From assembly GCF_900142675.1 (NCBI RefSeq), contig NZ_FRBS01000004.1, forward strand, positions 412,380-476,379: 64,000 nucleotides of DNA, given 5' to 3'. This document shows positions 1-64,000 of the stretch, one piece after another; the first letter of the stretch is position 1; the number at the start of each line of letters is the position of its first letter. This DNA comes from Shouchella rhizosphaerae. Its GTDB lineage: Bacteria; Bacillota; Bacilli; Bacillales; Bacillaceae_D. A program made the position numbers and the translations under genes. The notes under the pieces were generated by a model. The model was not told where the DNA came from, searched no databases, and was given only the letters and a program-made list of their open reading frames with translations.

Positions 1-504
1 ATTAGCAATACGATGATTTTTGTGTTGATTATCTTAGCTATCACTCAAATTATGGTAGAATCAGGGGCGATTGACCGCATTTTGGACTTTGTTACTAAAA
101 AGGTTGCAAAAGGGGTACGTTCTGCAGAATTATCTATCATTTTTGTTACGACGCTTATTTCTACACCTATTTCGCATAATACAGTTGCAGCGTTACTTGT
201 TGGACCAGGATTTGTTAGAAAAATTGGCGATAGGTTTAATCTGTCACCGTCCCGAAAAGCCATCCTGATGGATTGTTCTGTCACAACCCTTTATTTCACG
301 ATTCCGTGGCATAGCACGATCATCACATGGTACGGACAGCTATCCTTAGCGGCTAATAAATGGGGAATTCCATTGCCAAATATTTTAACTTCATTCCTTA
401 ATCCGTACGCCTGGTCTCTTTTTATCATCATTGTTATTGCTGCCATTACAGGCTGGAAACGAACTTATGCTACTCAAAAGGATGATGAAAGCACGGCGAT
501 ATGA
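1..504 (+). CDS. NhaC-type Na+/H+ antiporter, C-terminal part
   Basis: The reading frame is open from the first base of the window, so the true start lies upstream; the stop is TGA at 502-504. The visible 167 codons contain three or four hydrophobic segments and a stretch around ISHNTVAALLVGPGF that resembles the C-terminal half of NhaC-type cation/proton antiporters, membrane proteins that exchange internal Na+ for external H+ or another substrate. Such exchangers suit an alkaliphile. The assignment to the NhaC superfamily is moderate because the N-terminal half is missing; another permease of the ion-transporter superfamily is possible. Confidence 0.6.
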   Translation: MSNTMIFVLIILAITQIMVESGAIDRILDFVTKKVAKGVRSAELSIIFVTTLISTPISHNTVAALLVGPGFVRKIGDRFNLSPSRKAILMDCSVTTLYFTIPWHSTIITWYGQLSLAANKWGIPLPNILTSFLNPYAWSLFIIIVIAAITGWKRTYATQKDDESTAI

Positions 505-550
505 GTATGTGCTAAACAGGGTAGCGTTCAGTCGTGCCGTTTTTATTTAA

Positions 551-1065
551 AAAATTGTCAATTCAAGCGCAACAGTTCATGGGTAACCTGCCTCGTGGGC
601 TGTTCGCCATCGTAAGCATTTTCTTAGTTGGCCATTGATAGAATCAATACAAGCAAAATCCGTCCCTTCGGGTAGAACTCTCGCAGAAACCGATTTTCAT
701 TCTCGTTACTGCCTCTTGGCCAAGAAGAATAAGGATCCGCAAAATAAAGGAAAGAGTTTGTTTACTCGATGGATGCATAACAAGCAAACTCTTTTCCACG
801 CTCTACGGTGGCTGTTTGAATGGCGTATTTAGGTAAAGAAGTTTTCAGCTTTCAAATGGCTTCCTCCGTAGAGACGGCCATGTCCAGTTCCCAATGGCCA
901 AATGTCTGTCGTTTTCGGATCTCTTTAAGCCGCTGCTTGATTGATGGACTGGACCAACAGTGAACGCCCACGGGGGCATAGTGTTTTTGGTTTTCCATTG
1001 ACGACGACGCAGCACAGACGCTGTCCGTTGTAAACGCCCTTGATAGACCCACCACAGACTCTTTC
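551..1065 (-). pseudogene. Decayed IS30-family transposase
   Basis: On the minus strand, broken frames line up in order with an IS30-type transposase. First comes a segment with RRRQWKTKNTMPP (about 1040-965), then after a frame change QRLKEIRKRQTFGHWELD (about 945-860). Next come ATVERGKEFACYASIE (about 810-770), FADPYSSWPRGSNENENRF (about 745-690) and finally LRKCLRWRTAHEAG (about 635-595). FGHWE, the DRGKEF-like motif and the PYSSWxRGxNEN motif are hallmarks of the DDE domain of this family. The 5' half of the gene is missing, an internal piece of roughly 100 bases has been lost, and stops and frameshifts interrupt it, so it cannot encode an active enzyme. Confidence 0.8.
554..575 (-). repeat. 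Probable terminal inverted repeat of the IS30 relic
   Basis: Just after the transposase C-terminus, the minus strand reads GTTGCGCTTGAATTGACAAT, which resembles terminal repeats of IS30-family elements. I found no matching copy beyond position 1065, consistent with loss of the other end of the element. Confidence 0.45.
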
Positions 1066-1201
1066 TTTCTTATTCCTTTGGCTGAATCTTGGTGAGAAAC
1101 CTATTCGACTCTACTAGTTTATTCATTTGTTACATAACCATCAAGAACTAACATTCGTTTCTGCCTTTATCTTCTGAATACCAAACATCAAAATGAAATG
1201 T

Positions 1202-1248
1202 AAAAAATCAAGATTAGGAAACATTACCTTCACTAATCTCGATTTTTT
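1202..1248 (-). terminator. Rho-independent terminator of the VOC gene
   Basis: The minus strand carries an inverted repeat (ATCGAGATTAG paired with CTAATCTTGAT, one mismatch) flanked by A6 and T6 runs, just after the stop codon of the gene ending at 1257. Confidence 0.7.
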
Positions 1249-1256
1249 AAGAAATC

Positions 1257-1691
1257 CTATTCAAAGTCTTCACTTAGAATGTCTACACGTTCTTCAAAAG
1301 ATACCTCCCGATGAATTTCATGCAACATCCACACGTAACCATTGCTATCAGAAAACATCGCATTGGAGACGCCCATTTTTTCAATTCTTGTGACAGGCTG
1401 AATTTCTTTTACATTTGCTGCAATTGCTTTCGCATAGGTTTCTTTAATATCTGGAACCACGATATTAAACCAAAATGATTGTGTGTCACCTTCTTTTGGG
1501 GCAAAAAGTTGATATTCATGATTTTCATCAAGCATATGGAAACGTGTACCATAGATATTAAATACTGCTTCGTTATTTCCAACTTTAAAATTTGTCTCCT
1601 CTACTACCTCAACATCAAAAATAGCTTTGTATTGCTCCAAAGCAGCTTTACTGTCTTTTACAACAAAATCGAATTCAACTCCATGAAACAT
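1257..1691 (-). CDS. VOC-family (glyoxalase/PhnB-like) protein
   Basis: A 144-residue protein with the two-module beta-alpha-beta fold pattern of the vicinal-oxygen-chelate superfamily, closest in style to PhnB-like proteins: FDFVVKDSKAALEQYKAIF near the N-terminus and SNAMFSDSNGYVWMLHEI near residues 108-126. Family members bind a metal and act as lyases, dioxygenases or resistance proteins; no specific substrate can be named. The start is supported by an AGGAGAG ribosome site 7-8 bases upstream. It is a single-gene unit with its own terminator. Confidence 0.75.
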   Translation of the reverse strand: MFHGVEFDFVVKDSKAALEQYKAIFDVEVVEETNFKVGNNEAVFNIYGTRFHMLDENHEYQLFAPKEGDTQSFWFNIVVPDIKETYAKAIAANVKEIQPVTRIEKMGVSNAMFSDSNGYVWMLHEIHREVSFEERVDILSEDFE

Positions 1692-2087
1692 TTGACCACT
1701 CTCCTATAATTTAGCTTCGCCTTTTACAATTCCTTCAATCATATTCTGCGATAAAATTTATTATATAGCCTGCTTTAAATATTTTATTAAATCATATGGA
1801 CAAAAACATTACATTTGTTTTCAGCATGTTAATCTAATGATTACCATTGACCTTGATATTTTGATTCAATTATTCAGTCCATATAAGAGTAGGTCTTATT
1901 TATAACAGAGTCAAGTCGTTTACTTTGTTCGCAATATTGTTCCAGAATATGACTGATTGTGGTATAAGCTTATTTTACTTTCTCCTCCCCTTTAAACAAA
2001 GCATATCTACAGGGGTATGTTAAGTCCTTACCACTCTGGCTAATTCCCATTTGGTAAAATGGCTTATAAACAGTACTTCGATAAGAA
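1692..2087. other. AT-rich intergenic stretch without recognisable gene
   Basis: Between the VOC gene and the guaA terminator. I see no open frame with a ribosome site, no strong hairpin and no known riboswitch. It must hold the promoter of the VOC gene (minus strand, 1700-1800), but no convincing -35/-10 pair can be singled out. Confidence 0.4.
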
Positions 2088-2122
2088 TTAAAAAGAGAGA
2101 TATTGCTTTTACACAATATCCC
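2088..2122 (-). terminator. Terminator of guaA
   Basis: On the minus strand GATATTG (2120-2114) pairs with CAATATC (2105-2099), followed by TCTCTTTTT. It lies about 90 bases after the guaA stop. Confidence 0.65.
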
Positions 2123-2210
2123 CTTTTCTTTTGGTCGAGATCCTATTCATTTATACGTACCATCAAAATGCCTTCAAATCAACGTTTTCACTTCAAATGC
2201 TCTCGGTGAA

Positions 2211-3758
2211 TTACTCCCACTCAATCGTGGAAGGCGGCTTGCTCGTAATGTCGTACACAATCCGGTTGACATGTTCGACTTCGTTGACGATCCGGGTGGA
2301 GATGATTTCAAGCACATCCCATGGAATGCGCGCCCAATCTGACGTCATGCCGTCAATGGAAGTAACGGCGCGGATGCCGACGGTGTAATCGTATGTGCGT
2401 GTGTCGCCCATGACGCCAACGCTGCGCATATTCGGCAGTGCCGTAAAGTATTGCCAAATTTCGCGGTCAAGCCCGGCTTTTTTGATTTCTTCACGCAAGA
2501 TTGCGTCTGATTCACGGACAATTTTTAGCTTCTCATCGGTAATTTCGCCGAGGACGCGAATGCCGAGGCCTGGGCCAGGGAATGGTTGGCGCCATACGAT
2601 CTCATCTGGAATGCCAAGTTCTGTGCCAAGAGCACGCACTTCGTCTTTAAATAGCGCATTGAGTGGCTCAATTAATTCAAACGCCATGTCTTCTGGCAAG
2701 CCGCCAACGTTATGGTGCGATTTAATCGTTTGGGCCGTGTCTGTTCCTGACTCAATGATATCGGTGTAGAGTGTTCCTTGAGCGAGGAAGTCCATTTTCT
2801 TATCTTTTAGTTTTGCTGATTCTTCATCAAAGACGTAAATAAATTCGTTGCCGATAATTTTCCGTTTTTGTTCTGGATCGGTGACGCCTTTTAATTTAGT
2901 CAAGAACCGTTCTGATGCGTCAATTTTGACGACATTCATGTTAAAGCCTTGGGTGAATGTTTCCATGACGCTTTCTGCTTCCCCTTTGCGAAGCAAGCCA
3001 TGGTCAATGAACATGCATGTCAATTGATCGCCAATTGCTTTATGGATGAGCACCGCTACTACAGAGGAGTCAACGCCACCGCTTAATGCACACAGTACGT
3101 GGCGGTCGCCAACTTGTTCGCGGATTTTCTTGATTTCCTCTTCAATGAAGTTTTCCATTGACCAATCGCCTTTAGCGCCGCAAATGTCAAAAGCAAAGTT
3201 TTTCAAAAGGTCATTGCCAAATTCGGAATGGCGCACTTCTGGATGAAACTGCACGCCGTACAAGTTGCGGGACTCGTCGCTCATAGCTGCAACTGGGCAA
3301 GAAGGATTGGAAGCGTCGACGGTAAAGCCCTCTGGCGGAGCCACAATTTTGTCGCCATGGCTCATCCAGACGGTTTGCTCAATGGGCAAGCCTTTAAAGA
3401 GCGGCGATTGGTTTTCGACATTTAGTAACGCTTTTCCGTATTCACGATGGGAAGCCTTGTCGACTTTGCCGCCAAAGTGGTGCGTCATTAATTGGACGCC
3501 ATAACAAATCCCTAAAATCGGAATGCCTAAATCATAAATGGCAGGGTCGCATTTAGGAGAGCCTTCTACATACGCGCTGTTAGGCCCGCCCGAAAAGATA
3601 ATGCCGATTGGGTTCATTTCTTTTAATTCATCCGCCGTCAGTTTGTGCGAATGCAGTTCGCTATACACACCGAGGTCGCGGATACGTCTTGTGATCAGTT
3701 GATTGTATTGCCCACCAAAGTCAAGGACAACAATCGTTTCATGATTCGTTACTTGCAT
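2211..3758 (-). CDS. guaA: GMP synthase (glutamine-hydrolysing)
   Basis: Cytosolic enzyme that aminates XMP to GMP using glutamine and ATP. The 515-residue length is standard. The N-terminal class I glutamine amidotransferase domain shows the nucleophile in GICYGVQ (Cys85) and the partner residues in GVQFHPE (His172, Glu174). The ATP-pyrophosphatase domain begins with the P-loop SGGVDSS (about 226-232), and the C-terminal dimerisation domain ends in PPSTIEWE as usual. The start ATG has AAAGGGTGA upstream. It follows the yeaC-yeaD-yebA cluster as in Bacillus subtilis, but a 200-base gap precedes it, so it may have its own promoter. I see no purine riboswitch in that gap. Confidence 0.97.
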
Positions 3759-3957
3759 GCAGCTTCACCCTTTGCTAAAGAAATTCTATATAGGAAAAAA
3801 TCAATCACTATCGCAAATAAAACGGCTACAAGAGCAATCGCCCCTCGGCATTGCCTTTGCAGCCATATAAATGAATGCTCTCCCATTTGTTTGGGGCTCA
3901 CGCATTTCTTTATGCAGCTTATACGCCAATAATCATAACAAGCCCACTTGAATGCGG

Positions 3958-6168
3958 TCAAGTTCTGATTTTGTTCAGGATGTTTTTCCAATTTTCATGA
4001 AAGCGGTCCCCGTCAATGTCAGGTTTTTTATTGCTGTATAAATATTGCTCGTAAGCTTCGGTTAGCTCCCGCATTCCAGTAGACTCCAGTTCGCTGTCCA
4101 CGTCGGTTGCATATTCACGCAATGTTTGCGTTGTTTTTCGCTTGTAGCCATGAAAACCGAGCAACCATAGCAAGCGCTCATAAGAACGGACAAAGGACTC
4201 TGTTCGCCCGTCATTTTTGTACATACCGTTTACGTAAGCACGGGCAATTGCTTTGCGGAACAGAAACAAAACCAACGCCGCCACTGCAAGTATCCCTATG
4301 GCGGCTCCTAGCCACCAGCTCGGGCCTTCTTTTGTTTGGCCTAACGTTTGTGATGCCTCTGTTTCTTCTTCGTTTTCAGGCTCTTGCACTTCGTCTTCAT
4401 CCTGCTCTGGCTCTTCTCTTTGTTCAGGCTCGACATCCTCCTCATCGCGGTTTTCGATGTCGATTTCGGGCTGCTGAAAGGAAAAACCTGAAAAACTAGG
4501 CGTCGGTTCAAACGGCACCCAGCCGACTTCCGGAAAATATACTTCTACCCAAGAATGGGCATTGCTATTGGCAATTACGTATTCTTGATAGGTTTCATCT
4601 TCGCCGACAGTTCCCTGTGCTTCCCCCTCTGTAAACCCTTTGGCCCATCTAGTCGGTATGTCAAGTGTTCGCAGCATAACGGCCATCGCTGTTGAAAAGT
4701 TATCGCAATACCCTCTCGCTGTTTCAAACAAAAACTGGTCGACATAGTCTTGGCCTTCTGCGGGAATAGCCACATTTTCTGTTTCGTATTCAAAATTGGG
4801 CCCGCTTAAATATTGTTCAATCGCAACGGCCATGTCGTACTGGTTGTCCGCGTCTTTCGTAATGTCTTCGGCCAACTCACCGATACGTTCAGGCAATTCT
4901 TCTGGCAATGCTAAATAATCGGCTAGCTCTTCGTCGTTGCTGTAATCAGGTCGGCCAATATTGCGCAAGCCTTCCACATAGTACGTTTGCTCGTAAAATT
5001 GAAACTCGTATCGTTGCGGCACCAATTCGCCATTCGCGACTGTGGCCATCGCTGAAACAGGGTCCATTTGCAACGGATAATCTTGTTCGCCGACTAAATC
5101 TGTTACCGTTGGCGAGGCAAGCTCTCCTGGGTAAAATAAGTGGCCGAATTGTTGCTCCCCTTCACTATACAATTGCAACTCCGCCTGCTGCGTTTCTACT
5201 TCAACGGCATCAGCACGTTTGCTTTCTTGCAACGGCGGGGTCACACTCCGCTCTTCGACTTCTAATGAGTCAGAAAGCTGCCAACCTCTTCCCGTATACT
5301 CGTTTTTTGTCTCCCCTTTCCAATATTGGCCGCTTTCTACCCGAGCAATAAAAATAGGCGTGTCATCTTGGACAAAGCCGCCACCAAGGCGGCGATCATC
5401 CTCACTGTAGCCAATCCGTTGCACAGGTGTGCCTATACCGCTCGGAACAAAGCCAAATACCGATTGGAGATAAGGAAGAGGGTCAGGCCACTGCGGCTCA
5501 GGTTTTGGCATCGCATAGCCAATCGACGCTGCTAGCATGATAAACACGCCTAGCAAAGCAAATGAGCGGCCAAATGTGCGAAACGATAAAACAGCGTGCG
5601 TGCCTTTCTGTTCGCCGCGTTTAAGCAACAGCAGCAGCCCAAACAGAAACAACCCAACGATAAAGGTGCGAACAATCGCCCAGCTCCCGCTATAATCGGT
5701 AAATGTGTCAATTATACCAATATAGACGATGCTGATCGCTAAAAAGAGCAATATTCTCCGTGCTTGGACAATCCAGTAAAACAGTAGGTAACTGAGGATG
5801 GACAAAAGAATTAAAAATAAAAACGTCCGGTGCATATCGGTAATGTCGGCCAAATTGCCAGCCGTCAGCAAATAGATGTTATAAAAGAGATCATCTAAAA
5901 AAGTAAACATCCACATTTGCTCAGTGCTTGATTCTGGAAACAACAGATACAACGCTCCGAGAATGGCAGCAAGGCGAAAAAGCAATGACCAAACAAGGTG
6001 GATTTTAAAGAATGTGATCAAGAAAAACACAGCAGAAACGGCGACAAATAGAGCAATCGAATCTGTGTGCGTAATTTCTGAGACAGGATAGAGCCATTCC
6101 ATCAGTAAAAGAAAACCGAACATGTATAACACAAAATCACGATAAAGTTGCCTTTTTTTATGCATCAT
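3958..6168 (-). CDS. yebA: Transglutaminase-like membrane protein (YebA/TgpA type)
   Basis: A membrane protein of about 736 residues. The N-terminal third has at least six hydrophobic segments. A long extracellular region carries a transglutaminase-like domain: Cys in RGYCDNFS (residue 497 counting from an upstream TTG at 6195), His in NAHSWVEVYFP (547) and an acidic third residue in PFEPTP (563). An acidic, Glu-rich linker, one further membrane helix (VLFLF region) and a C-terminal DUF4129-like tail follow. Function is unproven; homologues are membrane proteases or transglutaminases. The first codon is uncertain: TTG 6195, GTG 6174, ATG 6168 and ATG 6165 are all in frame; ATG 6168 is used here. 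It overlaps the end of the DUF58 gene, which implies translational coupling. Confidence 0.85.
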   Translation of the reverse strand: MMHKKRQLYRDFVLYMFGFLLLMEWLYPVSEITHTDSIALFVAVSAVFFLITFFKIHLVWSLLFRLAAILGALYLLFPESSTEQMWMFTFLDDLFYNIYLLTAGNLADITDMHRTFLFLILLSILSYLLFYWIVQARRILLFLAISIVYIGIIDTFTDYSGSWAIVRTFIVGLFLFGLLLLLKRGEQKGTHAVLSFRTFGRSFALLGVFIMLAASIGYAMPKPEPQWPDPLPYLQSVFGFVPSGIGTPVQRIGYSEDDRRLGGGFVQDDTPIFIARVESGQYWKGETKNEYTGRGWQLSDSLEVEERSVTPPLQESKRADAVEVETQQAELQLYSEGEQQFGHLFYPGELASPTVTDLVGEQDYPLQMDPVSAMATVANGELVPQRYEFQFYEQTYYVEGLRNIGRPDYSNDEELADYLALPEELPERIGELAEDITKDADNQYDMAVAIEQYLSGPNFEYETENVAIPAEGQDYVDQFLFETARGYCDNFSTAMAVMLRTLDIPTRWAKGFTEGEAQGTVGEDETYQEYVIANSNAHSWVEVYFPEVGWVPFEPTPSFSGFSFQQPEIDIENRDEEDVEPEQREEPEQDEDEVQEPENEEETEASQTLGQTKEGPSWWLGAAIGILAVAALVLFLFRKAIARAYVNGMYKNDGRTESFVRSYERLLWLLGFHGYKRKTTQTLREYATDVDSELESTGMRELTEAYEQYLYSNKKPDIDGDRFHENWKNILNKIRT

Positions 6169-7333
6169 CCGCACTTTGCCTCTTGCCCTCCTCAAACTGG
6201 GGATGGAAAAGCTGTGCCTTTAACCGCTTAAATTGCTCCTGTTCCCACTCGCCAACTGGAGCAGCGGAAGCAACAAACACAAGCGTTTTACGTTTTTCAA
6301 GCTGCCGTACTAAACGAATGGTATTCTCTTCTATTTGCGGCGTTATCAATAGAGTCACCCCTCCTAGTAGCTGAAGATTAGGAGGCAGGTGGGCTTGCTT
6401 TTTCGTTTTCAATGGCTTCACTTTGGCAAGCAAACGCAAGCCTGATTTCCACGTTCGCTCATTAAGTTGCAGCTGATTCCAACCATTAGGATACGTATGC
6501 AAACCAACCTCCGTACGTGCTGACACAAAAGTGGCTGCCAAAGACGCGGCCCAACTCACACTTTCTTCAAACCATTCTTTTTCTAGCTCGGTTTCCACTA
6601 CGCTCGGCAATAAAAATAACGATATTTCTTCGCTCTGGTCCGTTTCAAACTCTTTTGTGACGAGCCCTCCTACACCTGCCGAGCGCTTCCAATCAATTTG
6701 CGCCATGCGATCGCCTGCCACATAGGGGCGTACGCCAGAAACAGCGTGGTCCTCATGATTCTTTTTTAATTGCTTGGCTACATGTGAAACGCCGATTGTT
6801 CCTAAGCCATGCTTTACATAGTGATAAGCAGGGTAGACAAGCAACTCCGTCTGAATCGGAATCCTTTTTTTAACGCGGATAAGGCCAAACAAGTCATTTG
6901 CTGTTACAACCAGTTTGCCAAATTGTTGTTCCCCTCGTTGCAACGCTTTCGCCTCATACGAAAAGCGCAGCTCTTTTTTTAACGTGAAAAAGAAAATGGC
7001 TTCATGCCGCTCTGCCAATATCGAGGCAGGAACGTCGTCACTCGCTTCATAATAAAAAAATGGAAGCAGCCATGGCCTTGAGATCGTGATCTCTACATTA
7101 AATTCTTCACCTGCTCTTAGTTCCTGTTTTGATATATGGCGCGTGGCCTTCACTCCAAACAAGGAAAGACAAGAAACAAGACATGAACAAATAAACACAA
7201 TGACGACGCTATAAAACAAAAACCAACTGACAAAGCCGCCTTGGAACATGCCAAAGACAAAGGTAGCAGCTAGAATAAACAGGACAATCAACCATCGGAA
7301 AGCAAAATAAACAAATGGTTTTACTCGTTTCAT
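6158..7333 (-). CDS. yeaD: DUF58 family protein (YeaD)
   Basis: A 391-residue protein with two N-terminal membrane segments (about 9-55) and a DUF58 domain. The diagnostic motif YVAGDRMAQIDWKRSAGVGG lies about residue 205-225. DUF58 proteins are usually encoded next to MoxR ATPases and transglutaminase-like proteins, as here, and are thought to be partners or substrates of the ATPase, but no biochemical role is established. The start ATG overlaps the stop of the MoxR gene (TAATG at 7335-7331), and its 3' end overlaps the transglutaminase gene. Confidence 0.88.
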   Translation of the reverse strand: MKRVKPFVYFAFRWLIVLFILAATFVFGMFQGGFVSWFLFYSVVIVFICSCLVSCLSLFGVKATRHISKQELRAGEEFNVEITISRPWLLPFFYYEASDDVPASILAERHEAIFFFTLKKELRFSYEAKALQRGEQQFGKLVVTANDLFGLIRVKKRIPIQTELLVYPAYHYVKHGLGTIGVSHVAKQLKKNHEDHAVSGVRPYVAGDRMAQIDWKRSAGVGGLVTKEFETDQSEEISLFLLPSVVETELEKEWFEESVSWAASLAATFVSARTEVGLHTYPNGWNQLQLNERTWKSGLRLLAKVKPLKTKKQAHLPPNLQLLGGVTLLITPQIEENTIRLVRQLEKRKTLVFVASAAPVGEWEQEQFKRLKAQLFHPQFEEGKRQSADDA

Positions 7334-8292
7334 TAGGTTGCATGCCTTTTCCGCTCTACCGGAACGCGGATTTGTTTTATCAGATCAGCGAGTACTTCAT
7401 CTGCCGCTTCTTCACGCATGTGGACATCGTGCTGCAATCGAATTCGATGCCCGAGTACATAGGGTGCAACAGCTTTCACATCATCAGGAGCAACAAAATC
7501 ACGCCCCATTATGAGTGCGTAAGCTTGGCTTGTCCGCATCAGTGCAATGGAAGCGCGGGGGCTTGCGCCTAGTTCAATCTTTCCGCTCGTTCGAGTGGCA
7601 TGGACGATGTTTACTAAATACTCTTTGACATACTCGTCAATGTAAATGTTTTTGACTTCTTGCTGCAAAGCAGAAATTTCATCAAGTGTGACGACCGCTT
7701 CTAGATCCTCAATTGGATGTTTTTGCTCGACACGCCCTAAAAGTTCCAACTCTTCTTCAATCGTCGGGTAGCCTAAGCTAATTCGTACTAAAAACCGGTC
7801 CAATTGCGCTTCTGGAAGAGGAAATGTTCCAGAGTATTCAACTGGATTCTGAGTCGCCATGACAAAAAAGGGCGAATGGATGACCATCGTTTCCCCGTCA
7901 ACAGTGACGTTTCCTTCTTCTAGTGCCTCAAGTAAAGCAGATTGGGTTTTAGGCGACGTACGGTTAATTTCATCAGCAAGCACGACATTCGCCATAACTG
8001 GGCCAGGACGAAACTCAAATGCTTGCTTGTTTTGGTTGTAAATCGATACGCCCGTCACATCCGACGGCAGCAAGTCCGGAGTAAACTGGATTCGCTTAAA
8101 CGAGCCGTTAATTGTTTTCGCCATTGCTTTGACAAAAACGGTTTTGCCAACACCAGGCACATCTTCAAGAAGCACATGCCCCCCTGCAAGCAAGGCGACA
8201 AGGCTAAGGCGGATTTCCGCTCGTTTGCCAATCATCACTTTTTCAACATTTTCAATGATCTCATCTATTTTAGCTGTGCTTGTAGTCAACAA
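7333..8292 (-). CDS. yeaC: MoxR-type AAA+ ATPase (YeaC)
   Basis: A 319-residue AAA ATPase of the MoxR family, regulatory chaperones that act on the products of neighbouring genes. Walker A is DVPGVGKT (residues 44-51) and Walker B VVLADEIN (about 103-110). The arginine-containing sensor region and the C-terminal lid (SPRASIALMRTSQAYALIMGRDFV) are both present. The start is TTG at 8292 with GAGGGG eight bases upstream. It is the first gene of the yeaC-yeaD-yebA unit leading into guaA, the same order as in B. subtilis. Confidence 0.93.
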   Translation of the reverse strand: MLTTSTAKIDEIIENVEKVMIGKRAEIRLSLVALLAGGHVLLEDVPGVGKTVFVKAMAKTINGSFKRIQFTPDLLPSDVTGVSIYNQNKQAFEFRPGPVMANVVLADEINRTSPKTQSALLEALEEGNVTVDGETMVIHSPFFVMATQNPVEYSGTFPLPEAQLDRFLVRISLGYPTIEEELELLGRVEQKHPIEDLEAVVTLDEISALQQEVKNIYIDEYVKEYLVNIVHATRTSGKIELGASPRASIALMRTSQAYALIMGRDFVAPDDVKAVAPYVLGHRIRLQHDVHMREEAADEVLADLIKQIRVPVERKRHAT

Positions 8293-8374
8293 ATCCTAGG
8301 CCCCTCTCCGTTTCTTTTTTTCATTGTACCATTGTCCTGTTCTTTTATCATTACAGAACAAGCGTTAGCTTTCA

Positions 8375-8411
8375 CCGAAAAAACCGCGCACCTTTAAAGT
8401 GCACGGCTTTG
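8375..8411 (-). terminator. Terminator of the thioredoxin-like gene
   Basis: The minus strand reads CCGTGCAC, loop, GTGCGCGG followed by six T. It starts a few bases after the stop of the gene ending at 8416. Confidence 0.75.
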
Positions 8412-8415
8412 CTTG

Positions 8416-8973
8416 TTACAGTTGTGACATTGTTTGCAGCATGTCTGCTTCAATTTTATCCCAAGTTTCTTTTTGCTGGAACAGTTTTCGCGTTTTTGGG
8501 ATTAGTTCTGTCTTAAACGCTTCTTTATAGGCATCCGTTGCAGGATCAGGAAGCTGCTTTTTCCATTCGGTTACGAGCGCTTCTATCTCGCCAGCCCGTG
8601 GCCCCCATTTGCCTGCTTCTTTCCCTTCTCTATCGAAAAAGACGATAATCGGAATGGACCGGGCACGCCCATTGGTTAAGTACTGATCCATCAACTCAAG
8701 GTTTTCATCGCGGATTAAAAAACGAACATCCATTAAAGCCGTTTGCGCTAATTTAAGAAAAATCGGCACGTTTACCATCGCATCCCCACACCAATCAGCG
8801 GTAAGCACAACGGCTTTCATGCCTTTCCCTTGGAGGCGTTCCATTCCTTGCACAGCGTCCCCGCTAGGAATGTACTGATTGTATATGTGAAGCAACGTCT
8901 CTTTGTTTACTTCCATCGACTCTATGTAGTCTTGGGCACTCGCCCCTTTTTCAAACCAATCGAGAAGTGTCAT
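8416..8973 (-). CDS. Thioredoxin-like protein with a single active-site cysteine
   Basis: A 185-residue cytosolic protein with a thioredoxin fold: VVLTADWCGDAM (about 55-66) stands where thioredoxins carry WCGPC, and SIPIIVFFDREGKEAGKWGPR supplies the cis-proline strand. The second cysteine of the CxxC motif is Ala, so a normal dithiol reductase cycle is not possible from this motif. Members of this family are common and uncharacterised in Bacillaceae; a role in binding or glutathione/bacillithiol-like mixed disulfides is conceivable but unproven. Single gene with a strong terminator, divergent from the phosphoesterase gene. Confidence 0.75.
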   Translation of the reverse strand: MTLLDWFEKGASAQDYIESMEVNKETLLHIYNQYIPSGDAVQGMERLQGKGMKAVVLTADWCGDAMVNVPIFLKLAQTALMDVRFLIRDENLELMDQYLTNGRARSIPIIVFFDREGKEAGKWGPRAGEIEALVTEWKKQLPDPATDAYKEAFKTELIPKTRKLFQQKETWDKIEADMLQTMSQL

Positions 8974-9093
8974 AAGCTTGCTCCTTTTTTATTACTGATC
9001 GTACCATGCCTTAGGTCATGGGCGCAAAAAATTTGATCTTTCTAGACATATTTTTGCTGACAATCCAAACACTACATTTAAAGGAGTGGTGAG

Positions 9094-10038
9094 ATGTTCA
9101 AACGTTTTTTGCTTGCCCCGACCCTTATTATCCTTCTGCTTTTAGGCATCGGGCAAGTGTCAACTCCAATCGCCTATGCGATCGGCGATAAGCCGTTTAC
9201 ATTCGTGTGGATGTCTGACACGCAGTATTACTCGCAGCATTACCCGTATATTTACGACAGCATGACGGAGTGGATTGTCGAAAACGAACGGAACCAGTCC
9301 ATTAAATACGCGATTCATACGGGCGACATCGTTGACCATATGACGAATGAATTCGAATGGGTTCAGGCAGACTTAGCGATGAAAAAACTAGATCAAGCCA
9401 AAATTCCATACGGCGTGCTGGCAGGCAACCATGATGTCGGACATAGCAAATTGGACTACAGCACATACAGCCGCTATTTTGGCGATGCCCGTTTTAAAAA
9501 AAGCCATGTGTTTAAGGGATCTTATAAAGATAATGAAGCCCACTTTGATGAAATTCAAGTTAGCGGGCACAAATTCCTCATTCTTTACCTCGGGTTTGGT
9601 TGGAATGACGAAACGCTTTCGTGGGCCAAAGAAGTCGTTCAAGACCACCCTCACCATGCAACGATTGTTGCGACGCATCGTTACTTGCAAGTCAATGGCA
9701 AACGCTCTGAAGATGGAGACAAACTGTTTAATGAATTAATTAAGCCCAACCCTTCCATTCAGCTTGTCCTGAGCGGGCACTACCACGGCACGGCTCAGCG
9801 ATTTGACCGTATTGATGACGATGGCGACGGTGTAAATGAACGGACTGTAGTACAGATTTTATCTGATTACCAAGGCTATCAAAAAGGCGGGAATGGCTTT
9901 ATGCGCCTCCTGACGTTTCAACCCAAATCCCAAGCAGTGACGATCAGCACCTACTCTCCTTATACAAAGGAAGACTCATTAGAAAACGAGGACTTTCATA
10001 AAGCGCCGATGACGTTTAGTTTTCCAATGGATTTTTAG
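9094..10038 (+). CDS. Secreted metallophosphoesterase
   Basis: A 314-residue calcineurin-like phosphoesterase. The signal peptide (KRF, then hydrophobic residues 6-24, cleavage likely after AYA at 29) predicts export. Metal ligands are visible in the expected order: SDTQYY (about 41), GDIVDH (78), GNHD (111), ATHRYL (near 193) and GHYHGT (near 229). A DDDGDG segment near residue 245 could bind calcium. It hydrolyses phosphomonoesters or diesters outside the membrane; the substrate is unknown. An AAAGGAGTGGTG ribosome site precedes the ATG. Single gene. Confidence 0.85.
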   Translation: MFKRFLLAPTLIILLLLGIGQVSTPIAYAIGDKPFTFVWMSDTQYYSQHYPYIYDSMTEWIVENERNQSIKYAIHTGDIVDHMTNEFEWVQADLAMKKLDQAKIPYGVLAGNHDVGHSKLDYSTYSRYFGDARFKKSHVFKGSYKDNEAHFDEIQVSGHKFLILYLGFGWNDETLSWAKEVVQDHPHHATIVATHRYLQVNGKRSEDGDKLFNELIKPNPSIQLVLSGHYHGTAQRFDRIDDDGDGVNERTVVQILSDYQGYQKGGNGFMRLLTFQPKSQAVTISTYSPYTKEDSLENEDFHKAPMTFSFPMDF

Positions 10039-10123
10039 CCCCATGCCCAAATTATAACGGTTCATCACCTTTTTAGATGGATATCCATATCGTGTACTAT
10101 CCTAGAAAAAGGTGGTGCAATGC

Positions 10124-10333
10124 TTGGGCTATTATTACGGAGGATTTCAAAACAACTGCTGCTGCCCTCCCCCGCCTTGTGGAGGATACGGTTATGGACC
10201 GGGCCCTTACTGTGGGCCGAGAGGATTTGGCGGCGGCGGGTTTGCGATTGCTATAGTTGTGGTGCTTTTCATTTTAATTATTATCATTGGCGGCGCCGGC
10301 TTTTGGGGCGGCGGACGCGGACTGCCTTGCTAA
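10124..10333 (+). CDS. YjcZ-family small sporulation protein
   Basis: A 69-residue Gly/Tyr/Cys/Pro-rich protein ending in one hydrophobic helix (FAIAIVVVLFILIIIIGG), the hallmark of YjcZ-type small spore proteins. I choose TTG at 10124 as the start because AAAGGTGGT lies 7 bases upstream and family proteins begin MGYYGG-like; a GTG at 10112 is the longer alternative but has no ribosome site. CATATCGTG at 10086-10094 resembles a sigma-K -10 element, consistent with late mother-cell expression, but this is weak. Confidence 0.7.
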   Translation: MGYYYGGFQNNCCCPPPPCGGYGYGPGPYCGPRGFGGGGFAIAIVVVLFILIIIIGGAGFWGGGRGLPC

Positions 10334-10336
10334 CTG

Positions 10337-10376
10337 AAAAGAACATTAGCGTCCTTCGCTAATGTTCTTTTATTTA
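10337..10376. terminator. Bidirectional terminator between two convergent small genes
   Basis: AAGAACATTAGCG and CGCTAATGTTCTT form a 13-bp perfect stem with a five-base loop, flanked by A- and T-rich runs. It serves both the YjcZ-like gene and the convergent Gly/Tyr-rich gene. Confidence 0.85.
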
Positions 10377-10610
10377 GTAATAATATCCATAAGGTGGGTA
10401 CCCATAAGCTCCAGGTCCGTAACCATAGGGCGGATAGCCATATCCGTACCCGTAACCACCGTATAAAAACGGCGCAGCAATGAGTGATCCCCCTAGACCG
10501 CCTACGAGACCGCCTAGAAATGCACTTCCCCCATAGCCAAATGGCCTTCCGCCATAGTAACCAGGTGGGCGCCGGTAAACGGGCTGATGATAATGCCATT
10601 GCGTTTGCAT
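10374..10610 (-). CDS. Gly/Tyr/Pro-rich small protein, probable spore coat component
   Basis: A 78-residue protein with a short hydrophobic Gly-rich centre (FLGGLVGGLGGSLIAAPFLY) and a C-terminus made of GYGYGYPPYGYGP-like repeats. Composition resembles small spore-coat proteins of Bacillus. No catalytic motif. It faces the YjcZ-like gene and shares its terminator, which supports a common sporulation context. Real coding is supported by a good ribosome site (AGGGGGACCACG upstream) and by composition; the function is inference. Confidence 0.6.
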   Translation of the reverse strand: MQTQWHYHQPVYRRPPGYYGGRPFGYGGSAFLGGLVGGLGGSLIAAPFLYGGYGYGYGYPPYGYGPGAYGYPPYGYYY

Positions 10611-10674
10611 CGTGGTCCCCCTTCACATCTGATGGGGTATCTTATGCACTAGCAGGCAGGCATGTGCGGAAGTT

Positions 10675-12675
10675 TTACCGAGTTGCTTCAAAAACTGCCT
10701 TTACTTTTGGGACAACTTCGCCGCTCCTTGCCCCTTCCTGCATAAACGCCACCAACATTTCAGGATCATCTTGGTTATAGGCGACAACCCATCCAAGAAC
10801 ATCGTCATTCGATTCACCTTGACCACCGCTTAATTCAGCTGTTCCTGTTTTTGCTGCTAACGGATAGCCATCTATTTCCATTGCATGGGCCGTCCCGCTT
10901 TTTTCAGACACCACTTTCCCAAGGGCATCATCAATAATTGCAGCTGTTTCAGGCGACAGATGGTCTTTCCAGACGACGCCGGTTTGTTCACTTTGCTCTA
11001 GCACTGGTTGAATCATAGCGCCTTCATTGGAAAAAGCCGTATACATCGTGGCAAGATGAACTGGGTTGACGAGCACTTGCCCTTGTCCAGACCCTGAATA
11101 TGCAAGCTCAGGCTCGGAACGAAATCCGTCCTCGCCGGTTATTTGCGACTTCTTCAACGGGTACAAATAATCCAATGTTTCCCCAAAACCAACAGCTTCA
11201 GCATGCTCGATTAGCTTCTCTTCCCCTAATTTTAATGCTTCCATCGCAAAATAAATATTATCCGAATACATAAGGGCACCTTCTAAATCGACTGGACCGC
11301 CTGGATCAGTGACGCGGTGGATATGGTAATCGCCCCAACCAGATGCATCGTCTGGCTGCCAATCGTGGCCGCTTACTTCCATTTTCTCTTCGGGGACAAG
11401 TGTCCCTGCTTCTAACCCAAACGCAGCAGTTAGTGCCTTCATAGTCGATCCTGGAGAAAAACTGGCACTAAAACGGTTCAACAGCGGCATTTCTTCGTTT
11501 TCCTCGATTTTCTTGCGCTCCTCGCTAGAAAACCCAAGTGCTGCTAAATTCGGATCGTAAGCTGGCGAACTAACCAATGCCAACGTTTCCCCTGTAAGAG
11601 GGTCTAGCGCCACACTTGTACCTGATTTCCCAGCAAATTCGTTAAAAATCGCTTCCTGGACGTCCATATCAATCGTTAAGTGGATATCTTCGCCATCTTC
11701 GCTTTCAGACTCGATAATGGTTTCTTTCCGCTCGCCATCTGCGCTTGCTGTATAAATTTCTATTCCGTCTTTTGCGCGCAAACGGTCTTCGAGCACCAAT
11801 TCCAATCCGGCTAGACCAATTTTGGAAGAAGAAGAGTATCCTTCGCTACTGCGCTTTTCTAATTCTTCCGCCGTAATCGGCCCAATGTATCCGGTTAAAT
11901 GGGCAGCAGCTTCGCCAAATGGGTAAACCCGCCCGTTCAAGCGCCTGTAGGAGGCGGCTGTTACTTGCTCTGTAATCGAATCGGCTAGGCGATTTTCGCT
12001 AGCAGGTAATTGCTTAAGCGGCACAAACGCCTCTGGTGTCACCCAGCCTTGACTCAACTGCTCTTCAATATAGTCTTCCGTTAACCCTAACTCATTGGCT
12101 AAGATGGACACAGCATCATCTTGCCCTTCAAGCAAGCTTGGCTGCACACCCATTTCGAGCACTTCGCCATTAGTCGCTAGCGCCTGCCCATGGACATCAT
12201 AAAGATCGCCCCGCATTCCTGGCGTGCGGTCAAGCCTTACCACATCATCGCCTTCCAATTGAGGAAATAAAAGGCGCGGCTCCCACTCCAAATGCCACTC
12301 ATTTTCTTCTTCCGCTGCTTGAACCCATTCCATTCCTTCCTCAAAGGAATAAGGTCCCGCAATCGTTTCCATTGAAATGGAAATCGGAATCGATTCGATT
12401 CCTTCACCATCGTAGTCATCTGGAAAACTCGGATCCACTGAAAATTCTGCTATCAAATCACTAAAAATGCGCTCGTGTTTCGTAATAAACGTCTCCTCGT
12501 CGACGTTCTCCTTTGCTTCATTCGTAAGCATGGCGTACATATCCTTGTATTCGCCGTTTTTCCAATGTTCAATATAAGTGTTAGCAGCATCTTCTGGAGA
12601 CGAACTTGAACAAGCCGCCAAAGCAAGTGTCATTCCGGCGAATGCCGAAAAAAGTAGTAATCCCGACCGCTTCAA
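10675..12675 (-). CDS. pbpC: Penicillin-binding protein 3-like lipoprotein transpeptidase (MecA_N type)
   Basis: Peptidoglycan D,D-transpeptidase anchored outside the membrane. A lipoprotein signal ends in the lipobox LAAC. It is followed by an NTF2-like MecA_N domain (SPEDAANTYIEHWKNGEY), a dimerisation domain and the transpeptidase domain. Counting from an upstream ATG at 12732, the catalytic motifs are STMK (429-432), SDN (490-492) and KTGT (628-631). I prefer the TTG at 12675: AAGGGAG lies upstream and it gives a normal signal peptide, whereas the ATG at 12732 adds 19 residues without ribosome site. B. subtilis PbpC and staphylococcal PBP2a share this architecture, the latter giving beta-lactam resistance; whether this one is of low affinity cannot be seen from the sequence. 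Confidence 0.87.
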   Translation of the reverse strand: MKRSGLLLFSAFAGMTLALAACSSSSPEDAANTYIEHWKNGEYKDMYAMLTNEAKENVDEETFITKHERIFSDLIAEFSVDPSFPDDYDGEGIESIPISISMETIAGPYSFEEGMEWVQAAEEENEWHLEWEPRLLFPQLEGDDVVRLDRTPGMRGDLYDVHGQALATNGEVLEMGVQPSLLEGQDDAVSILANELGLTEDYIEEQLSQGWVTPEAFVPLKQLPASENRLADSITEQVTAASYRRLNGRVYPFGEAAAHLTGYIGPITAEELEKRSSEGYSSSSKIGLAGLELVLEDRLRAKDGIEIYTASADGERKETIIESESEDGEDIHLTIDMDVQEAIFNEFAGKSGTSVALDPLTGETLALVSSPAYDPNLAALGFSSEERKKIEENEEMPLLNRFSASFSPGSTMKALTAAFGLEAGTLVPEEKMEVSGHDWQPDDASGWGDYHIHRVTDPGGPVDLEGALMYSDNIYFAMEALKLGEEKLIEHAEAVGFGETLDYLYPLKKSQITGEDGFRSEPELAYSGSGQGQVLVNPVHLATMYTAFSNEGAMIQPVLEQSEQTGVVWKDHLSPETAAIIDDALGKVVSEKSGTAHAMEIDGYPLAAKTGTAELSGGQGESNDDVLGWVVAYNQDDPEMLVAFMQEGARSGEVVPKVKAVFEATR

Positions 12676-12951
12676 CTCCCTAACAGCTCCCTTGCTAATT
12701 GGTAAGTCTTCGAAAAATATGACAAAAATCATAGGATAAAAGATTCTACTGTTAGAGTAGCATACTTGTCGATACCTTTGAACCTCTTACGTCTAAAGTC
12801 ACAAGATTGTTTGGAAAAAACAGCCTCAACTTTGCCCTTCTTTCGAAGAGAACCAGGAATCTTACACTTTTTATTTTTCCTCTAAGGAATGGTCACAAAG
12901 ACACTATACCCTCTACTATCTCTTCTTTCCTGTGTTAGACCCATTATAAGT

Positions 12952-12990
12952 AAAAAAAGCGTACGAAAGCCTCTGCTTTCGTACGCTTTT
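12952..12990 (-). terminator. Terminator of the nitroreductase gene
   Basis: AAAAGCGTACGAAAGC and GCTTTCGTACGCTTTT form a long perfect stem with a four-base loop. A- and T-runs on both sides allow action in either direction. Confidence 0.85.
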
Positions 12991-12994
12991 GTCA

Positions 12995-13573
12995 TTACGA
13001 GCGAATAATATTGATTTTATCAGCAATCGGCGTCCGTTCTTTTGCTTCAGGAATAAAATCCCCATAACCAATCATTAATGTTGCGACAATTTTTTCCCCA
13101 GGCTGAACACCAATGGCTTCACGGAAGACAGGATTGTAAATCCAGTCATTCGTACGCCAAATCATGCCAATGCCTCTGGCCCAGGCAGCAAGCTGGATGT
13201 TTTGAATCATGGCACAAACCGCTCCATAATCTTCATCCCATGTTTTTTGACGAGGGTCCTCAGGCATGACAACAACAAGGTGGAGGGGAATTTCCCTAAA
13301 ATAAGCTGCCTTTTTTTGCGCTTTTTCGGGGATCTTCCCATCGCTCCCTGCTTGTGTTTTCAAAAAGGCGTCTACAAACTGGTTTTTCCCTTCTTCAGCG
13401 TATAGAAGAAAACGCCAAGGTTCCGTTAATTTATGATTCGGCGCCCACTTTGCCACTTCCAATATATCGACTATTTCTTCAATGGATACAGGATCAGGTT
13501 TAAATTTCTTAATTGAGCGCCTTCCCTTTATAAGCTCGTCAATTGCTTTTACTTGGTTCAATTCCATTTTCAC
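12995..13573 (-). CDS. Nitroreductase-family FMN oxidoreductase
   Basis: A 192-residue protein of the nitroreductase superfamily: RRSIKKFKPDPV (about 18-29) is the FMN-phosphate binding RRSxRxF-like motif, followed by AKWAPNHKLTEPWRF and the C-terminal LMIGYGDFIP segment. Such dimeric flavoproteins reduce nitro groups, quinones or related compounds with NAD(P)H. The start is GTG 13573 or ATG 13567 with AAGGA upstream. It lies next to the amidase end of the tail cassette but is read from its own promoter and shows no phage character. Confidence 0.85.
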   Translation of the reverse strand: MKMELNQVKAIDELIKGRRSIKKFKPDPVSIEEIVDILEVAKWAPNHKLTEPWRFLLYAEEGKNQFVDAFLKTQAGSDGKIPEKAQKKAAYFREIPLHLVVVMPEDPRQKTWDEDYGAVCAMIQNIQLAAWARGIGMIWRTNDWIYNPVFREAIGVQPGEKIVATLMIGYGDFIPEAKERTPIADKINIIRS

Positions 13574-13652
13574 TCATTCCTTCGTTCTCCATTCTTATCT
13601 TTTAGTCTAACGAAAGGATTAGGCAAACGCAAGGAATGATTCTCATTTTCAT

Positions 13653-14423
13653 TTAGACCGTGATAACAATCGCATCATATCCCCGGCTCTTTAGTTCAGC
13701 AACAAGCGCTTCTGCATTGGCTTTAACCGAAAAAGCGCCAACTTGGACACGATAAAGGGAACCGCTTTGGATAATTAAGGCTTCGTAGCCGTCTGCTTGA
13801 AGTCGTGCTTGAAGGGCTTCTGCATTAGCTCGTTGGGAAAAAGCACCGGCTTGCACACGGTAAATCGTGCCGTTTCCACCGGAATTGCGCCGCAAATTGA
13901 ACGCTTGCGCCAACCCATTGACATGACCACGAGCGACGCGTGTCAAAAAGGCCGGATCCCGAAGCTTGGCCGCATCGTTGGCATGATCAATAAACAGGTT
14001 TTCTGTTAGGATGGCTGGCATCGTTGACGTACGCAACACTGCAAAATTAGCGGTTTTCTTTCCTCGGTCCCTTTCACTAAGTTGCTGCATAATTGCTGGA
14101 TGGATAATATTTTGTGCCCGAACAGACCCGCTTGTCTGCGATGTGTGAATATACGACTCAAATCCAGTCCCACCTCCAGCATTAATATGCACCGATAGAA
14201 AATAATCAGCCCCCCAGTTATTGGCCATATTCGTCCGTTCTGTTAAAGAGACGGCTGTATCGCCTGTTCGGCTCATCCGGACTTCTGCGTTTTCATATTC
14301 AGACACTAACATATCACGAATTTGCGTCGCAATTGACAATGTTAAGTTCTTCTCTTGCATACCATTTCCTACTGCACCTGGATCGTTACCACCATGTCCT
14401 GGATCAATAAAAATTTTAACCAT
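13653..14423 (-). CDS. N-acetylmuramoyl-L-alanine amidase with two SPOR repeats (phage-type endolysin)
   Basis: Cleaves the amide bond between MurNAc and L-Ala in peptidoglycan. Amidase_3 fold: IFIDPGHGGNDPG (Zn ligand His), VRMSRTGD, SVHINAG (second His) and ILTENLFIDH with the catalytic Glu. Two C-terminal SPOR modules (YRVQAGAFSQRANAEALQ and YRVQVGAFSVKANAEAL) bind denuded glycan. ATG 14423 with a perfect AAGGAGG is the start. It is the last gene of the tail/lysis cassette but is separated from the holin by a terminator-like hairpin and a 300-base leader, so its expression may be set separately. Confidence 0.9.
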   Translation of the reverse strand: MVKIFIDPGHGGNDPGAVGNGMQEKNLTLSIATQIRDMLVSEYENAEVRMSRTGDTAVSLTERTNMANNWGADYFLSVHINAGGGTGFESYIHTSQTSGSVRAQNIIHPAIMQQLSERDRGKKTANFAVLRTSTMPAILTENLFIDHANDAAKLRDPAFLTRVARGHVNGLAQAFNLRRNSGGNGTIYRVQAGAFSQRANAEALQARLQADGYEALIIQSGSLYRVQVGAFSVKANAEALVAELKSRGYDAIVITV

Positions 14424-14455
14424 AAATGATTCCTCCTTAATAATAGTAGGTGCTT

Positions 14456-14519
14456 GTCCTAAGCGTCTAAGGCTGAAGGCAGCGCCAACAGCCTTCTGCA
14501 CTATTGATAAGGATAGGAC
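14456..14519 (-). other. Structured leader upstream of the amidase, possible alternative hairpins
   Basis: In the leader on the minus strand, GTCCTA (14519-14514) and TAGGAC (14461-14456) can close an outer helix. Inside it GAAGGC (14496-14491) pairs with GCCTTC (14480-14475), and the shifted pair AAGGCTG (14495-14489) with CAGCCTT (14475-14469) is mutually exclusive with it. It matches no riboswitch class I know. The rest of the 14424-14730 gap has no gene. Confidence 0.35.
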
Positions 14520-14641
14520 TGCTCCCATCCGTAAGGGTTAATCTCCATACCTCAACTAGTGGCAGTCAACCCTTATAATCTACTTGTATGAAACAAAGGG
14601 TCTTGCCGACATGGACAAACGTTAGAAACGAATTGAATTAG

Positions 14642-14672
14642 GTGAAAAATCCCGCTGATAGCTAGGATTTCT
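14642..14672 (-). terminator. Terminator-like hairpin after the holin gene
   Basis: The minus strand reads AAATCC, a 12-base loop, GGATTT then TTC. It lies about 55 bases after the holin stop. The stem is short and the T run is brief, so termination may be partial. Confidence 0.45.
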
Positions 14673-14730
14673 CCTCTTCTTATTTCCATTACACACTAAA
14701 TTTGGAAGTTACCTATAAATCCTTTTCGTT

Positions 14731-15123
14731 TTACTTATTTGGCTTGTCTTCACCTGAGTCCCTATCATCATCGCTTTTCGCAAAACCTAACAATTTTTCC
14801 CGAATCACAGGCGGGATTTTCACTCCACTGGCCGCTAAATTTTCTACAACGCTCAAACACTCATTCGCGATATAAAAAAGCACAGTTGCCGAAGCAACCA
14901 TGCCTTTCAAATCTAAGACGATATCAATCATATTGGCAACAACAATGACAACAAAAATCCCAATTTTCTGAGCAAAGCCATACAAAGAAACCCGGCTGCG
15001 AACGCTTTTGTTTTTGATTGCTTTTGCAATGCCGGTGACAATGTCGAACACCATCAGCAATATGAGCAAGTCTAGAAATTTGACATTGCCGAAAAGGTAA
15101 AGGCGAGCGACATCTAAGGACAA
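14731..15123 (-). CDS. Phage holin
   Basis: A roughly 130-residue membrane protein of the toxin-secretion/phage-lysis holin family: LFGNVKFLDLLILLMVFDIVTGIAKAIKNK followed by two further hydrophobic segments and a charged C-terminus (KSDDDRDSGEDKPNK). Holins permeabilise the membrane to let the endolysin reach the wall. The start is doubtful: TTG 15123 is in frame, but the strong AAGGGGGG site near 15156 sits in front of a different frame that closes after seven codons, so the N-terminus may be longer through a non-standard start. Confidence 0.85.
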   Translation of the reverse strand: MSLDVARLYLFGNVKFLDLLILLMVFDIVTGIAKAIKNKSVRSRVSLYGFAQKIGIFVVIVVANMIDIVLDLKGMVASATVLFYIANECLSVVENLAASGVKIPPVIREKLLGFAKSDDDRDSGEDKPNK

Positions 15124-15236
15124 GTCAGCGAATGTGCCTATATAGCATCCCCCCTTTCAATGGCATGCTGTTGATTTCAAGCTGTTCTAGTTTCCTGTTA
15201 GTAATCCGTTAACCAAATACCATTTAATAGAGTATG

Positions 15237-15467
15237 TCACTCAGAATGGCTTTCTTGTGTTTCTTCCTGCTTCATGTCTTCCTTTTCTTTTTGCAGTAAA
15301 GCGTAAGCGTTTTTAAAGGTTTGTAATTGCGCATCGATTTCTGATAACTCTAACTCCCGCTGCCCCAGCCTTTCCGCTAAATACTCAACACGGGCGTTCG
15401 CTTTTTGTACCTCATACTCAAGTGATTGGATATATTGCTTTTGTTCAGAGGATAACTCATGACTCAC
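15237..15467 (-). CDS. Small coiled-coil phage protein
   Basis: A 76-residue, Glu/Gln/Lys-rich protein with heptad-like spacing (QKQYIQSLEYEVQKANARVEYLAERL...), predicted to be one long coiled coil. GTG 15467 has a good AAAGGAGGT seven bases upstream. It lies directly after the tail spike gene and before the holin, a place where siphoviruses often encode small tail or XkdX-like proteins. Function unknown; a structural or assembly role in the tail tip is inference. Confidence 0.65.
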   Translation of the reverse strand: MSHELSSEQKQYIQSLEYEVQKANARVEYLAERLGQRELELSEIDAQLQTFKNAYALLQKEKEDMKQEETQESHSE

Positions 15468-15468
15468 A

Positions 15469-18400
15469 TCAGCGACCTCCTTTCAGAGCATTGACTTGCT
15501 TTTGAATCTCTTTAATCGCGTTTGCCTGTTCTTTCATTATCCGGTCTTGCACTTTCACTTTAGCTAGAATTCCAGCGATAAAGTCATCCATTGACAATGC
15601 CGGACCTTCATCAGACGGCGTGCGAAACTCTTCCGGTAAATCCTCTGAAATAGGACCATAATTCGGTCGGACATAAGCACCGTTTCTATCGGGTGTTTTG
15701 TAGTGGTAAGACATTAATTCAACTTGATCTATTAAACGGGCGAAGTAATCCAGGTCAAGAGGTTCAATGTTTTCCTTTACGTTACGTGATGAAATTTTGT
15801 GCATCGTAAAGTAATGCATGTTATTGGTCCAAACTTCCCATAACCGGAAATTACTCATCCCTACAAGACCCCACCCAGAGGTATCAGGCCTAAAAGTCGG
15901 ATGAAGTCCCGATTTACTTGACGTATTTCCCCTTCCCATGACCCAATACCTGCTGCCGGTACTGCCACGCATTGGATCAAAACGAAACTCCCCGGACCTT
16001 GAGATAATCCGGTCGACCGAATCAATAAATGTAGAACTTGCACTGTAAATGGTAAATGTATCGTTTGTGTTTGCACCAACATAACCCATGTTTTTGCCGC
16101 CAGGGTCGAAAAACCTAACAAGGGCCGGATCGCTGCCCTGACCATTAAAATTTCGTATGCCGATTAAAATTCGGTTCCGAGCATTGCTGTCAAACGCCTT
16201 AAATCCGTCCGCATCCATCTGCACAGCCATACTGCCATTCATCGCCCTAACCATAATATTGGCTGCATCTAACGTGCCACTTGTGATTTTAGCGGCACTA
16301 ATGTCGCTAATTTTAGCGTTGGTAATCGTGGCATTTGCGATTTTCGCGTTGTCAATTTGCCCATTGCCAATTTTTGCGTTGGTGATCGCGCCATTCTCGA
16401 TCTGTGCCGTGCCGATAATGGCGTTTTGCAACTTCGCCTTGCTGATCGATGCATTAGCGATCGCAGCAGTCCCGACTGCTGCCTCTCCAATATGGGCCGT
16501 CTTAATCACGCCATTGTCAATCAACGTTTGCCCTGTGATGCGTGTTTTTGCGCCATCAATGCGGACACCCTCGCTAGATAAGTTAATAGCAGCAATGACA
16601 CCGTTTTTCTCGACACGCGCATTGATTTGATCGGCTTGTACACTTAGCTTAGACTCTGCTTGTGACAGGCGGCCACCAAGGACATTGGTCTCAGACGCCA
16701 CCAAGCTGACTTCACGAGCGGTTTGATCGATTTTTGTTTCTGCTGATGATACTCTATCTTCTATGTCCTCTGGAGCAGGCGTCCAGTCTGTAGGCTTGTT
16801 CCCCTTTTCCAATTTTATTTTTCTTATTCGGAATAGCGATTCCTCAGCATTACCCGGGATTTGAAATCTAAGCATTTTCCCCGCCGCGTTATCCTTAAAC
16901 TTAAAAACGTAAGTATAAGTTTGCCACCCATCCGAGGCTGGAATGTTAAAAACATCCCTGGCCCAACTATTGTTTACGCGGGAGAAAACCCTAAACTCTA
17001 GTGTACGACTAACATCTGCTTCAAAAGATATTACATACTCTTGTCCATTTAGAAATCCTTGTGTATCTGCGACATTTGTAGAACCTAACTGGTAATATCG
17101 GTCAGTCGAAGAGTCCCCTGTGTTAGTCATAATCAAGAAATCATCCTGGTAGCTGACTGTTATGAAGTTCGCATGCGAAAATGAATCATACACTAATCTT
17201 GGTCTTTCATTGTTACAACTAGATCGTGAGATTAAATTTCTTCCGCCTATTTCCAGATTGTCGAAATCCGAACGAAGTTCAGTAATGGATGTGCTAAATC
17301 GATCAGCCCTCAACTCTAGCTGAGATGTTCGACTACTGACATTAGTGATAGCTCCGGCATTATTATCTACTCTTGTCTCCACGTTTGAAACATCGGCCTT
17401 TAGCCCATTAATTGTTGTCTCAAAATTAGACTGTTTCTCTGACACTCCTTCAACCGTCTTGCTCAGTTCGCCAAAATCAGTCTTTAACCCGCTAGCGGTT
17501 AACTCTAATTCGCCAATTTGGCTGGAGAGTTGCCCTGTCGTGTCCTCAAACTCGTCCTTGGTGATTCGTGCAGAAATGGCGTCTGCATTGGCTCGTATGT
17601 CTGCTTCTTGAGCACTCAGCTTTCCGTCTATATTCGTTAAACGGCTAGCTGTCGCCGATAGTTCGCCTTCGATGACGTCTACGTTAGTGGCGATGTTAGA
17701 TACAGTCCCATTAATATCGCCAACCTCACGGGTTAAATTATCGGTAATGCTGTCTAACTCAGCTAGTTTGCCATCTGTGAATTGGAACTTGCCGTCGACA
17801 TACTCTAACCCGGCTTTTTCGGCCAATTCGCTATTTATTTGCTCGGTAACCGCCTTAATTTCCTCATCGGTGTATTGCTTAGCGTCCTGCTGTAATTGCT
17901 CGCGGACCGACTCTTCCAGTTGATCCAAGTTAATCGACCCATCGGCAATAATTTGCGCTTCCTTACTTAGTTCGCGCAGTTTGGCAGCCAAGTCTTCGCC
18001 AAAGAAAATGTCCTCTGATACGATTCGTGCTGTCGTAGCGCTCACTTCTTCCGACAAAGGTGAGTAACGCTCGTAATAGTTAAAAGCACGGACACGGAAA
18101 TAATACTGTTTATTCGGTTCTCCATGAAAGCTATAAGTATTGCCAATCCCTCGGTAAACGAGTGTTTCTGGGCTTCCTGCAAATCCTTGTACTTCGCTTG
18201 CATAGACTTCATAACCTGCAATATACGTATCTAAATGGCTAAAATCCCATTCCACCATGACGGCAGCATATAAACCGGTCGCTGTCACATTAGCAGGTAT
18301 TTCAGGAACAATGTCCGGATATGAATTGGGCTGAATTGGCCTCCCCGCCCGATCCCATACATGGGAATTCTCTTTCACTTTTGCCAGCACCCGTTCTACT

Positions 18401-19524
18401 TCTTGGTTTGGACTTGAAAAAAGCGGCAGAAACTCCCCTAATACGACTTCATCATTGCTAGGATCAAGCAAGTCGCGTTTCAGCTCAATTACTCTCGTTT
18501 TTTCTTGGATGACCGGATAAATGTCTTCATCAAGGACAGCGGCCGTGTCTCCTAATTGAATACGTTCATGTTCAAAATTGGATAGTCTGAATAAATCGAC
18601 AACCTTTCCAGAATAATGGACAAGTGGCGTACATACCGTTTGCAAATATTCATAGGTTTGTTCCAATAAACGGACAGGGTTGTCTTCATCCGATTCTTCC
18701 AAAATGCCAAAGCGGTGCCTTTTTCCTTCATAATCCCCTCGTCCCCATAAGGCTCTTGCCTGTTCATCGCCAAGCCAGTCTTGCCCTTTTGGTTTATCAA
18801 TAGGGTCGCCTTTCGCTTTGCTCCATTCGATCTCTTTAAACGTAATCGGTTTGCCTTGGTCCCCGTTTTCATCCTCAGTCGGTTTCCCGTAAGCTCTGAT
18901 CGCCGTTTTGACACTGCTCATATCAATCGTGCGTTCAATTTCAGTTAAGTCTTTTCTATATTCAAATCGTTTGCCAGTATCTGCCCCTCGGCGTGAAAGA
19001 ATATCAATGTACCGACCGGTAATTTTGCTTCCGTCAATGGTCACACGGCATCTTAGTTCGCCCTTAAACGTATTTAACAACTCGGCTACACAATATTTGG
19101 CATTGGTTTGGCCAAATTCTACAGGAGCTTCCCCTAACTCGGCAACGACGCCTGGCTGCCAACGTGTCCGTGCAAGAATACTAGAAAGGGCTTGCCTTGC
19201 GTTTGTCCGATGAAACTGAATATGTTCTATAGGTTCATCAAGCAGTTCATTGACTGCATGTTCACATATAACCGTTTTATAGGCAGCATCGCCATGGCGA
19301 TCTTCTACAACCACAATTTCAAAAAGTTGAAAATCGCCATCGACATCATAAAAAGCAACTTGTTGTCCTTCAACGATTTCAAGGGCATGGTCACAATCAG
19401 CAAGGATTGTAAATTCAAAGGAATGTGCATTGTTTAGCTGTTCTGTATGAACCGCTTCAATTAAATGCCGTTCATCGAGAACAGCTCTGCATGTTTCGTG
19501 CTTATCAAAAATGAATACGTTCAT
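15469..19524 (-). CDS. Tail tip/spike protein: prophage tail endopeptidase-like base, FN3, coiled coil, carbohydrate-binding-like and S74 chaperone domains
   Basis: A 1351-residue protein. The first ~370 residues resemble the phage minor structural / tail endopeptidase base (MNVFIFDKHETCRAVL start). A fibronectin III-like module follows (PANVTATGLYAAVMVEWDF). After that come long coiled-coil repeats and a jelly-roll-like module (NLISRSS... KIKLEKGNKPTDWTPAPED). A helix of INNAKI/ITNAKI-type repeats leads to a C-terminus with SSRNVKENIEPLD, whose Ser-Lys arrangement matches the self-cleaving peptidase S74 intramolecular chaperone of trimeric spikes. The protein probably recognises the target cell wall. 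ATG 19524 has AGGGGGA upstream; the longer frame from 19551 overlaps the previous gene. Confidence 0.85.
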   Translation of the reverse strand: MNVFIFDKHETCRAVLDERHLIEAVHTEQLNNAHSFEFTILADCDHALEIVEGQQVAFYDVDGDFQLFEIVVVEDRHGDAAYKTVICEHAVNELLDEPIEHIQFHRTNARQALSSILARTRWQPGVVAELGEAPVEFGQTNAKYCVAELLNTFKGELRCRVTIDGSKITGRYIDILSRRGADTGKRFEYRKDLTEIERTIDMSSVKTAIRAYGKPTEDENGDQGKPITFKEIEWSKAKGDPIDKPKGQDWLGDEQARALWGRGDYEGKRHRFGILEESDEDNPVRLLEQTYEYLQTVCTPLVHYSGKVVDLFRLSNFEHERIQLGDTAAVLDEDIYPVIQEKTRVIELKRDLLDPSNDEVVLGEFLPLFSSPNQEVERVLAKVKENSHVWDRAGRPIQPNSYPDIVPEIPANVTATGLYAAVMVEWDFSHLDTYIAGYEVYASEVQGFAGSPETLVYRGIGNTYSFHGEPNKQYYFRVRAFNYYERYSPLSEEVSATTARIVSEDIFFGEDLAAKLRELSKEAQIIADGSINLDQLEESVREQLQQDAKQYTDEEIKAVTEQINSELAEKAGLEYVDGKFQFTDGKLAELDSITDNLTREVGDINGTVSNIATNVDVIEGELSATASRLTNIDGKLSAQEADIRANADAISARITKDEFEDTTGQLSSQIGELELTASGLKTDFGELSKTVEGVSEKQSNFETTINGLKADVSNVETRVDNNAGAITNVSSRTSQLELRADRFSTSITELRSDFDNLEIGGRNLISRSSCNNERPRLVYDSFSHANFITVSYQDDFLIMTNTGDSSTDRYYQLGSTNVADTQGFLNGQEYVISFEADVSRTLEFRVFSRVNNSWARDVFNIPASDGWQTYTYVFKFKDNAAGKMLRFQIPGNAEESLFRIRKIKLEKGNKPTDWTPAPEDIEDRVSSAETKIDQTAREVSLVASETNVLGGRLSQAESKLSVQADQINARVEKNGVIAAINLSSEGVRIDGAKTRITGQTLIDNGVIKTAHIGEAAVGTAAIANASISKAKLQNAIIGTAQIENGAITNAKIGNGQIDNAKIANATITNAKISDISAAKITSGTLDAANIMVRAMNGSMAVQMDADGFKAFDSNARNRILIGIRNFNGQGSDPALVRFFDPGGKNMGYVGANTNDTFTIYSASSTFIDSVDRIISRSGEFRFDPMRGSTGSRYWVMGRGNTSSKSGLHPTFRPDTSGWGLVGMSNFRLWEVWTNNMHYFTMHKISSRNVKENIEPLDLDYFARLIDQVELMSYHYKTPDRNGAYVRPNYGPISEDLPEEFRTPSDEGPALSMDDFIAGILAKVKVQDRIMKEQANAIKEIQKQVNALKGGR

Positions 19525-19541
19525 TCTATCCCCCTCTCCCT

Positions 19542-20261
19542 TTATAACCATTTCTCCTTATATGCGATCTCTACTGTCGCAGTTTCGGGATGAACGGCAA
19601 TATGATTTTCTCCAGGATGTAAAAATAGATCTTTAAATCCTGAACGCAGATCAAGCAAAGGCATCGCCCATTCATCGTTATAGCGGATCGCTGACTTTTC
19701 ACTGTCAATCACAACCCGGTCGCCTGAATGGAACATTCGATTTAACTTAAATCGGTTCCCGTCTTTTTCTATTTGTACGTTTTCTGCTTCTTCATGGAAA
19801 AGAATCGAGTAAACCGGCATCGCTGGTGCAGTAGCTACATAGTCGACAGCTATGCTACCTGTGAAATCAAGCTCTTTTTTTGCCCCTTCTGCGACGGGAT
19901 CCGATACTTGAAAGACTAATTTTCCCGTTTTCAACAACCCTTTGCCTGTAAAATCGGAAAAGTCGACTACAAATGCATGATAGGCTTTATCTGGCTCATC
20001 AAAAAATACCAGTTTTCCTTCTTCTGCTGAAAGGTAATAAGCCATTTCCCGCATTGCTTTTCTTTGTTCTTCATAACTTGTGGAAATCATTAAAACATCA
20101 AGCTCGATCAAGTACTCGCCCCACCGTTTATTTGAAGCATGGACGCCGTGGTGGACTTCCGTGTTCGTAAATTTCCGTGGCGGCAATGAGGCACGATTGT
20201 CATCGACCAGTTTGAGCCACTTTGAAAAATTCACGCCATTAAAAGAAAACCAAGCATTCAT
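19542..20261 (-). CDS. Distal tail protein (siphovirus Dit-like)
   Basis: A 239-residue protein of the siphovirus distal-tail family: MNAWFSFNGVNFSKWLKLVDDNRA at the N-terminus, a typical tail-hub sequence, and FFDEPDKAYHAFVVDF in the middle. Dit forms the hub joining tail tube and spike. ATG 20261 is preceded by AAAAAAGGAGGCG, so the 24 residues that could be added upstream are not real. Its end overlaps the upstream frame of the spike gene. The gene order tape measure - Dit - spike is the canonical siphovirus order. Confidence 0.85.
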   Translation of the reverse strand: MNAWFSFNGVNFSKWLKLVDDNRASLPPRKFTNTEVHHGVHASNKRWGEYLIELDVLMISTSYEEQRKAMREMAYYLSAEEGKLVFFDEPDKAYHAFVVDFSDFTGKGLLKTGKLVFQVSDPVAEGAKKELDFTGSIAVDYVATAPAMPVYSILFHEEAENVQIEKDGNRFKLNRMFHSGDRVVIDSEKSAIRYNDEWAMPLLDLRSGFKDLFLHPGENHIAVHPETATVEIAYKEKWL

Positions 20262-20277
20262 TTTCTCGCCTCCTTTT

Positions 20278-22059
20278 TTAGTAGTGTCCTCTTGCACGCT
20301 GTGCCATTTGTCCTCTCCGTCCAAGTTCAACATCCATAAACGGTGCGGTCACTTTAGCAATTTGTTTGCCTTCAAGGTGGACTGGCACTTCAATCGTCAT
20401 GTTGCTAGAAGGATTTGCTGACAGTCCCTGCAACTCTCTTGCTTGTACATTGCTATCTAGCCGCGCCAACCCCCGGCCAAGTGAAGAACCAATGTCGTGA
20501 AGAGAAGGCAGTGTTAATGCTTTCTCAAATGCATGTTCAATTTTTGGCACATCTCGGTAAATTGAGTCTTTAATTGGTCCTCCAAAGTTAAGACGGTGAA
20601 TGTCTTGCAGTGGGCCTTCTTTAGCAGGTGAGAAAGGCAAGAAATCCCGTATCTTTCCAGCGACATTAGAAATTGCATTTTTCACTGCCCCAATTGCACT
20701 AGTAATTCCTTCTGCAATGCTATTAACAATGTTTTTCCCTGCTTCGCGAAAACGGCCAACAAAATTCAAGACCGCTTGCCAGGCGCTTTGAATTCCATTA
20801 GAGATAGCCGTTTTGATATTAGTCATTGCAGTTGTCACACTTGAACGGACAGCGTTAAAAATGGTTGTAAATGTGGTTTTTATCGCATTAAGAGCACTTG
20901 TTACCGCTGTACGGGTCGCCGAAATTCCGGTTGAAATAAAATTCTGTACAAAGCTAATCGCCGTTGTAACTACATTGCGAACAGCATTAAATACAGTTAA
21001 AAATACTGTCCTAATTGCCGTTAATACAGTTTGAACCACATTCGAGGCTGTTGTTAAGCCAGTTGAAATGGCATTGCGGATAAAGCCCATTACTGTCATG
21101 ACTACGTTTTGAATAGGAGTAAAAATGGTGGAGAAAAACGACCTTATTCCATTTAATGCCGTCAAAAACAAATTACTTATTGCTCCCCACATTTTTGAAA
21201 AAACACCCATTAAACCGGTAAACAAAGAACTAGCAATTTTTAAAAGCCGCCCAAACAATAACAACTGAACGACGTTCCATATCGCTTCAAGCGCGCCAGA
21301 AAAAAGCTGCTTAATGCCTTCCCACATTAAAGAAAAGTCTCCAGTAAAAAGACCTGCAAACGCCTTTACTAGCCCTATGATGATGTTCAATGCTCCCGAA
21401 ATGACTCCTTGAATATTGCCCCATACCATTTGAATAAGCGACACAATGAACGGCCAAACAAATTGCATAATCGCCAAAATGCCGTTCATAACTGGTTCAA
21501 TAATGCTCTTTATTCCATTAAAGATATTGGTTACTGCTTGCATAACAGCAGCCCCGTGCTCATCCCAAAACGCTTTGATTTGCGCCAGTTTTTCAGAAAC
21601 AAAAGTAACAATTGTAGCCACTACCGTTTCCATCGTGGTCTTTATGGCCTCCCACGCTTGGATTACACCATTGCGAAACGTTTCATTTGTCTGCCAAAGA
21701 TACATAATGCCTGCAACAAGAGCGGCAATTGCGGCGGTAGCGAGTGCTATCGGTACAATAAATCCTGATAAAGAGGTTACTATTCCTCCTAAACCGCTTA
21801 CAATCACTGGTATTATTGTTGCTAGGCCATCAAAAGCTGCTTTAATAGCTACTATACCGAGTAAGGATGTCCCGGCTCCTGATATAAGACCTAAAAAAAC
21901 CTCTCCCCAATTGCCCTCTGCAAAGCCTTGTGTCACCTTATTAACTTCAAGAACTATATTTTTTAAGCTTTGTTCTAAGCCCGCCAGAGCCTTTCCGCTT
22001 TTTTCTATATCGTCAAAATTAAGTCTAACATTTGCTGACTCTCCTATTGAAATCGCCAT
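20278..22059 (-). CDS. Tail tape measure protein
   Basis: A 593-residue protein, small for this family. Features: an N-terminal helix, a hydrophobic stretch (VPIALATAAIAALVAGIMYLW), many aromatic helical repeats such as WNVVQLLLFG and VFNAVRNVVTTAISFVQN recurring about every 11 residues, and a C-terminal conserved segment IRDFLPFSPAKEGPLQDIH. Tape-measure length sets tail length; by the usual 1.5 angstrom per residue the tail would be near 90 nm (inference). ATG 22059 is chosen because AAAGGGGGA lies upstream; ATG 22062 and 22077 are alternatives. Its first bases overlap the stop of the frameshifted chaperone. Confidence 0.9.
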   Translation of the reverse strand: MAISIGESANVRLNFDDIEKSGKALAGLEQSLKNIVLEVNKVTQGFAEGNWGEVFLGLISGAGTSLLGIVAIKAAFDGLATIIPVIVSGLGGIVTSLSGFIVPIALATAAIAALVAGIMYLWQTNETFRNGVIQAWEAIKTTMETVVATIVTFVSEKLAQIKAFWDEHGAAVMQAVTNIFNGIKSIIEPVMNGILAIMQFVWPFIVSLIQMVWGNIQGVISGALNIIIGLVKAFAGLFTGDFSLMWEGIKQLFSGALEAIWNVVQLLLFGRLLKIASSLFTGLMGVFSKMWGAISNLFLTALNGIRSFFSTIFTPIQNVVMTVMGFIRNAISTGLTTASNVVQTVLTAIRTVFLTVFNAVRNVVTTAISFVQNFISTGISATRTAVTSALNAIKTTFTTIFNAVRSSVTTAMTNIKTAISNGIQSAWQAVLNFVGRFREAGKNIVNSIAEGITSAIGAVKNAISNVAGKIRDFLPFSPAKEGPLQDIHRLNFGGPIKDSIYRDVPKIEHAFEKALTLPSLHDIGSSLGRGLARLDSNVQARELQGLSANPSSNMTIEVPVHLEGKQIAKVTAPFMDVELGRRGQMAQRARGHY

Positions 22060-22756
22060 CATCTTCCCCCTTTCCATTTGTTCGCTTCCATTTGCATGTT
22101 GCCTTCATCCCATTCGGCGGCGCTGCGTTTCTTTTTGTCTTGCAAAAAACGCTGGAAGGCGCTGTCTTCGGGCAAGCCTCTAACAAATACTAAGAACCGC
22201 CTCCAAGATAGGCGGTTCTCAAATCCCTCTTTTGTTAAATTTATGCCATAAAACCGGTAGAAATCTGCTTCTAACGCTGCCCACGCCCAAATGATTATCC
22301 GCGAATCTTGGTTTTTTTTTGCGCCGCGGCTGATTGTGCGCCTGAGCCTTTGACATCATATCCCCAAAGTTTCATAATGTCAGGCACAATATGTTTAAAA
22401 ACGAAATTGACGCCTGCTTTCGACTGTTCGAGATGGGCTAGAAATTCCTTCCCTAACATTAGTTCAATAAATTCATACATTTTTTCTTCTGGCACAGCCA
22501 TTTGCGTTTTGCCTCTCACTTTTTGTACACAGTGCCGAAAGTAAAATGTTGCAAACTGGAAGGGCATTTCAGTTGGAATTTGAAAATATTCGCCCGCAAA
22601 CTTGACGTACTGATGCTTTTGTTCATTCGCTAGCTCAGCTAAAGCATCATCATAATCGGCAACAAGCTGTTCTTGTTGGATTTTGGCCAGCTCTTCCGCC
22701 TTTTCATTTAGCAATTGCAAACGGTCCGCCGAGTTATTCGCCACCTGGAGCACCAT
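22059..22756 (-). CDS. Tail assembly chaperone, long -1 frameshift product (gpGT-like)
   Basis: If the ribosome slips back one base in the nine-A run (22320-22312), translation continues for about 86 codons without a stop and ends at TGA 22061-22059, overlapping the tape-measure start. The extension includes IIWAWAALEADFYRFYGIN and WRRFLVFVRGLP, resembling Gp15-like chaperone C-termini. In lambda the GT fusion links tail tube subunits to the tape measure. The extension has no start codon of its own with a ribosome site, which supports production by frameshift only. Confidence 0.75.
22295..22756 (-). CDS. Tail assembly chaperone, short product (gpG-like)
   Basis: The zero-frame product, about 153 residues, rich in charged residues: NEKAEELAKIQQEQLVADYDDALAEL, then TEMPFQFATFYFRHCVQK, and ending QKKTKIRG at a TAA. 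Helical, between major tail protein and tape measure, the place of the tail chaperone in siphoviruses. The start is uncertain: ATG 22756, GTG 22744 or TTG 22765 are possible, all overlapping the end of the major tail gene. It binds the tape measure during tail assembly and is not kept in the finished tail (family knowledge). Confidence 0.75.
   Translation of the reverse strand: MVLQVANNSADRLQLLNEKAEELAKIQQEQLVADYDDALAELANEQKHQYVKFAGEYFQIPTEMPFQFATFYFRHCVQKVRGKTQMAVPEEKMYEFIELMLGKEFLAHLEQSKAGVNFVFKHIVPDIMKLWGYDVKGSGAQSAAAQKKTKIRG
22312..22320 (-). promoter_or_regulatory. Slippery A9 site for programmed -1 frameshift
   Basis: Minus strand: CAA AAA AAA ACC in the zero frame, giving the A AAA AAA heptamer needed for tandem slippage. 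The zero-frame stop follows 15 bases after the run and the -1 frame is open to 22059. Confidence 0.7.
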
Positions 22757-23162
22757 CTTCCACAACTGCTTGTTTTGTGTTTACCCGGAACTCGCCAGAG
22801 AATGTATATACACCTTCAGATACAGAACCTTCCTCTTCATACGTAGTAAAGAACCCTGTTAAAGCGTATCCAGCTCCGTTTGCGTCTGTATGCTTAATAA
22901 CTGCTTCTTGACCTAATTCAGCTACCCGTTTTAACTCTGTTTGGCCATCATCTTCAAGTAGTGCGATCCCTTCCATCGCCACCGTCTCCCCTACAGACGC
23001 AGCAATGAACTTTTGGCGGAAAACGCCGCCACCTTCAACTGTATCCCCAAGACCAGTTACATCCGCCTCTTCAACCTCTAGTGAGTGTGTGAAAGACGTT
23101 AATTTTGCTACTACTCGTCCATTTACTTCTACTCGTGTTCCAACAAATTTCTTTTCTGCCAT
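22734..23162 (-). CDS. Major tail (tube) protein
   Basis: A 142-residue protein beginning MAEKKFVGTRVEVNGRVVAKLTSFTHSLEVEEADVTGLGD, with Gly-rich beta strands and a C-terminal YTFSGEFRVN strand typical of phage tail-tube proteins. ATG 23162 has a GGAGGAATTGAC ribosome site. A longer frame up to 23324 is open by chance and crosses the promoter; it is not used. It is the first gene of the cassette: nothing resembling head completion, capsid or terminase genes precedes it. Confidence 0.75.
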   Translation of the reverse strand: MAEKKFVGTRVEVNGRVVAKLTSFTHSLEVEEADVTGLGDTVEGGGVFRQKFIAASVGETVAMEGIALLEDDGQTELKRVAELGQEAVIKHTDANGAGYALTGFFTTYEEEGSVSEGVYTFSGEFRVNTKQAVVEDGAPGGE

Positions 23163-23282
23163 GTCAATTCCTCCAAAATTATAGTTTCTCCGTTTACCCA
23201 AAGCAAAGGCGGTGCCGGCACCATTAACAAATGGATAACGAATGTGCAGCTCGGTTTTAGCTAACCTTGCTACACTACCATC

Positions 23283-23311
23283 ATAATACGGAACGAGCGT
23301 TCGATTCTGTC
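23283..23311 (-). promoter_or_regulatory. Probable promoter of the tail operon
   Basis: TATTAT (23288-23283) is a good -10. A weak -35 (GACAGA, 23311-23306) lies 17 bases upstream. The transcript would begin about 115 bases before the major tail gene. The spacer is filled by the LexA-like palindrome. Confidence 0.5.
23290..23303. promoter_or_regulatory. LexA/DinR (SOS) box in the tail operon promoter
   Basis: GGAACGAGCGTTCG: core GAACGAGCGTTC matches the Bacillus LexA pattern GAACRNRYGTTC at every defined position. It sits between the -35 and -10 of the tail promoter, where bound LexA would block RNA polymerase. It is also in the divergent upstream region of the gene at 23394. Confidence 0.65.
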
Positions 23312-23393
23312 GTGTTTCTGCCATGATTCTGCCACGATTATGGTAAGATAAGAGAAATAGGAGAACACCTTTACGAAAGGATGGTTGCTAGCT

Positions 23394-24224
23394 ATGGAAC
23401 ACACTTTTAAAGGGCAAGGGTCAACATTAGTAGTTTTAGAAGATAAATTAATCCTAAAACATGGAAGAAATAAACGCTTCACTAGTAGTCCTACTGTAGA
23501 AATCAAATATTCGGACCTCGATAAGTTGATTTTACAAAAACCAAGTATTGTCTCAGGCTATTGTTATTTTCTACGTAAAGGATTTGATATTCAGGATCTC
23601 TCCAAACTAGATATTATGGCTGACGAATACGCTATAACAATATCTTTTGCCCATCAGTTTAAACGTTTTCTAAAAGCTGAAAAGCTTATTAATCAATATC
23701 TGGATAATATAGACCAAAATGATACTCCCGTAGTATCTTTTGCTCACGAGAAATTACTAAATGAACTAATAAATGGGAAGACAAAAAGCTATGACTATAG
23801 TGGTTTGACTGGGAGTATAGTTATTTCAAAAAGTACGATAACGTTAAAATATAAAAAGTTTCTACATACTGGAGGAAAAGGTTCAAAAACAGTAGATATC
23901 CAAAAAATCTCTAGCGTATCCGTATCAAAACCAACTATGACAAGTGGAAAAGTTAAAATTCATTACGAAGGGTTTGCTAATCGGGGTTACTATAGTCCAA
24001 AAGAAGAGGCTAACGAAATCACGATCACAAACATTAATCAATACAACCAAATGCTTGAAGCCAAGGAGCTCATTCTCGCTCTCAAACGTTATCTTGAGAA
24101 TCAAGTACATTCGACTGATTCGCTCTCCCCCGCCGACGAAATCCGCAAGTATAAATCATTGTTTGATGAGGGTATCATTTCTGAAGAGGAATTCGAGAAA
24201 AAGAAGAAGGAATTGCTTAATTAA
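23394..24224 (+). CDS. Hypothetical protein with DUF4429-like repeats and C-terminal SHOCT domain
   Basis: A 276-residue protein. Two repeated beta-rich modules of a DUF4429 type are visible (KGQGSTLVVLEDKLILKHGR and TGSIVISKSTITLKYKKFLHTG), each followed by an IKYSDL/VDIQKISSV-type strand. The C-terminus PADEIRKYKSLFDEGIISEEEFEKKKKELL is a canonical SHOCT helical hairpin. No membrane segment. Function is unknown; SHOCT domains occur in phage and mobile-element proteins. It is divergent from the tail operon and shares its promoter region. The start may be ATG 23394 or TTG 23385. It is more AT-rich than the neighbouring genes, consistent with transfer. Confidence 0.75.
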   Translation: MEHTFKGQGSTLVVLEDKLILKHGRNKRFTSSPTVEIKYSDLDKLILQKPSIVSGYCYFLRKGFDIQDLSKLDIMADEYAITISFAHQFKRFLKAEKLINQYLDNIDQNDTPVVSFAHEKLLNELINGKTKSYDYSGLTGSIVISKSTITLKYKKFLHTGGKGSKTVDIQKISSVSVSKPTMTSGKVKIHYEGFANRGYYSPKEEANEITITNINQYNQMLEAKELILALKRYLENQVHSTDSLSPADEIRKYKSLFDEGIISEEEFEKKKKELLN

Positions 24225-24237
24225 AAAGGGGGTTTTC

Positions 24238-24297
24238 ATGGGAACTGTTCCTACGTTGCAATTGCTTGGGCTTTGTGCAAATAAGCTAGGTGGTTAG
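24238..24297 (+). CDS. Possible 19-residue peptide
   Basis: ATG 24238 follows the SHOCT gene by 13 bases with AAAAAGGGGG upstream and encodes MGTVPTLQLLGLCANKLGG then TAG. The ribosome site is good, but a peptide this short may be chance. Not recognised. Confidence 0.25.
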   Translation: MGTVPTLQLLGLCANKLGG

Positions 24298-24407
24298 TGG
24301 TTGTTCCTGTAGCCAAGTACTTGATACACCAAAGTCACCGTTCCTGTTTTTACTAAAATTTCCTCTTCATTTTTCCATATATGTTTGTTCTCATTACCCA
24401 TTTTTAA

Positions 24408-24444
24408 ATAATAAAGAAGCGCCCTTTCTTTACAGAATGGGCGC
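24408..24444 (-). terminator. Terminator of the malic enzyme gene
   Basis: Minus strand GCGCCC (24444-24439) and GGGCGC (24424-24419) form the stem, then TTCTTTATTATTT. It follows the malic-enzyme stop by about 35 bases. Confidence 0.65.
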
Positions 24445-24479
24445 TGTTCTGTTCATGCATCTTTCTTCATTATTCATTA

Positions 24480-25667
24480 TTAACTACACACTTTCTCCTT
24501 CGCTTCATCCGCAACGGCCTTGGCCACGGCAGGGGCAATTCGTTCATCGAACGGAGACGGGAGAATGTGGCCGGCATGCAAGTCTTGCCCAACAATGTTC
24601 GCAATTGCTTTTGCAGCTGCCAGCTTCATCGAGGTGGTGATGGTGCTAGCGCGGGCTTCCAAGGCGCCGCGGAAAATGCCGGGGAAGGCAAGAACGTTAT
24701 TAATTTGGTTCGGAAAGTCTGAACGTCCAGTGCCCACAACGGCCGCACCAGCAGCGGACGCATCTTCTGGGTAAATTTCAGGCGTCGGATTAGCGAGAGC
24801 AAATACAACAGCATCGCTATTCATCCGCTTGACTTGTTCGCCTGTTAAGGCGCGAGGGCCGGAGACGCCAATGAAGACATCGGCGCCTTCGATTGCTTGG
24901 TCGAGCTTGCCGGTAAGATGACGTCGGTTTGTTTGGGCCGCTAATTCTTTTTGGCGTTGGTTTAGCCACGGCTCGTTTTCTTGGACAATTCCTTCTAAGC
25001 TGACAAGGGTGATGTCGCTGCAACCTGCTTCTAGCAAAAGCGTGGCGATTGAAAGGCCTGCTGCCCCTGCCCCGTTGATGACAATGCGGGCGCTGTTCAA
25101 CCCTTTATCGACGACTTTTAATGCATTGATTAGCGCAGCTAGGACAACGATCGCTGTGCCGTGCTGGTCGTCGTGGAAAACCGGGATGTTTAGTTCTTCC
25201 TGTAGGCGTTGCTCAATCTCAAAACAACGGGGCGCAGCAATGTCTTCCAAATTAATACCGCCAAATGTAGGCGCGACCGCTTTAATTGTCGCGACAATTG
25301 CATCGACGTCTTGTGTCTCTAAACAAAGCGGGATTGCATCCACTCCGGCAAATTGCTTAAATAAAACGGCCTTTCCTTCCATAACTGGCATAGCCGCTTC
25401 TGGCCCAATATTGCCAAGACCAAGCACTGCAGAGCCATCCGTAACAATGGCGACAAGGTTGCCCTTAATGGTATGGTCGTATACTTCGTCTTTATTCTCA
25501 GCGATGCGCTTGCATGGCTCAGCTACGCCAGGCGTATAAGCGAGGCTCATATCGTATTCATTTATTAAAGGGACTGTGCTTTTCATTTCCATTTTCCCAT
25601 GCTTATGCAGCGCAATCGCTGCCTCCCTTTGCTTTCGTGCTTGTAACACGTTATCATACTCCTTCAT
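24480..25667 (-). CDS. NAD(P)-dependent malic enzyme
   Basis: A 395-residue cytosolic enzyme converting malate to pyruvate and CO2. Short bacterial malic-enzyme type: the N-terminal SLAYTPGVAEPCKRI, the LGLGNIGPEAAMPVMEGKAVLFK segment and the Asp/metal region EDIAAPRCFEIE are conserved. The Rossmann fingerprint is INGAGAAGLSIA. The C-terminus has the acidic NAD(P) part. It precedes no reductase but lies just downstream of a malate-type symporter (4-base gap), so the two form a transcription unit for malate use. B. subtilis YtsJ and MalS-type enzymes are the likely relatives; cofactor preference cannot be read from the sequence. Confidence 0.9.
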   Translation of the reverse strand: MKEYDNVLQARKQREAAIALHKHGKMEMKSTVPLINEYDMSLAYTPGVAEPCKRIAENKDEVYDHTIKGNLVAIVTDGSAVLGLGNIGPEAAMPVMEGKAVLFKQFAGVDAIPLCLETQDVDAIVATIKAVAPTFGGINLEDIAAPRCFEIEQRLQEELNIPVFHDDQHGTAIVVLAALINALKVVDKGLNSARIVINGAGAAGLSIATLLLEAGCSDITLVSLEGIVQENEPWLNQRQKELAAQTNRRHLTGKLDQAIEGADVFIGVSGPRALTGEQVKRMNSDAVVFALANPTPEIYPEDASAAGAAVVGTGRSDFPNQINNVLAFPGIFRGALEARASTITTSMKLAAAKAIANIVGQDLHAGHILPSPFDERIAPAVAKAVADEAKEKVCS

Positions 25668-25670
25668 TTC

Positions 25671-27020
25671 TTAAAGTCCTAACCAACGTAATACAAATGT
25701 TGCTAAAATAACCGTCCCTGCTCCGCCTAGTCGCGTCGCTACTTGCGCAAACGGCATTAGGCTCATGCGATCGGACGCCGATAAAATGGCGACATCGCCT
25801 GTACCGCCTAGGCCGCTGTGGCAACCGGTGACAATCCCCGAGTCGACAGGGTGCATGTTAAGCCACTGTCCGACAAAATAGCCGGTTGCGATCATGGCAA
25901 AGACGACTGTGGCGCAAATCAGGACGTAGGAAAAGCTAATAATGCCTGCCACATCTTCAAGGGGAATAAACAACAATCCAAGCCCTACCATAAGCGGCCA
26001 CGTAAAGCTTGTTGATACAAACTTATATAAATGAAAAGCGCCTTGCTCAAGTTGTTCAGGAATCAGCTTTAATACTTTCGCAATCGCAGCAATCAAGATC
26101 ATTAAAATTGCTGCTGGAATATGCAAGCTCGATTCCATTAAGTGGCCAAACACATAAAAACTGCAAGCAACGAGGAGCCCAGCTCCCATTAGCGCAAAAT
26201 TGACTGGTTTTGTATCATCAATCGATTTCGGCATTACTGGCCCTTTTGTCTTAACAAGCACTCCTTTTCCTGTAAGATGGGGCTTTTTTGCGCCGAGCTG
26301 TTTTAAAAGGGCTGCTCCGATAATGGCAAAGATATTGCCGATGATCGCTGCCGGAATTAACTGTGATATTAATTCAGCCGCAGGTATTCCAAGAATCGTG
26401 CTGTACCCAGCTGACAACGGCAAAATGCCTTCGCCAATGCCGCCTGCCAAAATAGGCACAACAATAAAAAACAATGTATGCTTTGCCTCATAGCCGAGTA
26501 AAAGGCCCATGCCGACTCCTGCAGCCATTGAGACAGCGGTTCCGGCAACAAGAGGAACCAACATTTTCGTGATTCCTTGCATGAGTACCACGCGGTTCAT
26601 GCCAAGAATGCTGCCAGCTACTAAACAAGCAATATAGAAATATAAAAAGTTAGATGTCGTCATTAAATTCGATACAGCATTTACAGTTGTTTCATTTAAC
26701 CATCCAAAAAACATGAATGCGGAGGGTACGAACAGTGCTAGTATTGCTGGGCCGCCAATGCTTTTTATAATCGGCAGGCGGGAACCAATTTCCCCAAGTA
26801 ACATTCCGGCTACCATAATAATCGCAAACCCGCCAATCATGTCAGCAGGCAATTTTTGAAAATACGCTGCAGCCAGGACGATGGCAGCAATAGCTATATA
26901 AATAGGGAAAGGCAACACTCCTACCTTCCAATAAAAGGGGTTCCAGCGAGAGGATGCTCGATCATGTTCATGCTGGTATTTTCGCTCGCTTGGCTCTGAA
27001 ACCGTTTTTATTTGCTCCAA
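25671..27020 (-). CDS. maeN: 2-HCT family Na+:malate (citrate/malate) symporter
   Basis: A 449-residue membrane protein of the 2-hydroxycarboxylate transporter family, about eleven hydrophobic helices. Diagnostic are the two re-entrant GGXG-type motifs VPILAGGIGEGILPLSAGYS and TGCHSGLGGTGDVAILSASDRM. It imports malate (or citrate) with Na+. The symbol maeN is given because it sits with a malic enzyme and a malate-type two-component system, as in B. subtilis; CimH-type citrate/malate exchange is an alternative. ATG 27020 has an AGGAGG site upstream. Confidence 0.85.
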   Translation of the reverse strand: MEQIKTVSEPSERKYQHEHDRASSRWNPFYWKVGVLPFPIYIAIAAIVLAAAYFQKLPADMIGGFAIIMVAGMLLGEIGSRLPIIKSIGGPAILALFVPSAFMFFGWLNETTVNAVSNLMTTSNFLYFYIACLVAGSILGMNRVVLMQGITKMLVPLVAGTAVSMAAGVGMGLLLGYEAKHTLFFIVVPILAGGIGEGILPLSAGYSTILGIPAAELISQLIPAAIIGNIFAIIGAALLKQLGAKKPHLTGKGVLVKTKGPVMPKSIDDTKPVNFALMGAGLLVACSFYVFGHLMESSLHIPAAILMILIAAIAKVLKLIPEQLEQGAFHLYKFVSTSFTWPLMVGLGLLFIPLEDVAGIISFSYVLICATVVFAMIATGYFVGQWLNMHPVDSGIVTGCHSGLGGTGDVAILSASDRMSLMPFAQVATRLGGAGTVILATFVLRWLGL

Positions 27021-27084
27021 TTGAAAGACCTCCTCGTTTCTTGCTTTATCTTAAACAAGCTCGAGCAGGGTGAATAGTTTATGT

Positions 27085-27099
27085 AAATAAGCGCTTTCT
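27085..27099 (-). promoter_or_regulatory. Possible cre site upstream of maeN
   Basis: AAATAAGCGCTTTCT matches 13 of 15 positions of the loose CcpA pattern WTGNAANCGNWNNCW. It lies 65-79 bases before the maeN start. Carbon-catabolite control of malate uptake would make sense, but the match is weak. Confidence 0.25.
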
Positions 27100-27137
27100 T
27101 TTTGTAATTAAAAAAAGCAGGCCTTTCTTTTAAACTC

Positions 27138-27175
27138 AAAACGAAATAAGCCAGTTATTGATTCTAACTGGCTGG
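27138..27175 (-). terminator. Terminator of the two-component operon
   Basis: GCCAGTTA and TAACTGGC form an eight-pair stem (27151-27173), followed on the minus strand by TTATTTCGTTTT. Confidence 0.6.
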
Positions 27176-27220
27176 AATCCGTCCTAACCTGGCAAAACAG
27201 TAGGCTAGGGCACGTATTCG

Positions 27221-27931
27221 TTACAAATAGGGCTTTATTTTCCGAACATTGTCTTTATCGATTCGATAAATGTGAATCGGTCGGCCTATTGATCCATACG
27301 TTGGCTGTAACTGCAACACGTCTAATTCTTTTAAAAACGTTAAGTATTTTTTCACAGAAACACGAGAGAGACGAGCATGAAGGGCGATGTCTTCTGTTGA
27401 AAAGCTATCTTGACCGACTTGCCTAATCGCCTCCCAAACTTCTTGCAGCGTTTCTTTCGTAAGCCCCTTTGGCAACGTTTGTTTTTCAAGCGTATGTTTT
27501 TTTTCAAAAAACGTTTCATCAAGCTGTTTTTGATCGGTCGTTTCTTCTTTGCGAAAGAAATTGTAACGGCTTTGGTAAGCATGCAATGCTTTTTGGAAAC
27601 GGGAAAATTGATATGGCTTTAAAATATAATCAACTGCCCCGAATCGAAGTGCAGTCTCGATCGATTCTTTGTCTGAGGCCGCTGTCATCAGGATGACATC
27701 TGCTTCGATCTTGTTTTCGCGCAAATAAGGCAGCAGTGACAAGCCATTTTCCCCAGGCATGTAAACATCAAGCAACACTAATTGGATTGTTTTGTTTTCT
27801 TTAAGATGCTGCTTTGCTTCCTCTACTCCGCCAGCCTCAGCCGCCACTTGAAAATCTGGCACATCGCGCAAATAACTTTTAACAACAGCGGCAACCATCG
27901 GATCATCTTCGACGATAAGCACCTGAATCAT
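27221..27931 (-). CDS. Response regulator of the CitB/DcuR type (MalR-like)
   Basis: A 236-residue regulator. The receiver domain has the phosphoacceptor in LVLLDVYMPG (Asp55), the acidic pocket EDD at 8-10 and Lys in DYILKPYQ. The C-terminal half is a helix-turn-helix DNA-binding part of the CitT/YufM class (FSTEDIALHARLSRVSVKKYLTFLKELDVLQ). Phosphorylated by the histidine kinase it overlaps by 4 bases (ATGA), it is expected to activate the nearby symporter gene in response to malate or another dicarboxylate. Ligand is inferred from context. Confidence 0.9.
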   Translation of the reverse strand: MIQVLIVEDDPMVAAVVKSYLRDVPDFQVAAEAGGVEEAKQHLKENKTIQLVLLDVYMPGENGLSLLPYLRENKIEADVILMTAASDKESIETALRFGAVDYILKPYQFSRFQKALHAYQSRYNFFRKEETTDQKQLDETFFEKKHTLEKQTLPKGLTKETLQEVWEAIRQVGQDSFSTEDIALHARLSRVSVKKYLTFLKELDVLQLQPTYGSIGRPIHIYRIDKDNVRKIKPYL

Positions 27932-29547
27932 GTGTGCCTCCCCCTCTCTATTGGCACAAAAACAGTAAAAGTCGTGCCTTGATTGATTTCGCTTTCCACT
28001 GTAAAAGCTGCCCCAATCGCCTCGACGCTTTGCTTTACAAGAGACAAACCATAGCCGCGGTCTTTTCCTTTTGTTGAATAGCCACGCACGTACATCTTCT
28101 CCAGTTCTACTTCACTCATTCCTGGGCCATTATCGGCAATGCGGATAATCAATTCTTCATCGAGCACATACAAAGTAACCTTCACGCTTCCGTTTTCCTT
28201 GCCAGAAGCAGCATCAATCCCATTATCGATCAAGTTGCCGAGAATCGTGGTGAGCTCAAGCGCCAGCCTTTCTTGGGGCAACGGTTCAATCACCGTGTCA
28301 ATGACAAGTTTCATATCGACCCCATTTTCCCGGGCGTCGCTTTTTTTGCCGAGCAAAAGCCCTGCAAGGACCGGGTCTTTCACCCTATCGGTCGTTTGCT
28401 TTAATTCTTCTGATTGGTTGCCAACAATTTGGGCAACATAGGCCTCTACTTGTTCATACTCTTTTGTATGCAACATACCGAGAATGACTTGCAGGCGGTT
28501 TTTAAATTCATGGGTTTGTGCCCGCAGCGTACTAGCGTACGTTTTAACGCCCGTCAGTTGTTCTGCAAGCTGTTTCATTTCCGTTTTATCGCGGAATGTG
28601 GCAATCGCGCCAATAATTTGGTCATTTATCCGAACCGGAACGCGGTTAACGACAATGGTAAGTCCGTTTAAATCTTGTTCTTTGTTGTATTCTGGCTGGC
28701 CGCTAGCGAGCACATGACGGAGCCTAGAATTTTGCATATAGGCTTCGACATCGACACCTTCTGGCTTTGGCGGCAGGCCAGCACGGTCAAAAATCGCTTG
28801 TGCTGACTTGTTGACTAGTGTAATTTTCCCATCGGCATCAACGGCGATCATTCCTTCAATGGTCGATTGCAGCATGGCGCTTCGCTCTTCTACTAATGTG
28901 GCGATTGCTCGCGGTTCGAGATGGAATAGTGTTTTTTTAATAAAGCGTGATAACAGAACGGCGCCAACTAAACCTGCGCTTAATCCAAACAGTGTGCCAA
29001 TGAGCAAATTTACGCGGTTTGCTTGGAGAGCTTTTTCCACCACTTCGAGGGAAATGCCGACCGCGACTGCTCCCACTTGCTCGCCTGTCTCGGCATAAAC
29101 AGGCGTAAAGGCCCGCAATGACCTGCCTAACGTTCCAACAGACGTGGAGACACTTTCATTCCCGTTCAGCGCTTCTGTTTCATCTCCACCAACGAAAGCT
29201 TTACCGACTTTTTCTCGGTCTGGGTGGGCATAACGAATTCCGTCCATATCTATGATAACGACAAATTGGACATCAGCTTGTCCCATAAAGGTTTCAACGT
29301 ACTGTTGCACAGGTTCCGTCTCTTTTTCGACTAACGCTTGCTGGACAACAGGCATAAGCGCAACCGCCCTAGCAAGCTGCTGCGCTTTTTCCGTTTGATT
29401 TTGCTCAATTTCTTCTTCAATCGTCCGATGGATAAGAAGGTCCGTTACAAGCAACGCCGCAATGACGACTGCCGAAACGAGTAAAAAAATCGTTGTCCGC
29501 AATGTTGGCCTTTTATAGGAGCGTTTTTTCTCTCTCGCCTTTTGCAT
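27928..29547 (-). CDS. Sensor histidine kinase of the CitA/DcuS type (MalK-like)
   Basis: A 539-residue membrane kinase. TM1 (TTIFLLVSAVVIAALLVTDLL) and TM2 (LLIGTLFGLSAGLVGAVLL) enclose an extracytoplasmic PDC/Cache-like sensor (VQFVVIIDMDGIRYAHPDRE). A PAS domain (IEGMIAVDADGKITLVN) and a SpoB-type dimerisation helix with the phosphoacceptor His in QTHEFKNRLQVILGML follow. The HATPase has N-box LGNLIDNGIDA, ADNGPGM and GYGLSLV. ATG 29547 is chosen (GGAGACA before it); a longer frame reaching 29679 overlaps the next gene and has no ribosome site. It senses a dicarboxylate (malate by context). Confidence 0.9.
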   Translation of the reverse strand: MQKAREKKRSYKRPTLRTTIFLLVSAVVIAALLVTDLLIHRTIEEEIEQNQTEKAQQLARAVALMPVVQQALVEKETEPVQQYVETFMGQADVQFVVIIDMDGIRYAHPDREKVGKAFVGGDETEALNGNESVSTSVGTLGRSLRAFTPVYAETGEQVGAVAVGISLEVVEKALQANRVNLLIGTLFGLSAGLVGAVLLSRFIKKTLFHLEPRAIATLVEERSAMLQSTIEGMIAVDADGKITLVNKSAQAIFDRAGLPPKPEGVDVEAYMQNSRLRHVLASGQPEYNKEQDLNGLTIVVNRVPVRINDQIIGAIATFRDKTEMKQLAEQLTGVKTYASTLRAQTHEFKNRLQVILGMLHTKEYEQVEAYVAQIVGNQSEELKQTTDRVKDPVLAGLLLGKKSDARENGVDMKLVIDTVIEPLPQERLALELTTILGNLIDNGIDAASGKENGSVKVTLYVLDEELIIRIADNGPGMSEVELEKMYVRGYSTKGKDRGYGLSLVKQSVEAIGAAFTVESEINQGTTFTVFVPIERGRHT

Positions 29548-29582
29548 AAATGTCTCCTTCTTCCTGATCCTAACAGGCAGTA

Positions 29583-29627
29583 TAGCACAAAAAAGACCAG
29601 CGTTCATTTGCTCATGAACGCTGGCAA
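29583..29627 (-). terminator. Terminator of the ArpU-like gene
   Basis: CCAGCGTTCAT and ATGAACGCTGG (11 pairs, six-base loop) followed on the minus strand by TCTTTTTTG. It isolates the gene at 29643 from the kinase gene downstream. Confidence 0.85.
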
Positions 29628-29642
29628 CGTGTTGACGTTCGC

Positions 29643-30068
29643 TCAGATGCCTTCCAACTCTCCCTGTTCTTCCTCCCACACAGAAAACAAATAGTGTAGC
29701 TTTGTAAACGCCCTGTTTTTTATGCGGTAATATTGGCGCTCGCTAATGAGCATATCCATGTATACTTGATAATCAAACCGGTCTGCCTCTTGCAAATAGC
29801 GGCGGACAATCAACTCCCGCTCAGCAGGCGGCAAGCGATTGACACATTGTTCGATCATCGTCATGTAGTTCTTCCTTTTTTGGGCTGCTTCAATATTTTT
29901 TAGCGCTGTCTGTTCGGTTGTAGAAAAGAACGATCGAGCTCCCGTGTGAGCAGGAACGAATTGAAAGCTCTGTGTCGTCTTTGGAAGTTCTTCATAGGCC
30001 ATTGTCAGGCGATAAAGATTGTACGTTTCAAGTTTTTTTTCGACATAGCGTTTTTCCGTTTTGTTCAT
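29643..30068 (-). CDS. ArpU-family phage late-gene transcriptional regulator (orphan)
   Basis: A 141-residue protein of the ArpU/RinA class. The C-terminal half has ...LPPAERELIVRRYLQEADRF..., then DYQVYMDMLISERQYYRIKNRAF, the sigma-region-4-like helix-turn-helix of this family. ArpU-type proteins switch on packaging, structural and lysis genes of phages (family knowledge). No other phage gene lies next to it; the tail cassette is 5 kb downstream. ATG 30068 is chosen because AAGGGGA lies seven bases upstream; ATG 30074 is too close to it. A GAAC-N4-GTTC palindrome stands in its upstream region. Confidence 0.75.
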   Translation of the reverse strand: MNKTEKRYVEKKLETYNLYRLTMAYEELPKTTQSFQFVPAHTGARSFFSTTEQTALKNIEAAQKRKNYMTMIEQCVNRLPPAERELIVRRYLQEADRFDYQVYMDMLISERQYYRIKNRAFTKLHYLFSVWEEEQGELEGI

Positions 30069-30096
30069 AGCCATTCCCCTTCATGTTCGCTTTCCT

Positions 30097-30126
30097 ACTA
30101 AAGAGAACGAAGGTTCGCTAAATCAA
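30097..30126 (-). promoter_or_regulatory. Putative promoter of the ArpU-like gene
   Basis: TTGATT (30126-30121) and TTTAGT (30102-30097) with 18 bases between. Both hexamers are imperfect. The LexA-like palindrome occupies the spacer. Confidence 0.35.
30104..30117. promoter_or_regulatory. GAAC-N4-GTTC palindrome, possible LexA box, upstream of ArpU-like gene
   Basis: AGAACGAAGGTTCG (or CGAACCTTCGTTCT on the other strand). The two outer half-sites are perfect, the central four bases fit the LexA pattern less well than at the tail promoter. It lies about 36-49 bases before the gene start. Confidence 0.4.
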
Positions 30127-30146
30127 AGAAAACAAGAAAATTTTCC

Positions 30147-30968
30147 TTAGGCGTGAAAACGCCCTAAAAATGTTTTTAGCCGTTCTGTTTTTGGGTGGTT
30201 TAAAACGTCACCAGGCGTGCCTTGTTCGGCAATGCTGCCTTTATCAAGAAACAAAATCCGGTCAGCAACGTCACGGGCAAAATCCATTTCATGGGTGATC
30301 AACATCATCGTCGTTTTTCCTTCTTCTGCAATGTCGCGAATGACTTGAAGCACTTCCCCGACCAACTCTGGATCAAGGGCTGCTGTTACTTCATCAAACA
30401 GCATCACTTTCGGTTGCATAACCAGTGAACGAGCAATGGCTACACGCTGCTGCTGCCCACCGGACAATTGCGATGGATACATGTCAACTTTGTCGGCAAG
30501 CCCGACTTTTTCAAGCATGGCCACAGCCCGTTCTTTTGCCTCGTCTTTGCTCAAGCCAAGGACGTGGATAGGTGCTTCAATACAATTTTTCATGATCGTC
30601 ATATGGGGAAACAAATTGTATTGTTGAAACACCATTCCAATATTGCCCCGTACTTTGCGCAAATGCTTTTCGTCAGCCGGCTTTAGCTCGCCGTTCACTT
30701 TTTTATGCCAGAGCATTTCTCCATCCACTTCGATCGTCCCTGCCGTTGGCTGCTCCAATGTCATCAACATGCGAATAATCGTTGTTTTGCCAGAGCCAGA
30801 CGGGCCGATTAGAGCGATTTTTTCACCTTTTTTCACGTCAATGTCTAAATTGTTCAAAACGACCGTATCGCCAAATGCTTTTTTCACATTGCGGTAACGG
30901 ACAAGCGTTTCTGCTTGCTCCATTTGCACAACTGAAGCTGGTTCCACTTTCTCCATGACTTCACTCAT
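30147..30968 (-). CDS. ehuA: ABC transporter ATPase, ectoine/hydroxyectoine type
   Basis: A 273-residue polar amino-acid type ATPase: Walker A GPSGSGKTT (about residue 54-62), signature LSGGQQQRVAIARSL, Walker B VMLFDEVTAALD, and switch His in LITHEMDFARD. It energises the two permeases encoded immediately upstream; its ATG overlaps the stop of ehuD (ATGA). The ehu assignment comes from the binding protein of the operon. It is the last gene of ehuB-ehuC-ehuD-ehuA. Confidence 0.8.
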   Translation of the reverse strand: MSEVMEKVEPASVVQMEQAETLVRYRNVKKAFGDTVVLNNLDIDVKKGEKIALIGPSGSGKTTIIRMLMTLEQPTAGTIEVDGEMLWHKKVNGELKPADEKHLRKVRGNIGMVFQQYNLFPHMTIMKNCIEAPIHVLGLSKDEAKERAVAMLEKVGLADKVDMYPSQLSGGQQQRVAIARSLVMQPKVMLFDEVTAALDPELVGEVLQVIRDIAEEGKTTMMLITHEMDFARDVADRILFLDKGSIAEQGTPGDVLNHPKTERLKTFLGRFHA

Positions 30969-31645
30969 GTTTTCACTCCTCTAGTTTCAATTTTATTGCC
31001 GTGCAGCGTACCGACTTTCCGTTCTAAATAGCGAATAAACACAGCGGACGGATAGCTTAACACTAAAAATAAGAAACCAACGATCGTAATCGGCTCTACA
31101 TAACGCCAATCGCTTGTACCGATTGACTGGGCAACAGCCATCATTTCTACGACAAAAATCGCCGAAAGCAACGGTGTTTCCTTAAATAAGACAATTAAAT
31201 AGTTTCCAAGCATTGGAATGACTGGAGGAATAGCTTGTGGCAAAATGATTCGTCTCCATGTTTGGGCACGCGTGAAATTTAACGCCTGGCTTGCTTCCCA
31301 TTGGCTTTTAGGAACAGCTTCAATCCCCGAACGGTAAATTTCCGAAACGTACGTAGCATAATGGAGGCCGAGCACGATAGCGCCTGTTTGGAAGCCTGTT
31401 AATGGTGTTGTATAGTAGACGAAAAACAGTTGGACAAGCGGTGGTGTTGCCCGAATAAATTCAATAATACCGGCAACCGTTAGTGCCAACGGCTTAAAGG
31501 ATGCACGCCGCAAAAGCGTTAAAACGAGGCCCGCTGTTAGCGAAATGCAATAAGCAATGATCGTAGCTGCAATCGTTACTGTAATAGCGGAAAGAATTTC
31601 GGGAAAGATTGCGATCGCAAATTCCCAATCCCATGTTTTGTTCAT
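30965..31645 (-). CDS. ehuD: ABC permease, ectoine/hydroxyectoine type
   Basis: A 226-residue permease of the HisM/GlnP family. About five hydrophobic helices; the EAA loop QALNFTRAQTWRRIILPQAIPPVIP is the site for the ATPase. The segment RATPPLVQLFFVYYTTP is close to EhuD-type permeases. It overlaps both neighbours by 4 bases (ATGA), so translation is coupled with ehuC and ehuA. Confidence 0.78.
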   Translation of the reverse strand: MNKTWDWEFAIAIFPEILSAITVTIAATIIAYCISLTAGLVLTLLRRASFKPLALTVAGIIEFIRATPPLVQLFFVYYTTPLTGFQTGAIVLGLHYATYVSEIYRSGIEAVPKSQWEASQALNFTRAQTWRRIILPQAIPPVIPMLGNYLIVLFKETPLLSAIFVVEMMAVAQSIGTSDWRYVEPITIVGFLFLVLSYPSAVFIRYLERKVGTLHGNKIETRGVKT

Positions 31646-32313
31646 GATGTGCTCACTCCTTTAGAAGCCCGTTTTTCCAGCCAGCGGGCAAGGAAAATCA
31701 AAGGCAGCGCTAAAATAAAGTAAGCGACCAGCAAGTATGTGTAAATTTCAATTTGGTTGGACAGCGAATTGTTGCTGCCTCGGAGTACATTGGCTTGGAA
31801 CGTCATATCGGCTAGCGCGATAAAATAAACAAGCGACGTCCCTTTCAATAATTCAATCGCGTTATTGCCAAAACCGGGCAACATCAAACGGACCGCTTGC
31901 GGCAAAATCACAAGCCTCATCCGTTGCCATTTTGACATGTTCAATGAAATGGCAGCTTCCGTCTGGCCAACGGCAATTGAATGAATTGCCCCTCTCACCA
32001 CTTCTGAAGCATACGCGCCGTAATTTAGACCGACAGCAATTGAACCAGCTAAAAAATTTGACATCGACAGGCCAGGGAAAATCATCGGTAGCGCATAAAC
32101 AAAAAAGAACATTTGCACAAGCAACGATGTGCCGCGGAACAGCTCCACGAAAACAGCAGCCACACTGCGGATGACTGGATTTTTTGATGTTCGCATCAAA
32201 CCAGCAACGAGAGCGATGCTGTACGCGACGACAGCGCCTACTAAAAAAACTTGGACCGTGATTTCTAGCCCTTTTAGAATAAACGGCATAAAGCTAGAAA
32301 AGTTATTGAACAT
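31642..32313 (-). CDS. ehuC: ABC permease, ectoine/hydroxyectoine type
   Basis: A 223-residue permease of the same family, with RGTSLLVQMFFFVYALP near residues 65-81 and the EAA loop AISLNMSKWQRMRLVILPQAVRLMLP. ATG 32313 is preceded by AAGAGGTGAG; an in-frame TTG at 32331 has no ribosome site. It forms the heterodimeric channel with the product of ehuD. A terminator-like hairpin separates it from ehuB. Confidence 0.78.
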   Translation of the reverse strand: MFNNFSSFMPFILKGLEITVQVFLVGAVVAYSIALVAGLMRTSKNPVIRSVAAVFVELFRGTSLLVQMFFFVYALPMIFPGLSMSNFLAGSIAVGLNYGAYASEVVRGAIHSIAVGQTEAAISLNMSKWQRMRLVILPQAVRLMLPGFGNNAIELLKGTSLVYFIALADMTFQANVLRGSNNSLSNQIEIYTYLLVAYFILALPLIFLARWLEKRASKGVSTS

Positions 32314-32337
32314 CCTCTCACCTCTTATCAACTAAAA

Positions 32338-32383
32338 AAGGGAGCATGGGATTCCACCTATGTGAGCACCATGCTTCCCTCTT
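32338..32383 (-). terminator. Intercistronic terminator/attenuator between ehuB and ehuC
   Basis: Minus strand GGGAAGCATGG and CCATGCTCCC form the stem, then TTTTTT. Partial read-through would give excess binding protein over permease, a common arrangement in binding-protein operons. Confidence 0.7.
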
Positions 32384-32388
32384 GCCCT

Positions 32389-33222
32389 TTAGGCATTGCA
32401 GCGATCTTCCATAGTGACGTCTTCAGGAGGCAAATTGGCTTCAGTGAAGCCGAACGGTTCAATGATTTCAAGCAACTCCCCTGAATCAATGAGTTCTTGC
32501 AGTGCGGCATTGTATTCTTCCCGCATCTCTTCTCCTGCTTCCGATTGTGGGAAGACGGCTGCACCGTAGGCGATTTGTTCCTCGCCATCAATCACAGGCT
32601 GTGTAAAATCTTCCACAAATTCGACTTTGCCTGACGTATTGTTTTGAGCAGCTGAGTTTGCTGTCGCATCTGTGGCGACCATCACATCTGCCTGGCCATT
32701 TTCAACAGCAGCAATATTGTCGGCAATGCTGTTTCCGCTGACAAATTGGCTTTCATCTGCTCCTAGTGCGAGCAGCATCGCTTCTTGGTTCGCCCCTGCC
32801 ATAAGCGCAACACGAATGTCTGGATCTTCGGCAATGTCTTCATAGCTTGTGATGTTTAGCGGGTTGCCTGAGGCGACCACAATCCCTTCCCCGTACTGCA
32901 TTTCAATATTGCCGAAATTACCATTTGCGCACCGTTCTGGCTGGATGTCCATCCCGGCTGTAACAATGTCAAACTGTCCGCTGTTGACGCCTTGGATCAA
33001 TGCTCCAAAATCAACAACAGTCCCTTCAATATCCTCATAGCCCATTTTTTGCAGCACAGCCCGGGCAATTTCTGGGCTGGCCCCCGTTACTTCTCCCGCG
33101 TCTGTGTCAATGTAGCCGTATGGCTCTTCATTGGCCACACCTACTTGGATTGTGTTTCCGCCGCCACATGCAGCCAATACAACAGCAGATGTTAATAAAC
33201 CGAAGATTCCTGCTTTTTTCAC
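32389..33222 (-). CDS. ehuB: Ectoine/hydroxyectoine-binding lipoprotein
   Basis: A 277-residue solute-binding lipoprotein; GTG start with GGAGGAG upstream. Signal peptide ends in the lipobox VLAAC (Cys19). The pattern VGVANEEPYGYIDTDAGEVTG, then AGMDIQPERC is strongly like EhuB, where Tyr/Phe residues and the acidic side chain of the NEEPYGY region form the binding cage (family knowledge). The first gene of a four-gene importer for the compatible solutes ectoine and hydroxyectoine. A related polar amino acid as ligand remains possible. Confidence 0.8.
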   Translation of the reverse strand: MKKAGIFGLLTSAVVLAACGGGNTIQVGVANEEPYGYIDTDAGEVTGASPEIARAVLQKMGYEDIEGTVVDFGALIQGVNSGQFDIVTAGMDIQPERCANGNFGNIEMQYGEGIVVASGNPLNITSYEDIAEDPDIRVALMAGANQEAMLLALGADESQFVSGNSIADNIAAVENGQADVMVATDATANSAAQNNTSGKVEFVEDFTQPVIDGEEQIAYGAAVFPQSEAGEEMREEYNAALQELIDSGELLEIIEPFGFTEANLPPEDVTMEDRCNA

Positions 33223-33326
33223 TACTCGATCTCCTCCTGCTGTCCATCATCAAAAACAAGCTATTTTTTACTTTCCCAACCAACAGCCTCTTTTTCATGA
33301 GGACACTTTTTCGGTCTGTTTTTAAC

Positions 33327-33354
33327 ATGATAGCACAGATACACATTCTTACAA
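33327..33354 (-). promoter_or_regulatory. Probable promoter of ehuBCDA
   Basis: TTGTAA (33354-33349), 16 bases, TATCAT (33332-33327). It would give a leader of about 100 bases before ehuB. Farther upstream at 33403-33419 the repeated CGTTCG units could be an operator. The remaining gap to 33540 holds no gene. Confidence 0.5.
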
Positions 33355-33539
33355 ATTTCGTATCACTTAATATTAGCGCATTTATTCGCCTATTTCTTAC
33401 TTACGTTCGTTGTCGTTCGAGTATGTCTTAATTTCTTATGAATAAGCCCATATCCTCTTTGATACGCAAATATAACTATAATTTTCAATTTTCTTCATGT
33501 TAATTGTCGTCTTTTTTCCTATTATTGGGAAATACTAAA

Positions 33540-33570
33540 CAAAAAACCCCTTTCCACTGCAGAAAAGGGG
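33540..33570 (-). terminator. Terminator of the lipoprotein gene
   Basis: Minus strand CCCCTTTT, loop, AAAGGGG then TTTTTTG. Confidence 0.8.
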
Positions 33571-33578
33571 CGCATTCG

Positions 33579-34415
33579 CTATTCTTCACTGTCTTCGTTC
33601 GGTTGTGCCTCTTGTTCCAACTCGGCTTGTTGCTGCTCCATCATTTCCTGTGCTTCTTCAATATCGATTGCTTCGTTTGTGACTTCGTCTGGCACATGAA
33701 TGTCTTCTACTTCGTTAAATTGACTATACGTGCTCGTAAGCGATTGTGTTTGCACGTCTGCTTTCTTTTCATTTTCTTGCTGGTTAGGCATTTGAAATCC
33801 TAATGTCATTGTTGCCTCTTTTTGCAACAAAGAGCTTTTGTCAATCACAATTTCGATATCAAAATCGGTTACTTCTAAGCCCATCTCTTTTGCTTGTTGG
33901 CCTCCAGCCATTTCCAAGGCCAATTCCTTTAGTTCCCCGTCCGTTCCTGAGGCAGAGAGGATATAGTCATCGCCTTTGTCATTTAGTTCAAGCTGATCGC
34001 TATACTGTTTCATCATGTCTAGTTGCGCTTCAGCCGGGCGGAGACTTTCCGCGCCAGTTATGCCAGCCTCCTCGGCATCAAGCTTAATCCATTCGCCTAT
34101 GCTTGGCTCTTCATAATAGTAAATGCCGTCTTCAATAAACTCCGTGTTGACATCTGTTTCTCCACTTACAGCATCCGGCTGCCTATGTTCGTTCGTTAAA
34201 GCGACCGGATCCCTTGTAAGTTGAAGGGACGCATTGTTTTCGAAATCATCGCTATGCACAGCCGTTTCTACGGCATAACTGTTCAAATTCCCCATCGCTT
34301 CATTTGAATCGGTTAGCAGCTGCTCGATTTCTTCGCCAGTTGCATTGTCACCACAAGCAGTAAGCGCCCCTGCACCCACAAGTACTGAAACAACTGCTAG
34401 TCCATATTTTTTCAT
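33579..34415 (-). CDS. DUF6612-like lipoprotein
   Basis: A 278-residue lipoprotein: signal peptide with lipobox ALTAC (Cys21), then EIEQLLTDSNEAMGNLNSYAVETAV, a LolA/LppX-like beta half-barrel pattern common among Bacillus lipoproteins, and a very acidic Gln/Glu-rich tail (EAQEMMEQQQAELEQEAQPNEDSEE). Such proteins bind lipids or act as lipoprotein chaperones by fold analogy; function here is unknown. A perfect AAAGGAGG precedes the ATG. Confidence 0.7.
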   Translation of the reverse strand: MKKYGLAVVSVLVGAGALTACGDNATGEEIEQLLTDSNEAMGNLNSYAVETAVHSDDFENNASLQLTRDPVALTNEHRQPDAVSGETDVNTEFIEDGIYYYEEPSIGEWIKLDAEEAGITGAESLRPAEAQLDMMKQYSDQLELNDKGDDYILSASGTDGELKELALEMAGGQQAKEMGLEVTDFDIEIVIDKSSLLQKEATMTLGFQMPNQQENEKKADVQTQSLTSTYSQFNEVEDIHVPDEVTNEAIDIEEAQEMMEQQQAELEQEAQPNEDSEE

Positions 34416-34543
34416 CGCCTTACGTCCTCCTTTAAACCTTTGTTCATTGCCGCTTGTGCCACACTAACACAAGTGTCTGTAACAAAAAAGGAGTAAGCGC
34501 GATTTCCAGCTACTTTATAGATTCATTTGTTATTTTTGCATAT

Positions 34544-35350
34544 TTACCATAGCTCAAGAACAGTGCTTACAACACGCACTTGCTCAAGATCAACCTTTGG
34601 CCGTTGTGGATGAATGTATACCGCATCCATTCCGAGCAAAACAGCGGGGGCGATTTCGTTAATGAAATTATCGCCAACACTGACTGCTTCTTCAGGTTTT
34701 ACTTCATAGTGGGACAAAAGTTGCTCAAAAAGGCCCATCGTTCTAGTCGGTTTCTTGGCAGATGAAATAATGTGCTCAAACACGCCTTCAAGCCCTAATT
34801 CTTTAAATAAGCGGCCAACATCATCCCGGTCACTATTTGTCATCACCACCACATGTGTGTGTTTCTTCAGCTCAAGAAGCTTGTCCCGCAGCCCAGGAAG
34901 AGGCTCAAGTTGAAATTTGTCTGATACCATATATTCTTTTGTCGCTTGATAGCTGGAATAACAGTCTGTTACTCCATAGTGTTTGGCACAGACAAATGGA
35001 TACCACCAACCGTCGCCAATTGCGATCATGTCTTCAAAGTTAAACGACAATTCACCAGTATACACTTCTTCGACAGAAGCCTGGTCGTACTGTTCGCCTT
35101 CCCATGTATGGGCAGCAGTTACTTTTAATGTCATTGGATCAATCGTTAGAACAGCGTCACGGGCGACATCGTATGCTTTTCCAATTTGCACAACATGATT
35201 CCCTGCTTTCATCGCCTCGTAATCAAGCTGAAATTCAAGCCGATCTTTTTTAGCCACCTTTTGTTGCAAATGGGTTGCATAAAAATCAAAATGGTCGGTC
35301 CCTTCGTATAACGTTCCATCCAAATCAAAAACAACCAATTTATAGTTCAT
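34544..35350 (-). CDS. HAD-superfamily hydrolase
   Basis: A 268-residue cytosolic hydrolase, probably a phosphatase. HAD motif I is VVFDLDGTLYEG (nucleophile and acid Asp), motif II VVMTNSDRDDVG, Lys in SSAKKPTRTMG and motif IV SVGDNFINEI. The insert after motif I is unusually long, giving a large C1 cap domain. Substrate unknown. ATG 35350 has GAAAGGAGAG upstream; the longer frame starts within this ribosome site. Single gene. Confidence 0.8.
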   Translation of the reverse strand: MNYKLVVFDLDGTLYEGTDHFDFYATHLQQKVAKKDRLEFQLDYEAMKAGNHVVQIGKAYDVARDAVLTIDPMTLKVTAAHTWEGEQYDQASVEEVYTGELSFNFEDMIAIGDGWWYPFVCAKHYGVTDCYSSYQATKEYMVSDKFQLEPLPGLRDKLLELKKHTHVVVMTNSDRDDVGRLFKELGLEGVFEHIISSAKKPTRTMGLFEQLLSHYEVKPEEAVSVGDNFINEIAPAVLLGMDAVYIHPQRPKVDLEQVRVVSTVLELW

Positions 35351-35621
35351 AAAAAACTCTCCTTTCAAGTCCCTTTCCAGTTTAAACCGATCTCATTTGG
35401 CGCGCCAGCTGTTAGCGACAAAAAACACGGAAGTTCAGCAAACTCATCTGTCGGCCACGAGTATGTACTTTTATTTACAAATTGAAAACGGTTCACTGAG
35501 ATACTTTTTTACAAGCAACCATAGTTTTTCGCATTTTGCAAACGAACTGTAAGATTGAATAGGCGTGAAACAGGGTAAGATAAAATGGAGGAATATCTTG
35601 TAAAGAAATGGAGGCTCGGAG

Positions 35622-36578
35622 ATGAACAAGCCGTTGCTTTCTGTTATCGTCCCTTCATTTAATGAAGAGGAAAATGTTGAACCATTTTATTTTGCTTTAA
35701 GGGAAACGCTTAAGGATACCCACTATCGCTGGGAAGTCATCTATATAGACGATGGCAGTTCCGATAGCACGCTGCCGTTGCTCCAGCGTTTATCTACTTG
35801 GCATCCACAAGTACATTATGTGTCGTTTACACGGAATTTTGGCAAGGAAGCTGCTATCGTCGCAGGGTTCCAGCATGCCAAAGGAGACTGCGTCGTTGTC
35901 ATTGACGCTGATTTGCAACACCCGGTCCATTTGATCAAAGACCTGTTAGAAGGATTTGAAGAAGGGTATGATCAAGTGATTGCTTGCCGCGATCGAAAAG
36001 GAGAGGGGTTTCTCCGCAGCACAGCCTCAAAGCTGTATTACAAGTTCATCAATAAAATTGTCGATGTGGAGCTCGAAGACGGTGTCGGCGACTTTCGCCT
36101 GTTAAGCAGACGCGCTGTCGATGCGCTTTTAATTATGAGCGAAGGCAACCGCTTCTCAAAAGGGCTGTTTTCTTGGATCGGTTTTGACCAAAAAGTCGTT
36201 TATTACGAAAATGTTTCGCGGCAAAATGGCGAATCAAAATGGTCCTTCTCTAAATTGGTCAATTATGGCATTGATGGAATTGTATCTTTTAATATGAAGC
36301 CATTGCGCATTTGCTTTTACATGGGCGGCTTTATTTTAGCGGCTGCTCTTCTGTACATTTTCATCATGTTTGCTCAAATCATCCGTACAGGCATTGATGT
36401 CCCTGGCTACTTTACCATCATTTCAGCCGTGTTGTTTTTAGGAGGGGTACAGCTTGTGTCTCTCGGGATCATCGGTGAGTATATTGGCAGGATTTACAAT
36501 GAAACGAAACGTCGCCCCCATTATTTAGTGAAAGAAACAAATGCGACTAAAGGAAAACGGTATGAACGAGCGCACTAA
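35622..36578 (+). CDS. csbB: Polyprenyl-phosphate glycosyltransferase (CsbB-like)
   Basis: A 318-residue GT2 enzyme with GT-A domain: SVIVPSFNEEENVEPFY, IDDGSSDST, metal-binding VVIDADLQHP, and the C-terminal two helices (ICFYMGGFILAAALLYIFIMF and TIISAVLFLGGVQLVSLGIIGEYIGRIYNE). It charges undecaprenyl phosphate with a sugar on the inner leaflet. In Bacillus the CsbB, GtcA, YfhO-type proteins decorate lipoteichoic acid with GlcNAc; that target is inferred from gene order. It overlaps the next gene, indicating one operon. Confidence 0.85.
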   Translation: MNKPLLSVIVPSFNEEENVEPFYFALRETLKDTHYRWEVIYIDDGSSDSTLPLLQRLSTWHPQVHYVSFTRNFGKEAAIVAGFQHAKGDCVVVIDADLQHPVHLIKDLLEGFEEGYDQVIACRDRKGEGFLRSTASKLYYKFINKIVDVELEDGVGDFRLLSRRAVDALLIMSEGNRFSKGLFSWIGFDQKVVYYENVSRQNGESKWSFSKLVNYGIDGIVSFNMKPLRICFYMGGFILAAALLYIFIMFAQIIRTGIDVPGYFTIISAVLFLGGVQLVSLGIIGEYIGRIYNETKRRPHYLVKETNATKGKRYERAH

Positions 36579-36981
36579 CATTTGGAAGAAAATCTACCAT
36601 AACTCGTTTGTCCGTTTTGCTTTCGTCGGCGGAATTAATACAGGAACGTTTTACTTGCTTTACTTGCTGTTTCAGCAAGTCTTTTCGCTCCATTATTTAG
36701 CTGCCCACGTGACAGCTTTTTTGCTGAGTATGATTGGCTCTTATTTTTTAAATGTATTTTTTACATTTGGCGTCAAGCCTTCTTGGAAAACATTCCTGCA
36801 ATTTCCGTTGACGCAAGCTGTCAACTTTAGTGTATCGACAGTGCTTGTTTTTGTACTTGTTGAATGGATCGGGTTGCCTGCCCCCCTTGCACCTTTAGTG
36901 GCCGTGCTATTCACTGTCCCAATTACGTATCTTGTTACAGCAAAAATTTTAAAACGAGATGGAGTCCAGCATGAAGTTTAA
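36562..36981 (+). CDS. gtcA: GtrA/GtcA-family flippase
   Basis: A 139-residue protein with four hydrophobic helices: FAFVGGINTGTFYLLYLLF is the GtrA signature, then LLSMIGSYFLNVFFTFGVKPSW. Members are thought to flip the polyprenyl-phosphate sugar made by the upstream GT2 enzyme across the membrane. ATG 36562 has AAAGGA upstream; the frame opens earlier at 36541 but lacks a site. It overlaps csbB at its start and yfhO at its end. Confidence 0.8.
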   Translation: MNERTNIWKKIYHNSFVRFAFVGGINTGTFYLLYLLFQQVFSLHYLAAHVTAFLLSMIGSYFLNVFFTFGVKPSWKTFLQFPLTQAVNFSVSTVLVFVLVEWIGLPAPLAPLVAVLFTVPITYLVTAKILKRDGVQHEV

Positions 36982-39562
36982 TTTAAGGACATTGCTTTCT
37001 TTATTGATCGGAAGCGTGCTTTTTGCAGCAGCTGCGCACGCTTTTTTCTTTTATCAGTCGGCAAACGGCCAATTCATGGTCGGTCCAAATGATGGTACAG
37101 CACAAATGTTGCCCTTTAAGCAATTTCTTTACAGCCTGTACAGTGAAGGATCGTTCTTTTACTCCCTTCAGTTTGGCCTCGGTGGAGGGATTTTCAGCCA
37201 ACTAGCTTATTATTTTGCCACAAGTACTGTATTCTTTCTTACATTTCTTGTTGTCTATTCTGGCGAAATACTTGGACTGTTTGCTGATCCTGACACAGTC
37301 CTTTTTTGGGGCCAAGCGGCTGTCTTTGTAAACGCATTCCGTCTTGCGGCTGTTGTGTTCATTACATCACTCTTATTCTGTTATATGAACATAAAAGCAA
37401 AGTACGCCTTTATCGGAGCCGTGTTATATGGCGGAAGTGTGATGTATTTTAGGCACGCTGCTTTTTGGGAATTTTTTGCGGATGCTTATTTATGGTTGCC
37501 TTTACTCGTGCTTGGCGTTGAGAAAATCATTCGCGAACAGAAGCCATGGTGGTTGATTGCTGCGATTGCTTTGTCACTAGTGAACAATTTTTACTTTGCT
37601 TACATAAACTTTCTGTTTATTGGCCTTTATGCACTCTTGCGCTTTTTCTTTCCTTTGGCCGATCATGAAAGTTCCATCAAGCAACAGCTACGCATGTATA
37701 TCCCGTCTGTTTTCATCGGCTTTTTGATCGGAGCAATTGCATTTATACCGGCGGTTTACGGGTACGTCAATAATTTTCGTCCCGCCTTTACTGATCCAAT
37801 CCAGTGGATGGACTGGCATGACAACGTTTTTTATACGAGCAGGCTGCTCATTTTGCCAGCCATTTTCATCTTTTGCCTGTTTGCACGCTCTCTTTATAAA
37901 CAAAAGCCTTTTCGCTTTTTTGCGTTTATGGCCTTGTTGTTTGTTGCTTTCCATTATAGCCCAATGATCGGTAGCGTTTTTAATGGCTTCTCAGCTCCCC
38001 AATACCGATTCCAATATATGGGGTCTTTTTTGCTAGCTGCTGCTGTTGCCTTTGCTTTGCCGTCATTAAAATCACTGGCCAAACGCGACTTTTGGATTGC
38101 CTTTTGTCTAACAGGTTTTGCTTTCGCGCTCAGCTATGTATTAGGGTATAACACGTCGTCCTTATTCCAATCTGGCCAAGCTTATTTGCTGATAATTAGC
38201 GCAGTGTTAACACTTGTGCTTTTGCTCTTCGTGCATAAACATCCTAAAGTTTGGATGCCTGTCTTACTCGTTAGCCTTGCCGTGTTACAGCTTGGGCTTG
38301 CGAATATTTATCAAAAAGAGCGGCTCTATGAAAACGGAAACTTGAGCCAGACATCGGCAGCATTTTTGCAAAGCCATGAGTATGATCACGACGCTCAGCG
38401 GGAGCTGTTTACACAAACAGTCGATGAAAGGCCTCTTTCCAGAGTAGAGTGGGTAGCTGATTTCCGCAACAACACACCGCTTGTCCAGGATTTTTATGGC
38501 ACGAGCGCCTATTCGAGTGTATTAAATAAGCATCTTCTGTTCTTCTACTATCATGATTTGCAAATTGACATGAACCGGGAAAGCGTCAGCCGTTATTCTG
38601 GCTTTGGAGATCGTGCTAACTTGCATAGCTTATTCCAAGTCAAATATAAACTCGTGGATCAACAAAAAGAAACGCCGATCCCTTACGGTTTTTCAGAAGT
38701 GGCCAACAATGAACGCTATGCCCTTTACGAGAATGAAAACGTCCTTCCTTTTGCCCGTGTTTCTTCTTCGACCTATAGTGAAGATCAGCTTTCGTCGTTA
38801 AGCGTCCTTGATCGGGAACATGCAATGCTTGAAGGCATTATTGTCGAACCAGGTTTAGAAACGGGCGAGTTTATACCACAAGCTCAAAACCGTATAAACG
38901 ATGCTGAAATTGAAGCAGTAGGCGGAACATACGAAAATGGCCTATTGACTGTGACGGAAGAAATAGGCGGGCTTGACATTTACATAGGTGAACGGGATGA
39001 AAGCGAGATCGATGACTACTTATCCTTTTATCTCCGAAACAATTCTGAGACTGCTCCATTATTTCAGTTAACAGTCAATGAGTTCAAAACGTCGCGCAAA
39101 TCCCGTGAGTCGATTTACCGAACCGATGTAAACCACATAACGATTCGTGTAGCCGCCAATGACGTATTATCGTTACGCGTCCCAGAAGGAAGCTATACAT
39201 TAAACGAGTTGGCGCTTTACACAGAAACCTATCGCCACCTTGATGAAGCAGTTGCAACAAGCGAAGACATTCCAGTTCAATTGTCTTCGCGGGAAATATC
39301 GGTTGATTATAACAATGATGAGGAAAACAACGTGCTGGCCATCCCTGTGCCTTATGAAAAAGGCTGGGAAGTAACGGTTAATGGCGAAAAGGCCGACTTG
39401 CTTAAAGTAAACTATGCCTTTCTCGGCGTACCCTTACAAGCAGGGGAAAATCACATCGTCTTTTCTTATTGGCCACCATTCTTCCGCCTTTCCACCTTTT
39501 TAACAGCCACTGGTTTGCTTTTAGCAGCAGGTTGGGCGATTGCAAGAAAAAAACAGCGATAA
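36971..39562 (+). CDS. yfhO: YfhO-family multipass membrane glycosyltransferase
   Basis: An 863-residue protein with 12 or so membrane helices in the first 420 residues, an extracellular domain of about 400 residues and a final helix (LSTFLTATGLLLAAGWAIARKK). The GT-C-like start has FMVGPNDGTAQMLPFKQFLY. Proteins of this family use a flipped lipid-linked sugar to modify a cell-wall polymer outside the cell. Gene order CsbB-GtcA-YfhO makes a complete sugar charging, flipping and transfer route. ATG 36971 with GGAG five bases upstream is used. Strong terminator follows. Confidence 0.85.
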   Translation: MKFNLRTLLSLLIGSVLFAAAAHAFFFYQSANGQFMVGPNDGTAQMLPFKQFLYSLYSEGSFFYSLQFGLGGGIFSQLAYYFATSTVFFLTFLVVYSGEILGLFADPDTVLFWGQAAVFVNAFRLAAVVFITSLLFCYMNIKAKYAFIGAVLYGGSVMYFRHAAFWEFFADAYLWLPLLVLGVEKIIREQKPWWLIAAIALSLVNNFYFAYINFLFIGLYALLRFFFPLADHESSIKQQLRMYIPSVFIGFLIGAIAFIPAVYGYVNNFRPAFTDPIQWMDWHDNVFYTSRLLILPAIFIFCLFARSLYKQKPFRFFAFMALLFVAFHYSPMIGSVFNGFSAPQYRFQYMGSFLLAAAVAFALPSLKSLAKRDFWIAFCLTGFAFALSYVLGYNTSSLFQSGQAYLLIISAVLTLVLLLFVHKHPKVWMPVLLVSLAVLQLGLANIYQKERLYENGNLSQTSAAFLQSHEYDHDAQRELFTQTVDERPLSRVEWVADFRNNTPLVQDFYGTSAYSSVLNKHLLFFYYHDLQIDMNRESVSRYSGFGDRANLHSLFQVKYKLVDQQKETPIPYGFSEVANNERYALYENENVLPFARVSSSTYSEDQLSSLSVLDREHAMLEGIIVEPGLETGEFIPQAQNRINDAEIEAVGGTYENGLLTVTEEIGGLDIYIGERDESEIDDYLSFYLRNNSETAPLFQLTVNEFKTSRKSRESIYRTDVNHITIRVAANDVLSLRVPEGSYTLNELALYTETYRHLDEAVATSEDIPVQLSSREISVDYNNDEENNVLAIPVPYEKGWEVTVNGEKADLLKVNYAFLGVPLQAGENHIVFSYWPPFFRLSTFLTATGLLLAAGWAIARKKQR

Positions 39563-39580
39563 CGCTGTTTTTTTCTTGCC
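39548..39580 (+). terminator. Terminator of the csbB-gtcA-yfhO operon
   Basis: AAAACAGCG and CGCTGTTTTTTT pair around ATAA at the yfhO stop codon, T-run following. Confidence 0.8.
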
Positions 39581-39681
39581 TTTAAACAACGAAACTGTTA
39601 TTATGGAAGTTAAATCTATAAAAAACGGCCACGGCAATATTCATATGATTATGACAAAATATTAAAAAAGGAGGATTCTTA

Positions 39682-39846
39682 ATGAAACGAATTTTTATTG
39701 GCTATGTTGCTTTGCTCATCGGGCTTGGCGTTCTACTGCTTTACTTAGGTGTTTCAGAATTGGCAATTACTTGCACCATGTTTGTGTTACTCGTACTCGG
39801 TTCAATCCTTTCTCTCCTATTCAAACCCCGCAAGGCTCAAAGCTAA
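39682..39846 (+). CDS. Small membrane protein, 54 residues
   Basis: ATG 39682 with a perfect AAAAAAGGAGG upstream opens 54 codons to TAA 39844-39846. Two hydrophobic helices (IFIGYVALLIGLGVLLLYLGV and ITCTMFVLLVLGSILSLLF) and a basic C-terminus KPRKAQS. Not recognised. A short gap of about 120 bases without gene separates it from yfhO. Confidence 0.6.
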   Translation: MKRIFIGYVALLIGLGVLLLYLGVSELAITCTMFVLLVLGSILSLLFKPRKAQS

Positions 39847-39929
39847 CCATGAACCAGGAACCAGCGACCTTTTGACCGCAACAGAGTTGTCCGCTACAAT
39901 ACATGTAGCGACACTACTGGAGGTTGGAC

Positions 39930-40109
39930 ATGTCCAAAGCTACCCAAAAGAAACCACCTAATGAGACATTTGGAATGATTTTTGGCCTTTTGATTGGAAT
40001 TGGCGTTAGTATTGCTTTAAATAGCATCCCAATTGGAATCGCTATTGGCATTGTTGTCGGTACAATGGCAAGCTTTTATTCAAAAAAACAGAAACCTGAC
40101 AAAGATTAA
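39930..40109 (+). CDS. Small membrane protein, 59 residues
   Basis: MSKATQKKPPNETFGMIFGLLIGIGVSIAL then IGIAIGIVVGTMASFY and a basic tail. Two Gly-rich membrane segments with a GxxxG pattern. ATG 39930 has GGAGGT seven bases upstream. Similar in form to small Bacillus membrane proteins of unknown role. Terminator follows directly. Confidence 0.65.
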   Translation: MSKATQKKPPNETFGMIFGLLIGIGVSIALNSIPIGIAIGIVVGTMASFYSKKQKPDKD

Positions 40110-40140
40110 CCGGCTCATTTCAGGCCGGTTTATTTTGTAA
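40108..40140 (+). terminator. Terminator after the 59-residue protein gene
   Basis: AACCGGC and GGCCGGTT (one bulge) pair, then TATTTTG. Confidence 0.6.
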
Positions 40141-40309
40141 AACGCTAGCAGCTCATTTAATTGTTAATTGTGGCTCTCGTTTTTGATTGCTCATTCACAT
40201 TCATCCCTCAACGGATAAGTCTAGTCTAAGTAAGTCCGGTTATTTGTGAATGTCTGCCTTCTTCAGCGCATAAACATAGGTTTATACGATTTATGCGAGG
40301 AGGCAAACT

Positions 40310-40819
40310 ATGTTTAAAAAACGGGCCGCTCCCTCTTTCTCGGGGCCTCCACCTACTCCATCTGCTGGTCCAGTGACGCGGGGAGCAAGTTCGCCAACTG
40401 TATCCAAGGAGCAGCGGGCTGAATTGCAGCAATTTCTCCAGCTAGCTTACCAATCCGTATTAGAATATGAACAACTTCGCAGCCAAGCGCCTACGCAACA
40501 CTTGGCTTCTCTCATTGATGCAACGATTGAAGAAGAAAAAAGTCATTATCAAACACTGCTTCATGCTTATAAGCAATTAAGCGGCAAAGACCCTACGATT
40601 ACCGAACCTACTTTACCTCGAAACGACTATATCCCTGCTTTAAAAGCGGCGTTTGAAAAAGAACAATCTGCGGCTTATACGTTTGAACAGGCCGCTCGCT
40701 TTACGACTCATCCTGCTTTGAAAGAAGTGTATGCTTCTCTTGCTCGTGATGAGCAGCGACATGCCTTATGGCTGCTTTCTTTCTTAACGATCTATAGCAC
40801 TGGTCGAATTTCCCATTAA
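40310..40819 (+). CDS. Ferritin-like (rubrerythrin-type) four-helix protein
   Basis: A 169-residue protein. A Pro-rich N-terminal tail (PSFSGPPPTPSAGPV) precedes four helices: YEQLRSQA, IEEEKSHYQ, EKEQSAAYTFEQ and RDEQRHALWLL. The EExxH and ExxRH-type pairs could ligate a di-iron centre, as in rubrerythrin-type proteins, but the first Glu ligand is not certain. It may be a sporulation or oxidative-stress protein. ATG has AGGAGG upstream. Confidence 0.7.
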   Translation: MFKKRAAPSFSGPPPTPSAGPVTRGASSPTVSKEQRAELQQFLQLAYQSVLEYEQLRSQAPTQHLASLIDATIEEEKSHYQTLLHAYKQLSGKDPTITEPTLPRNDYIPALKAAFEKEQSAAYTFEQAARFTTHPALKEVYASLARDEQRHALWLLSFLTIYSTGRISH

Positions 40820-40853
40820 AAAAAGCTAGAAGCGCATTGCTCTAGCTTTTTAG
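40818..40853. terminator. Bidirectional terminator between ferritin-like gene and fdhD
   Basis: AAAAGCTAGA and TCTAGCTTTTT pair around a ten-base loop, with A and T runs. It overlaps the last codons of fdhD. Confidence 0.75.
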
Positions 40854-41651
40854 CTCGATTCGTTCTGGCACCGTATAGACATTCATCGAGCGATTGCGGA
40901 TAAAACCGACTGTTGTAATGTCCAATTCCTCGGCAATTTGCAGCGCCCTATCGGTTGGGGCTGATTTGGACAAAACTAGCTCACAACCGATTTTAGCCAC
41001 TTTGAGAATAATTTCTGCCGACAGCCGGCCGCTAAAGACCACTAATTTGCCGTGCAAGGAAAGACCGTTCTGCAAACAATGCCCATAGAGTTTATCTAAC
41101 GCATTGTGGCGGCCAACGTCTTCTCGCATGAGAAGCAAGCCATCCTTCGTGGCCAATGCTGCATTGTGGACACCGCCAGTTTGTTGAAAGGTACGTGCAT
41201 TTTCCTGGAGCTCCGCCATTAACCGGAAACAATCGCCAGCATTTAATTTTACATCTCTTGTTTGCACTTTCCTCGCTGTCTTTGCATCGGACGCAAAGAC
41301 GAACCCTTGCCTGCTCATCCCACAGCATGACCCCATATACCGTTTTGTTTGCAAGTGCTGGTGCAAGCGATCTATTGGCCGTACTAATTCAATATGGATA
41401 AACCCTTGCCTATCATCGATCCATATCGTCTTTACTTCTTCATACGCTTGGATGAGGCCTTCGGAAACTAGAAATCCAATTGCCATTTCTTCCAAATATG
41501 TTGGCGTACAAACAAGCGTAGCAAACTCCTCACCGTTGATTTTCAGCGTTACAGGCTGTTCCCTCGCAATTGGATCGTCTATCCGCACTGGCTCTCCTGC
41601 CTGAAAACGCCATATTAGTCTTGATGTTTGTATGTTTTTTTCCATCGGCAT
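40842..41651 (-). CDS. fdhD: Formate dehydrogenase accessory sulfurtransferase
   Basis: A 269-residue FdhD protein. FdhD carries sulfur to the Mo-bisMGD cofactor of formate dehydrogenase. The catalytic cysteine pair is GSCCGMSRQG near residue 112; also GGVHNAAL, LMREDVGRHNALDKL and FSGRLSAEIILKVAKIG, conserved throughout the family. The start may be ATG 41651 or 41645; AAGGAAGTAAGGG precedes both. Last gene of the FDH unit after yrhD. Confidence 0.92.
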   Translation of the reverse strand: MPMEKNIQTSRLIWRFQAGEPVRIDDPIAREQPVTLKINGEEFATLVCTPTYLEEMAIGFLVSEGLIQAYEEVKTIWIDDRQGFIHIELVRPIDRLHQHLQTKRYMGSCCGMSRQGFVFASDAKTARKVQTRDVKLNAGDCFRLMAELQENARTFQQTGGVHNAALATKDGLLLMREDVGRHNALDKLYGHCLQNGLSLHGKLVVFSGRLSAEIILKVAKIGCELVLSKSAPTDRALQIAEELDITTVGFIRNRSMNVYTVPERIELKS

Positions 41652-41656
41652 AACCC

Positions 41657-42283
41657 TTACTTCCTTTTCCAAATAAGTGGAAGTGCGCAAGCAAGAGCGC
41701 CCGCCGCAAACATGTACCACTTTCCTTGTGCTGGTCGGCGCTTTGGTGCATTCCGACGGTTAACAGGCTCGGAACGCTCGTGCATCGCTTGGTTTTCTTC
41801 TATGTCTTCCTGATTGATGCCCAATCCTTTTACGATTGCAAGCAACACATTCATTCCTTCGATCACTTGCTCGTCTTTCAACGCGCGGAGCAAACCGGCA
41901 AAGCCTCCACCTTGGCCCTCAACGTGTTCATAATCGGCGACTTTTTCAATGCTTGAGTTGATTTTATAAACGATTGGTTCCAAGTCTGCCATTTTCACTG
42001 TACCTAATGCTTCAACGAGTAATAACATGTTTTTGAGCGACTGTGTCACATTTGGATGATCAAGTGCTATGACAATTCGCTCCAATATTTTATCGCTTTG
42101 CCCTATCGCGCCGTGGGCGATATCAAGCGCCCCCTTTTCGTGGATACGGCCAAGGAGCTTTACGGCAGACTCGATCGCCTCCTTATTGTCTAAAAAAACG
42201 TCTTCTAGCTCTGTTAAATCGTTTTGGCGCTTTTCTGCTGGGTCTATTTCAAGCTTGCGGATGACCGTCGTCGCCTTAGCCAT
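41657..42283 (-). CDS. yrhD: DUF1641 protein (YrhD-like)
   Basis: A 208-residue protein of DUF1641: [33 protein letters not shown] and [31 protein letters not shown]. It ends in a hydrophobic segment ([16 protein letters not shown]) and KRK, suggesting a membrane tether. DUF1641 proteins are encoded next to this class of formate dehydrogenase and may help it dock to the membrane or to an electron acceptor; unproven. It overlaps the end of the FDH gene. Confidence 0.85.
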
Positions 42284-45233
42284 TGCTCTGCGCTCTCCTT
42301 TCCTTTACTACATCGCCAGGAAATACATAATCCTTTCGGGCCCACTTTTCTTGAACGCGCACGCCTATTTGTGGCTGAGGATTGCCATAGCGGTGGTTTG
42401 TCTTTGGAAGTGGGTTTTTGCCTTGTGACTCTAACACTTCCAATTTAGCTGCTACTTCTTTATAGGCAGGCGTGTCGGTATCTTTGTCTGAATGAGAGCT
42501 TGTCAAATAATTGATTGCTCCCTCTCCGCTCGTATTCATCGGCAAATAAACTTCTTTTCCGGCGACTCGTTCCGTGACAACGCATCTTACTTTCACGCTG
42601 CCGTATGGCGATGTAAGCCGTACTTTTGTGCCATCCGTAATGCCCCGGTCTTTCGCAAGTTCCTTCGATACTTCTAAAAATACTTCTGGCGTTTTTCCGC
42701 TGATCGCTTTTGACCTATACGTCAGATTGCCTTCATGGAAATGTTCAAGCAACCTTCCATTGTTAACGTGAATGTCATATTCATCCCCAAATTCAAGCGG
42801 TTTCGTCCATGTAACAGGATATAGGTGGGCTTTCCCTTCTGGCAGCGGGAATTTGTCTTTAAACAGCAAAGGTGTATCTGTGCCATCTTCTGCAACTGGC
42901 CATTGCAAGCTATTGTAGCCTTCAAGGCGATCGTAGCGTACGCCAGCGAACAATGGAGCTAGCGATGCTGCCTCGTCCATAATTTCAGATGGATGTTTAT
43001 AAGACCAAGCGGCACCAAGCCGATTGGCAATGTCTCGGATAATCATCCAGTCAGGGCGAGAATCGCCAAGTGGTTCAAGGACTTGATATAGCCTTTGCAC
43101 ACGCCGCTCCGTATTCGTAAATGTCCCTTCTTTTTCAAGGCTCGGGCTTGCTGGCAAGACGACATCGGCGAATTGGGCCGTTTTCGAAAAGAACACGTCT
43201 TGGACAACAAAAAAATCCAGCTTTTCAAAAGCAGCTTGCACATAGTTGGCATTTGAATCGACTATGCCCATGTCCTCGCCTTTTAGATAGAGGATATTCA
43301 ACTTCCCTTCATGGATGGCGTCAACCATTTCATGGTTATTCAAGCCAGGTTCTGCTGGGATTTTAACACCCCATTTTTGTTCATAGCGCTGGCGCACCTC
43401 ATCATCGCTAACAAATTGGTAGCCAGGAAACCGATCAGGCATGCTGCCGAAATCACTAGCACCTTGGACGTTGTTATGGCCACGCAGCGGGTAAGCTCCT
43501 GCGCCTGGCTTCATGTAGTTGCCTGTAACTAGGAGTAAGTTTGAAATGGCTGTGCTCGTATCGCTTCCGCCACCGTGTTGGGTAACGCCCATTGCCCAGA
43601 GAATGCAGCTAGTATCAGCCTCGTGGATGGCTGTAGCGACCGCAATCATTTCGTCTTTTGACAAATTTGTTGCTTTTTCAGCGTAATCAAGTGTATATAC
43701 GGCTAAGCTGTCAATAAATGTTTGCACATTGTTGACATGCTTTCGCAAAAATGCTTCATCATGCCAACCTTGGTCAATGATGTATTTCGTCACAGCCGAC
43801 AGCCAAACGAGGTCGCTGCCTGGTGCTGGCTTAATAAAGACATCAGCACGCTCAGCAAGCTCATGCTTGCGAATGTCGGCGACAATCACTTTTTGTCCAT
43901 GTAGCTTTTGCGCTCGTTTCACCCTTGTTGCCAAAACTGGATGTGATTCTGTTGTATTGGAACCGATTGAAATAACCAAACCTGCCTTTGCGATGTCTTC
44001 AATTCCCCCTGAATCGCCGCCGTAGCCGACAGTACGCCACAACCCTTTCGTCGCCGGAGACTGGCAGTAGCGAGAACAATTGTCAATGTTATTCGTGCCA
44101 ACTACAGCTCTGGCCAATTTTTGCATCAAATACGATTCTTCGTTCGTACATTTGGACGAAGAAATAAAGGCGAGTGAATCAGGTCCGTTCTGATCGATCG
44201 CTTCCTTAAATTTACGAGCAATAACGTCGAGCGCCTCTTCCCAATTCGTTTCTCGGAATCCGTCCCCTTCACGAATCAATGGTTTTGTCAGTCGCTCTTC
44301 ACTGTTGACAAAATCCCAGCCGAATTTGCCTTTGACACAAGTAGAAATGCCATTTGCCGGCGCTTCAGGCTGTGGTTCGACTTTTAAAATCTGTCTCCCT
44401 TTTGTCCACACATCAAACGAACACCCTACGCCACAGTACGTGCAAACAGTTTTTGTTTTATTGATCCGCTCTTCTCGCATGATCGCTTCTACATCAGAAA
44501 CAGCCATTAATGATTGGTAGCCTGTTTCTACATTCTTTGTAATGTTAATCATCGGCCGCATTGAGTTTTCCTTAATCGCTGTTAAATACCCTGCCTCACC
44601 TTCCATGCCAACTTCCATCATTGCATTGCACGGACATACGGTTGAACAATGTCCACAGTTGACACAAGATGATTCGTCAATAGGTGAGTGCTTGTCCCAA
44701 ATAACACGTGGCCGTTCCAAACTCCAATCAATCGATAGCGTTTCCGTTACTTGCACGTCTTGGCATGCTTCCACACAACGCCCGCATAAGATGCACTGAT
44801 CAGGATCATAGCGATAAAACGCGTTACGCTGTACTTCTGCCTTTTTTGAAGAATGTTCCGTTTCCTGGTGGGTCATTTTCATTTCTTTGACCGCATTATG
44901 TATCTCGCAGTTGCCGTTATTGTAATCGCATACCGTACAATACAGTTCGTGATTGCCAAGAATGCGGTCCATTGCGATCAATTGAGCCTCATGCACGCCA
45001 GCGCTTTTTGTATGAATCGTGTCGCCAGGCTTGATGTCTGTCGAGCATGAGCGGACGAATTCGCCGTTTACTTCTACAATACAAGTGTCGCATGTTTCGA
45101 TCGCCCCTAAACTTGGATGATAGCACAGGCTAGGCACTTCCACCTTTTTCTCCGCTAAAAAGGTTAAGAGTGAACGTGGATTTGTAACCGTTTCCTTTTT
45201 CCCATTCAACGTAACTTCGAACTGTCTGGCCAA
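42276..45233 (-). CDS. yrhE: Formate dehydrogenase, NuoG-like molybdopterin subunit (Cys type)
   Basis: A 985-residue enzyme. N-terminal 2Fe-2S domain (CYHP...CDTC, 37-51), NuoG-type FeS region (CTVC, 99-102), two ferredoxin clusters ([11 protein letters not shown], 147-157, and [11 protein letters not shown], 190-200), and the molybdopterin domain with CTYCGVGC (264-271). The active-site position is Cys390 in SRYCQSPA, replacing selenocysteine. Oxidises formate to CO2; electrons probably go to a quinone or NAD. TTG 45233 is the start (AGGGGGAA upstream). Divergent from the FNT channel. Confidence 0.93.
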
Positions 45234-45361
45234 TTTTTATTCCCCCTCTATTTCCTCTTTCCTCCCCTACCCGTAAAATCCTGCAATAAAACCTAGACAT
45301 CTTAACCGTTTTAAAATGAAAACGGCTGGGTATACGGGTAACGATGAAAGGAGGGCCATTT

Positions 45362-46171
45362 ATGTATAACAACACACTGGCCAAGCTAGACTCTCAGGCG
45401 AAACAGAAACACGGGCTGCTCGACTCTTCTCCTCTCCGTTATTTTCTTGCTGCTATGCTTGCCGGTGCTTATGTGGGCGTCGGCTCGATCGTGCTTTTTT
45501 CTGTTGGCGATCCGTTCTATCAAGTTAGCTCACCATTTCTGTCTGTCGTGACTGGCGCTACGTTTGGACTCGCTTTAGCGCTTGTGCTCTGGGCCGGCTC
45601 CGAACTTTTCACAGGCAGCCATTTAATTTTTACGGCCAGCTCATTAAGCGGCACCACTACTTGGAAACAAACAGCCTCAATTTGGAGTTGGAGCTTTGTA
45701 GGCAATTTAGTCGGCGCACTACTGCTCTCGTACCTCGTCTTCCTTACTGGCATTTTTGCTGATGCTGGCGCCCATCATTACATGATGTCTCTTGCGGCCG
45801 ATAAGATGAATGCGCCTCTACAGGAGTTGTTATTTAGGGGCATCCTCTGCAATTGGATCGTGTGCCTTGCGATTTGGACTTCCCTCCGAGCGGAAGGCGA
45901 CATCGCCAAACTTTTTCTCATTTTTGTGCTCATTTTTGCCTTTATCGCATCTGGTTTCGAACATAGTGTGGCCAACATGTCTATTCTTGGTATGGCTCTA
46001 TTCCATGGCGGCAATGATATGGTCACCATTGGCGGATTTTTTTATAATTTGATTCCTGTTACGATCGGCAATGTCATAGGCGGCGCTCTATTTGTCGCCG
46101 GTGCTTATGTAGCCATTAGCCAAAAAAAGAATGAGTCGTCGCCCGAACAAGTTGACAAAAAAAGCGGTTAA
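45362..46171 (+). CDS. yrhG: FocA/NirC (FNT) family formate/nitrite transporter
   Basis: A 269-residue channel with six helices: AGAYVGVGSIVLFSVG, GSELFTGSHLIF (the FTGN-type loop with Ser in place of Asn), GILCNWIVCLAIW, and SGFEHSVANM, the four fingerprints of the FNT family. It probably moves formate. ATG 45362 with AAAGGAGG upstream is preferred over 45344, which is inside the ribosome site. Divergent from the formate dehydrogenase gene, so both probably share a 120-base control region. Confidence 0.88.
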   Translation: MYNNTLAKLDSQAKQKHGLLDSSPLRYFLAAMLAGAYVGVGSIVLFSVGDPFYQVSSPFLSVVTGATFGLALALVLWAGSELFTGSHLIFTASSLSGTTTWKQTASIWSWSFVGNLVGALLLSYLVFLTGIFADAGAHHYMMSLAADKMNAPLQELLFRGILCNWIVCLAIWTSLRAEGDIAKLFLIFVLIFAFIASGFEHSVANMSILGMALFHGGNDMVTIGGFFYNLIPVTIGNVIGGALFVAGAYVAISQKKNESSPEQVDKKSG

Positions 46172-46192
46172 AACCTTACAAGGTTTTAACCG
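46155..46192 (-). terminator. Terminator of the moeA-mobB-moaE-moaD operon
   Basis: GCGGTTAAAACC, loop, GGTTTTAACCGC followed on the minus strand by seven T. It includes the stop of the FNT gene. Confidence 0.85.
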
Positions 46193-46425
46193 CCGCTTAC
46201 AGGTGGAATAAAAGCCACGACATCCCCTGCTGTCAGCTCTGTCGATTGGCTCGCAAACTCTTCGTTTACTGCAACCATGGCGCCGTTCAGCGAATTAGGA
46301 GAAAGCCTATGCGTGTCAATGGCCCACTCTGTCAATTCTTTTACTGTCCTTCCAGCAAAATCAACTTCTGTTTCTGCCTGGCCAGCTTGTTCGGCTAGCC
46401 CGGCAAAAAAAAGAACTTTAATCAT
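46186..46425 (-). CDS. moaD: Molybdopterin synthase small subunit
   Basis: A 79-residue ubiquitin-like protein beginning MIKVLFFAGLAEQAG and ending in FIPPVSGG; the C-terminal Gly-Gly carries the thiocarboxylate that donates sulfur to precursor Z. ATG 46425 has AGGGGG upstream; a longer frame from 46470 overlaps moaE. Pairs with the MoaE encoded immediately upstream. Confidence 0.92.
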   Translation of the reverse strand: MIKVLFFAGLAEQAGQAETEVDFAGRTVKELTEWAIDTHRLSPNSLNGAMVAVNEEFASQSTELTAGDVVAFIPPVSGG

Positions 46426-46435
46426 GTTGTCCCCC

Positions 46436-46864
46436 TTATGTATACCGTTTGGTTTCAAGCTGATCGCCAATCCACGAACTGCCGTCTTCCCAAATTTCTT
46501 TTTTCCATATTGGCACCATCGCTTTTATCCGTTCCATTGCGTATGCATTGGCCTCATACGCGGCCTGTCGATGTGGTGAACTGACTGCGATCACGACCGC
46601 TGCTTCAGAAATGTCGAGAACGCCGAGCCTGTGTACAATCGCGACATTTGTACCTGGCCACCTTTCGTTTATTTCAGCGCCAATCCGTTTCAGCATTTTT
46701 TCAGCCATTGATTCATAGGCGATGTATTCTAGACGCACTGTTTTTTTGCCATTGGTAAATTCACGGACAGTGCCGATAAAAGTGGCAATCGCTCCGCAGT
46801 TTCTATCGGTCACTTGGTTGATTACCTGTTGGACATCAATTGGTTTATTGGTTAACTGAAACAC
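46436..46864 (-). CDS. moaE: Molybdopterin synthase large subunit
   Basis: A 142-residue MoaE. Conserved: GAIATFIGTVREFTNGKKTVRLEYIAYESMA, then HRLGVLDISEAAVVIAVSSPHRQAAYEA and IWKKEIWEDGSSWIG; the lysines of WKKE are the catalytic residues. GTG 46864 overlaps the mobB stop (TAGTG). With MoaD it makes molybdopterin. Confidence 0.93.
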   Translation of the reverse strand: MFQLTNKPIDVQQVINQVTDRNCGAIATFIGTVREFTNGKKTVRLEYIAYESMAEKMLKRIGAEINERWPGTNVAIVHRLGVLDISEAAVVIAVSSPHRQAAYEANAYAMERIKAMVPIWKKEIWEDGSSWIGDQLETKRYT

Positions 46865-47385
46865 TAAAAATAAGCCCCGCTTTCTAGAATTTGCTTTTTC
46901 ATGTATGACATATAGCGTTGACGTTCATCAATTCCAAAAACAGGAAAATCCCTCGTTCTCTTGTTATTGCCCCAATCGATGGCGCATTGTACATGTTCCA
47001 ACTCGAGCAGGGACTGGTCGCTGTCATCGCGCAGCAAAACGACTTTCGGGTACGGAGCGTTTTTCCATCCTTCTACTAAAATAACGTCTGGTTGATCGAT
47101 AAGCACTTGAAGCTGCAACAATTGCACAAGCGTCCATTCTTGCTTTTTCGCAACGATTTTTAACACACCATCTCCCTCGACCGAGCTCCCATTGGCTCCG
47201 GCAAGAAGAAATCGGTCACTGTCTGTGCTGCCTGTAGGTGCTCCCCCATGGCCATGGTGCTTCAGGCAGGATACAACCATCCCTTCATTGCGAAGGACCG
47301 CGATTAATTGCTCCATTAATGTCGTTTTGCCTGCATTTTTGTAGCCTACGACTTGGAAGATACGGCAACGCTTTTCCACGGCCAT
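46864..47385 (-). CDS. mobB: Molybdopterin-guanine dinucleotide biosynthesis adapter
   Basis: A 173-residue P-loop GTPase: VVGYKNAGKTTLMEQL (about 12-27), SCLKHHGHGGAPTGSTDSDR and VEGWKNAPYPKVV. MobB assists MobA in attaching GMP to molybdopterin. It overlaps moeA by 40 bases; ATG 47385 has AAGGAAGTG upstream. Confidence 0.92.
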   Translation of the reverse strand: MAVEKRCRIFQVVGYKNAGKTTLMEQLIAVLRNEGMVVSCLKHHGHGGAPTGSTDSDRFLLAGANGSSVEGDGVLKIVAKKQEWTLVQLLQLQVLIDQPDVILVEGWKNAPYPKVVLLRDDSDQSLLELEHVQCAIDWGNNKRTRDFPVFGIDERQRYMSYMKKQILESGAYF

Positions 47386-48632
47386 TCACTTCCTTGTTGT
47401 TCACCTAAAAGCAATATATCCACTTCCATGCCTGATTGATAGCCACGCGTCCCTCCTGGCAACATTATCAACACATCTGCTTCAGCAAGAGAAATGACCG
47501 ACCCTGACTTGTCAAGGCCAGAGGGCGCCACTTTATGAATGCCATCTTCTTCTGAAAGAATGCCGCGCACCAATCTTGTAAATGGGTTCGGTTTTGGAAA
47601 ATCAACCGCTAAAATTGCTTTACTCTTTTTCAAATGAATGTTTTGGGCTTGAAGGCTACGCCGGATAAGGGGGCGGACAAACAATTCGCAGCCAACAAAA
47701 CAAGCCCCAGGATTGCCTGACAAACCGAAAAACGGCTTGCCGCCAACATGGGCCGCAGTTGTGACGCTTCCTGGCCTCATTGCTACTTTATTAAAAATTT
47801 GCTTGGCGCCTAATGTCTCAATTAATTGAGGCACAAGATCATAATCACCGACAGAAGCTCCTCCAGTTGTAATAACAATATCGACTTCTTCAAGCATGTT
47901 GCGCACTGCCTGCTCACACAGCTTAAGATCATCTGGTAGCTGTCCATACATGACGGGCTGCCCACCTGCTTGCCTTACTTGGGCTGCAATCATATACGCG
48001 TTGCTGTTGCGGATTTTCCCAGGCGTTAGCGGTGCGCCGACTTCCAGCAGTTCGCTCCCCGTCGACAAAATGCCAACGGTTGGCTGAACGGCCACAGGCA
48101 CGTAATTGTATCCGAACGTCGCCAGCAAAGCGGCGACGCCTGGATGGACATAGCTTCCTTTTTTTACAAGGGGTGTCCCCTTTCGTGTGTCTTCTCCTTG
48201 AAAAGAAATATTCGTGTTTGCTGCAAAAGGGCGGACAACGGTGATATAGCCATCGCTCTCTTCTTTTACGACTTCAAGCATGGCTACGGCATCACAGCCG
48301 TTCGGAATCTTTGCCCCAGTCATAATGCGCACCGTTTCCCCTGCTTTCACGTCTCCTGCAAAGACAGTTCCCGCACCGATCTCACCAACTGTTTTTAAAC
48401 GCACTGGGTTTGTTCGGCTTGCTTGTGCCGTATCAAACGAACGAAGCGCATAGCCATCGTAAGGCGAACGGTCAAAAGGAGGGACGTCGTGGTCTGCAAC
48501 AAGATCAGCAGCCAAAAAACGCTGCGTCGCATCTAAAAGAGGGACTGACTCTGTACGAACAGGGACATCCATTTCTTGCAATACACGCCTTACTGCCTCT
48601 TCAATTGGAAGCGGCAATCTTTTCTCCACCAT
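47346..48632 (-). CDS. moeA: Molybdopterin molybdotransferase
   Basis: A 428-residue MoeA that inserts molybdate into adenylated molybdopterin. Domain signs: VADHDVPPFDRSPYDGYALRS, IMTGAKIPNGCDAVAMLE, ITTGGASVGDYD and the FFGLSGNPGACFVGCELF loop. TAGGAGG precedes the ATG. Follows moaA by 13 bases. Confidence 0.95.
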   Translation of the reverse strand: MVEKRLPLPIEEAVRRVLQEMDVPVRTESVPLLDATQRFLAADLVADHDVPPFDRSPYDGYALRSFDTAQASRTNPVRLKTVGEIGAGTVFAGDVKAGETVRIMTGAKIPNGCDAVAMLEVVKEESDGYITVVRPFAANTNISFQGEDTRKGTPLVKKGSYVHPGVAALLATFGYNYVPVAVQPTVGILSTGSELLEVGAPLTPGKIRNSNAYMIAAQVRQAGGQPVMYGQLPDDLKLCEQAVRNMLEEVDIVITTGGASVGDYDLVPQLIETLGAKQIFNKVAMRPGSVTTAAHVGGKPFFGLSGNPGACFVGCELFVRPLIRRSLQAQNIHLKKSKAILAVDFPKPNPFTRLVRGILSEEDGIHKVAPSGLDKSGSVISLAEADVLIMLPGGTRGYQSGMEVDILLLGEQQGSEWPWKSVAVSSKS

Positions 48633-48645
48633 TTTTTACCTCCTA

Positions 48646-49662
48646 TTAACCTCCAATATAAGACATCTCAATTTTTTTTCTTGTTTTTGCTGTTTCTTCT
48701 GTCCGAAGCTCTGAATAGCGATCAGCCCGTGCTTCCCATAATTGCTTGATTTTTCGCTGCAATGCCTCGTCTGAAAGTCCCTTGCGCAAATCAGCACGCA
48801 AGTCTGTGCCATTTTCCGAAAATAAGCATGTGAATATTTTCCCATCAGCCGATAGGCGCGCACGAGTGCACGATTGGCAAAACGTTTCGGTAACCGAAGA
48901 AATAAAGCCTACTTCCGTCTCTGTGCCGCTATAGCGATAACGGGAGGCTACTTCCCCGTAATACGCTTGATTTACCGGTTCTAATGGCGCAATTTGGGAG
49001 ACGAGCTTGTACAATTCCTTTTTCGATACAACATAGGAAAAATCCCAGCCATTCGTTTGGCCAACATCCATAAATTCAATAAAGCGCAATGTGACACCAA
49101 GCTCCTTTGCATAACGTGCAAGGGGAATGACCTCCTGTTCATTTGCGCCTCGTTTGACTACCATGTTTATTTTCACGCCGAGTCCTGCATCCTTGGCAGC
49201 AGCAATACCGTTAAACACCGCTTGCGGCTTCGTCTTACGTCCGCTCATTTTTTGAAATGTTTCCGTGGACAATGCATCTAGGCTGATATTGACCCGTTGC
49301 AATCCAGCGGCTTTAAGGGCTTTCGCCATCTTTGGCAACATCACGCCATTTGTCGTCAACGCTAGATCTTCTAAGCCCTCTATAGCATGAAGTCGGCCAA
49401 TCAAATGCGCCAATTCTTTTCGAAGCAGCGGCTCTCCCCCTGTAATGCGGATTTTTTTGACGCCTAACTGCACAAACTGCTCTGCTGTGCGTACTATTTC
49501 GTCAACAGAAAGAAGCTCGCTTTCATCCATAAAAGCATGGTCTGGGCCAAACACTTCTGCTGGCATGCAATAAGAGCAACGGAAATTGCAACGATCCATA
49601 ATTGAGATGCGTAAATCTTGCAATGGCCGCTCTAGCTTATCACAAATTCGTTGGTTCGCCAC
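48646..49662 (-). CDS. moaA: GTP 3',8-cyclase
   Basis: A 338-residue radical SAM enzyme, first step of molybdenum-cofactor synthesis from GTP. The SAM cluster motif is CNFRCSYC (residues 25-32), followed by [13 protein letters not shown] second C-terminal cluster uses [20 protein letters not shown]. The usual C-terminal Gly-Gly is present as SYIGG. GTG 49662 has GGAGGCG upstream. First gene of the minus-strand moaA-moeA-mobB-moaE-moaD series; divergent from moaB across 88 bases, where I see no Moco riboswitch. Confidence 0.95.
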
Positions 49663-49750
49663 TTTACGCCTCCTTCCTTCCTCACTTACAATAAGTATGA
49701 AGAAGCTATTTCCACAATTTTAGTATAGCTGAAGTGGGGGGTAAAAGAAA

Positions 49751-50239
49751 ATGCATCATACGCACGATGTGCCAGTCGTAAAAGTTGCCGTCCTCACACT
49801 ATCAGATAGCCGCAGTGAGGCAGAAGACAAAAGCGGCCAAACCATTCAATCACTATTAGGGGAGCACCATCAAATCGTCCGTTACAAACTGATCGCCGAT
49901 GATGCAGAGAAACTGCACCAGACTGTTACAGAATGGGCGCAAGCCGTTGATATTGATGCGATCATCACAAACGGCGGCACTGGGCTTAGCAAGCGCGATA
50001 TCACGATTCAAACCGTTTACCCGCTTCTTGATAAAGAAATGAAAGGGTTTGGCGAATTGTTCCGCGTTAAAAGTTACGAACAGATCGGCGCAAAGGCACT
50101 CCTTAGCAATGCACTAGCTGGTGTACGTGAGAACACAGCCATCTTTTGCCTGCCTGGCTCAAAGAATGCTGTTGCATTCGCAATGGAAGCCTTTATTGTG
50201 CCGATTTTATCTCATTTAGCTGGAGAATTGCGCAAATGA
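49751..50239 (+). CDS. moaB: MoaB/MogA-type molybdenum cofactor protein
   Basis: A 162-residue protein of the MoaB/MogA family: LTLSDSRSEAEDKSG, IITNGGTGLSKRDIT and IFCLPGSKNAVAFAMEAF. MogA adenylates molybdopterin; Bacillus MoaB is assigned to this step or a related one. The stop overlaps the mobA start (ATGA). Confidence 0.92.
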   Translation: MHHTHDVPVVKVAVLTLSDSRSEAEDKSGQTIQSLLGEHHQIVRYKLIADDAEKLHQTVTEWAQAVDIDAIITNGGTGLSKRDITIQTVYPLLDKEMKGFGELFRVKSYEQIGAKALLSNALAGVRENTAIFCLPGSKNAVAFAMEAFIVPILSHLAGELRK

Positions 50240-50808
50240 ACATTGCCGGCCTTGTCCTTGCTGGCGGGAAATCTTCCAGGTATGGAAGCCAAAAACTATT
50301 TGCCGACCATCAAGGACTTCCCCTTGTCATGCGTAGTTTTATCGCATTAGAACAGGCTGGCATTGACGATGTTTATGCCGTAACCAACAGTGCCTTAGCG
50401 CCTGCTTTTACCAACATCGGGGTGCCAGTCATTTGTGATACGACCCCTTACGAAGGGCCGCTCATTGCCCTTCAACACGCGATGGAAAAAGGAAGTGCTT
50501 TAGGGCATGAGTGGTTCCAAGTCTTGGCCGGTGACTTACCCTATGTCCACTCGGCTATGATCAAACAGCTCGTCAATCAAGCTCGCTCTACTCCGGGCGC
50601 TGATATCGTCTTGCCAATAAGCGGCACGAGAGCACAACCGCTCCATGCTCTTTACCATAGACGCTGCTTGCGTTATTTTCCTGAACTCGGGCAGGAAGAA
50701 AAGCGAATGCGTGCTTTATATCAAATCGCAACGGCTAAACATGTATCTTTTTCAGAAGATGAACCTGCATTTACCAACATTAATTTCCAGTCAGACTGGA
50801 AGGAGTGA
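50236..50808 (+). CDS. mobA: Molybdenum cofactor guanylyltransferase
   Basis: A 190-residue nucleotidyltransferase: MNIAGLVLAGGKSSRYGSQK (GTP-binding LAGGxSxRxGxxK), then AGDLPYVHSAMIKQL. Attaches GMP to molybdopterin to form MGD for enzymes such as formate dehydrogenase. ATG 50236 overlaps the moaB stop. Works with MobB, encoded on the other strand. Confidence 0.93.
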   Translation: MNIAGLVLAGGKSSRYGSQKLFADHQGLPLVMRSFIALEQAGIDDVYAVTNSALAPAFTNIGVPVICDTTPYEGPLIALQHAMEKGSALGHEWFQVLAGDLPYVHSAMIKQLVNQARSTPGADIVLPISGTRAQPLHALYHRRCLRYFPELGQEEKRMRALYQIATAKHVSFSEDEPAFTNINFQSDWKE

Positions 50809-50813
50809 TTCCC

Positions 50814-51314
50814 TTGAGCCAATTCTCACACTACAACGAAGACGGGCTTTCTAAAATGGTTGACATCTCCTCTAAATCAGCAACAAGTCGGACGGCGACA
50901 GCAGAATGCCGTGTCCGGATTTCGCCTCGCCTTTACGAGGCGATCCATGAACAATCATTAAAAAAAGGAAACCCATTGCCAGTTGCCCAAGTAGCAGGAA
51001 TCATGGCCGCCAAGAAGACGGCAGAATGGATTCCAATGTGTCACCCTATCCTCATCCAAGGGACTGACCTTTCTTTTAAGTATGAACCAGTCAAAGACGG
51101 CTACATGCTCGTGATTGGCGCAACGGTTACCGTTGATGGCAACACAGGCGTTGAAATGGAAGCATTAACAGCTGTTACAGCTGCTGCGCTGACTTTTTAC
51201 GATATGTGCAAAGCGGTCGATAAAAGCATGGTGATTGAAGAAACATTGCTCGTCAAAAAAACAGGCGGCAAAAACGGCGACTTTTACCATCCACGCAGAG
51301 AAAAAATGGATTAG
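50814..51314 (+). CDS. moaC: Cyclic pyranopterin monophosphate synthase
   Basis: A 166-residue MoaC, partner of MoaA in making cyclic pyranopterin monophosphate. Typical: MVDISSKSATSRTATAECRV, VAQVAGIMAAKKTAEWIPMCHP, GNTGVEMEALTAVTAAALTFYDMCKAV. TTG 50814 is chosen because AAGGAGTGA lies at the right distance; GTG 50805 is within that site. Its last codons are part of the terminator stem. Confidence 0.93.
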   Translation: MSQFSHYNEDGLSKMVDISSKSATSRTATAECRVRISPRLYEAIHEQSLKKGNPLPVAQVAGIMAAKKTAEWIPMCHPILIQGTDLSFKYEPVKDGYMLVIGATVTVDGNTGVEMEALTAVTAAALTFYDMCKAVDKSMVIEETLLVKKTGGKNGDFYHPRREKMD

Positions 51315-51338
51315 GATTGACCCTAATCCATTTTTTTT
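51301..51338. terminator. Bidirectional terminator built from both coding ends
   Basis: AAAAAATGGATTAGG (51301-51315) and CCTAATCCATTTTTT (51322-51336) form a 15-bp perfect stem with a six-base loop. It encodes the last codons of moaC and, on the other strand, those of the hpaB-like gene. Confidence 0.9.
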
Positions 51339-52762
51339 AAAAAGGTTTGCACCCATTCCACGTACTTCTGTTTTTGACAATCTGCAAAATGGTAAAGACC
51401 AGAAGCGACACGAACTGGATCACCGAAAAAATAGCGTTCGTACAACATTTGCCGGGAGCCAAATTCGCTAATGCTTAAGTCGCGAGCAAGGCGGAGCAAT
51501 TTCGTTTTTTCCTTCGCGCTCGTATATTCGCCGCGCATAAAACGTTCCAATCTCCCAGCGATCGGCGAGGCAAAATCCTTTTTACTTGGCGCTGAGATGA
51601 AGTGGCTCGCGCCAAGCAATTGAATGATCTCAATCAAGCGCGCGTATGTCATTTGAAAATAACACGCACTAGCTTTTAACGGTTCTAGCTTCGGCACCAT
51701 GATCTCGTACTCATTGGCTTGCGCTTGCGTTTCCGCTGAATAAACAAATCCACGCATTGCTTCCAGAGCGACAATTACTTCTGATACTTTCCCTTGCACA
51801 TGAGTGTGTTGGCCTATATTTAGTGTATCGACAAGCGCTTGGGCAACGCCGAGCAGCCACTCCGTTTTAACGATTTGCCTGTTCGCCGCCTGATACAGCA
51901 AAAATGCTTCAATGCCTGTTCTCGCAAAGAGCTGGCTCATTAGCCATTCATTTCTATACATAAATACCCGTTCCCACGGGACAAAGACGTGGTCAAACAC
52001 GACAACCGCATCGCCCTCTTCAAGAGTAGCAGATAAAGGATAGTCAAATTGCGTTTCTTTCCCGAAAGAAGGCCTGCTTAAAAATAGGAGCCCTTCTGTA
52101 TCTGAGGGGACAGTGCAGCCAAACAAGTAATCGCTATCGACAAATGCAGCTGATGGAAGGACCAACAGTTCGTCGGTAATCCCCCCTTGTGTCGCCAAAA
52201 GCCGGGCTCCGTCTATCACGACTCCTTTTTCGTTTTCCTCGATAATCTTTGCAGCAACGGGCTGCTCGACACTTTCTCCGTCAGGATAAAATGGTTTCCT
52301 GCTAATCGATGGGTTCACAAACGTGTGCGTAAATGTATAGTCGTTCTTTACAGCTCGTTCATAAATGGATTGTATGCTTTCCCCATACTCTTTTCCATCT
52401 TCGGCAAAGAAATCTTTTGCCCCTGCCATAATTGCAATCATTGTATTCACGTATTCAGGAGAACGGCCTAGCACGCCTAAAGTCGATTGCGCCCACAATT
52501 GAGTTGCTTTCCTGCGCTTCGTTAAGTCTGCTTTTGTACGTGGAATTTCAAAAGAAAAATTAGCGTTTTTGTCGCTTGCTTGCAAAATATCTGCATAGTC
52601 ATCATCCAGCACCATATCGTACAAGCTCGCTTTTGCTTCTAACACTGCCTTAAAAGCAGGATGTTCTGTGCTTTTTCCTTTTACGAATTCACCATCAATC
52701 CAAATTGTGCTTTCCAATTGGGCAATTCGCTTTAAATATTCAGCACCAGTCACCATTGCCAT
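51323..52762 (-). CDS. 4-hydroxyphenylacetate 3-monooxygenase-type oxygenase (HpaB family)
   Basis: A 479-residue FADH2-dependent flavin monooxygenase: MVTGAEYLKRIAQLESTIWIDGE, FTHTFVNPSISRKP, and FVPWERVFMYRN are typical of HpaB-type enzymes, which hydroxylate phenols using reduced flavin from a partner reductase (HpaC). No reductase gene and no downstream pathway is visible nearby, so the substrate is open; B. subtilis YoaI is a similar orphan. ATG 52762 has GGAGGCG upstream. Confidence 0.85.
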   Translation of the reverse strand: MAMVTGAEYLKRIAQLESTIWIDGEFVKGKSTEHPAFKAVLEAKASLYDMVLDDDYADILQASDKNANFSFEIPRTKADLTKRRKATQLWAQSTLGVLGRSPEYVNTMIAIMAGAKDFFAEDGKEYGESIQSIYERAVKNDYTFTHTFVNPSISRKPFYPDGESVEQPVAAKIIEENEKGVVIDGARLLATQGGITDELLVLPSAAFVDSDYLFGCTVPSDTEGLLFLSRPSFGKETQFDYPLSATLEEGDAVVVFDHVFVPWERVFMYRNEWLMSQLFARTGIEAFLLYQAANRQIVKTEWLLGVAQALVDTLNIGQHTHVQGKVSEVIVALEAMRGFVYSAETQAQANEYEIMVPKLEPLKASACYFQMTYARLIEIIQLLGASHFISAPSKKDFASPIAGRLERFMRGEYTSAKEKTKLLRLARDLSISEFGSRQMLYERYFFGDPVRVASGLYHFADCQKQKYVEWVQTFLKKMD

Positions 52763-52867
52763 ATCAACGCCTCCTTAGACGATATTAGCCTATGCGATGG
52801 ACACAATGGAGGTGTATAACGACATGAGCCCAAGCAAAAACTAGCTAAAAAGAGAGGAGTGGTTGCT

Positions 52868-53671
52868 ATGCCTGAGATGCCTGAAATGGCCACTTATCAA
52901 AAATGGCTTACCCGCACGGTAGTCGGCCAAATGATCACAGACGTCGAGGTAAACCGGGAGAAGTCCATTAATGTGCCTGTATTCGAATTGAAGGCAGCGG
53001 TACAACATCAAATCGTTACGGAAGTGTCACGACGGGGTAAGCAATTGCTCTTCCACTTGGCAAACGGGCACATGCTTTTGCTTCATTTAATGCTAGGTGG
53101 CTGGATGTATTGGGGGACAGAGGAGGATGCGCCAGATCGAACCAAACAAGTGATTCTCTCCTTTTCAAGGCACAAACTTTATTTTATCGGGCTGCGCCTT
53201 GGCTACATTCACCTCCATGACCAACAATCTGCTAAGCCCGTTCTTGCTAAACTTGGTCCAGAAGCAAGCAGCATAAATGCTGACGAATTTAAGAAAATTG
53301 CTAAGCATAAGCGCACGATGGTAAAACCTTTTTTAACGAACCAAGCCCACCTGTCTGGGATAGGCAATTGCTATGCAGATGAAATTTGCTACCATGCAAA
53401 GATGATCCCTTTACGGACAATCGACTCCCTCTCTTCCAAAGAATTAGCAGCATTGCACCAAGCAATCGCACCAACGCTGCAAGCGGCTGCCGATGCGGGC
53501 GGCTATATGAGTCACCCTTTCACTTCGTCAGATCGGTTGACAGGCGGTATGAACAGCAAACTTTATGTGTATGACCGCGAAGGTGAAGCTTGCTTCCGTT
53601 GCGGCAATCCCATTATTCGCCAGGAGGCATCAAAGAAAAACGTATTTTTCTGCCAAGTCTGCCAACATTAG
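52868..53671 (+). CDS. Fpg/Nei-family DNA glycosylase
   Basis: A 267-residue DNA repair enzyme. The N-terminus after Met removal is PEMPEMATYQKWL, giving the catalytic Pro and Glu of the family (usual PELPEVE). The helix-two-turn-helix is near FLTNQAHLSGIGNCYADEICYHAKM. The zinc finger is CFRCGNPI...FFCQVC (C2-x16-C2). Removes oxidised bases and nicks the DNA. Not the canonical MutM sequence, so a paralogue specialised for another lesion is likely. ATG 52868 is chosen (AGGAG at correct distance). Confidence 0.88.
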   Translation: MPEMPEMATYQKWLTRTVVGQMITDVEVNREKSINVPVFELKAAVQHQIVTEVSRRGKQLLFHLANGHMLLLHLMLGGWMYWGTEEDAPDRTKQVILSFSRHKLYFIGLRLGYIHLHDQQSAKPVLAKLGPEASSINADEFKKIAKHKRTMVKPFLTNQAHLSGIGNCYADEICYHAKMIPLRTIDSLSSKELAALHQAIAPTLQAAADAGGYMSHPFTSSDRLTGGMNSKLYVYDREGEACFRCGNPIIRQEASKKNVFFCQVCQH

Positions 53672-53749
53672 TGGCGGTTTATGTACGTTTGTCACAAAAA
53701 TCTACCTGTACTTCTTAGCTTAGATGTGGTAAAGTGTCCTACGGCAACA

Positions 53750-53790
53750 ACGCAGTTCGAGACCTTCCTGCGTTATCAAAACTAAGGAGA
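53750..53790 (+). promoter_or_regulatory. preQ1-I riboswitch, translational type
   Basis: CGCAG (53751-53755) and CTGCG (53768-53772) form the P1 stem. The loop UUCGAGACCUUC has the family pattern. The A-rich tail AUCAAAACUAAGGAG carries ACUA followed by the ribosome site of the next gene, so preQ1 binding would hide it. Structure is like the B. subtilis queC leader. Confidence 0.8.
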
Positions 53791-53799
53791 TTTTGCTAA

Positions 53800-54486
53800 A
53801 TGCCTACAGAGTTATATGGGTTCATTTTTGCCCTCATCAATTTTTTATTGCTTGGTCTATTTTATAAAGTATTCGGCAAGACCGGCATGATTTGTTGGAT
53901 CGGCTTTGCCACCATCCTTGCCAATTTGCAGGTTGTAAAAACGGTAGAGTTGTTCGGGCTAATTGTCACGCTCGGAAATGTGATGTATGCAACTACATTC
54001 TTGGCTACTGATTTGCTAAATGAAAAACATGGCAAACAAACGGCGCGGACGGCTGTATGGCTTGGGTTTGCCACTTTATTCATTTCCACTGTCATCATGC
54101 AGTTCGTGGTCCACTTCCCGCCGCATAGCGAGGACTTGGCGCAAGAACATCTAGCTTTCATCTTTGACTTCGCGCTCCGTATTGCCGCAGGCAGCCTTAT
54201 TGCTTACTTAATTAGCAACCATTTGAATGTATACATTTTCGCTTTTTTCAAAAGGCTATTTCCAAAGCCGTCGATGCTCTGGCTCCGCAATAGTGCTTCC
54301 AGTTTTATTGGCCAAGCCTTTGATACACTCATCTTTTGCTCGATCGCCTTCCTCGGCGTTTACTCGTTTGATGTCTGGCTCGAAATTGCTTTCACCACGT
54401 ATTTAATGAAATTTCTTGTCTCGTTGCTTGGCATCCCATTCATCTATTGGCTGAGAAGCATTAAACCATTAGAGCTGATCAAGTAA
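53800..54486 (+). CDS. Queuosine precursor transporter (YhhQ/VUT family)
   Basis: A 228-residue membrane protein with about six helices. The fingerprints are GNVMYATTFLATDLLNEKHGK, and FIGQAFDTLIFCSIAFLGV, typical of COG1738/YhhQ proteins that import preQ0 or preQ1 for tRNA modification. The preQ1 riboswitch just upstream supports this directly. Single gene with terminator. Confidence 0.87.
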   Translation: MPTELYGFIFALINFLLLGLFYKVFGKTGMICWIGFATILANLQVVKTVELFGLIVTLGNVMYATTFLATDLLNEKHGKQTARTAVWLGFATLFISTVIMQFVVHFPPHSEDLAQEHLAFIFDFALRIAAGSLIAYLISNHLNVYIFAFFKRLFPKPSMLWLRNSASSFIGQAFDTLIFCSIAFLGVYSFDVWLEIAFTTYLMKFLVSLLGIPFIYWLRSIKPLELIK

Positions 54487-54522
54487 AAAAAAACAGGACT
54501 GATTGAGTCCTGTTTTTTTACT
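54486..54522. terminator. Bidirectional terminator after the queuosine transporter gene
   Basis: AAAACAGGACT and AGTCCTGTTTT (five-base loop) flanked by A- and T-runs. It also ends the convergent PTS/SIS operon. Confidence 0.85.
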
Positions 54523-55262
54523 TACATATAGTGAATTTGATGTTTGTGCCGTTCCATCATCGCTTCATTATATGCGTCGCCGCCATCTAAATTAGCGCTG
54601 CGGAAGACTGGGACTTCACGGCCTGCCTCTTCAAGTTGTTCAATCATTTTTAAAACGATTGAATGAATGATAAAGCTGCCAACGATCGTTGACGTCGGAG
54701 CGACTTTTTGCGACAACGACTTTACTGAAACAGCCGCATCACCTGGCTCGCCGTGGTTATCCATTACCAAATCGCTTACTTCAAACAGCCGCTTCCCAGA
54801 AGAGTGACGGGACTCGACACTTTTAGAGTAAGAAACGTTTGTCAGCGAAATAACGGTCATTCCTTTTTGCTTTGCTGCTATCGCCATATCGATCGCAACA
54901 GGATTTCTGCCAGACACCGAATGGATAAACAACACGTCGCCTTGTTTGACAGGCTTTGATTCAAGCAGGATCGTCCCGTATCCTTCAAGCCGTTCCAATT
55001 TAGAAGTCAACGTGATCGGTTCAACATTCAGCATAAGCGCTGGGCTAAAAATCGGATTAAACAGAGCCAAGCCGCCGGCGCGGTAAAAGGCATCTTCAGC
55101 AATAATGCCCGCATGGGAAGCACCAAATAGATAGAGCGACTTGCCTTCCTTTATCGCATGGACCATGATATCAGCGGCTTTTCCGAGAACCTCTTCCCCC
55201 TCATCGACCGTTTGCCGTAAGAGACGGCTAATTGACTCGTAATATTGCTCCACGTAAGACAT
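54522..55262 (-). CDS. SIS-domain phosphosugar-binding protein (UPF0309 type)
   Basis: A 246-residue protein with SIS motifs LYLFGASHAGIIAEDAFYRAGG and FIHSVSGRNPVAIDMAIAAKQKGMTVISLTN, the sugar-phosphate binding Ser loops. SIS proteins isomerise or cleave aldose/ketose phosphates. As the last gene of the PTS operon it most likely processes the phosphorylated import product. Substrate unknown. AAGGAGGACG precedes the ATG. Confidence 0.85.
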   Translation of the reverse strand: MSYVEQYYESISRLLRQTVDEGEEVLGKAADIMVHAIKEGKSLYLFGASHAGIIAEDAFYRAGGLALFNPIFSPALMLNVEPITLTSKLERLEGYGTILLESKPVKQGDVLFIHSVSGRNPVAIDMAIAAKQKGMTVISLTNVSYSKSVESRHSSGKRLFEVSDLVMDNHGEPGDAAVSVKSLSQKVAPTSTIVGSFIIHSIVLKMIEQLEEAGREVPVFRSANLDGGDAYNEAMMERHKHQIHYM

Positions 55263-55276
55263 TGATTTCGTCCTCC

Positions 55277-56554
55277 TTAAGGAAAGAGTTTGGCAACTAA
55301 GTCACCAATAAAAGACCAAAGCGAGAAATCGTTTCCGCCAAAAATGACGATCCAATCTGACACCGTTCCACTCAACACCGGTACAGAAAGGCCGACAAGT
55401 AAAATCATCACGACACCGGCTGTGGCTGATCCAGCAATCGCTCCTTTTAACCCGCCAGTTGCGTTTCCAATAATAGCAGCCGTGCCAATTTCAAAAAAGC
55501 ATGTAATCGTAAGGGGCACAATGACAAAGCTAAACAAACCGAGGCTGCCCGTCACGAAAATTGTTGCCACCGAGGTAATCATGGATACAATAAACCCAAT
55601 TAGTACAGCATTTGGGGCAAACGGAAACAAAATGGGCGCATCGAGTGCTGGAACAGCATTCGGAATCCATTTTTGTGAAATCCCTTGGAATGCTGGAATA
55701 ATTTCCGCAAGCATCATTCGTACACCTAGCAACAAAATCGTTAACCCGGCGCCAAACAAAATTCCTTGCATGAGGCTGTAAATAAACAAGTTCTGCTCCG
55801 CCCCAAACGCTGTTGAAGCAGCGTCGAACCCGATAATAAGAGATACGACCATATATACTAAGAACATTGTAATCGAAGACGTAATGCTAATTTCACGCAA
55901 GAATTCGGTAGATTTAGGGAATTTTATTTCTTCCGATGATTTTCCTTTTGTACCAAACAGCATTCCCACCCAGCCAGAAACAAGAGATAGGATTGTGGTT
56001 GGATGCCCAATGATAAAATCATCTGAACCCGTTACTTTGCGGATAAATGGGCGCAAAAGCGCGGGCGCTATAATAATATAAAGTGCTGTCATCAGTGAAG
56101 CAAACAAGATTATTTGCGTATTGCTAAGAGCGTTTTCAACTCCAACGGCTACAAAGATAAACGGAAACCAAAACAACATATGGCCAGTTAAAAACACATG
56201 TTTGATTTTCGTAAAGCGTGCGACAAGCAAATTAATGACAAAAGCAATGAGCATCGCGATTCCGATTTGCGTCCCATATTGGCTTAAAATCGTATCAGAC
56301 CCTAGCGCAGGCGCTACTTCTGCTTCTTGGATGTCATACATTAAATTAAACCCTTCTGTTAGCGGTGCAATCGAGCTTGTTAAAATATTTGTCCCCTGTG
56401 TTAAAATAACGACACCAATGATCGTTTTCGCCGTTCCTGAGACAACCGTCGAAAAATCTTTTTTCAACAACAACAAGCCAATCAATGCAATAAGCCCAAG
56501 AAAAATTGCTGGTTCCCGGATGATTTCAATAAAAAAGTTCATAACTCCTTGCAT
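55277..56554 (-). CDS. PTS EIIC component, ascorbate/SgaT type
   Basis: A 425-residue membrane protein with about ten helices, of the EIIC sugar specific UlaA/SgaT family: LLKKDFSTVVSGTAKTIIGVVILTQGTNIL, GHMLFWFPFIFVAVGVENAL, and GTAAIIGNATGGLKGAIAG. Imports a sugar or sugar acid with phosphorylation by the EIIA and EIIB proteins encoded upstream. Family relatives carry L-ascorbate, but the SIS partner here differs from the Ula pathway, so the substrate is open. Confidence 0.87.
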   Translation of the reverse strand: MQGVMNFFIEIIREPAIFLGLIALIGLLLLKKDFSTVVSGTAKTIIGVVILTQGTNILTSSIAPLTEGFNLMYDIQEAEVAPALGSDTILSQYGTQIGIAMLIAFVINLLVARFTKIKHVFLTGHMLFWFPFIFVAVGVENALSNTQIILFASLMTALYIIIAPALLRPFIRKVTGSDDFIIGHPTTILSLVSGWVGMLFGTKGKSSEEIKFPKSTEFLREISITSSITMFLVYMVVSLIIGFDAASTAFGAEQNLFIYSLMQGILFGAGLTILLLGVRMMLAEIIPAFQGISQKWIPNAVPALDAPILFPFAPNAVLIGFIVSMITSVATIFVTGSLGLFSFVIVPLTITCFFEIGTAAIIGNATGGLKGAIAGSATAGVVMILLVGLSVPVLSGTVSDWIVIFGGNDFSLWSFIGDLVAKLFP

Positions 56555-56597
56555 GGGAAACCCCCCTTTTTATGTTGGAAAGCAAAGCGGCCAAGGC

Positions 56598-56879
56598 TTA
56601 AGCCTTGATTTCCGCTGCTGCTTTTTCTTTGATCTCTGCCTTATTGACAAAACTGTTAATGATCACAACTGGTTTCCCAGCTGACTCCTGCAACTTTTCC
56701 CCTAACTCTTTGCTTGTGAAAATATAGTCCGCAGGCGTACTTTGCGCAGAAGCAACATCTCCAGTAAACACATCGGCTTCTATGCCTAACTCTTTTAAAA
56801 CACTTTCCAAGTTCATTTTTAGGACCATGGAAGAACCAAGGCCAAACCCACATACTGTCATAATTTTTAATTTGCTCAT
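56598..56879 (-). CDS. PTS EIIB component, ascorbate/SgaB type
   Basis: A 93-residue protein with the phosphocysteine in MTVCGFGLGSSMVLK (Cys10). Accepts phosphate from EIIA and passes it to the sugar at EIIC. ATG 56879 has AAGGAGTG upstream. Between EIIA and EIIC in the operon. Confidence 0.9.
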   Translation of the reverse strand: MSKLKIMTVCGFGLGSSMVLKMNLESVLKELGIEADVFTGDVASAQSTPADYIFTSKELGEKLQESAGKPVVIINSFVNKAEIKEKAAAEIKA

Positions 56880-56891
56880 ACGACACACTCC

Positions 56892-57329
56892 TTATGAAAT
56901 AATTTGATAAACGTCCTCGGCTGATTTGGCTTCACGTAGCTGACCGACTTTTTCTTCATCAAGCAAAAGACGCGATAGCCTCTCAATTAAGTGCAAATGG
57001 GATTCTGCTCCCGTGGCTGAAAATGAAAAGACAAGGTCAACTGGGTCATTCTCTTCATTGCCAAACGGCACAGCCTCTTTTAAGACTGCCAACGAAACGG
57101 CGTCCGTATGCACCGCCTCACTAGGCCTGGCATGGGCCATCGCCATCCCGGGGCCAATGACAATGTAAGGCCCGTTTTCTTTGACGGAATCAACCATTTG
57201 CTTAACATACTCTGAAGTTACCGCTCCTGACTTGACTAGCAAGGAACCTGATGCTTCAATGGCTCTCTCCCAGTCTTTTGCTTGAACGCCAACAGCAACA
57301 TGTTCTTTTTTTATTAGTTCTTCTGTCAT
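56892..57329 (-). CDS. PTS EIIA component
   Basis: A 145-residue EIIA of the fructose/mannitol/ascorbate class; the phosphohistidine is in GMAMAHARPSEAV (about residue 65). It takes phosphate from HPr. The ATG overlaps the stop of the regulator (ATGA), the start of the transport part of the operon. Confidence 0.9.
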   Translation of the reverse strand: MTEELIKKEHVAVGVQAKDWERAIEASGSLLVKSGAVTSEYVKQMVDSVKENGPYIVIGPGMAMAHARPSEAVHTDAVSLAVLKEAVPFGNEENDPVDLVFSFSATGAESHLHLIERLSRLLLDEEKVGQLREAKSAEDVYQIIS

Positions 57330-59230
57330 GTTGCACTCTTCCTCCCAATCCATTTCGTTATAAGCTGCTCTCTTTTCTCTTGTGTTTCCAAATAGCGGAA
57401 AAGCTGCAAGAAATCCTGGTTATGTGCTTCTTTAATTGCTAGCACGATCACGACTTCCACACGTTCAGGGTTAAAAGAGCCAAAATCAATTTCATGTTCA
57501 AATATGGTCATGCTAATGCCTTCTTTAATGACATTTTCAGGTCCGGCATGGACAAACGCTACCTTTGGCAAGAACACCATGTACGTGCCATTCCGTTCCA
57601 CAGACATAATCATTTCTTGTACATATCCTTGGCGGATGTAGCCAGCCTTGAGCAGTGGTGCTGCTGCCAGAGCAATGCTTTCCTTCCAGTCGCTCGTGTT
57701 GGCCGTATGAACGGTTTCGTCAAAAAGCGTTGGCTCCACAGCTGAGGCATGGGCATATACTTGGTTGAAACAAGCGAGCTGTTTACGATTAATCATCTTT
57801 TGCGCTTCATGCTGAATCGTCCGTTTGTCTTCATCATTTAACAACGGGCTTACACGGAAAATTTTCGTTTCATTCCATTGTTTGATCGGCAGCTCTTGCG
57901 TGGTTAAGACAAAGTCGACATCGCTTTCTTCAAGGGCTTTTTCTAAATCCTCGGTGTTCACCACGTTAATTAAATGGAAACCTGGCTCAGCCTGTTGCAA
58001 TTTTGTCGTCAAAATGGAAGAAGTAGCAAGTCCAGTTGAACAAACGACAATCACAGTCGGCAAAAACCGTTTGCTTTTGCTACGGTCAAAACCAGCACTC
58101 ACATGCATCGTAATAAAAGCGACTTCCGCAGCTACAAGCGTATACCCCATATCCGCTGTAATTTGGTGGACCATCTCGTAAATGGCACGATACCGAACTT
58201 TAATTTCCTCTGTATACGGGTTGTCAATAACAAGCCCTTGTTCGATTCTCAAAAAAGCCGCTTTCATGTGATAAAGCAAATCATTCATCAGTTTTTTATC
58301 TTTTAGCAAGTCGACTTGGAGAATGGTAGAAATTTGTTCAAGCAAATACGTGCAAAAATCTTTTTCCTTCTGATAACTCTCCCCTAAGACAGCGTCATTT
58401 TTATAGGAAACGACTTTCGCTTGTCCGAGCAACGTGTTCAGAAATGCGTGCTCGTGCTCAGCAGTACGGTTATCGCATAGCGCGGAAACAACTTCACTTA
58501 ATTCACCAAGTCGGTGTCCTGCTTCGCGCTCTTCCTGAGGAATATACACATAATGGCCGTGCAAAATCCGCTCATACCACCAACAAAGGAAAATCGTCAA
58601 TACACGCAAAGAGCCCTCGCTATAAAACACTTGCCGGTCCTCTTGGCAAGAACGAAGCCACCTATCAATTTGGCCGCGACCGCCATCCTTTTCACAGTCA
58701 AACCAACGCTCCACTCGCTCTAAGTCAACCTGTTTGTCCGTCAGCCAATGAAAAATGGCCCGGCGGATGCTCCGCTCCGTTCCATTCACCAAAAACCCTT
58801 TACGTGCTTGCCTTGCCAGCTGTAAACCAAAACGGTCAAGTGTCTCCTCAATATCAGGTAAATATTTTTGAATGCTTGACCGGCTTAAATGAAATTCATC
58901 CGCCAGCTGCTGGATCGTTACGGTCTCATGCATAATCGCAAACAAGCTCATCATCGCAATGTGGACATTTTTATCAAAAAAGACTTGATGGCCTTCGGCA
59001 ATACGAAACAGTTCAGCACGCTTTTCCTCACCAACATGCAAAAATACGCCTTTGCCAGGCTCTCGCTTTAACGGGGCACCTGCCTGTTTTAACATGTCAT
59101 CAATCGCATCTAAGTCATAACGTATTGTGCGACCGCTAACATTTTGCCATTTCGCCAAAAACTCAATAGTGACATAGTGGTTGCTACGGAGCAATTTCGT
59201 TAAAACGCTTTTTTGTCTGGACGATAACAT
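57326..59230 (-). CDS. PRD-containing PTS-controlled transcription regulator (BglG/MtlR-like)
   Basis: A 634-residue regulator. N-terminal helix-turn-helix (FLAKWQNVSGRTIRYDLDAIDDML), second HTH (IQQLADEFHLSRSSIQKYL), two PRDs, an EIIB-like domain with VVCSTGLATSSIL and an EIIA-like domain with FLPKVAFVHAGPENV. Phosphorylation by HPr and the EII proteins would set activity. ATG 59230 is preferred, AAGGGTG being at the best distance. It probably controls its own operon from a promoter at 59240-59460. Confidence 0.88.
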   Translation of the reverse strand: MLSSRQKSVLTKLLRSNHYVTIEFLAKWQNVSGRTIRYDLDAIDDMLKQAGAPLKREPGKGVFLHVGEEKRAELFRIAEGHQVFFDKNVHIAMMSLFAIMHETVTIQQLADEFHLSRSSIQKYLPDIEETLDRFGLQLARQARKGFLVNGTERSIRRAIFHWLTDKQVDLERVERWFDCEKDGGRGQIDRWLRSCQEDRQVFYSEGSLRVLTIFLCWWYERILHGHYVYIPQEEREAGHRLGELSEVVSALCDNRTAEHEHAFLNTLLGQAKVVSYKNDAVLGESYQKEKDFCTYLLEQISTILQVDLLKDKKLMNDLLYHMKAAFLRIEQGLVIDNPYTEEIKVRYRAIYEMVHQITADMGYTLVAAEVAFITMHVSAGFDRSKSKRFLPTVIVVCSTGLATSSILTTKLQQAEPGFHLINVVNTEDLEKALEESDVDFVLTTQELPIKQWNETKIFRVSPLLNDEDKRTIQHEAQKMINRKQLACFNQVYAHASAVEPTLFDETVHTANTSDWKESIALAAAPLLKAGYIRQGYVQEMIMSVERNGTYMVFLPKVAFVHAGPENVIKEGISMTIFEHEIDFGSFNPERVEVVIVLAIKEAHNQDFLQLFRYLETQEKREQLITKWIGRKSAT

Positions 59231-59467
59231 CTTCATCACCCTTGCTGTAATCATATCTTGTGGCTGCCTGTAATTAAAGAGTGAAGTTTATCACAGTTGT
59301 GGCAAGAAAGTGATGGTTGTTGTCAAATAACTTTACATCTACTAAGCCAAAAACAAAGGATGTTGAAGCTCTCGTTTTCACAAGTAGTTGGCAAAAAATA
59401 GTGTGCCCATTCATACTAAAAAAAACCAAACTAGTGGAAAAAAACTAGCCGGCTCGGAATTAGAATA
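59231..59467. other. Upstream region of the PTS operon
   Basis: AT-rich gap in front of the regulator gene, between it and the terminators downstream of groEL. It should hold the promoter and operator of the PTS operon, but I cannot point to a clear pair of hexamers. No gene or RNA seen. Confidence 0.4.
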
Positions 59468-59512
59468 AAAAGACAAAGGAACCTGTTGATGTTTAGCCAG
59501 ATTCCTTTGTCT
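59468..59512 (-). terminator. Second hairpin downstream of groEL
   Basis: GACAAAGGAA and TTCCTTTGTC pair around a 20-base loop, followed on the minus strand by TTTTTATT. It may back up the groEL terminator at 59567-59600. Confidence 0.5.
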
Positions 59513-59566
59513 CTATCTGTTTTGTTTTTTAGTCAATGTAACGCTAACTGCATGCGGGGACTGCAT

Positions 59567-59600
59567 AAAAAAGAGGCTGCTAGGAGCAACCTCTTTGTAG
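59567..59600 (-). terminator. Terminator of groESL
   Basis: Minus strand AAGAGG, loop, CCTCTTTTTT directly after the groEL stop. Confidence 0.75.
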
Positions 59601-59614
59601 GATGGAAGAATGCC

Positions 59615-61282
<1,668 letters not shown>

Positions 61283-61286
61283 TTAC

Positions 61287-61571
61287 TTAGCCAATAATCG
61301 CTAGTACATCGCTTTCGCGAAGAATGAGGTATTCTGTGCCTTCATACTTCACTTCTGTACCTGCATATTTAGAGAAGATGATTGAATCGCCTTCTTTTAC
61401 TTCAAGTGCCACTTTTTCGCCGTTGTCTGTTACGCGACCAGTGCCGACAGCAACAACCTTGCCTTCTTGCGGCTTTTCTTTTGCAGAATCAGGCAAAACA
61501 ATCCCACTTGCAGTTTTTTCCTCAGATTGAATTTGCTCAATGATGATGCGATCTCCTAATGGTTTTAACAA
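61287..61571 (-). CDS. groES: Co-chaperonin GroES (10 kDa)
   Basis: A 94-residue Gro[14 protein letters not shown] at the N-terminus, mobile loop [19 protein letters not shown] and ends [17 protein letters not shown] 61571 is chosen as AAAGGAGG is nine bases away; GTG 61580 is right against that site. Caps GroEL. Confidence 0.97.
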
Positions 61572-61607
61572 GGAAAACACCCTCCTTTGAAGACGTATGT
61601 AGTCTTA

Positions 61608-61634
61608 TTAGCACTCGGATTCGATGAGTGCTAA
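61608..61634. promoter_or_regulatory. CIRCE element (HrcA operator) of groESL
   Basis: TTAGCACTC, nine bases, GAGTGCTAA: a perfect match to the CIRCE operator bound by the HrcA repressor. Confidence 0.97.
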
Positions 61635-61644
61635 CACATTTATT

Positions 61645-61673
61645 ATAATAATCATTCCCCACTTGTTTTGCAA
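61645..61673 (-). promoter_or_regulatory. Sigma-A promoter of groESL
   Basis: TTGCAA (61673-61668), 17 bases, TATTAT (61650-61645) overlapping TATAAT. The CIRCE element follows directly. Confidence 0.75.
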
Positions 61674-61800
61674 GGGGGTTGCTTGACTTTTTTTGTCGAT
61701 TTACAAGAGATTTTTATTCTAAGTGCTGTTCACTGAATTTATGGATAAACTATGGTATGATGAAGCAACGAAAATCTGATTAGGTTAAAGGAGTTACGCT

Positions 61801-62523
61801 GTGACAAAACGTTATTTACTCGTCGTGTTTGCTTATATCGTTATGCAGACTGGTCTGGCTATTTTGGTAAGCTGGCTGCTGATTCGTTACTTTGCCATTT
61901 CCGGCGCCTTGAACATCGGCTTGTCATCCATTATTACATTTACGATTGGTTTAATCGCCATTCTCCTTATTTTACGCAAAGACGAAGACAGAGGCGGGGG
62001 CCTTCCTGGAAAGAAAGCGACCGTTCCAGAAACAATCGCGTGGTCGCTTATCGGTATCTTCCTTGTATTTGCGACACAAACTGTTGCCGGCTTGATTGAA
62101 CAACAGCTTCTTGGGATTGACCAAGGATCTGAAAATACTGCGCAACTGGTTGAAGTCGCCCAAGATTTTTTGCCTTTTATTCTTGTGGTAGCGATTCTTG
62201 GGCCGATTATTGAGGAACTCGTTTTCCGAAAAGCGATTTTTGGCTGGATTTATGTCCGCACCAATTTTTTTGTTGCGGCTCTCATAAGCTCGATAATCTT
62301 TGCTGTCATCCACTTTGATTTTGAACATATTTTGGTTTATGCTGCTATGGGTTTTTCGTTTGCCTTCTTATACGTAAAAACGAAACGGATTATTGTACCT
62401 ATTATCTCCCATATGGCGATCAACAGTTTTGTCGTCATTGTCCAAGTCGTGTTTGCTGAGCAACTGGCGGAGATTATGGAGCAATACGAGCAGCAGTCAT
62501 CCTTTATCCAGTTATTCTTTTAG
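61801..62523 (+). CDS. ydiL: CPBP-family intramembrane metalloprotease (YdiL-like)
   Basis: A 240-residue membrane protein, about seven helices. CPBP/Abi motifs: EELVFRKAIFG (Glu138-139, Arg143), FAVIHFDFEH (His171) and ISHMAINS (His204), the presumed metal site. Such proteases process peptides or act in bacteriocin self-protection in some bacteria; here the position next to groESL, as ydiL in B. subtilis, points to the vertical orthologue. GTG start with AAAGGAG upstream. Confidence 0.87.
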   Translation: MTKRYLLVVFAYIVMQTGLAILVSWLLIRYFAISGALNIGLSSIITFTIGLIAILLILRKDEDRGGGLPGKKATVPETIAWSLIGIFLVFATQTVAGLIEQQLLGIDQGSENTAQLVEVAQDFLPFILVVAILGPIIEELVFRKAIFGWIYVRTNFFVAALISSIIFAVIHFDFEHILVYAAMGFSFAFLYVKTKRIIVPIISHMAINSFVVIVQVVFAEQLAEIMEQYEQQSSFIQLFF

Positions 62524-62532
62524 GGGTGCCCT

Positions 62533-62733
62533 ATGACAAAGTCGCCAATTTTTATAGGTCTATCGTATGTGTTGCTTGGTGTTGGCTTCATTGCGCTGAC
62601 GTTTATTAACGTCAACCAAAATGGTTGGGGATTTATGTCTTTTTTTACCGCCTTTATCGCAGCCGTCGATTTGTACGTGGGCTGGCTCAACCTTCAACGA
62701 GGGTTTAAAAAGAAACCAAATCAATCAGACTGA
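62533..62733 (+). CDS. ydiK: DUF4305 small membrane protein (YdiK-like)
   Basis: A 66-residue protein with two hydrophobic helices (FIGLSYVLLGVGFIALTFI and FMSFFTAFIAAVDLYVGW). It follows ydiL by nine bases, as ydiK/ydiL neighbour each other in B. subtilis. Function unknown. Confidence 0.75.
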   Translation: MTKSPIFIGLSYVLLGVGFIALTFINVNQNGWGFMSFFTAFIAAVDLYVGWLNLQRGFKKKPNQSD

Positions 62734-62782
62734 AAGTAAAGATGGGAAAAAACGAGGGTTGGAAACATTTGAGTAAACGTGT

Positions 62783-62832
62783 TGAGGCTGCACGCAGGTT
62801 ACACTCCTGCTTGCAGCCCTTCGTTTTTTTCT
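62783..62832 (+). terminator. Terminator of ydiL-ydiK
   Basis: GGCTGC-CGCAGG and CCTGC-TGCAGCC pair with one mismatch, then CTTCGTTTTTTT. It overlaps the 3' end of the convergent dehydrogenase gene. Confidence 0.65.
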
Positions 62833-63893
62833 TCCAATTTTTTTATGGCAGAGACCACAGCATCCGCTGATACTGGAAACGGCATTACATGAATGGATTC
62901 TTCTGCGACTGTCGCTTTTTCAGCAACTGAACGCAAATCAGCTTGGAGGGAAATGCCTAACTGAGTTAATGAATATGGAAGGCCAACTTTTTCATAAAAT
63001 AGCCGCAATGCTTCGATTTCGTGCCATTTCTCTTCTAACGCCAATTGGACGAGAATGCCGTATGCCACTTTGTCGCCGTGGAGAATATCATGTGTTTCCG
63101 CTAAAACCGTCAAGCCGTTATGGATCGAATGGGCTCCTGCAATCCGTCCATATTGGTCCCCAAATCCTCCAACCATGCCACCTAGCATAATAATCGTTTC
63201 TGCAACTTTACAAAAAGCAGTGCTCACTTCGCCTATGTCAAAAGCGCGCAAAGCTTCATCGCTTTTTTCCAACAAAATGTCACGACATAGTTTAGCCGTA
63301 TAATAAGCCACCTCTAATGCTGGGGACTTTTCATCCATCGAACCAAGCTGGACATCCGCTTCGTACCATTTTGCAAGCGTATCGCCTATGCCAGCGACAA
63401 ACAGCTCTTTTGGCGCAGTCAAAAGCAAGCGCGGTTCAAGTAATAGCAACGACGCATTTTCTGGGTAAACGTCGTAGTGTGTATAGGTCCCCTCATCTGT
63501 ATAAACGGCCGCAAGCGGCGTCCAAGGGGCACAATTTGAGGCTAGCGTCGGCACGAGCACATAAGGCCGTTTCGTTTGGTAAGCCCCTCCTTTGACTAGG
63601 TCAAGGAGTTTGCCGCCCCCCACGCCGACAATCGCATCGTACTCGCCGCTTTGCACAACAGCTGCCAGTTGGTCCATTTGATTTTGTGAACAAATTCCAT
63701 TGTATTGCCAGTAAGTTGCCTCAACAGCTGTAAATTCCGGCCAAAATCGTTCTGCCGCTTTCCAAGAGGCATCGCCGTGGACCACTAAAACATGGTGAAA
63801 TCCTCTCGCTTTTAGTTTAGTTTCTAAGGAAGACAGTATCCCTTCTTCCAATACATATTCATGTGGTGCTCCGCGAACAACAAGCGACTCCAT
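62799..63893 (-). CDS. Iron-containing alcohol dehydrogenase family oxidoreductase
   Basis: A 364-residue group III (metal-dependent) dehydrogenase: AIVGVGGGKLLDLVKGGAY is the NAD-binding GGGxxxD motif, LVPTLASNCAPWTPLAAVYTDEG the glycerol dehydrogenase-like segment, and metal ligands are Asp in GIGDTLAKWYEAD and His in GAHSIHNGL and TEHDILHGDKVAYG-like part. Relatives include glycerol dehydrogenase and hydroxycarboxylate dehydrogenases; substrate not assignable. ATG 63893 (GGAGGAA upstream) follows the preceding gene by two bases. Confidence 0.82.
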   Translation of the reverse strand: MESLVVRGAPHEYVLEEGILSSLETKLKARGFHHVLVVHGDASWKAAERFWPEFTAVEATYWQYNGICSQNQMDQLAAVVQSGEYDAIVGVGGGKLLDLVKGGAYQTKRPYVLVPTLASNCAPWTPLAAVYTDEGTYTHYDVYPENASLLLLEPRLLLTAPKELFVAGIGDTLAKWYEADVQLGSMDEKSPALEVAYYTAKLCRDILLEKSDEALRAFDIGEVSTAFCKVAETIIMLGGMVGGFGDQYGRIAGAHSIHNGLTVLAETHDILHGDKVAYGILVQLALEEKWHEIEALRLFYEKVGLPYSLTQLGISLQADLRSVAEKATVAEESIHVMPFPVSADAVVSAIKKLEEKNEGLQAGV

Positions 63894-63895
63894 CC

Positions 63896-64000
63896 TTATT
63901 CCTCCATCCAACTTGGCTTGCCAAAGCCTGCAAATTCTTTATCGATTACTTCTTCAAATTCAGCGGACTCAACAACCTCTTTAATATCGTTAGCCAACTC
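63896..64000 (-). CDS. C-terminal end of an unidentified gene
   Basis: The frame is open from the window edge to TAA 63898-63896. The visible 34 residues, ELANDIKEVVESAEFEEV followed by IDKEFAGFGKPSWMEE, are not enough to name a family. The gene is upstream in the same operon as the dehydrogenase, since only two bases separate them. Confidence 0.6.
   Translation of the reverse strand, partial: ELANDIKEVVESAEFEEVIDKEFAGFGKPSWMEE

Follow-up and report, generated by a model that had tools for sequence, protein, structure and literature searches.

Listeria monocins are headless. Their locus is described as a tail-like bacteriocin module with a lysis module (10.7 kb in L. innocua), which is inherited vertically in most of the genus and regulated by a CI-like repressor together with an anti-repressor, MpaR (PMC6872733). 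Rhizoviticin, an alphaproteobacterial headless F-type tailocin, is reported to have SOS-dependent activity, and its locus carries DnaB- and RuvC-like genes and a LexA-family repressor gene of its own, which is thought to be CI-like in action (PMC10811719). The sparing of their own kin by tailocin producers is usually accounted for by receptor mismatch.

In S-type pyocins and colicins, the killing module and the immunity gene are exchanged jointly. HK97 gp15 is grouped with exclusion proteins that recognise the tape measure protein (TMP). The killing module of S-type pyocins is described as paired with a linked immunity gene (PMC13295577), and for tailocins immunity genes are stated as none known or none dedicated (PMC8319346, PMC13295577). 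Among phage exclusion systems, Tab is described to recognise the TMP produced by invading phages (PMC10884400), and SNIPE to associate with incoming TMP (PMC13190303).

The locus reported here lies in a window of 64,000 nt (the whole stretch of DNA that was analysed) from a relative of Shouchella clausii. Like the Listeria monocin locus it has tail and lysis modules, and, compared by tube fold, the model of its tube matches monocin tubes. Unlike the monocin locus, it has LexA-type boxes, an ArpU-like activator and a divergent tandem-PH/SHOCT gene, and a monocin-type module of CI-like repressor and MpaR metalloprotease was not seen in the ORF lists of the locus. As a probable headless F-type tailocin locus it resembles rhizoviticin, and it differs in that its box-like sites point directly to host LexA. 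As in S-type pyocins and colicins, a killing module may be linked to an immunity gene as a unit, the immunity gene being a candidate here; those bacteriocins are single protein toxins, unlike a tailocin. Tab, SNIPE and HK97 gp15 act on phages, whereas the SHOCT candidate is paired with an adjacent tailocin. The word SHOCT is absent from the main texts on Tab (PMC10884400) and SNIPE (PMC13190303). The features of the locus are as follows, in window coordinates.

13653..14423, minus strand: N-acetylmuramoyl-L-alanine amidase (Amidase_3 and SPOR; Pfam 6.5e-48, 7.9e-20), lysis enzyme
14731..15123, minus strand: holin (Phage_holin_4_1; Pfam 5.7e-30, phrog_199 2.9e-23)
15237..15467, minus strand: 76-aa coiled-coil protein downstream of Tal (ORF)
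15469..19551, minus strand: Tal/spike with Prophage_tail N-terminal part, coiled coils, exchangeable middle and C-terminal Peptidase_S74 (Pfam 5.9e-37, 9.1e-6)
16670..17345, minus strand: swappable Tal region, about residues 735-960 with approximate edges, candidate receptor-binding domain
19542..20261, minus strand: distal tail protein Dit (SPP1_Dit 1.8e-19, phrog_202 3e-31)
20278..22077, minus strand: TMP, ORF of 599 aa (phrog_58 1.3e-69)
21695..22000, minus strand: exchangeable and hydrophobic cassette in the N-terminal part of the TMP (about residues 25-120; identity drop, DNA island)
22059..22308, minus strand: -1 frame extension of the chaperone, gpT-like (A9 slippery run)
22295..22765, minus strand: tail assembly chaperone, zero frame (position and frameshift)
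22734..23162, minus strand: major tail (tube) protein, 142 aa (conservation, fold model)
23212..23221, no strand: conserved 10-bp palindrome GTGCCGGCAC in the tail operon leader
23291..23303, minus strand: LexA/DinR-type box at the promoter of the tail operon (exact CGAACNNNNGTTC, which occurs twice in the 64 kb)
23305..23338, minus strand: 11-bp tandem repeats (TGGCAGAATCA, TGGCAGAAACA plus one degenerate copy), possible binding site for the activator
23385..24224, plus strand: divergent gene for two PH-like domains and SHOCT, 279 aa (SHOCT 4.6e-10), candidate immunity/exclusion gene
29643..30074, minus strand: ArpU-like late transcriptional activator (phrog_248 6.7e-25)
30105..30117, minus strand: second LexA/DinR-type box, upstream of the activator, exact match to CGAACNNNNGTTC

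The tail and lysis genes occupy 13653-23162 of the window, all on the minus strand and between chromosomal genes (ORF calls, Pfam and PHROG). The tail tube, frameshifted chaperone, tape measure, Dit, spike, coiled coil, holin and amidase named in a preliminary description were all confirmed, each with an open frame on the minus strand, and the lysis cassette (holin and amidase) accompanies the tail genes. The amidase ORF reaches 14528 with a start probably at about 14423, and the Dit ORF extends to 20333 with a probable start at about 20261. Tal matches phrog_19445 at 3.3e-126. The coiled-coil protein is 93-95% identical in G004, G010 and G011, and the Pfam scan gave nothing over the cut-off for it. 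Neither the flank-to-flank ORF list nor the Pfam/PHROG scan of ten candidate ORFs contained contractile sheath or baseplate wedge genes, and no tail-terminator gene was recognised in the locus. Capsid, portal, terminase, integrase and replication genes were not seen when the ORF lists of the window were read by eye. The genome-wide head-gene search covered two portal families (PF04860, PF05133) and two terminase families (PF03354, PF04466), with no match in the own genome (99.99% complete), while capsid, integrase and replication genes were judged from the window ORFs. To this extent the earlier statement that head genes are missing holds, and the flanks look chromosomal in the ORF lists (ORFs of at least 110 aa), as had been described. 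The range given previously, 13653-24224, was right for the tail and lysis genes and took in the divergent plus-strand gene without naming it. The gene set was incomplete, with the ArpU-like activator, the LexA-type boxes and the co-varying gene at 23385-24224 overlooked.

The tube start is probably the ATG at 23162, with the RBS GGAGG, rather than 23324, so that 23163-23384 would be promoter and leader. Tube and chaperone have no Pfam match. Their PHROG matches are weak but name the expected functions, major tail protein for the tube (E 0.06) and tail assembly chaperone for the chaperone (E 0.021). By Foldseek, the tube model (pLDDT 63) matched the lambda, 80alpha, SPP1 and monocin tubes (monocin entries 9j1k, 9j1j and 8qhs), with a best E of 8.2e-4 and TM about 0.4, and also the related Hcp fold. 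In the chaperone gene an A9 run lies 14 nt ahead of the zero-frame stop in 10/10 loci, and the -1 frame is conserved. The identities of tube and chaperone are supported by the fold and by the -1 frameshift, respectively, not by a significant profile match. The tube protein is 75-99% identical among 9 aligned loci and the chaperone 70-99% among 10. A tblastn search of 50,697 phage records (E 0.01) matched neither of them, an indication that both have long been maintained separately. A tube search of IMG/VR gave one contig, and its ORFs match the G009 locus.

In collections with one genome per species, the tube-chaperone-TMP core was found in 9 of 13 genus genomes (those with names being mostly Shouchella) and in Halalkalibacterium, and the chaperone gene in 9 of 13 genus and 10 of 41 family genomes, as a single open copy each; no chaperone match was obtained in G001, G002 and G007. 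The order tube-chaperone-TMP-Dit-Tal recurs in nine relatives. In nine of the ten tail loci the TMP is encoded by a single open ORF (509-660 aa); in G006, where the frames of TMP and Tal are broken, it is in two pieces. The G006 genome is a poor assembly of 290 contigs and 86% completeness, in which housekeeping ABC genes are broken too. The tail operon has been lost from G005. Compared with G004, G010 and G011, dN/dS of all tail and lysis genes is well below 1. The values for tube (0.013-0.015), amidase (0.03-0.07) and holin (0.06-0.08) are comparable to those of the chromosomal neighbours (0.01-0.08), and higher values, 0.09-0.29, were obtained for coiled coil, Dit, Tal and TMP. The tail genes had been called intact; their frames are indeed open in the own locus and, among relatives, broken only in G006, and the cross-genome comparison suggested earlier gave conserved frames and low dN/dS, apart from G006 and the lost tails of G005. 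With these two exceptions, the tail locus appears to be maintained by selection as a unit.

A tail-only bacteriocin, as first suggested, is the best reading of the conserved order, the low dN/dS, the absence of the four head families and the exchanged Tal region, and the locus is very probably an F-type tailocin that has been domesticated in the chromosome of Shouchella and its close relatives. What can be read directly in the sequence is a non-contractile tail operon with lysis genes and no recognised head genes, with frames open in related species. A functionless tail and lysis block left from a decaying prophage would likewise consist of phage-type genes with the head absent, and it would fit the broken frames of G006, the lost tails and one broken SHOCT copy of G005, and the unmatched chaperone in G001, G002 and G007. 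Such a remnant is very improbable: the core order, the frameshift site and the promoter sites are kept across species, dN/dS of the tail and lysis genes is far below the neutral value, and tube and chaperone are unmatched among phage records. The tails may also serve a role other than competition, as tails for a helper-dependent element, as a gene transfer agent or as a within-population injection device. A precedent for a non-killing role is a Streptomyces contractile nanoparticle, of which tape-measure-related effectors are described to tune the producer's physiology (PMC13277306). We consider this improbable here, since the four portal and terminase families are unmatched in the own genome, and the lysis cassette and the swappable Tal region fit release and target choice.

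The regulatory sites recur to different extents among the tailocin loci. GAACN4GTTC is found at the tail promoter position in 9 of 10 loci, and an exact copy upstream of the activator in only 4 of the 10 loci possessing the activator. With up to one mismatch allowed, the window has 8 LexA-type sites against 12.57 expected and thus shows no enrichment. The lexA gene has GAACAACTGTTC upstream, and an exact LexA-type box is absent from the recA stretch examined. For the two-copy repeat pattern TGGCANAANCNTGGCANAANC, the own genome has a single site and the control none. The palindrome GTGCCGGCAC has the same position in the G005 remnant and in all but one of the 10 tail loci, without genome-wide enrichment (3 sites, control 3). 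The promoter scan gave no sigma-70-like candidate at the tail start, and no phage repressor was seen in the ORF lists of the locus. The ArpU-like activator at 29643-30074, outside the range first described, belongs to the tailocin locus and adjoins the SHOCT gene or genes in G003, G004, G005, G006, G008, G009, G011 and G012. A LexA/ArpU wiring of the locus is probable from these sites. The malS-citS-regulator-kinase block was rejected as a part of the tailocin, because its position varies among relatives: it separates the SHOCT gene from the activator in G000 and G010, is not at that place in G004, G006, G009 and G011, and adjoins the locus in G003, G008 and G012.

Two parts of the tail proteins are exchangeable. 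Between types, the TMP cassette is 20-30% identical at residues 31-90 and 43-63% at residues 91-120, and from residue 121 onward the identity is at least 90%. Three TM-like segments (60-78, 75-93 and 106-124) are present in the cassette. In the Tal region, the DNA identity of G000 versus G004 is 44-64% in four 150-bp bins and 83% in one edge bin, with flanks of 90-99%. A PDB sequence search with this region gave four matches, all weak, two of which are carbohydrate-active enzymes (1gui, E 0.057; 1uxz, E 0.92). Mosaic blocks were also observed elsewhere in the locus, such as the TMP middle in G012.

The SHOCT gene varies together with the TMP N-terminal cassette and not with the swappable Tal region, with G009 as a misfit and few lineages. 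Over the 11.3 kb compared between G004 and G011, 9 of 76 bins of 150 bp are below 90% and the remainder at least 94%. The low bins fall into two groups, three over the TMP cassette and six over the SHOCT gene and its promoter edge. Between these islands, the bins of chaperone and tube are 98-100% identical and the promoter bin 94%, with dS 0.01-0.02. G010 shares the cassette and SHOCT type of G011, yet its dS to G011 between the islands is about 0.08. An immunity gene matched to the Tal region was rejected, because G004 and G011 have 99.7% identical Tal proteins and 38% identical SHOCT proteins, with different cassette/SHOCT types, and because the SHOCT proteins of G011 and G010 are 92% identical while their Tal regions are divergent.

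In 10 genomes, core-cassette similarity, with bounds trimmed after the data were seen, correlated with proximal-SHOCT similarity (Pearson 0.89, a value that none of 10,000 permutations reached; Spearman 0.66, equalled in 5 of 10,000). For the whole TMP N-terminus, Pearson was 0.83 (0 of 5,000) and partial Pearson given tube and chaperone 0.77 (0 of 5,000), or 0.67, 0.90 and 0.80 in three subsets (7, 9 and 5 of 5,000); by rank this relation is weak (Spearman 0.35, partial 0.21). The TMP-N and SHOCT trees both join G006 with G010/G011 (support 85/99 and 95/95), a grouping that tube and chaperone do not show; the TMP-N tree has no starred fork. The misfit G009 has a SHOCT protein like those of G000 and G004 (54-55% identity) and a TMP N-terminus unlike theirs. 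G003 versus G008 is a second, weaker case of coupled exchange, with TMP-cassette bins (82-93%) that are not below many tail-tip bins of the same pair (81-97%) and that fall below only the neighbouring bins in TMP and chaperone-tube. The TMP cassette and SHOCT of G008 are identical to those of G012, and the two genomes are not independent.

The SHOCT gene, whose start may be 23394 instead of 23385, is outside the tail operon and in the opposite orientation. The protein model (pLDDT 82) matched tandem-PH proteins by Foldseek at E 1.9e-5, with a whole-chain TM of just 0.2-0.3. In all 18 sequences examined, every 19-residue window stayed at or below the TM threshold of 1.6, and the protein looks cytosolic. 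It had no match in phage records. Relatives of the gene are found away from the tail locus in G001 and are kept after tail loss in G005 (one copy with a stop, the other intact), and extra paralogues are present within the same locus in G003, G008, G009 and G012. In 6 of 8 prophage contigs, read by eye, a SHOCT-ending gene is located within 3 kb of integrase-like and repressor-like ORFs. From co-variation and context, we propose that the SHOCT gene confers cognate immunity (exclusion) against the TMP, and we infer on the same basis that killing goes via the TMP.

Co-variation demonstrates functional coupling only, and the cytosolic-looking SHOCT protein could bind the hydrophobic cassette during assembly. 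It would then be an assembly partner or regulator of the TMP N-terminus, not an immunity protein, and would co-vary through TMP binding in the producer. This is somewhat unlikely, as the tails already possess a chaperone with a conserved frameshift and the SHOCT gene faces away from the operon; the off-locus relatives in G001, their persistence in G005, the extra paralogues of four loci and the neighbourhood of integrase- and repressor-like ORFs in prophages also argue against it. The co-variation may otherwise be a by-product of recombination hot spots or of a single tract over both places, which would fit the few separable lineages, the mosaic blocks elsewhere (the TMP middle in G012), the G003 versus G008 pair barely above background and the misfit G009. 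However, a single tract from a G010-type donor would make the middle G010-like, and the observed G004/G011 middle has dS 0.01-0.02 versus about 0.08. With this near-identity between the islands and a Tal region that does not follow SHOCT, a recombination by-product is unlikely.

The tailocin may work as follows. Upon DNA damage, LexA would leave both boxes, and the activator gene and the tail promoter would be freed. The activator would bind the 11-bp repeats. A headless tail of about 90 nm would be assembled on the TMP of 599 aa, the rule for tail length being about 0.15 nm per TMP residue, and the producer would be lysed by holin and amidase. The exchangeable middle region of Tal may bind a surface glycan. 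The TMP would be released, and its hydrophobic N-terminal cassette would enter and depolarise the target membrane. In non-producing kin, the tandem-PH/SHOCT protein would recognise the matching TMP cassette on the cytoplasmic side of the membrane and thereby give protection, and extra SHOCT paralogues would protect against other cassette types. On this tentative reading, which we give somewhat less than an even chance, the locus would encode the first tailocin that has an immunity gene of its own evolving along with it, having two independent exchangeable specificity parts (Tal region for the receptor and TMP cassette for the lethal membrane step), paralogues against other types, and control by host LexA and an ArpU-type activator with no phage repressor.

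S. clausii AKU0647 (G004) and S. tritolerans FJAT-45399 (G011), with their 99.7% identical Tal proteins and different cassette/SHOCT types, are a natural test pair for this proposal. A TMP-directed immunity gene, if true, would be a second specificity layer for tailocins. It would also make the TMP N-terminus the lethal part of a non-contractile tailocin, and would link tailocin immunity to the phage exclusion systems that recognise the TMP.

The tail operon lies on the − strand of a 4.24 Mb genome (G000), with a divergent gene beside it:

22734–23162, − strand, tail tube, first gene after the promoter
22295–22765, − strand, tail chaperone, extended in the −1 frame to about 22059
20278–22077, − strand, tape measure protein (TMP), downstream of the chaperone
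after the TMP, − strand, in this order: distal tail protein (Dit), tail spike (Tal), coiled coil, holin, amidase
23385–24224, + strand, divergent SHOCT gene, two PH-like domains, SHOCT hairpin at the C-terminus

A slippery A9 lies 14 nt ahead of the chaperone stop in all ten loci compared, and the −1 frame is conserved across them. The tube model (pLDDT 63, pTM 0.60) matched the tube structures of lambda, 80alpha, SPP1 and monocin in Foldseek (best E 8.2e-4, TM about 0.4); since Hcp proteins of the same fold were also matched, the fold assignment, though consistent, is of moderate strength. Tal ends in a C-terminal Peptidase_S74 domain. Searching this genome for two portal and two terminase families gave no match; each of these searches matched 2 to 4 of 14 control genomes. 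The neighbouring genes look chromosomal in the ORF lists, as the preliminary description held, and its reading of the locus as an F-type tailocin is upheld: tail and lysis genes, with four head-gene families unmatched, make this identity very probable. In the available part of the B. clausii genome paper (PMC6937992), BAGEL3 bacteriocins are given and no word beginning with phage occurs. Among the matches listed from the open-licence literature, the portions available held no description of this locus or of a tailocin immunity gene.

The chaperone is present as a single open copy in 10 of 41 genomes of the family and 9 of 13 of the genus, and it was found in 4 of 397 genomes sampled from the order. 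No tblastn match to tube or chaperone was found at E 0.01 among 50,697 phage records. The order tube-chaperone-TMP-Dit-Tal is common to all ten loci. The coiled coil-holin-amidase end recurs as in the window only in Shouchella clausii AKU0647 (G004), S. tritolerans FJAT-45399 (G011) and their congener G010, and in part (the amidase) in G009, another member of the genus; the same nitroreductase gene adjoins the locus in these four and in G000. Comparison of the window genes with G004, G010 and G011 gave dN/dS of 0.013–0.015 for the tube, 0.06–0.09 for the chaperone, 0.18–0.29 for the TMP (raised by its exchangeable N-terminal cassette), 0.11–0.16 for Dit, 0.24–0.25 for Tal, 0.09–0.15 for the coiled coil, 0.06–0.08 for the holin, 0.03–0.07 for the amidase and 0.21–0.42 for the SHOCT gene; genes neighbouring the locus gave 0.01–0.08. 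The tail genes, described earlier as intact, include a chaperone that is open in 10 of 10 loci. In Bacillus sp. JCM 19041 (G006) the reading frames of TMP and Tal are interrupted, but the same is true of its ABC transporter genes.

S. oshimensis DSM 18940 (G003), its congener G008 and G012 (probably S. miscanthi AK13) carry a different tail tip: identity to the window proteins is about 22% for Dit and about 26% for Tal, and 84–89% for tube and chaperone; no holin was recognised at these three loci. The tail end has different neighbours in them and in Halalkalibacterium halodurans DSM 497 (G015). Their module (L034 5892–13122 in G008) encodes a Tal of about 500 aa, then proteins of 304, 949 and 353 aa; G015 holds it in part, the 304-aa protein being two shorter ORFs. 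In the same three genomes the amidase adjoins the activator, an ArpU-like gene. A malic enzyme, a citrate-type transporter and a two-component pair (24480–29679) lie between SHOCT gene and activator in the window and G010; this block neighbours the locus in G003, G008 and G012, and is not at the locus in G004 and G011.

The exact LexA-type box CGAACNNNNGTTC occurs twice in the 64 kb, at the tail promoter (23291–23303) and directly upstream of the activator (30105–30117). With up to one mismatch, 8 sites were found in the window against 12.57 in shuffles, which is no excess, so the argument rests on position and conservation. All of the ten loci but G015, and the G005 remnant too, have GAACN4GTTC at the tail promoter, its centre varying; the activator-side copy is exact in four of ten (G000, G004, G010, G011). 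In the own genome, GAACAACTGTTC lies upstream of lexA, and no exact site was found in the recA stretch. Tandem 11-bp repeats adjoin the tail box; their two-copy pattern occurs once in the genome and not in the control. In eight relatives the activator is next to one or more SHOCT genes; in the window and G010 the malate/citrate operon intervenes. The activator would bind the repeats and LexA the boxes, and the wiring is probably a variant. The 10-bp palindrome GTGCCGGCAC in the tail-operon leader (23212–23221) persists in 9 of 10 loci while its surroundings drift, and the G005 remnant has it as well. It has three copies genome-wide and three in the control, and may be an operator or an RNA element.

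Within the clausii group (G000, G004, G010, G011), tail and lysis DNA is mostly 88–100% identical, two swappable places excepted. Tal diverges at about residues 735–960, a region with sharp edges in which four bins have 44–64% DNA identity between G000 and G004. Between TMP types, protein identity is 20–30% at residues 31–90, 43–63% at 91–120 and at least 90% from 121. This cassette contains three TM-like hydrophobic segments, with more at about 197–250. The G009 TMP N-terminus (L038 12679–14661) is about 100 aa longer than in the others, with the conserved LW motif at residue 224 versus 119–133 elsewhere and two GNW-containing stretches.

SHOCT gene types track the TMP cassette. The SHOCT protein model (pLDDT 82) matched tandem-PH proteins in Foldseek (E 1.9e-5, whole-chain TM only 0.2–0.3), and no TM-like segment was found in the protein. 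TMP N-terminus and SHOCT protein are both 64% identical between G000 and G004, and 96% and 92% between G010 and G011; between the pairs they fall to 44–49% and 28–31%. Over the 11.3 kb from nitroreductase to SHOCT gene end, differences between G004 and G011 are confined to the cassette and the SHOCT gene (9 of 76 bins below 90%, the remainder at least 94%). G003 and G008 give a second, weaker case: DNA identity is 57–92% in the SHOCT gene and 82–93% in the cassette, against 99–100% in adjoining TMP and 95–99% from chaperone to tube, though tail-tip genes of this pair drop to 81–97% too; at the protein level the rest of the TMP is 99%, its N-terminus 85% and SHOCT 70%. Between G008 and G012 the rest of the TMP is 94%, and N-terminus and SHOCT are both 100%. 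G006 joins G010/G011 in both trees (support 85/99 and 95/95), and tube and chaperone put it outside the clausii group. G009 does not fit the pairing.

Across ten genomes, core-cassette similarity correlated with that of the proximal SHOCT protein (Pearson 0.89, reached in 0 of 10,000 permutations, and Spearman 0.66, reached in 5 of 10,000), the core having been trimmed post hoc with the data already seen. For the whole TMP N-terminus, Pearson was 0.83 and the partial value given tube and chaperone 0.77 (each 0 of 5,000), and the partial value was 0.67 without G012 (7 of 5,000), 0.90 without G012, G009 and G015 (9 of 5,000) and 0.80 without G006 and G012 with the rest of the TMP added to the background (5 of 5,000). 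Spearman was only 0.35, and partial Spearman 0.21. Because the genomes are few and related to one another, none of the permutation counts is a clean probability.

One main rival takes this co-variation as a by-product of recombination. Chaperone and tube, between the two islands, have dS of 0.01–0.02 for G004-G011 but about 0.08 between G011 and G010; this speaks against a single recombination tract. The other takes the SHOCT protein as an assembly partner instead of an immunity factor. Each locus has one to three SHOCT genes. G005 has lost tube to Tal and retains box, palindrome, activator, amidase and a pair of SHOCT genes, of which one contains a stop; a 94-aa ORF (L093 9479–9763) lies downstream of its box and palindrome, at the site of tail loss. 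G001, which gave no chaperone match, has two SHOCT-gene relatives, one of them 5 kb downstream of a gene for an RHS protein carrying a Tox-URI2 domain. This stretch (L094 297–10545: RHS/Tox-URI2 protein, several small ORFs, LRR protein, SHOCT gene), with several small genes around the SHOCT relative lacking a Pfam match, resembles, by eye, a polymorphic toxin and its immunity array.

In IMG/VR, 70 loci have SHOCT-protein relatives, one being a G009-type locus, and 54 of the 70 match only from residue 208 onward. By eye, six of eight inspected loci have a SHOCT-ending gene within 3 kb of integrase-like and repressor-like ORFs. In contig L102 (6483–8366) an ArpU-like ORF, judged by eye, lies near a SHOCT-ending gene directly ahead of packaging-like genes, possibly hinting at a phage ancestor of the regulator-SHOCT pair.

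Self-resistance is attributed to LPS in the accessible part of PMC12090994. As far as the excerpts of their papers go, Tab (PMC10884400) and SNIPE (PMC13190303) are resident phage-exclusion proteins acting on tape measure proteins. The tandem-PH/SHOCT gene of this locus is, tentatively, a candidate for TMP-directed immunity.
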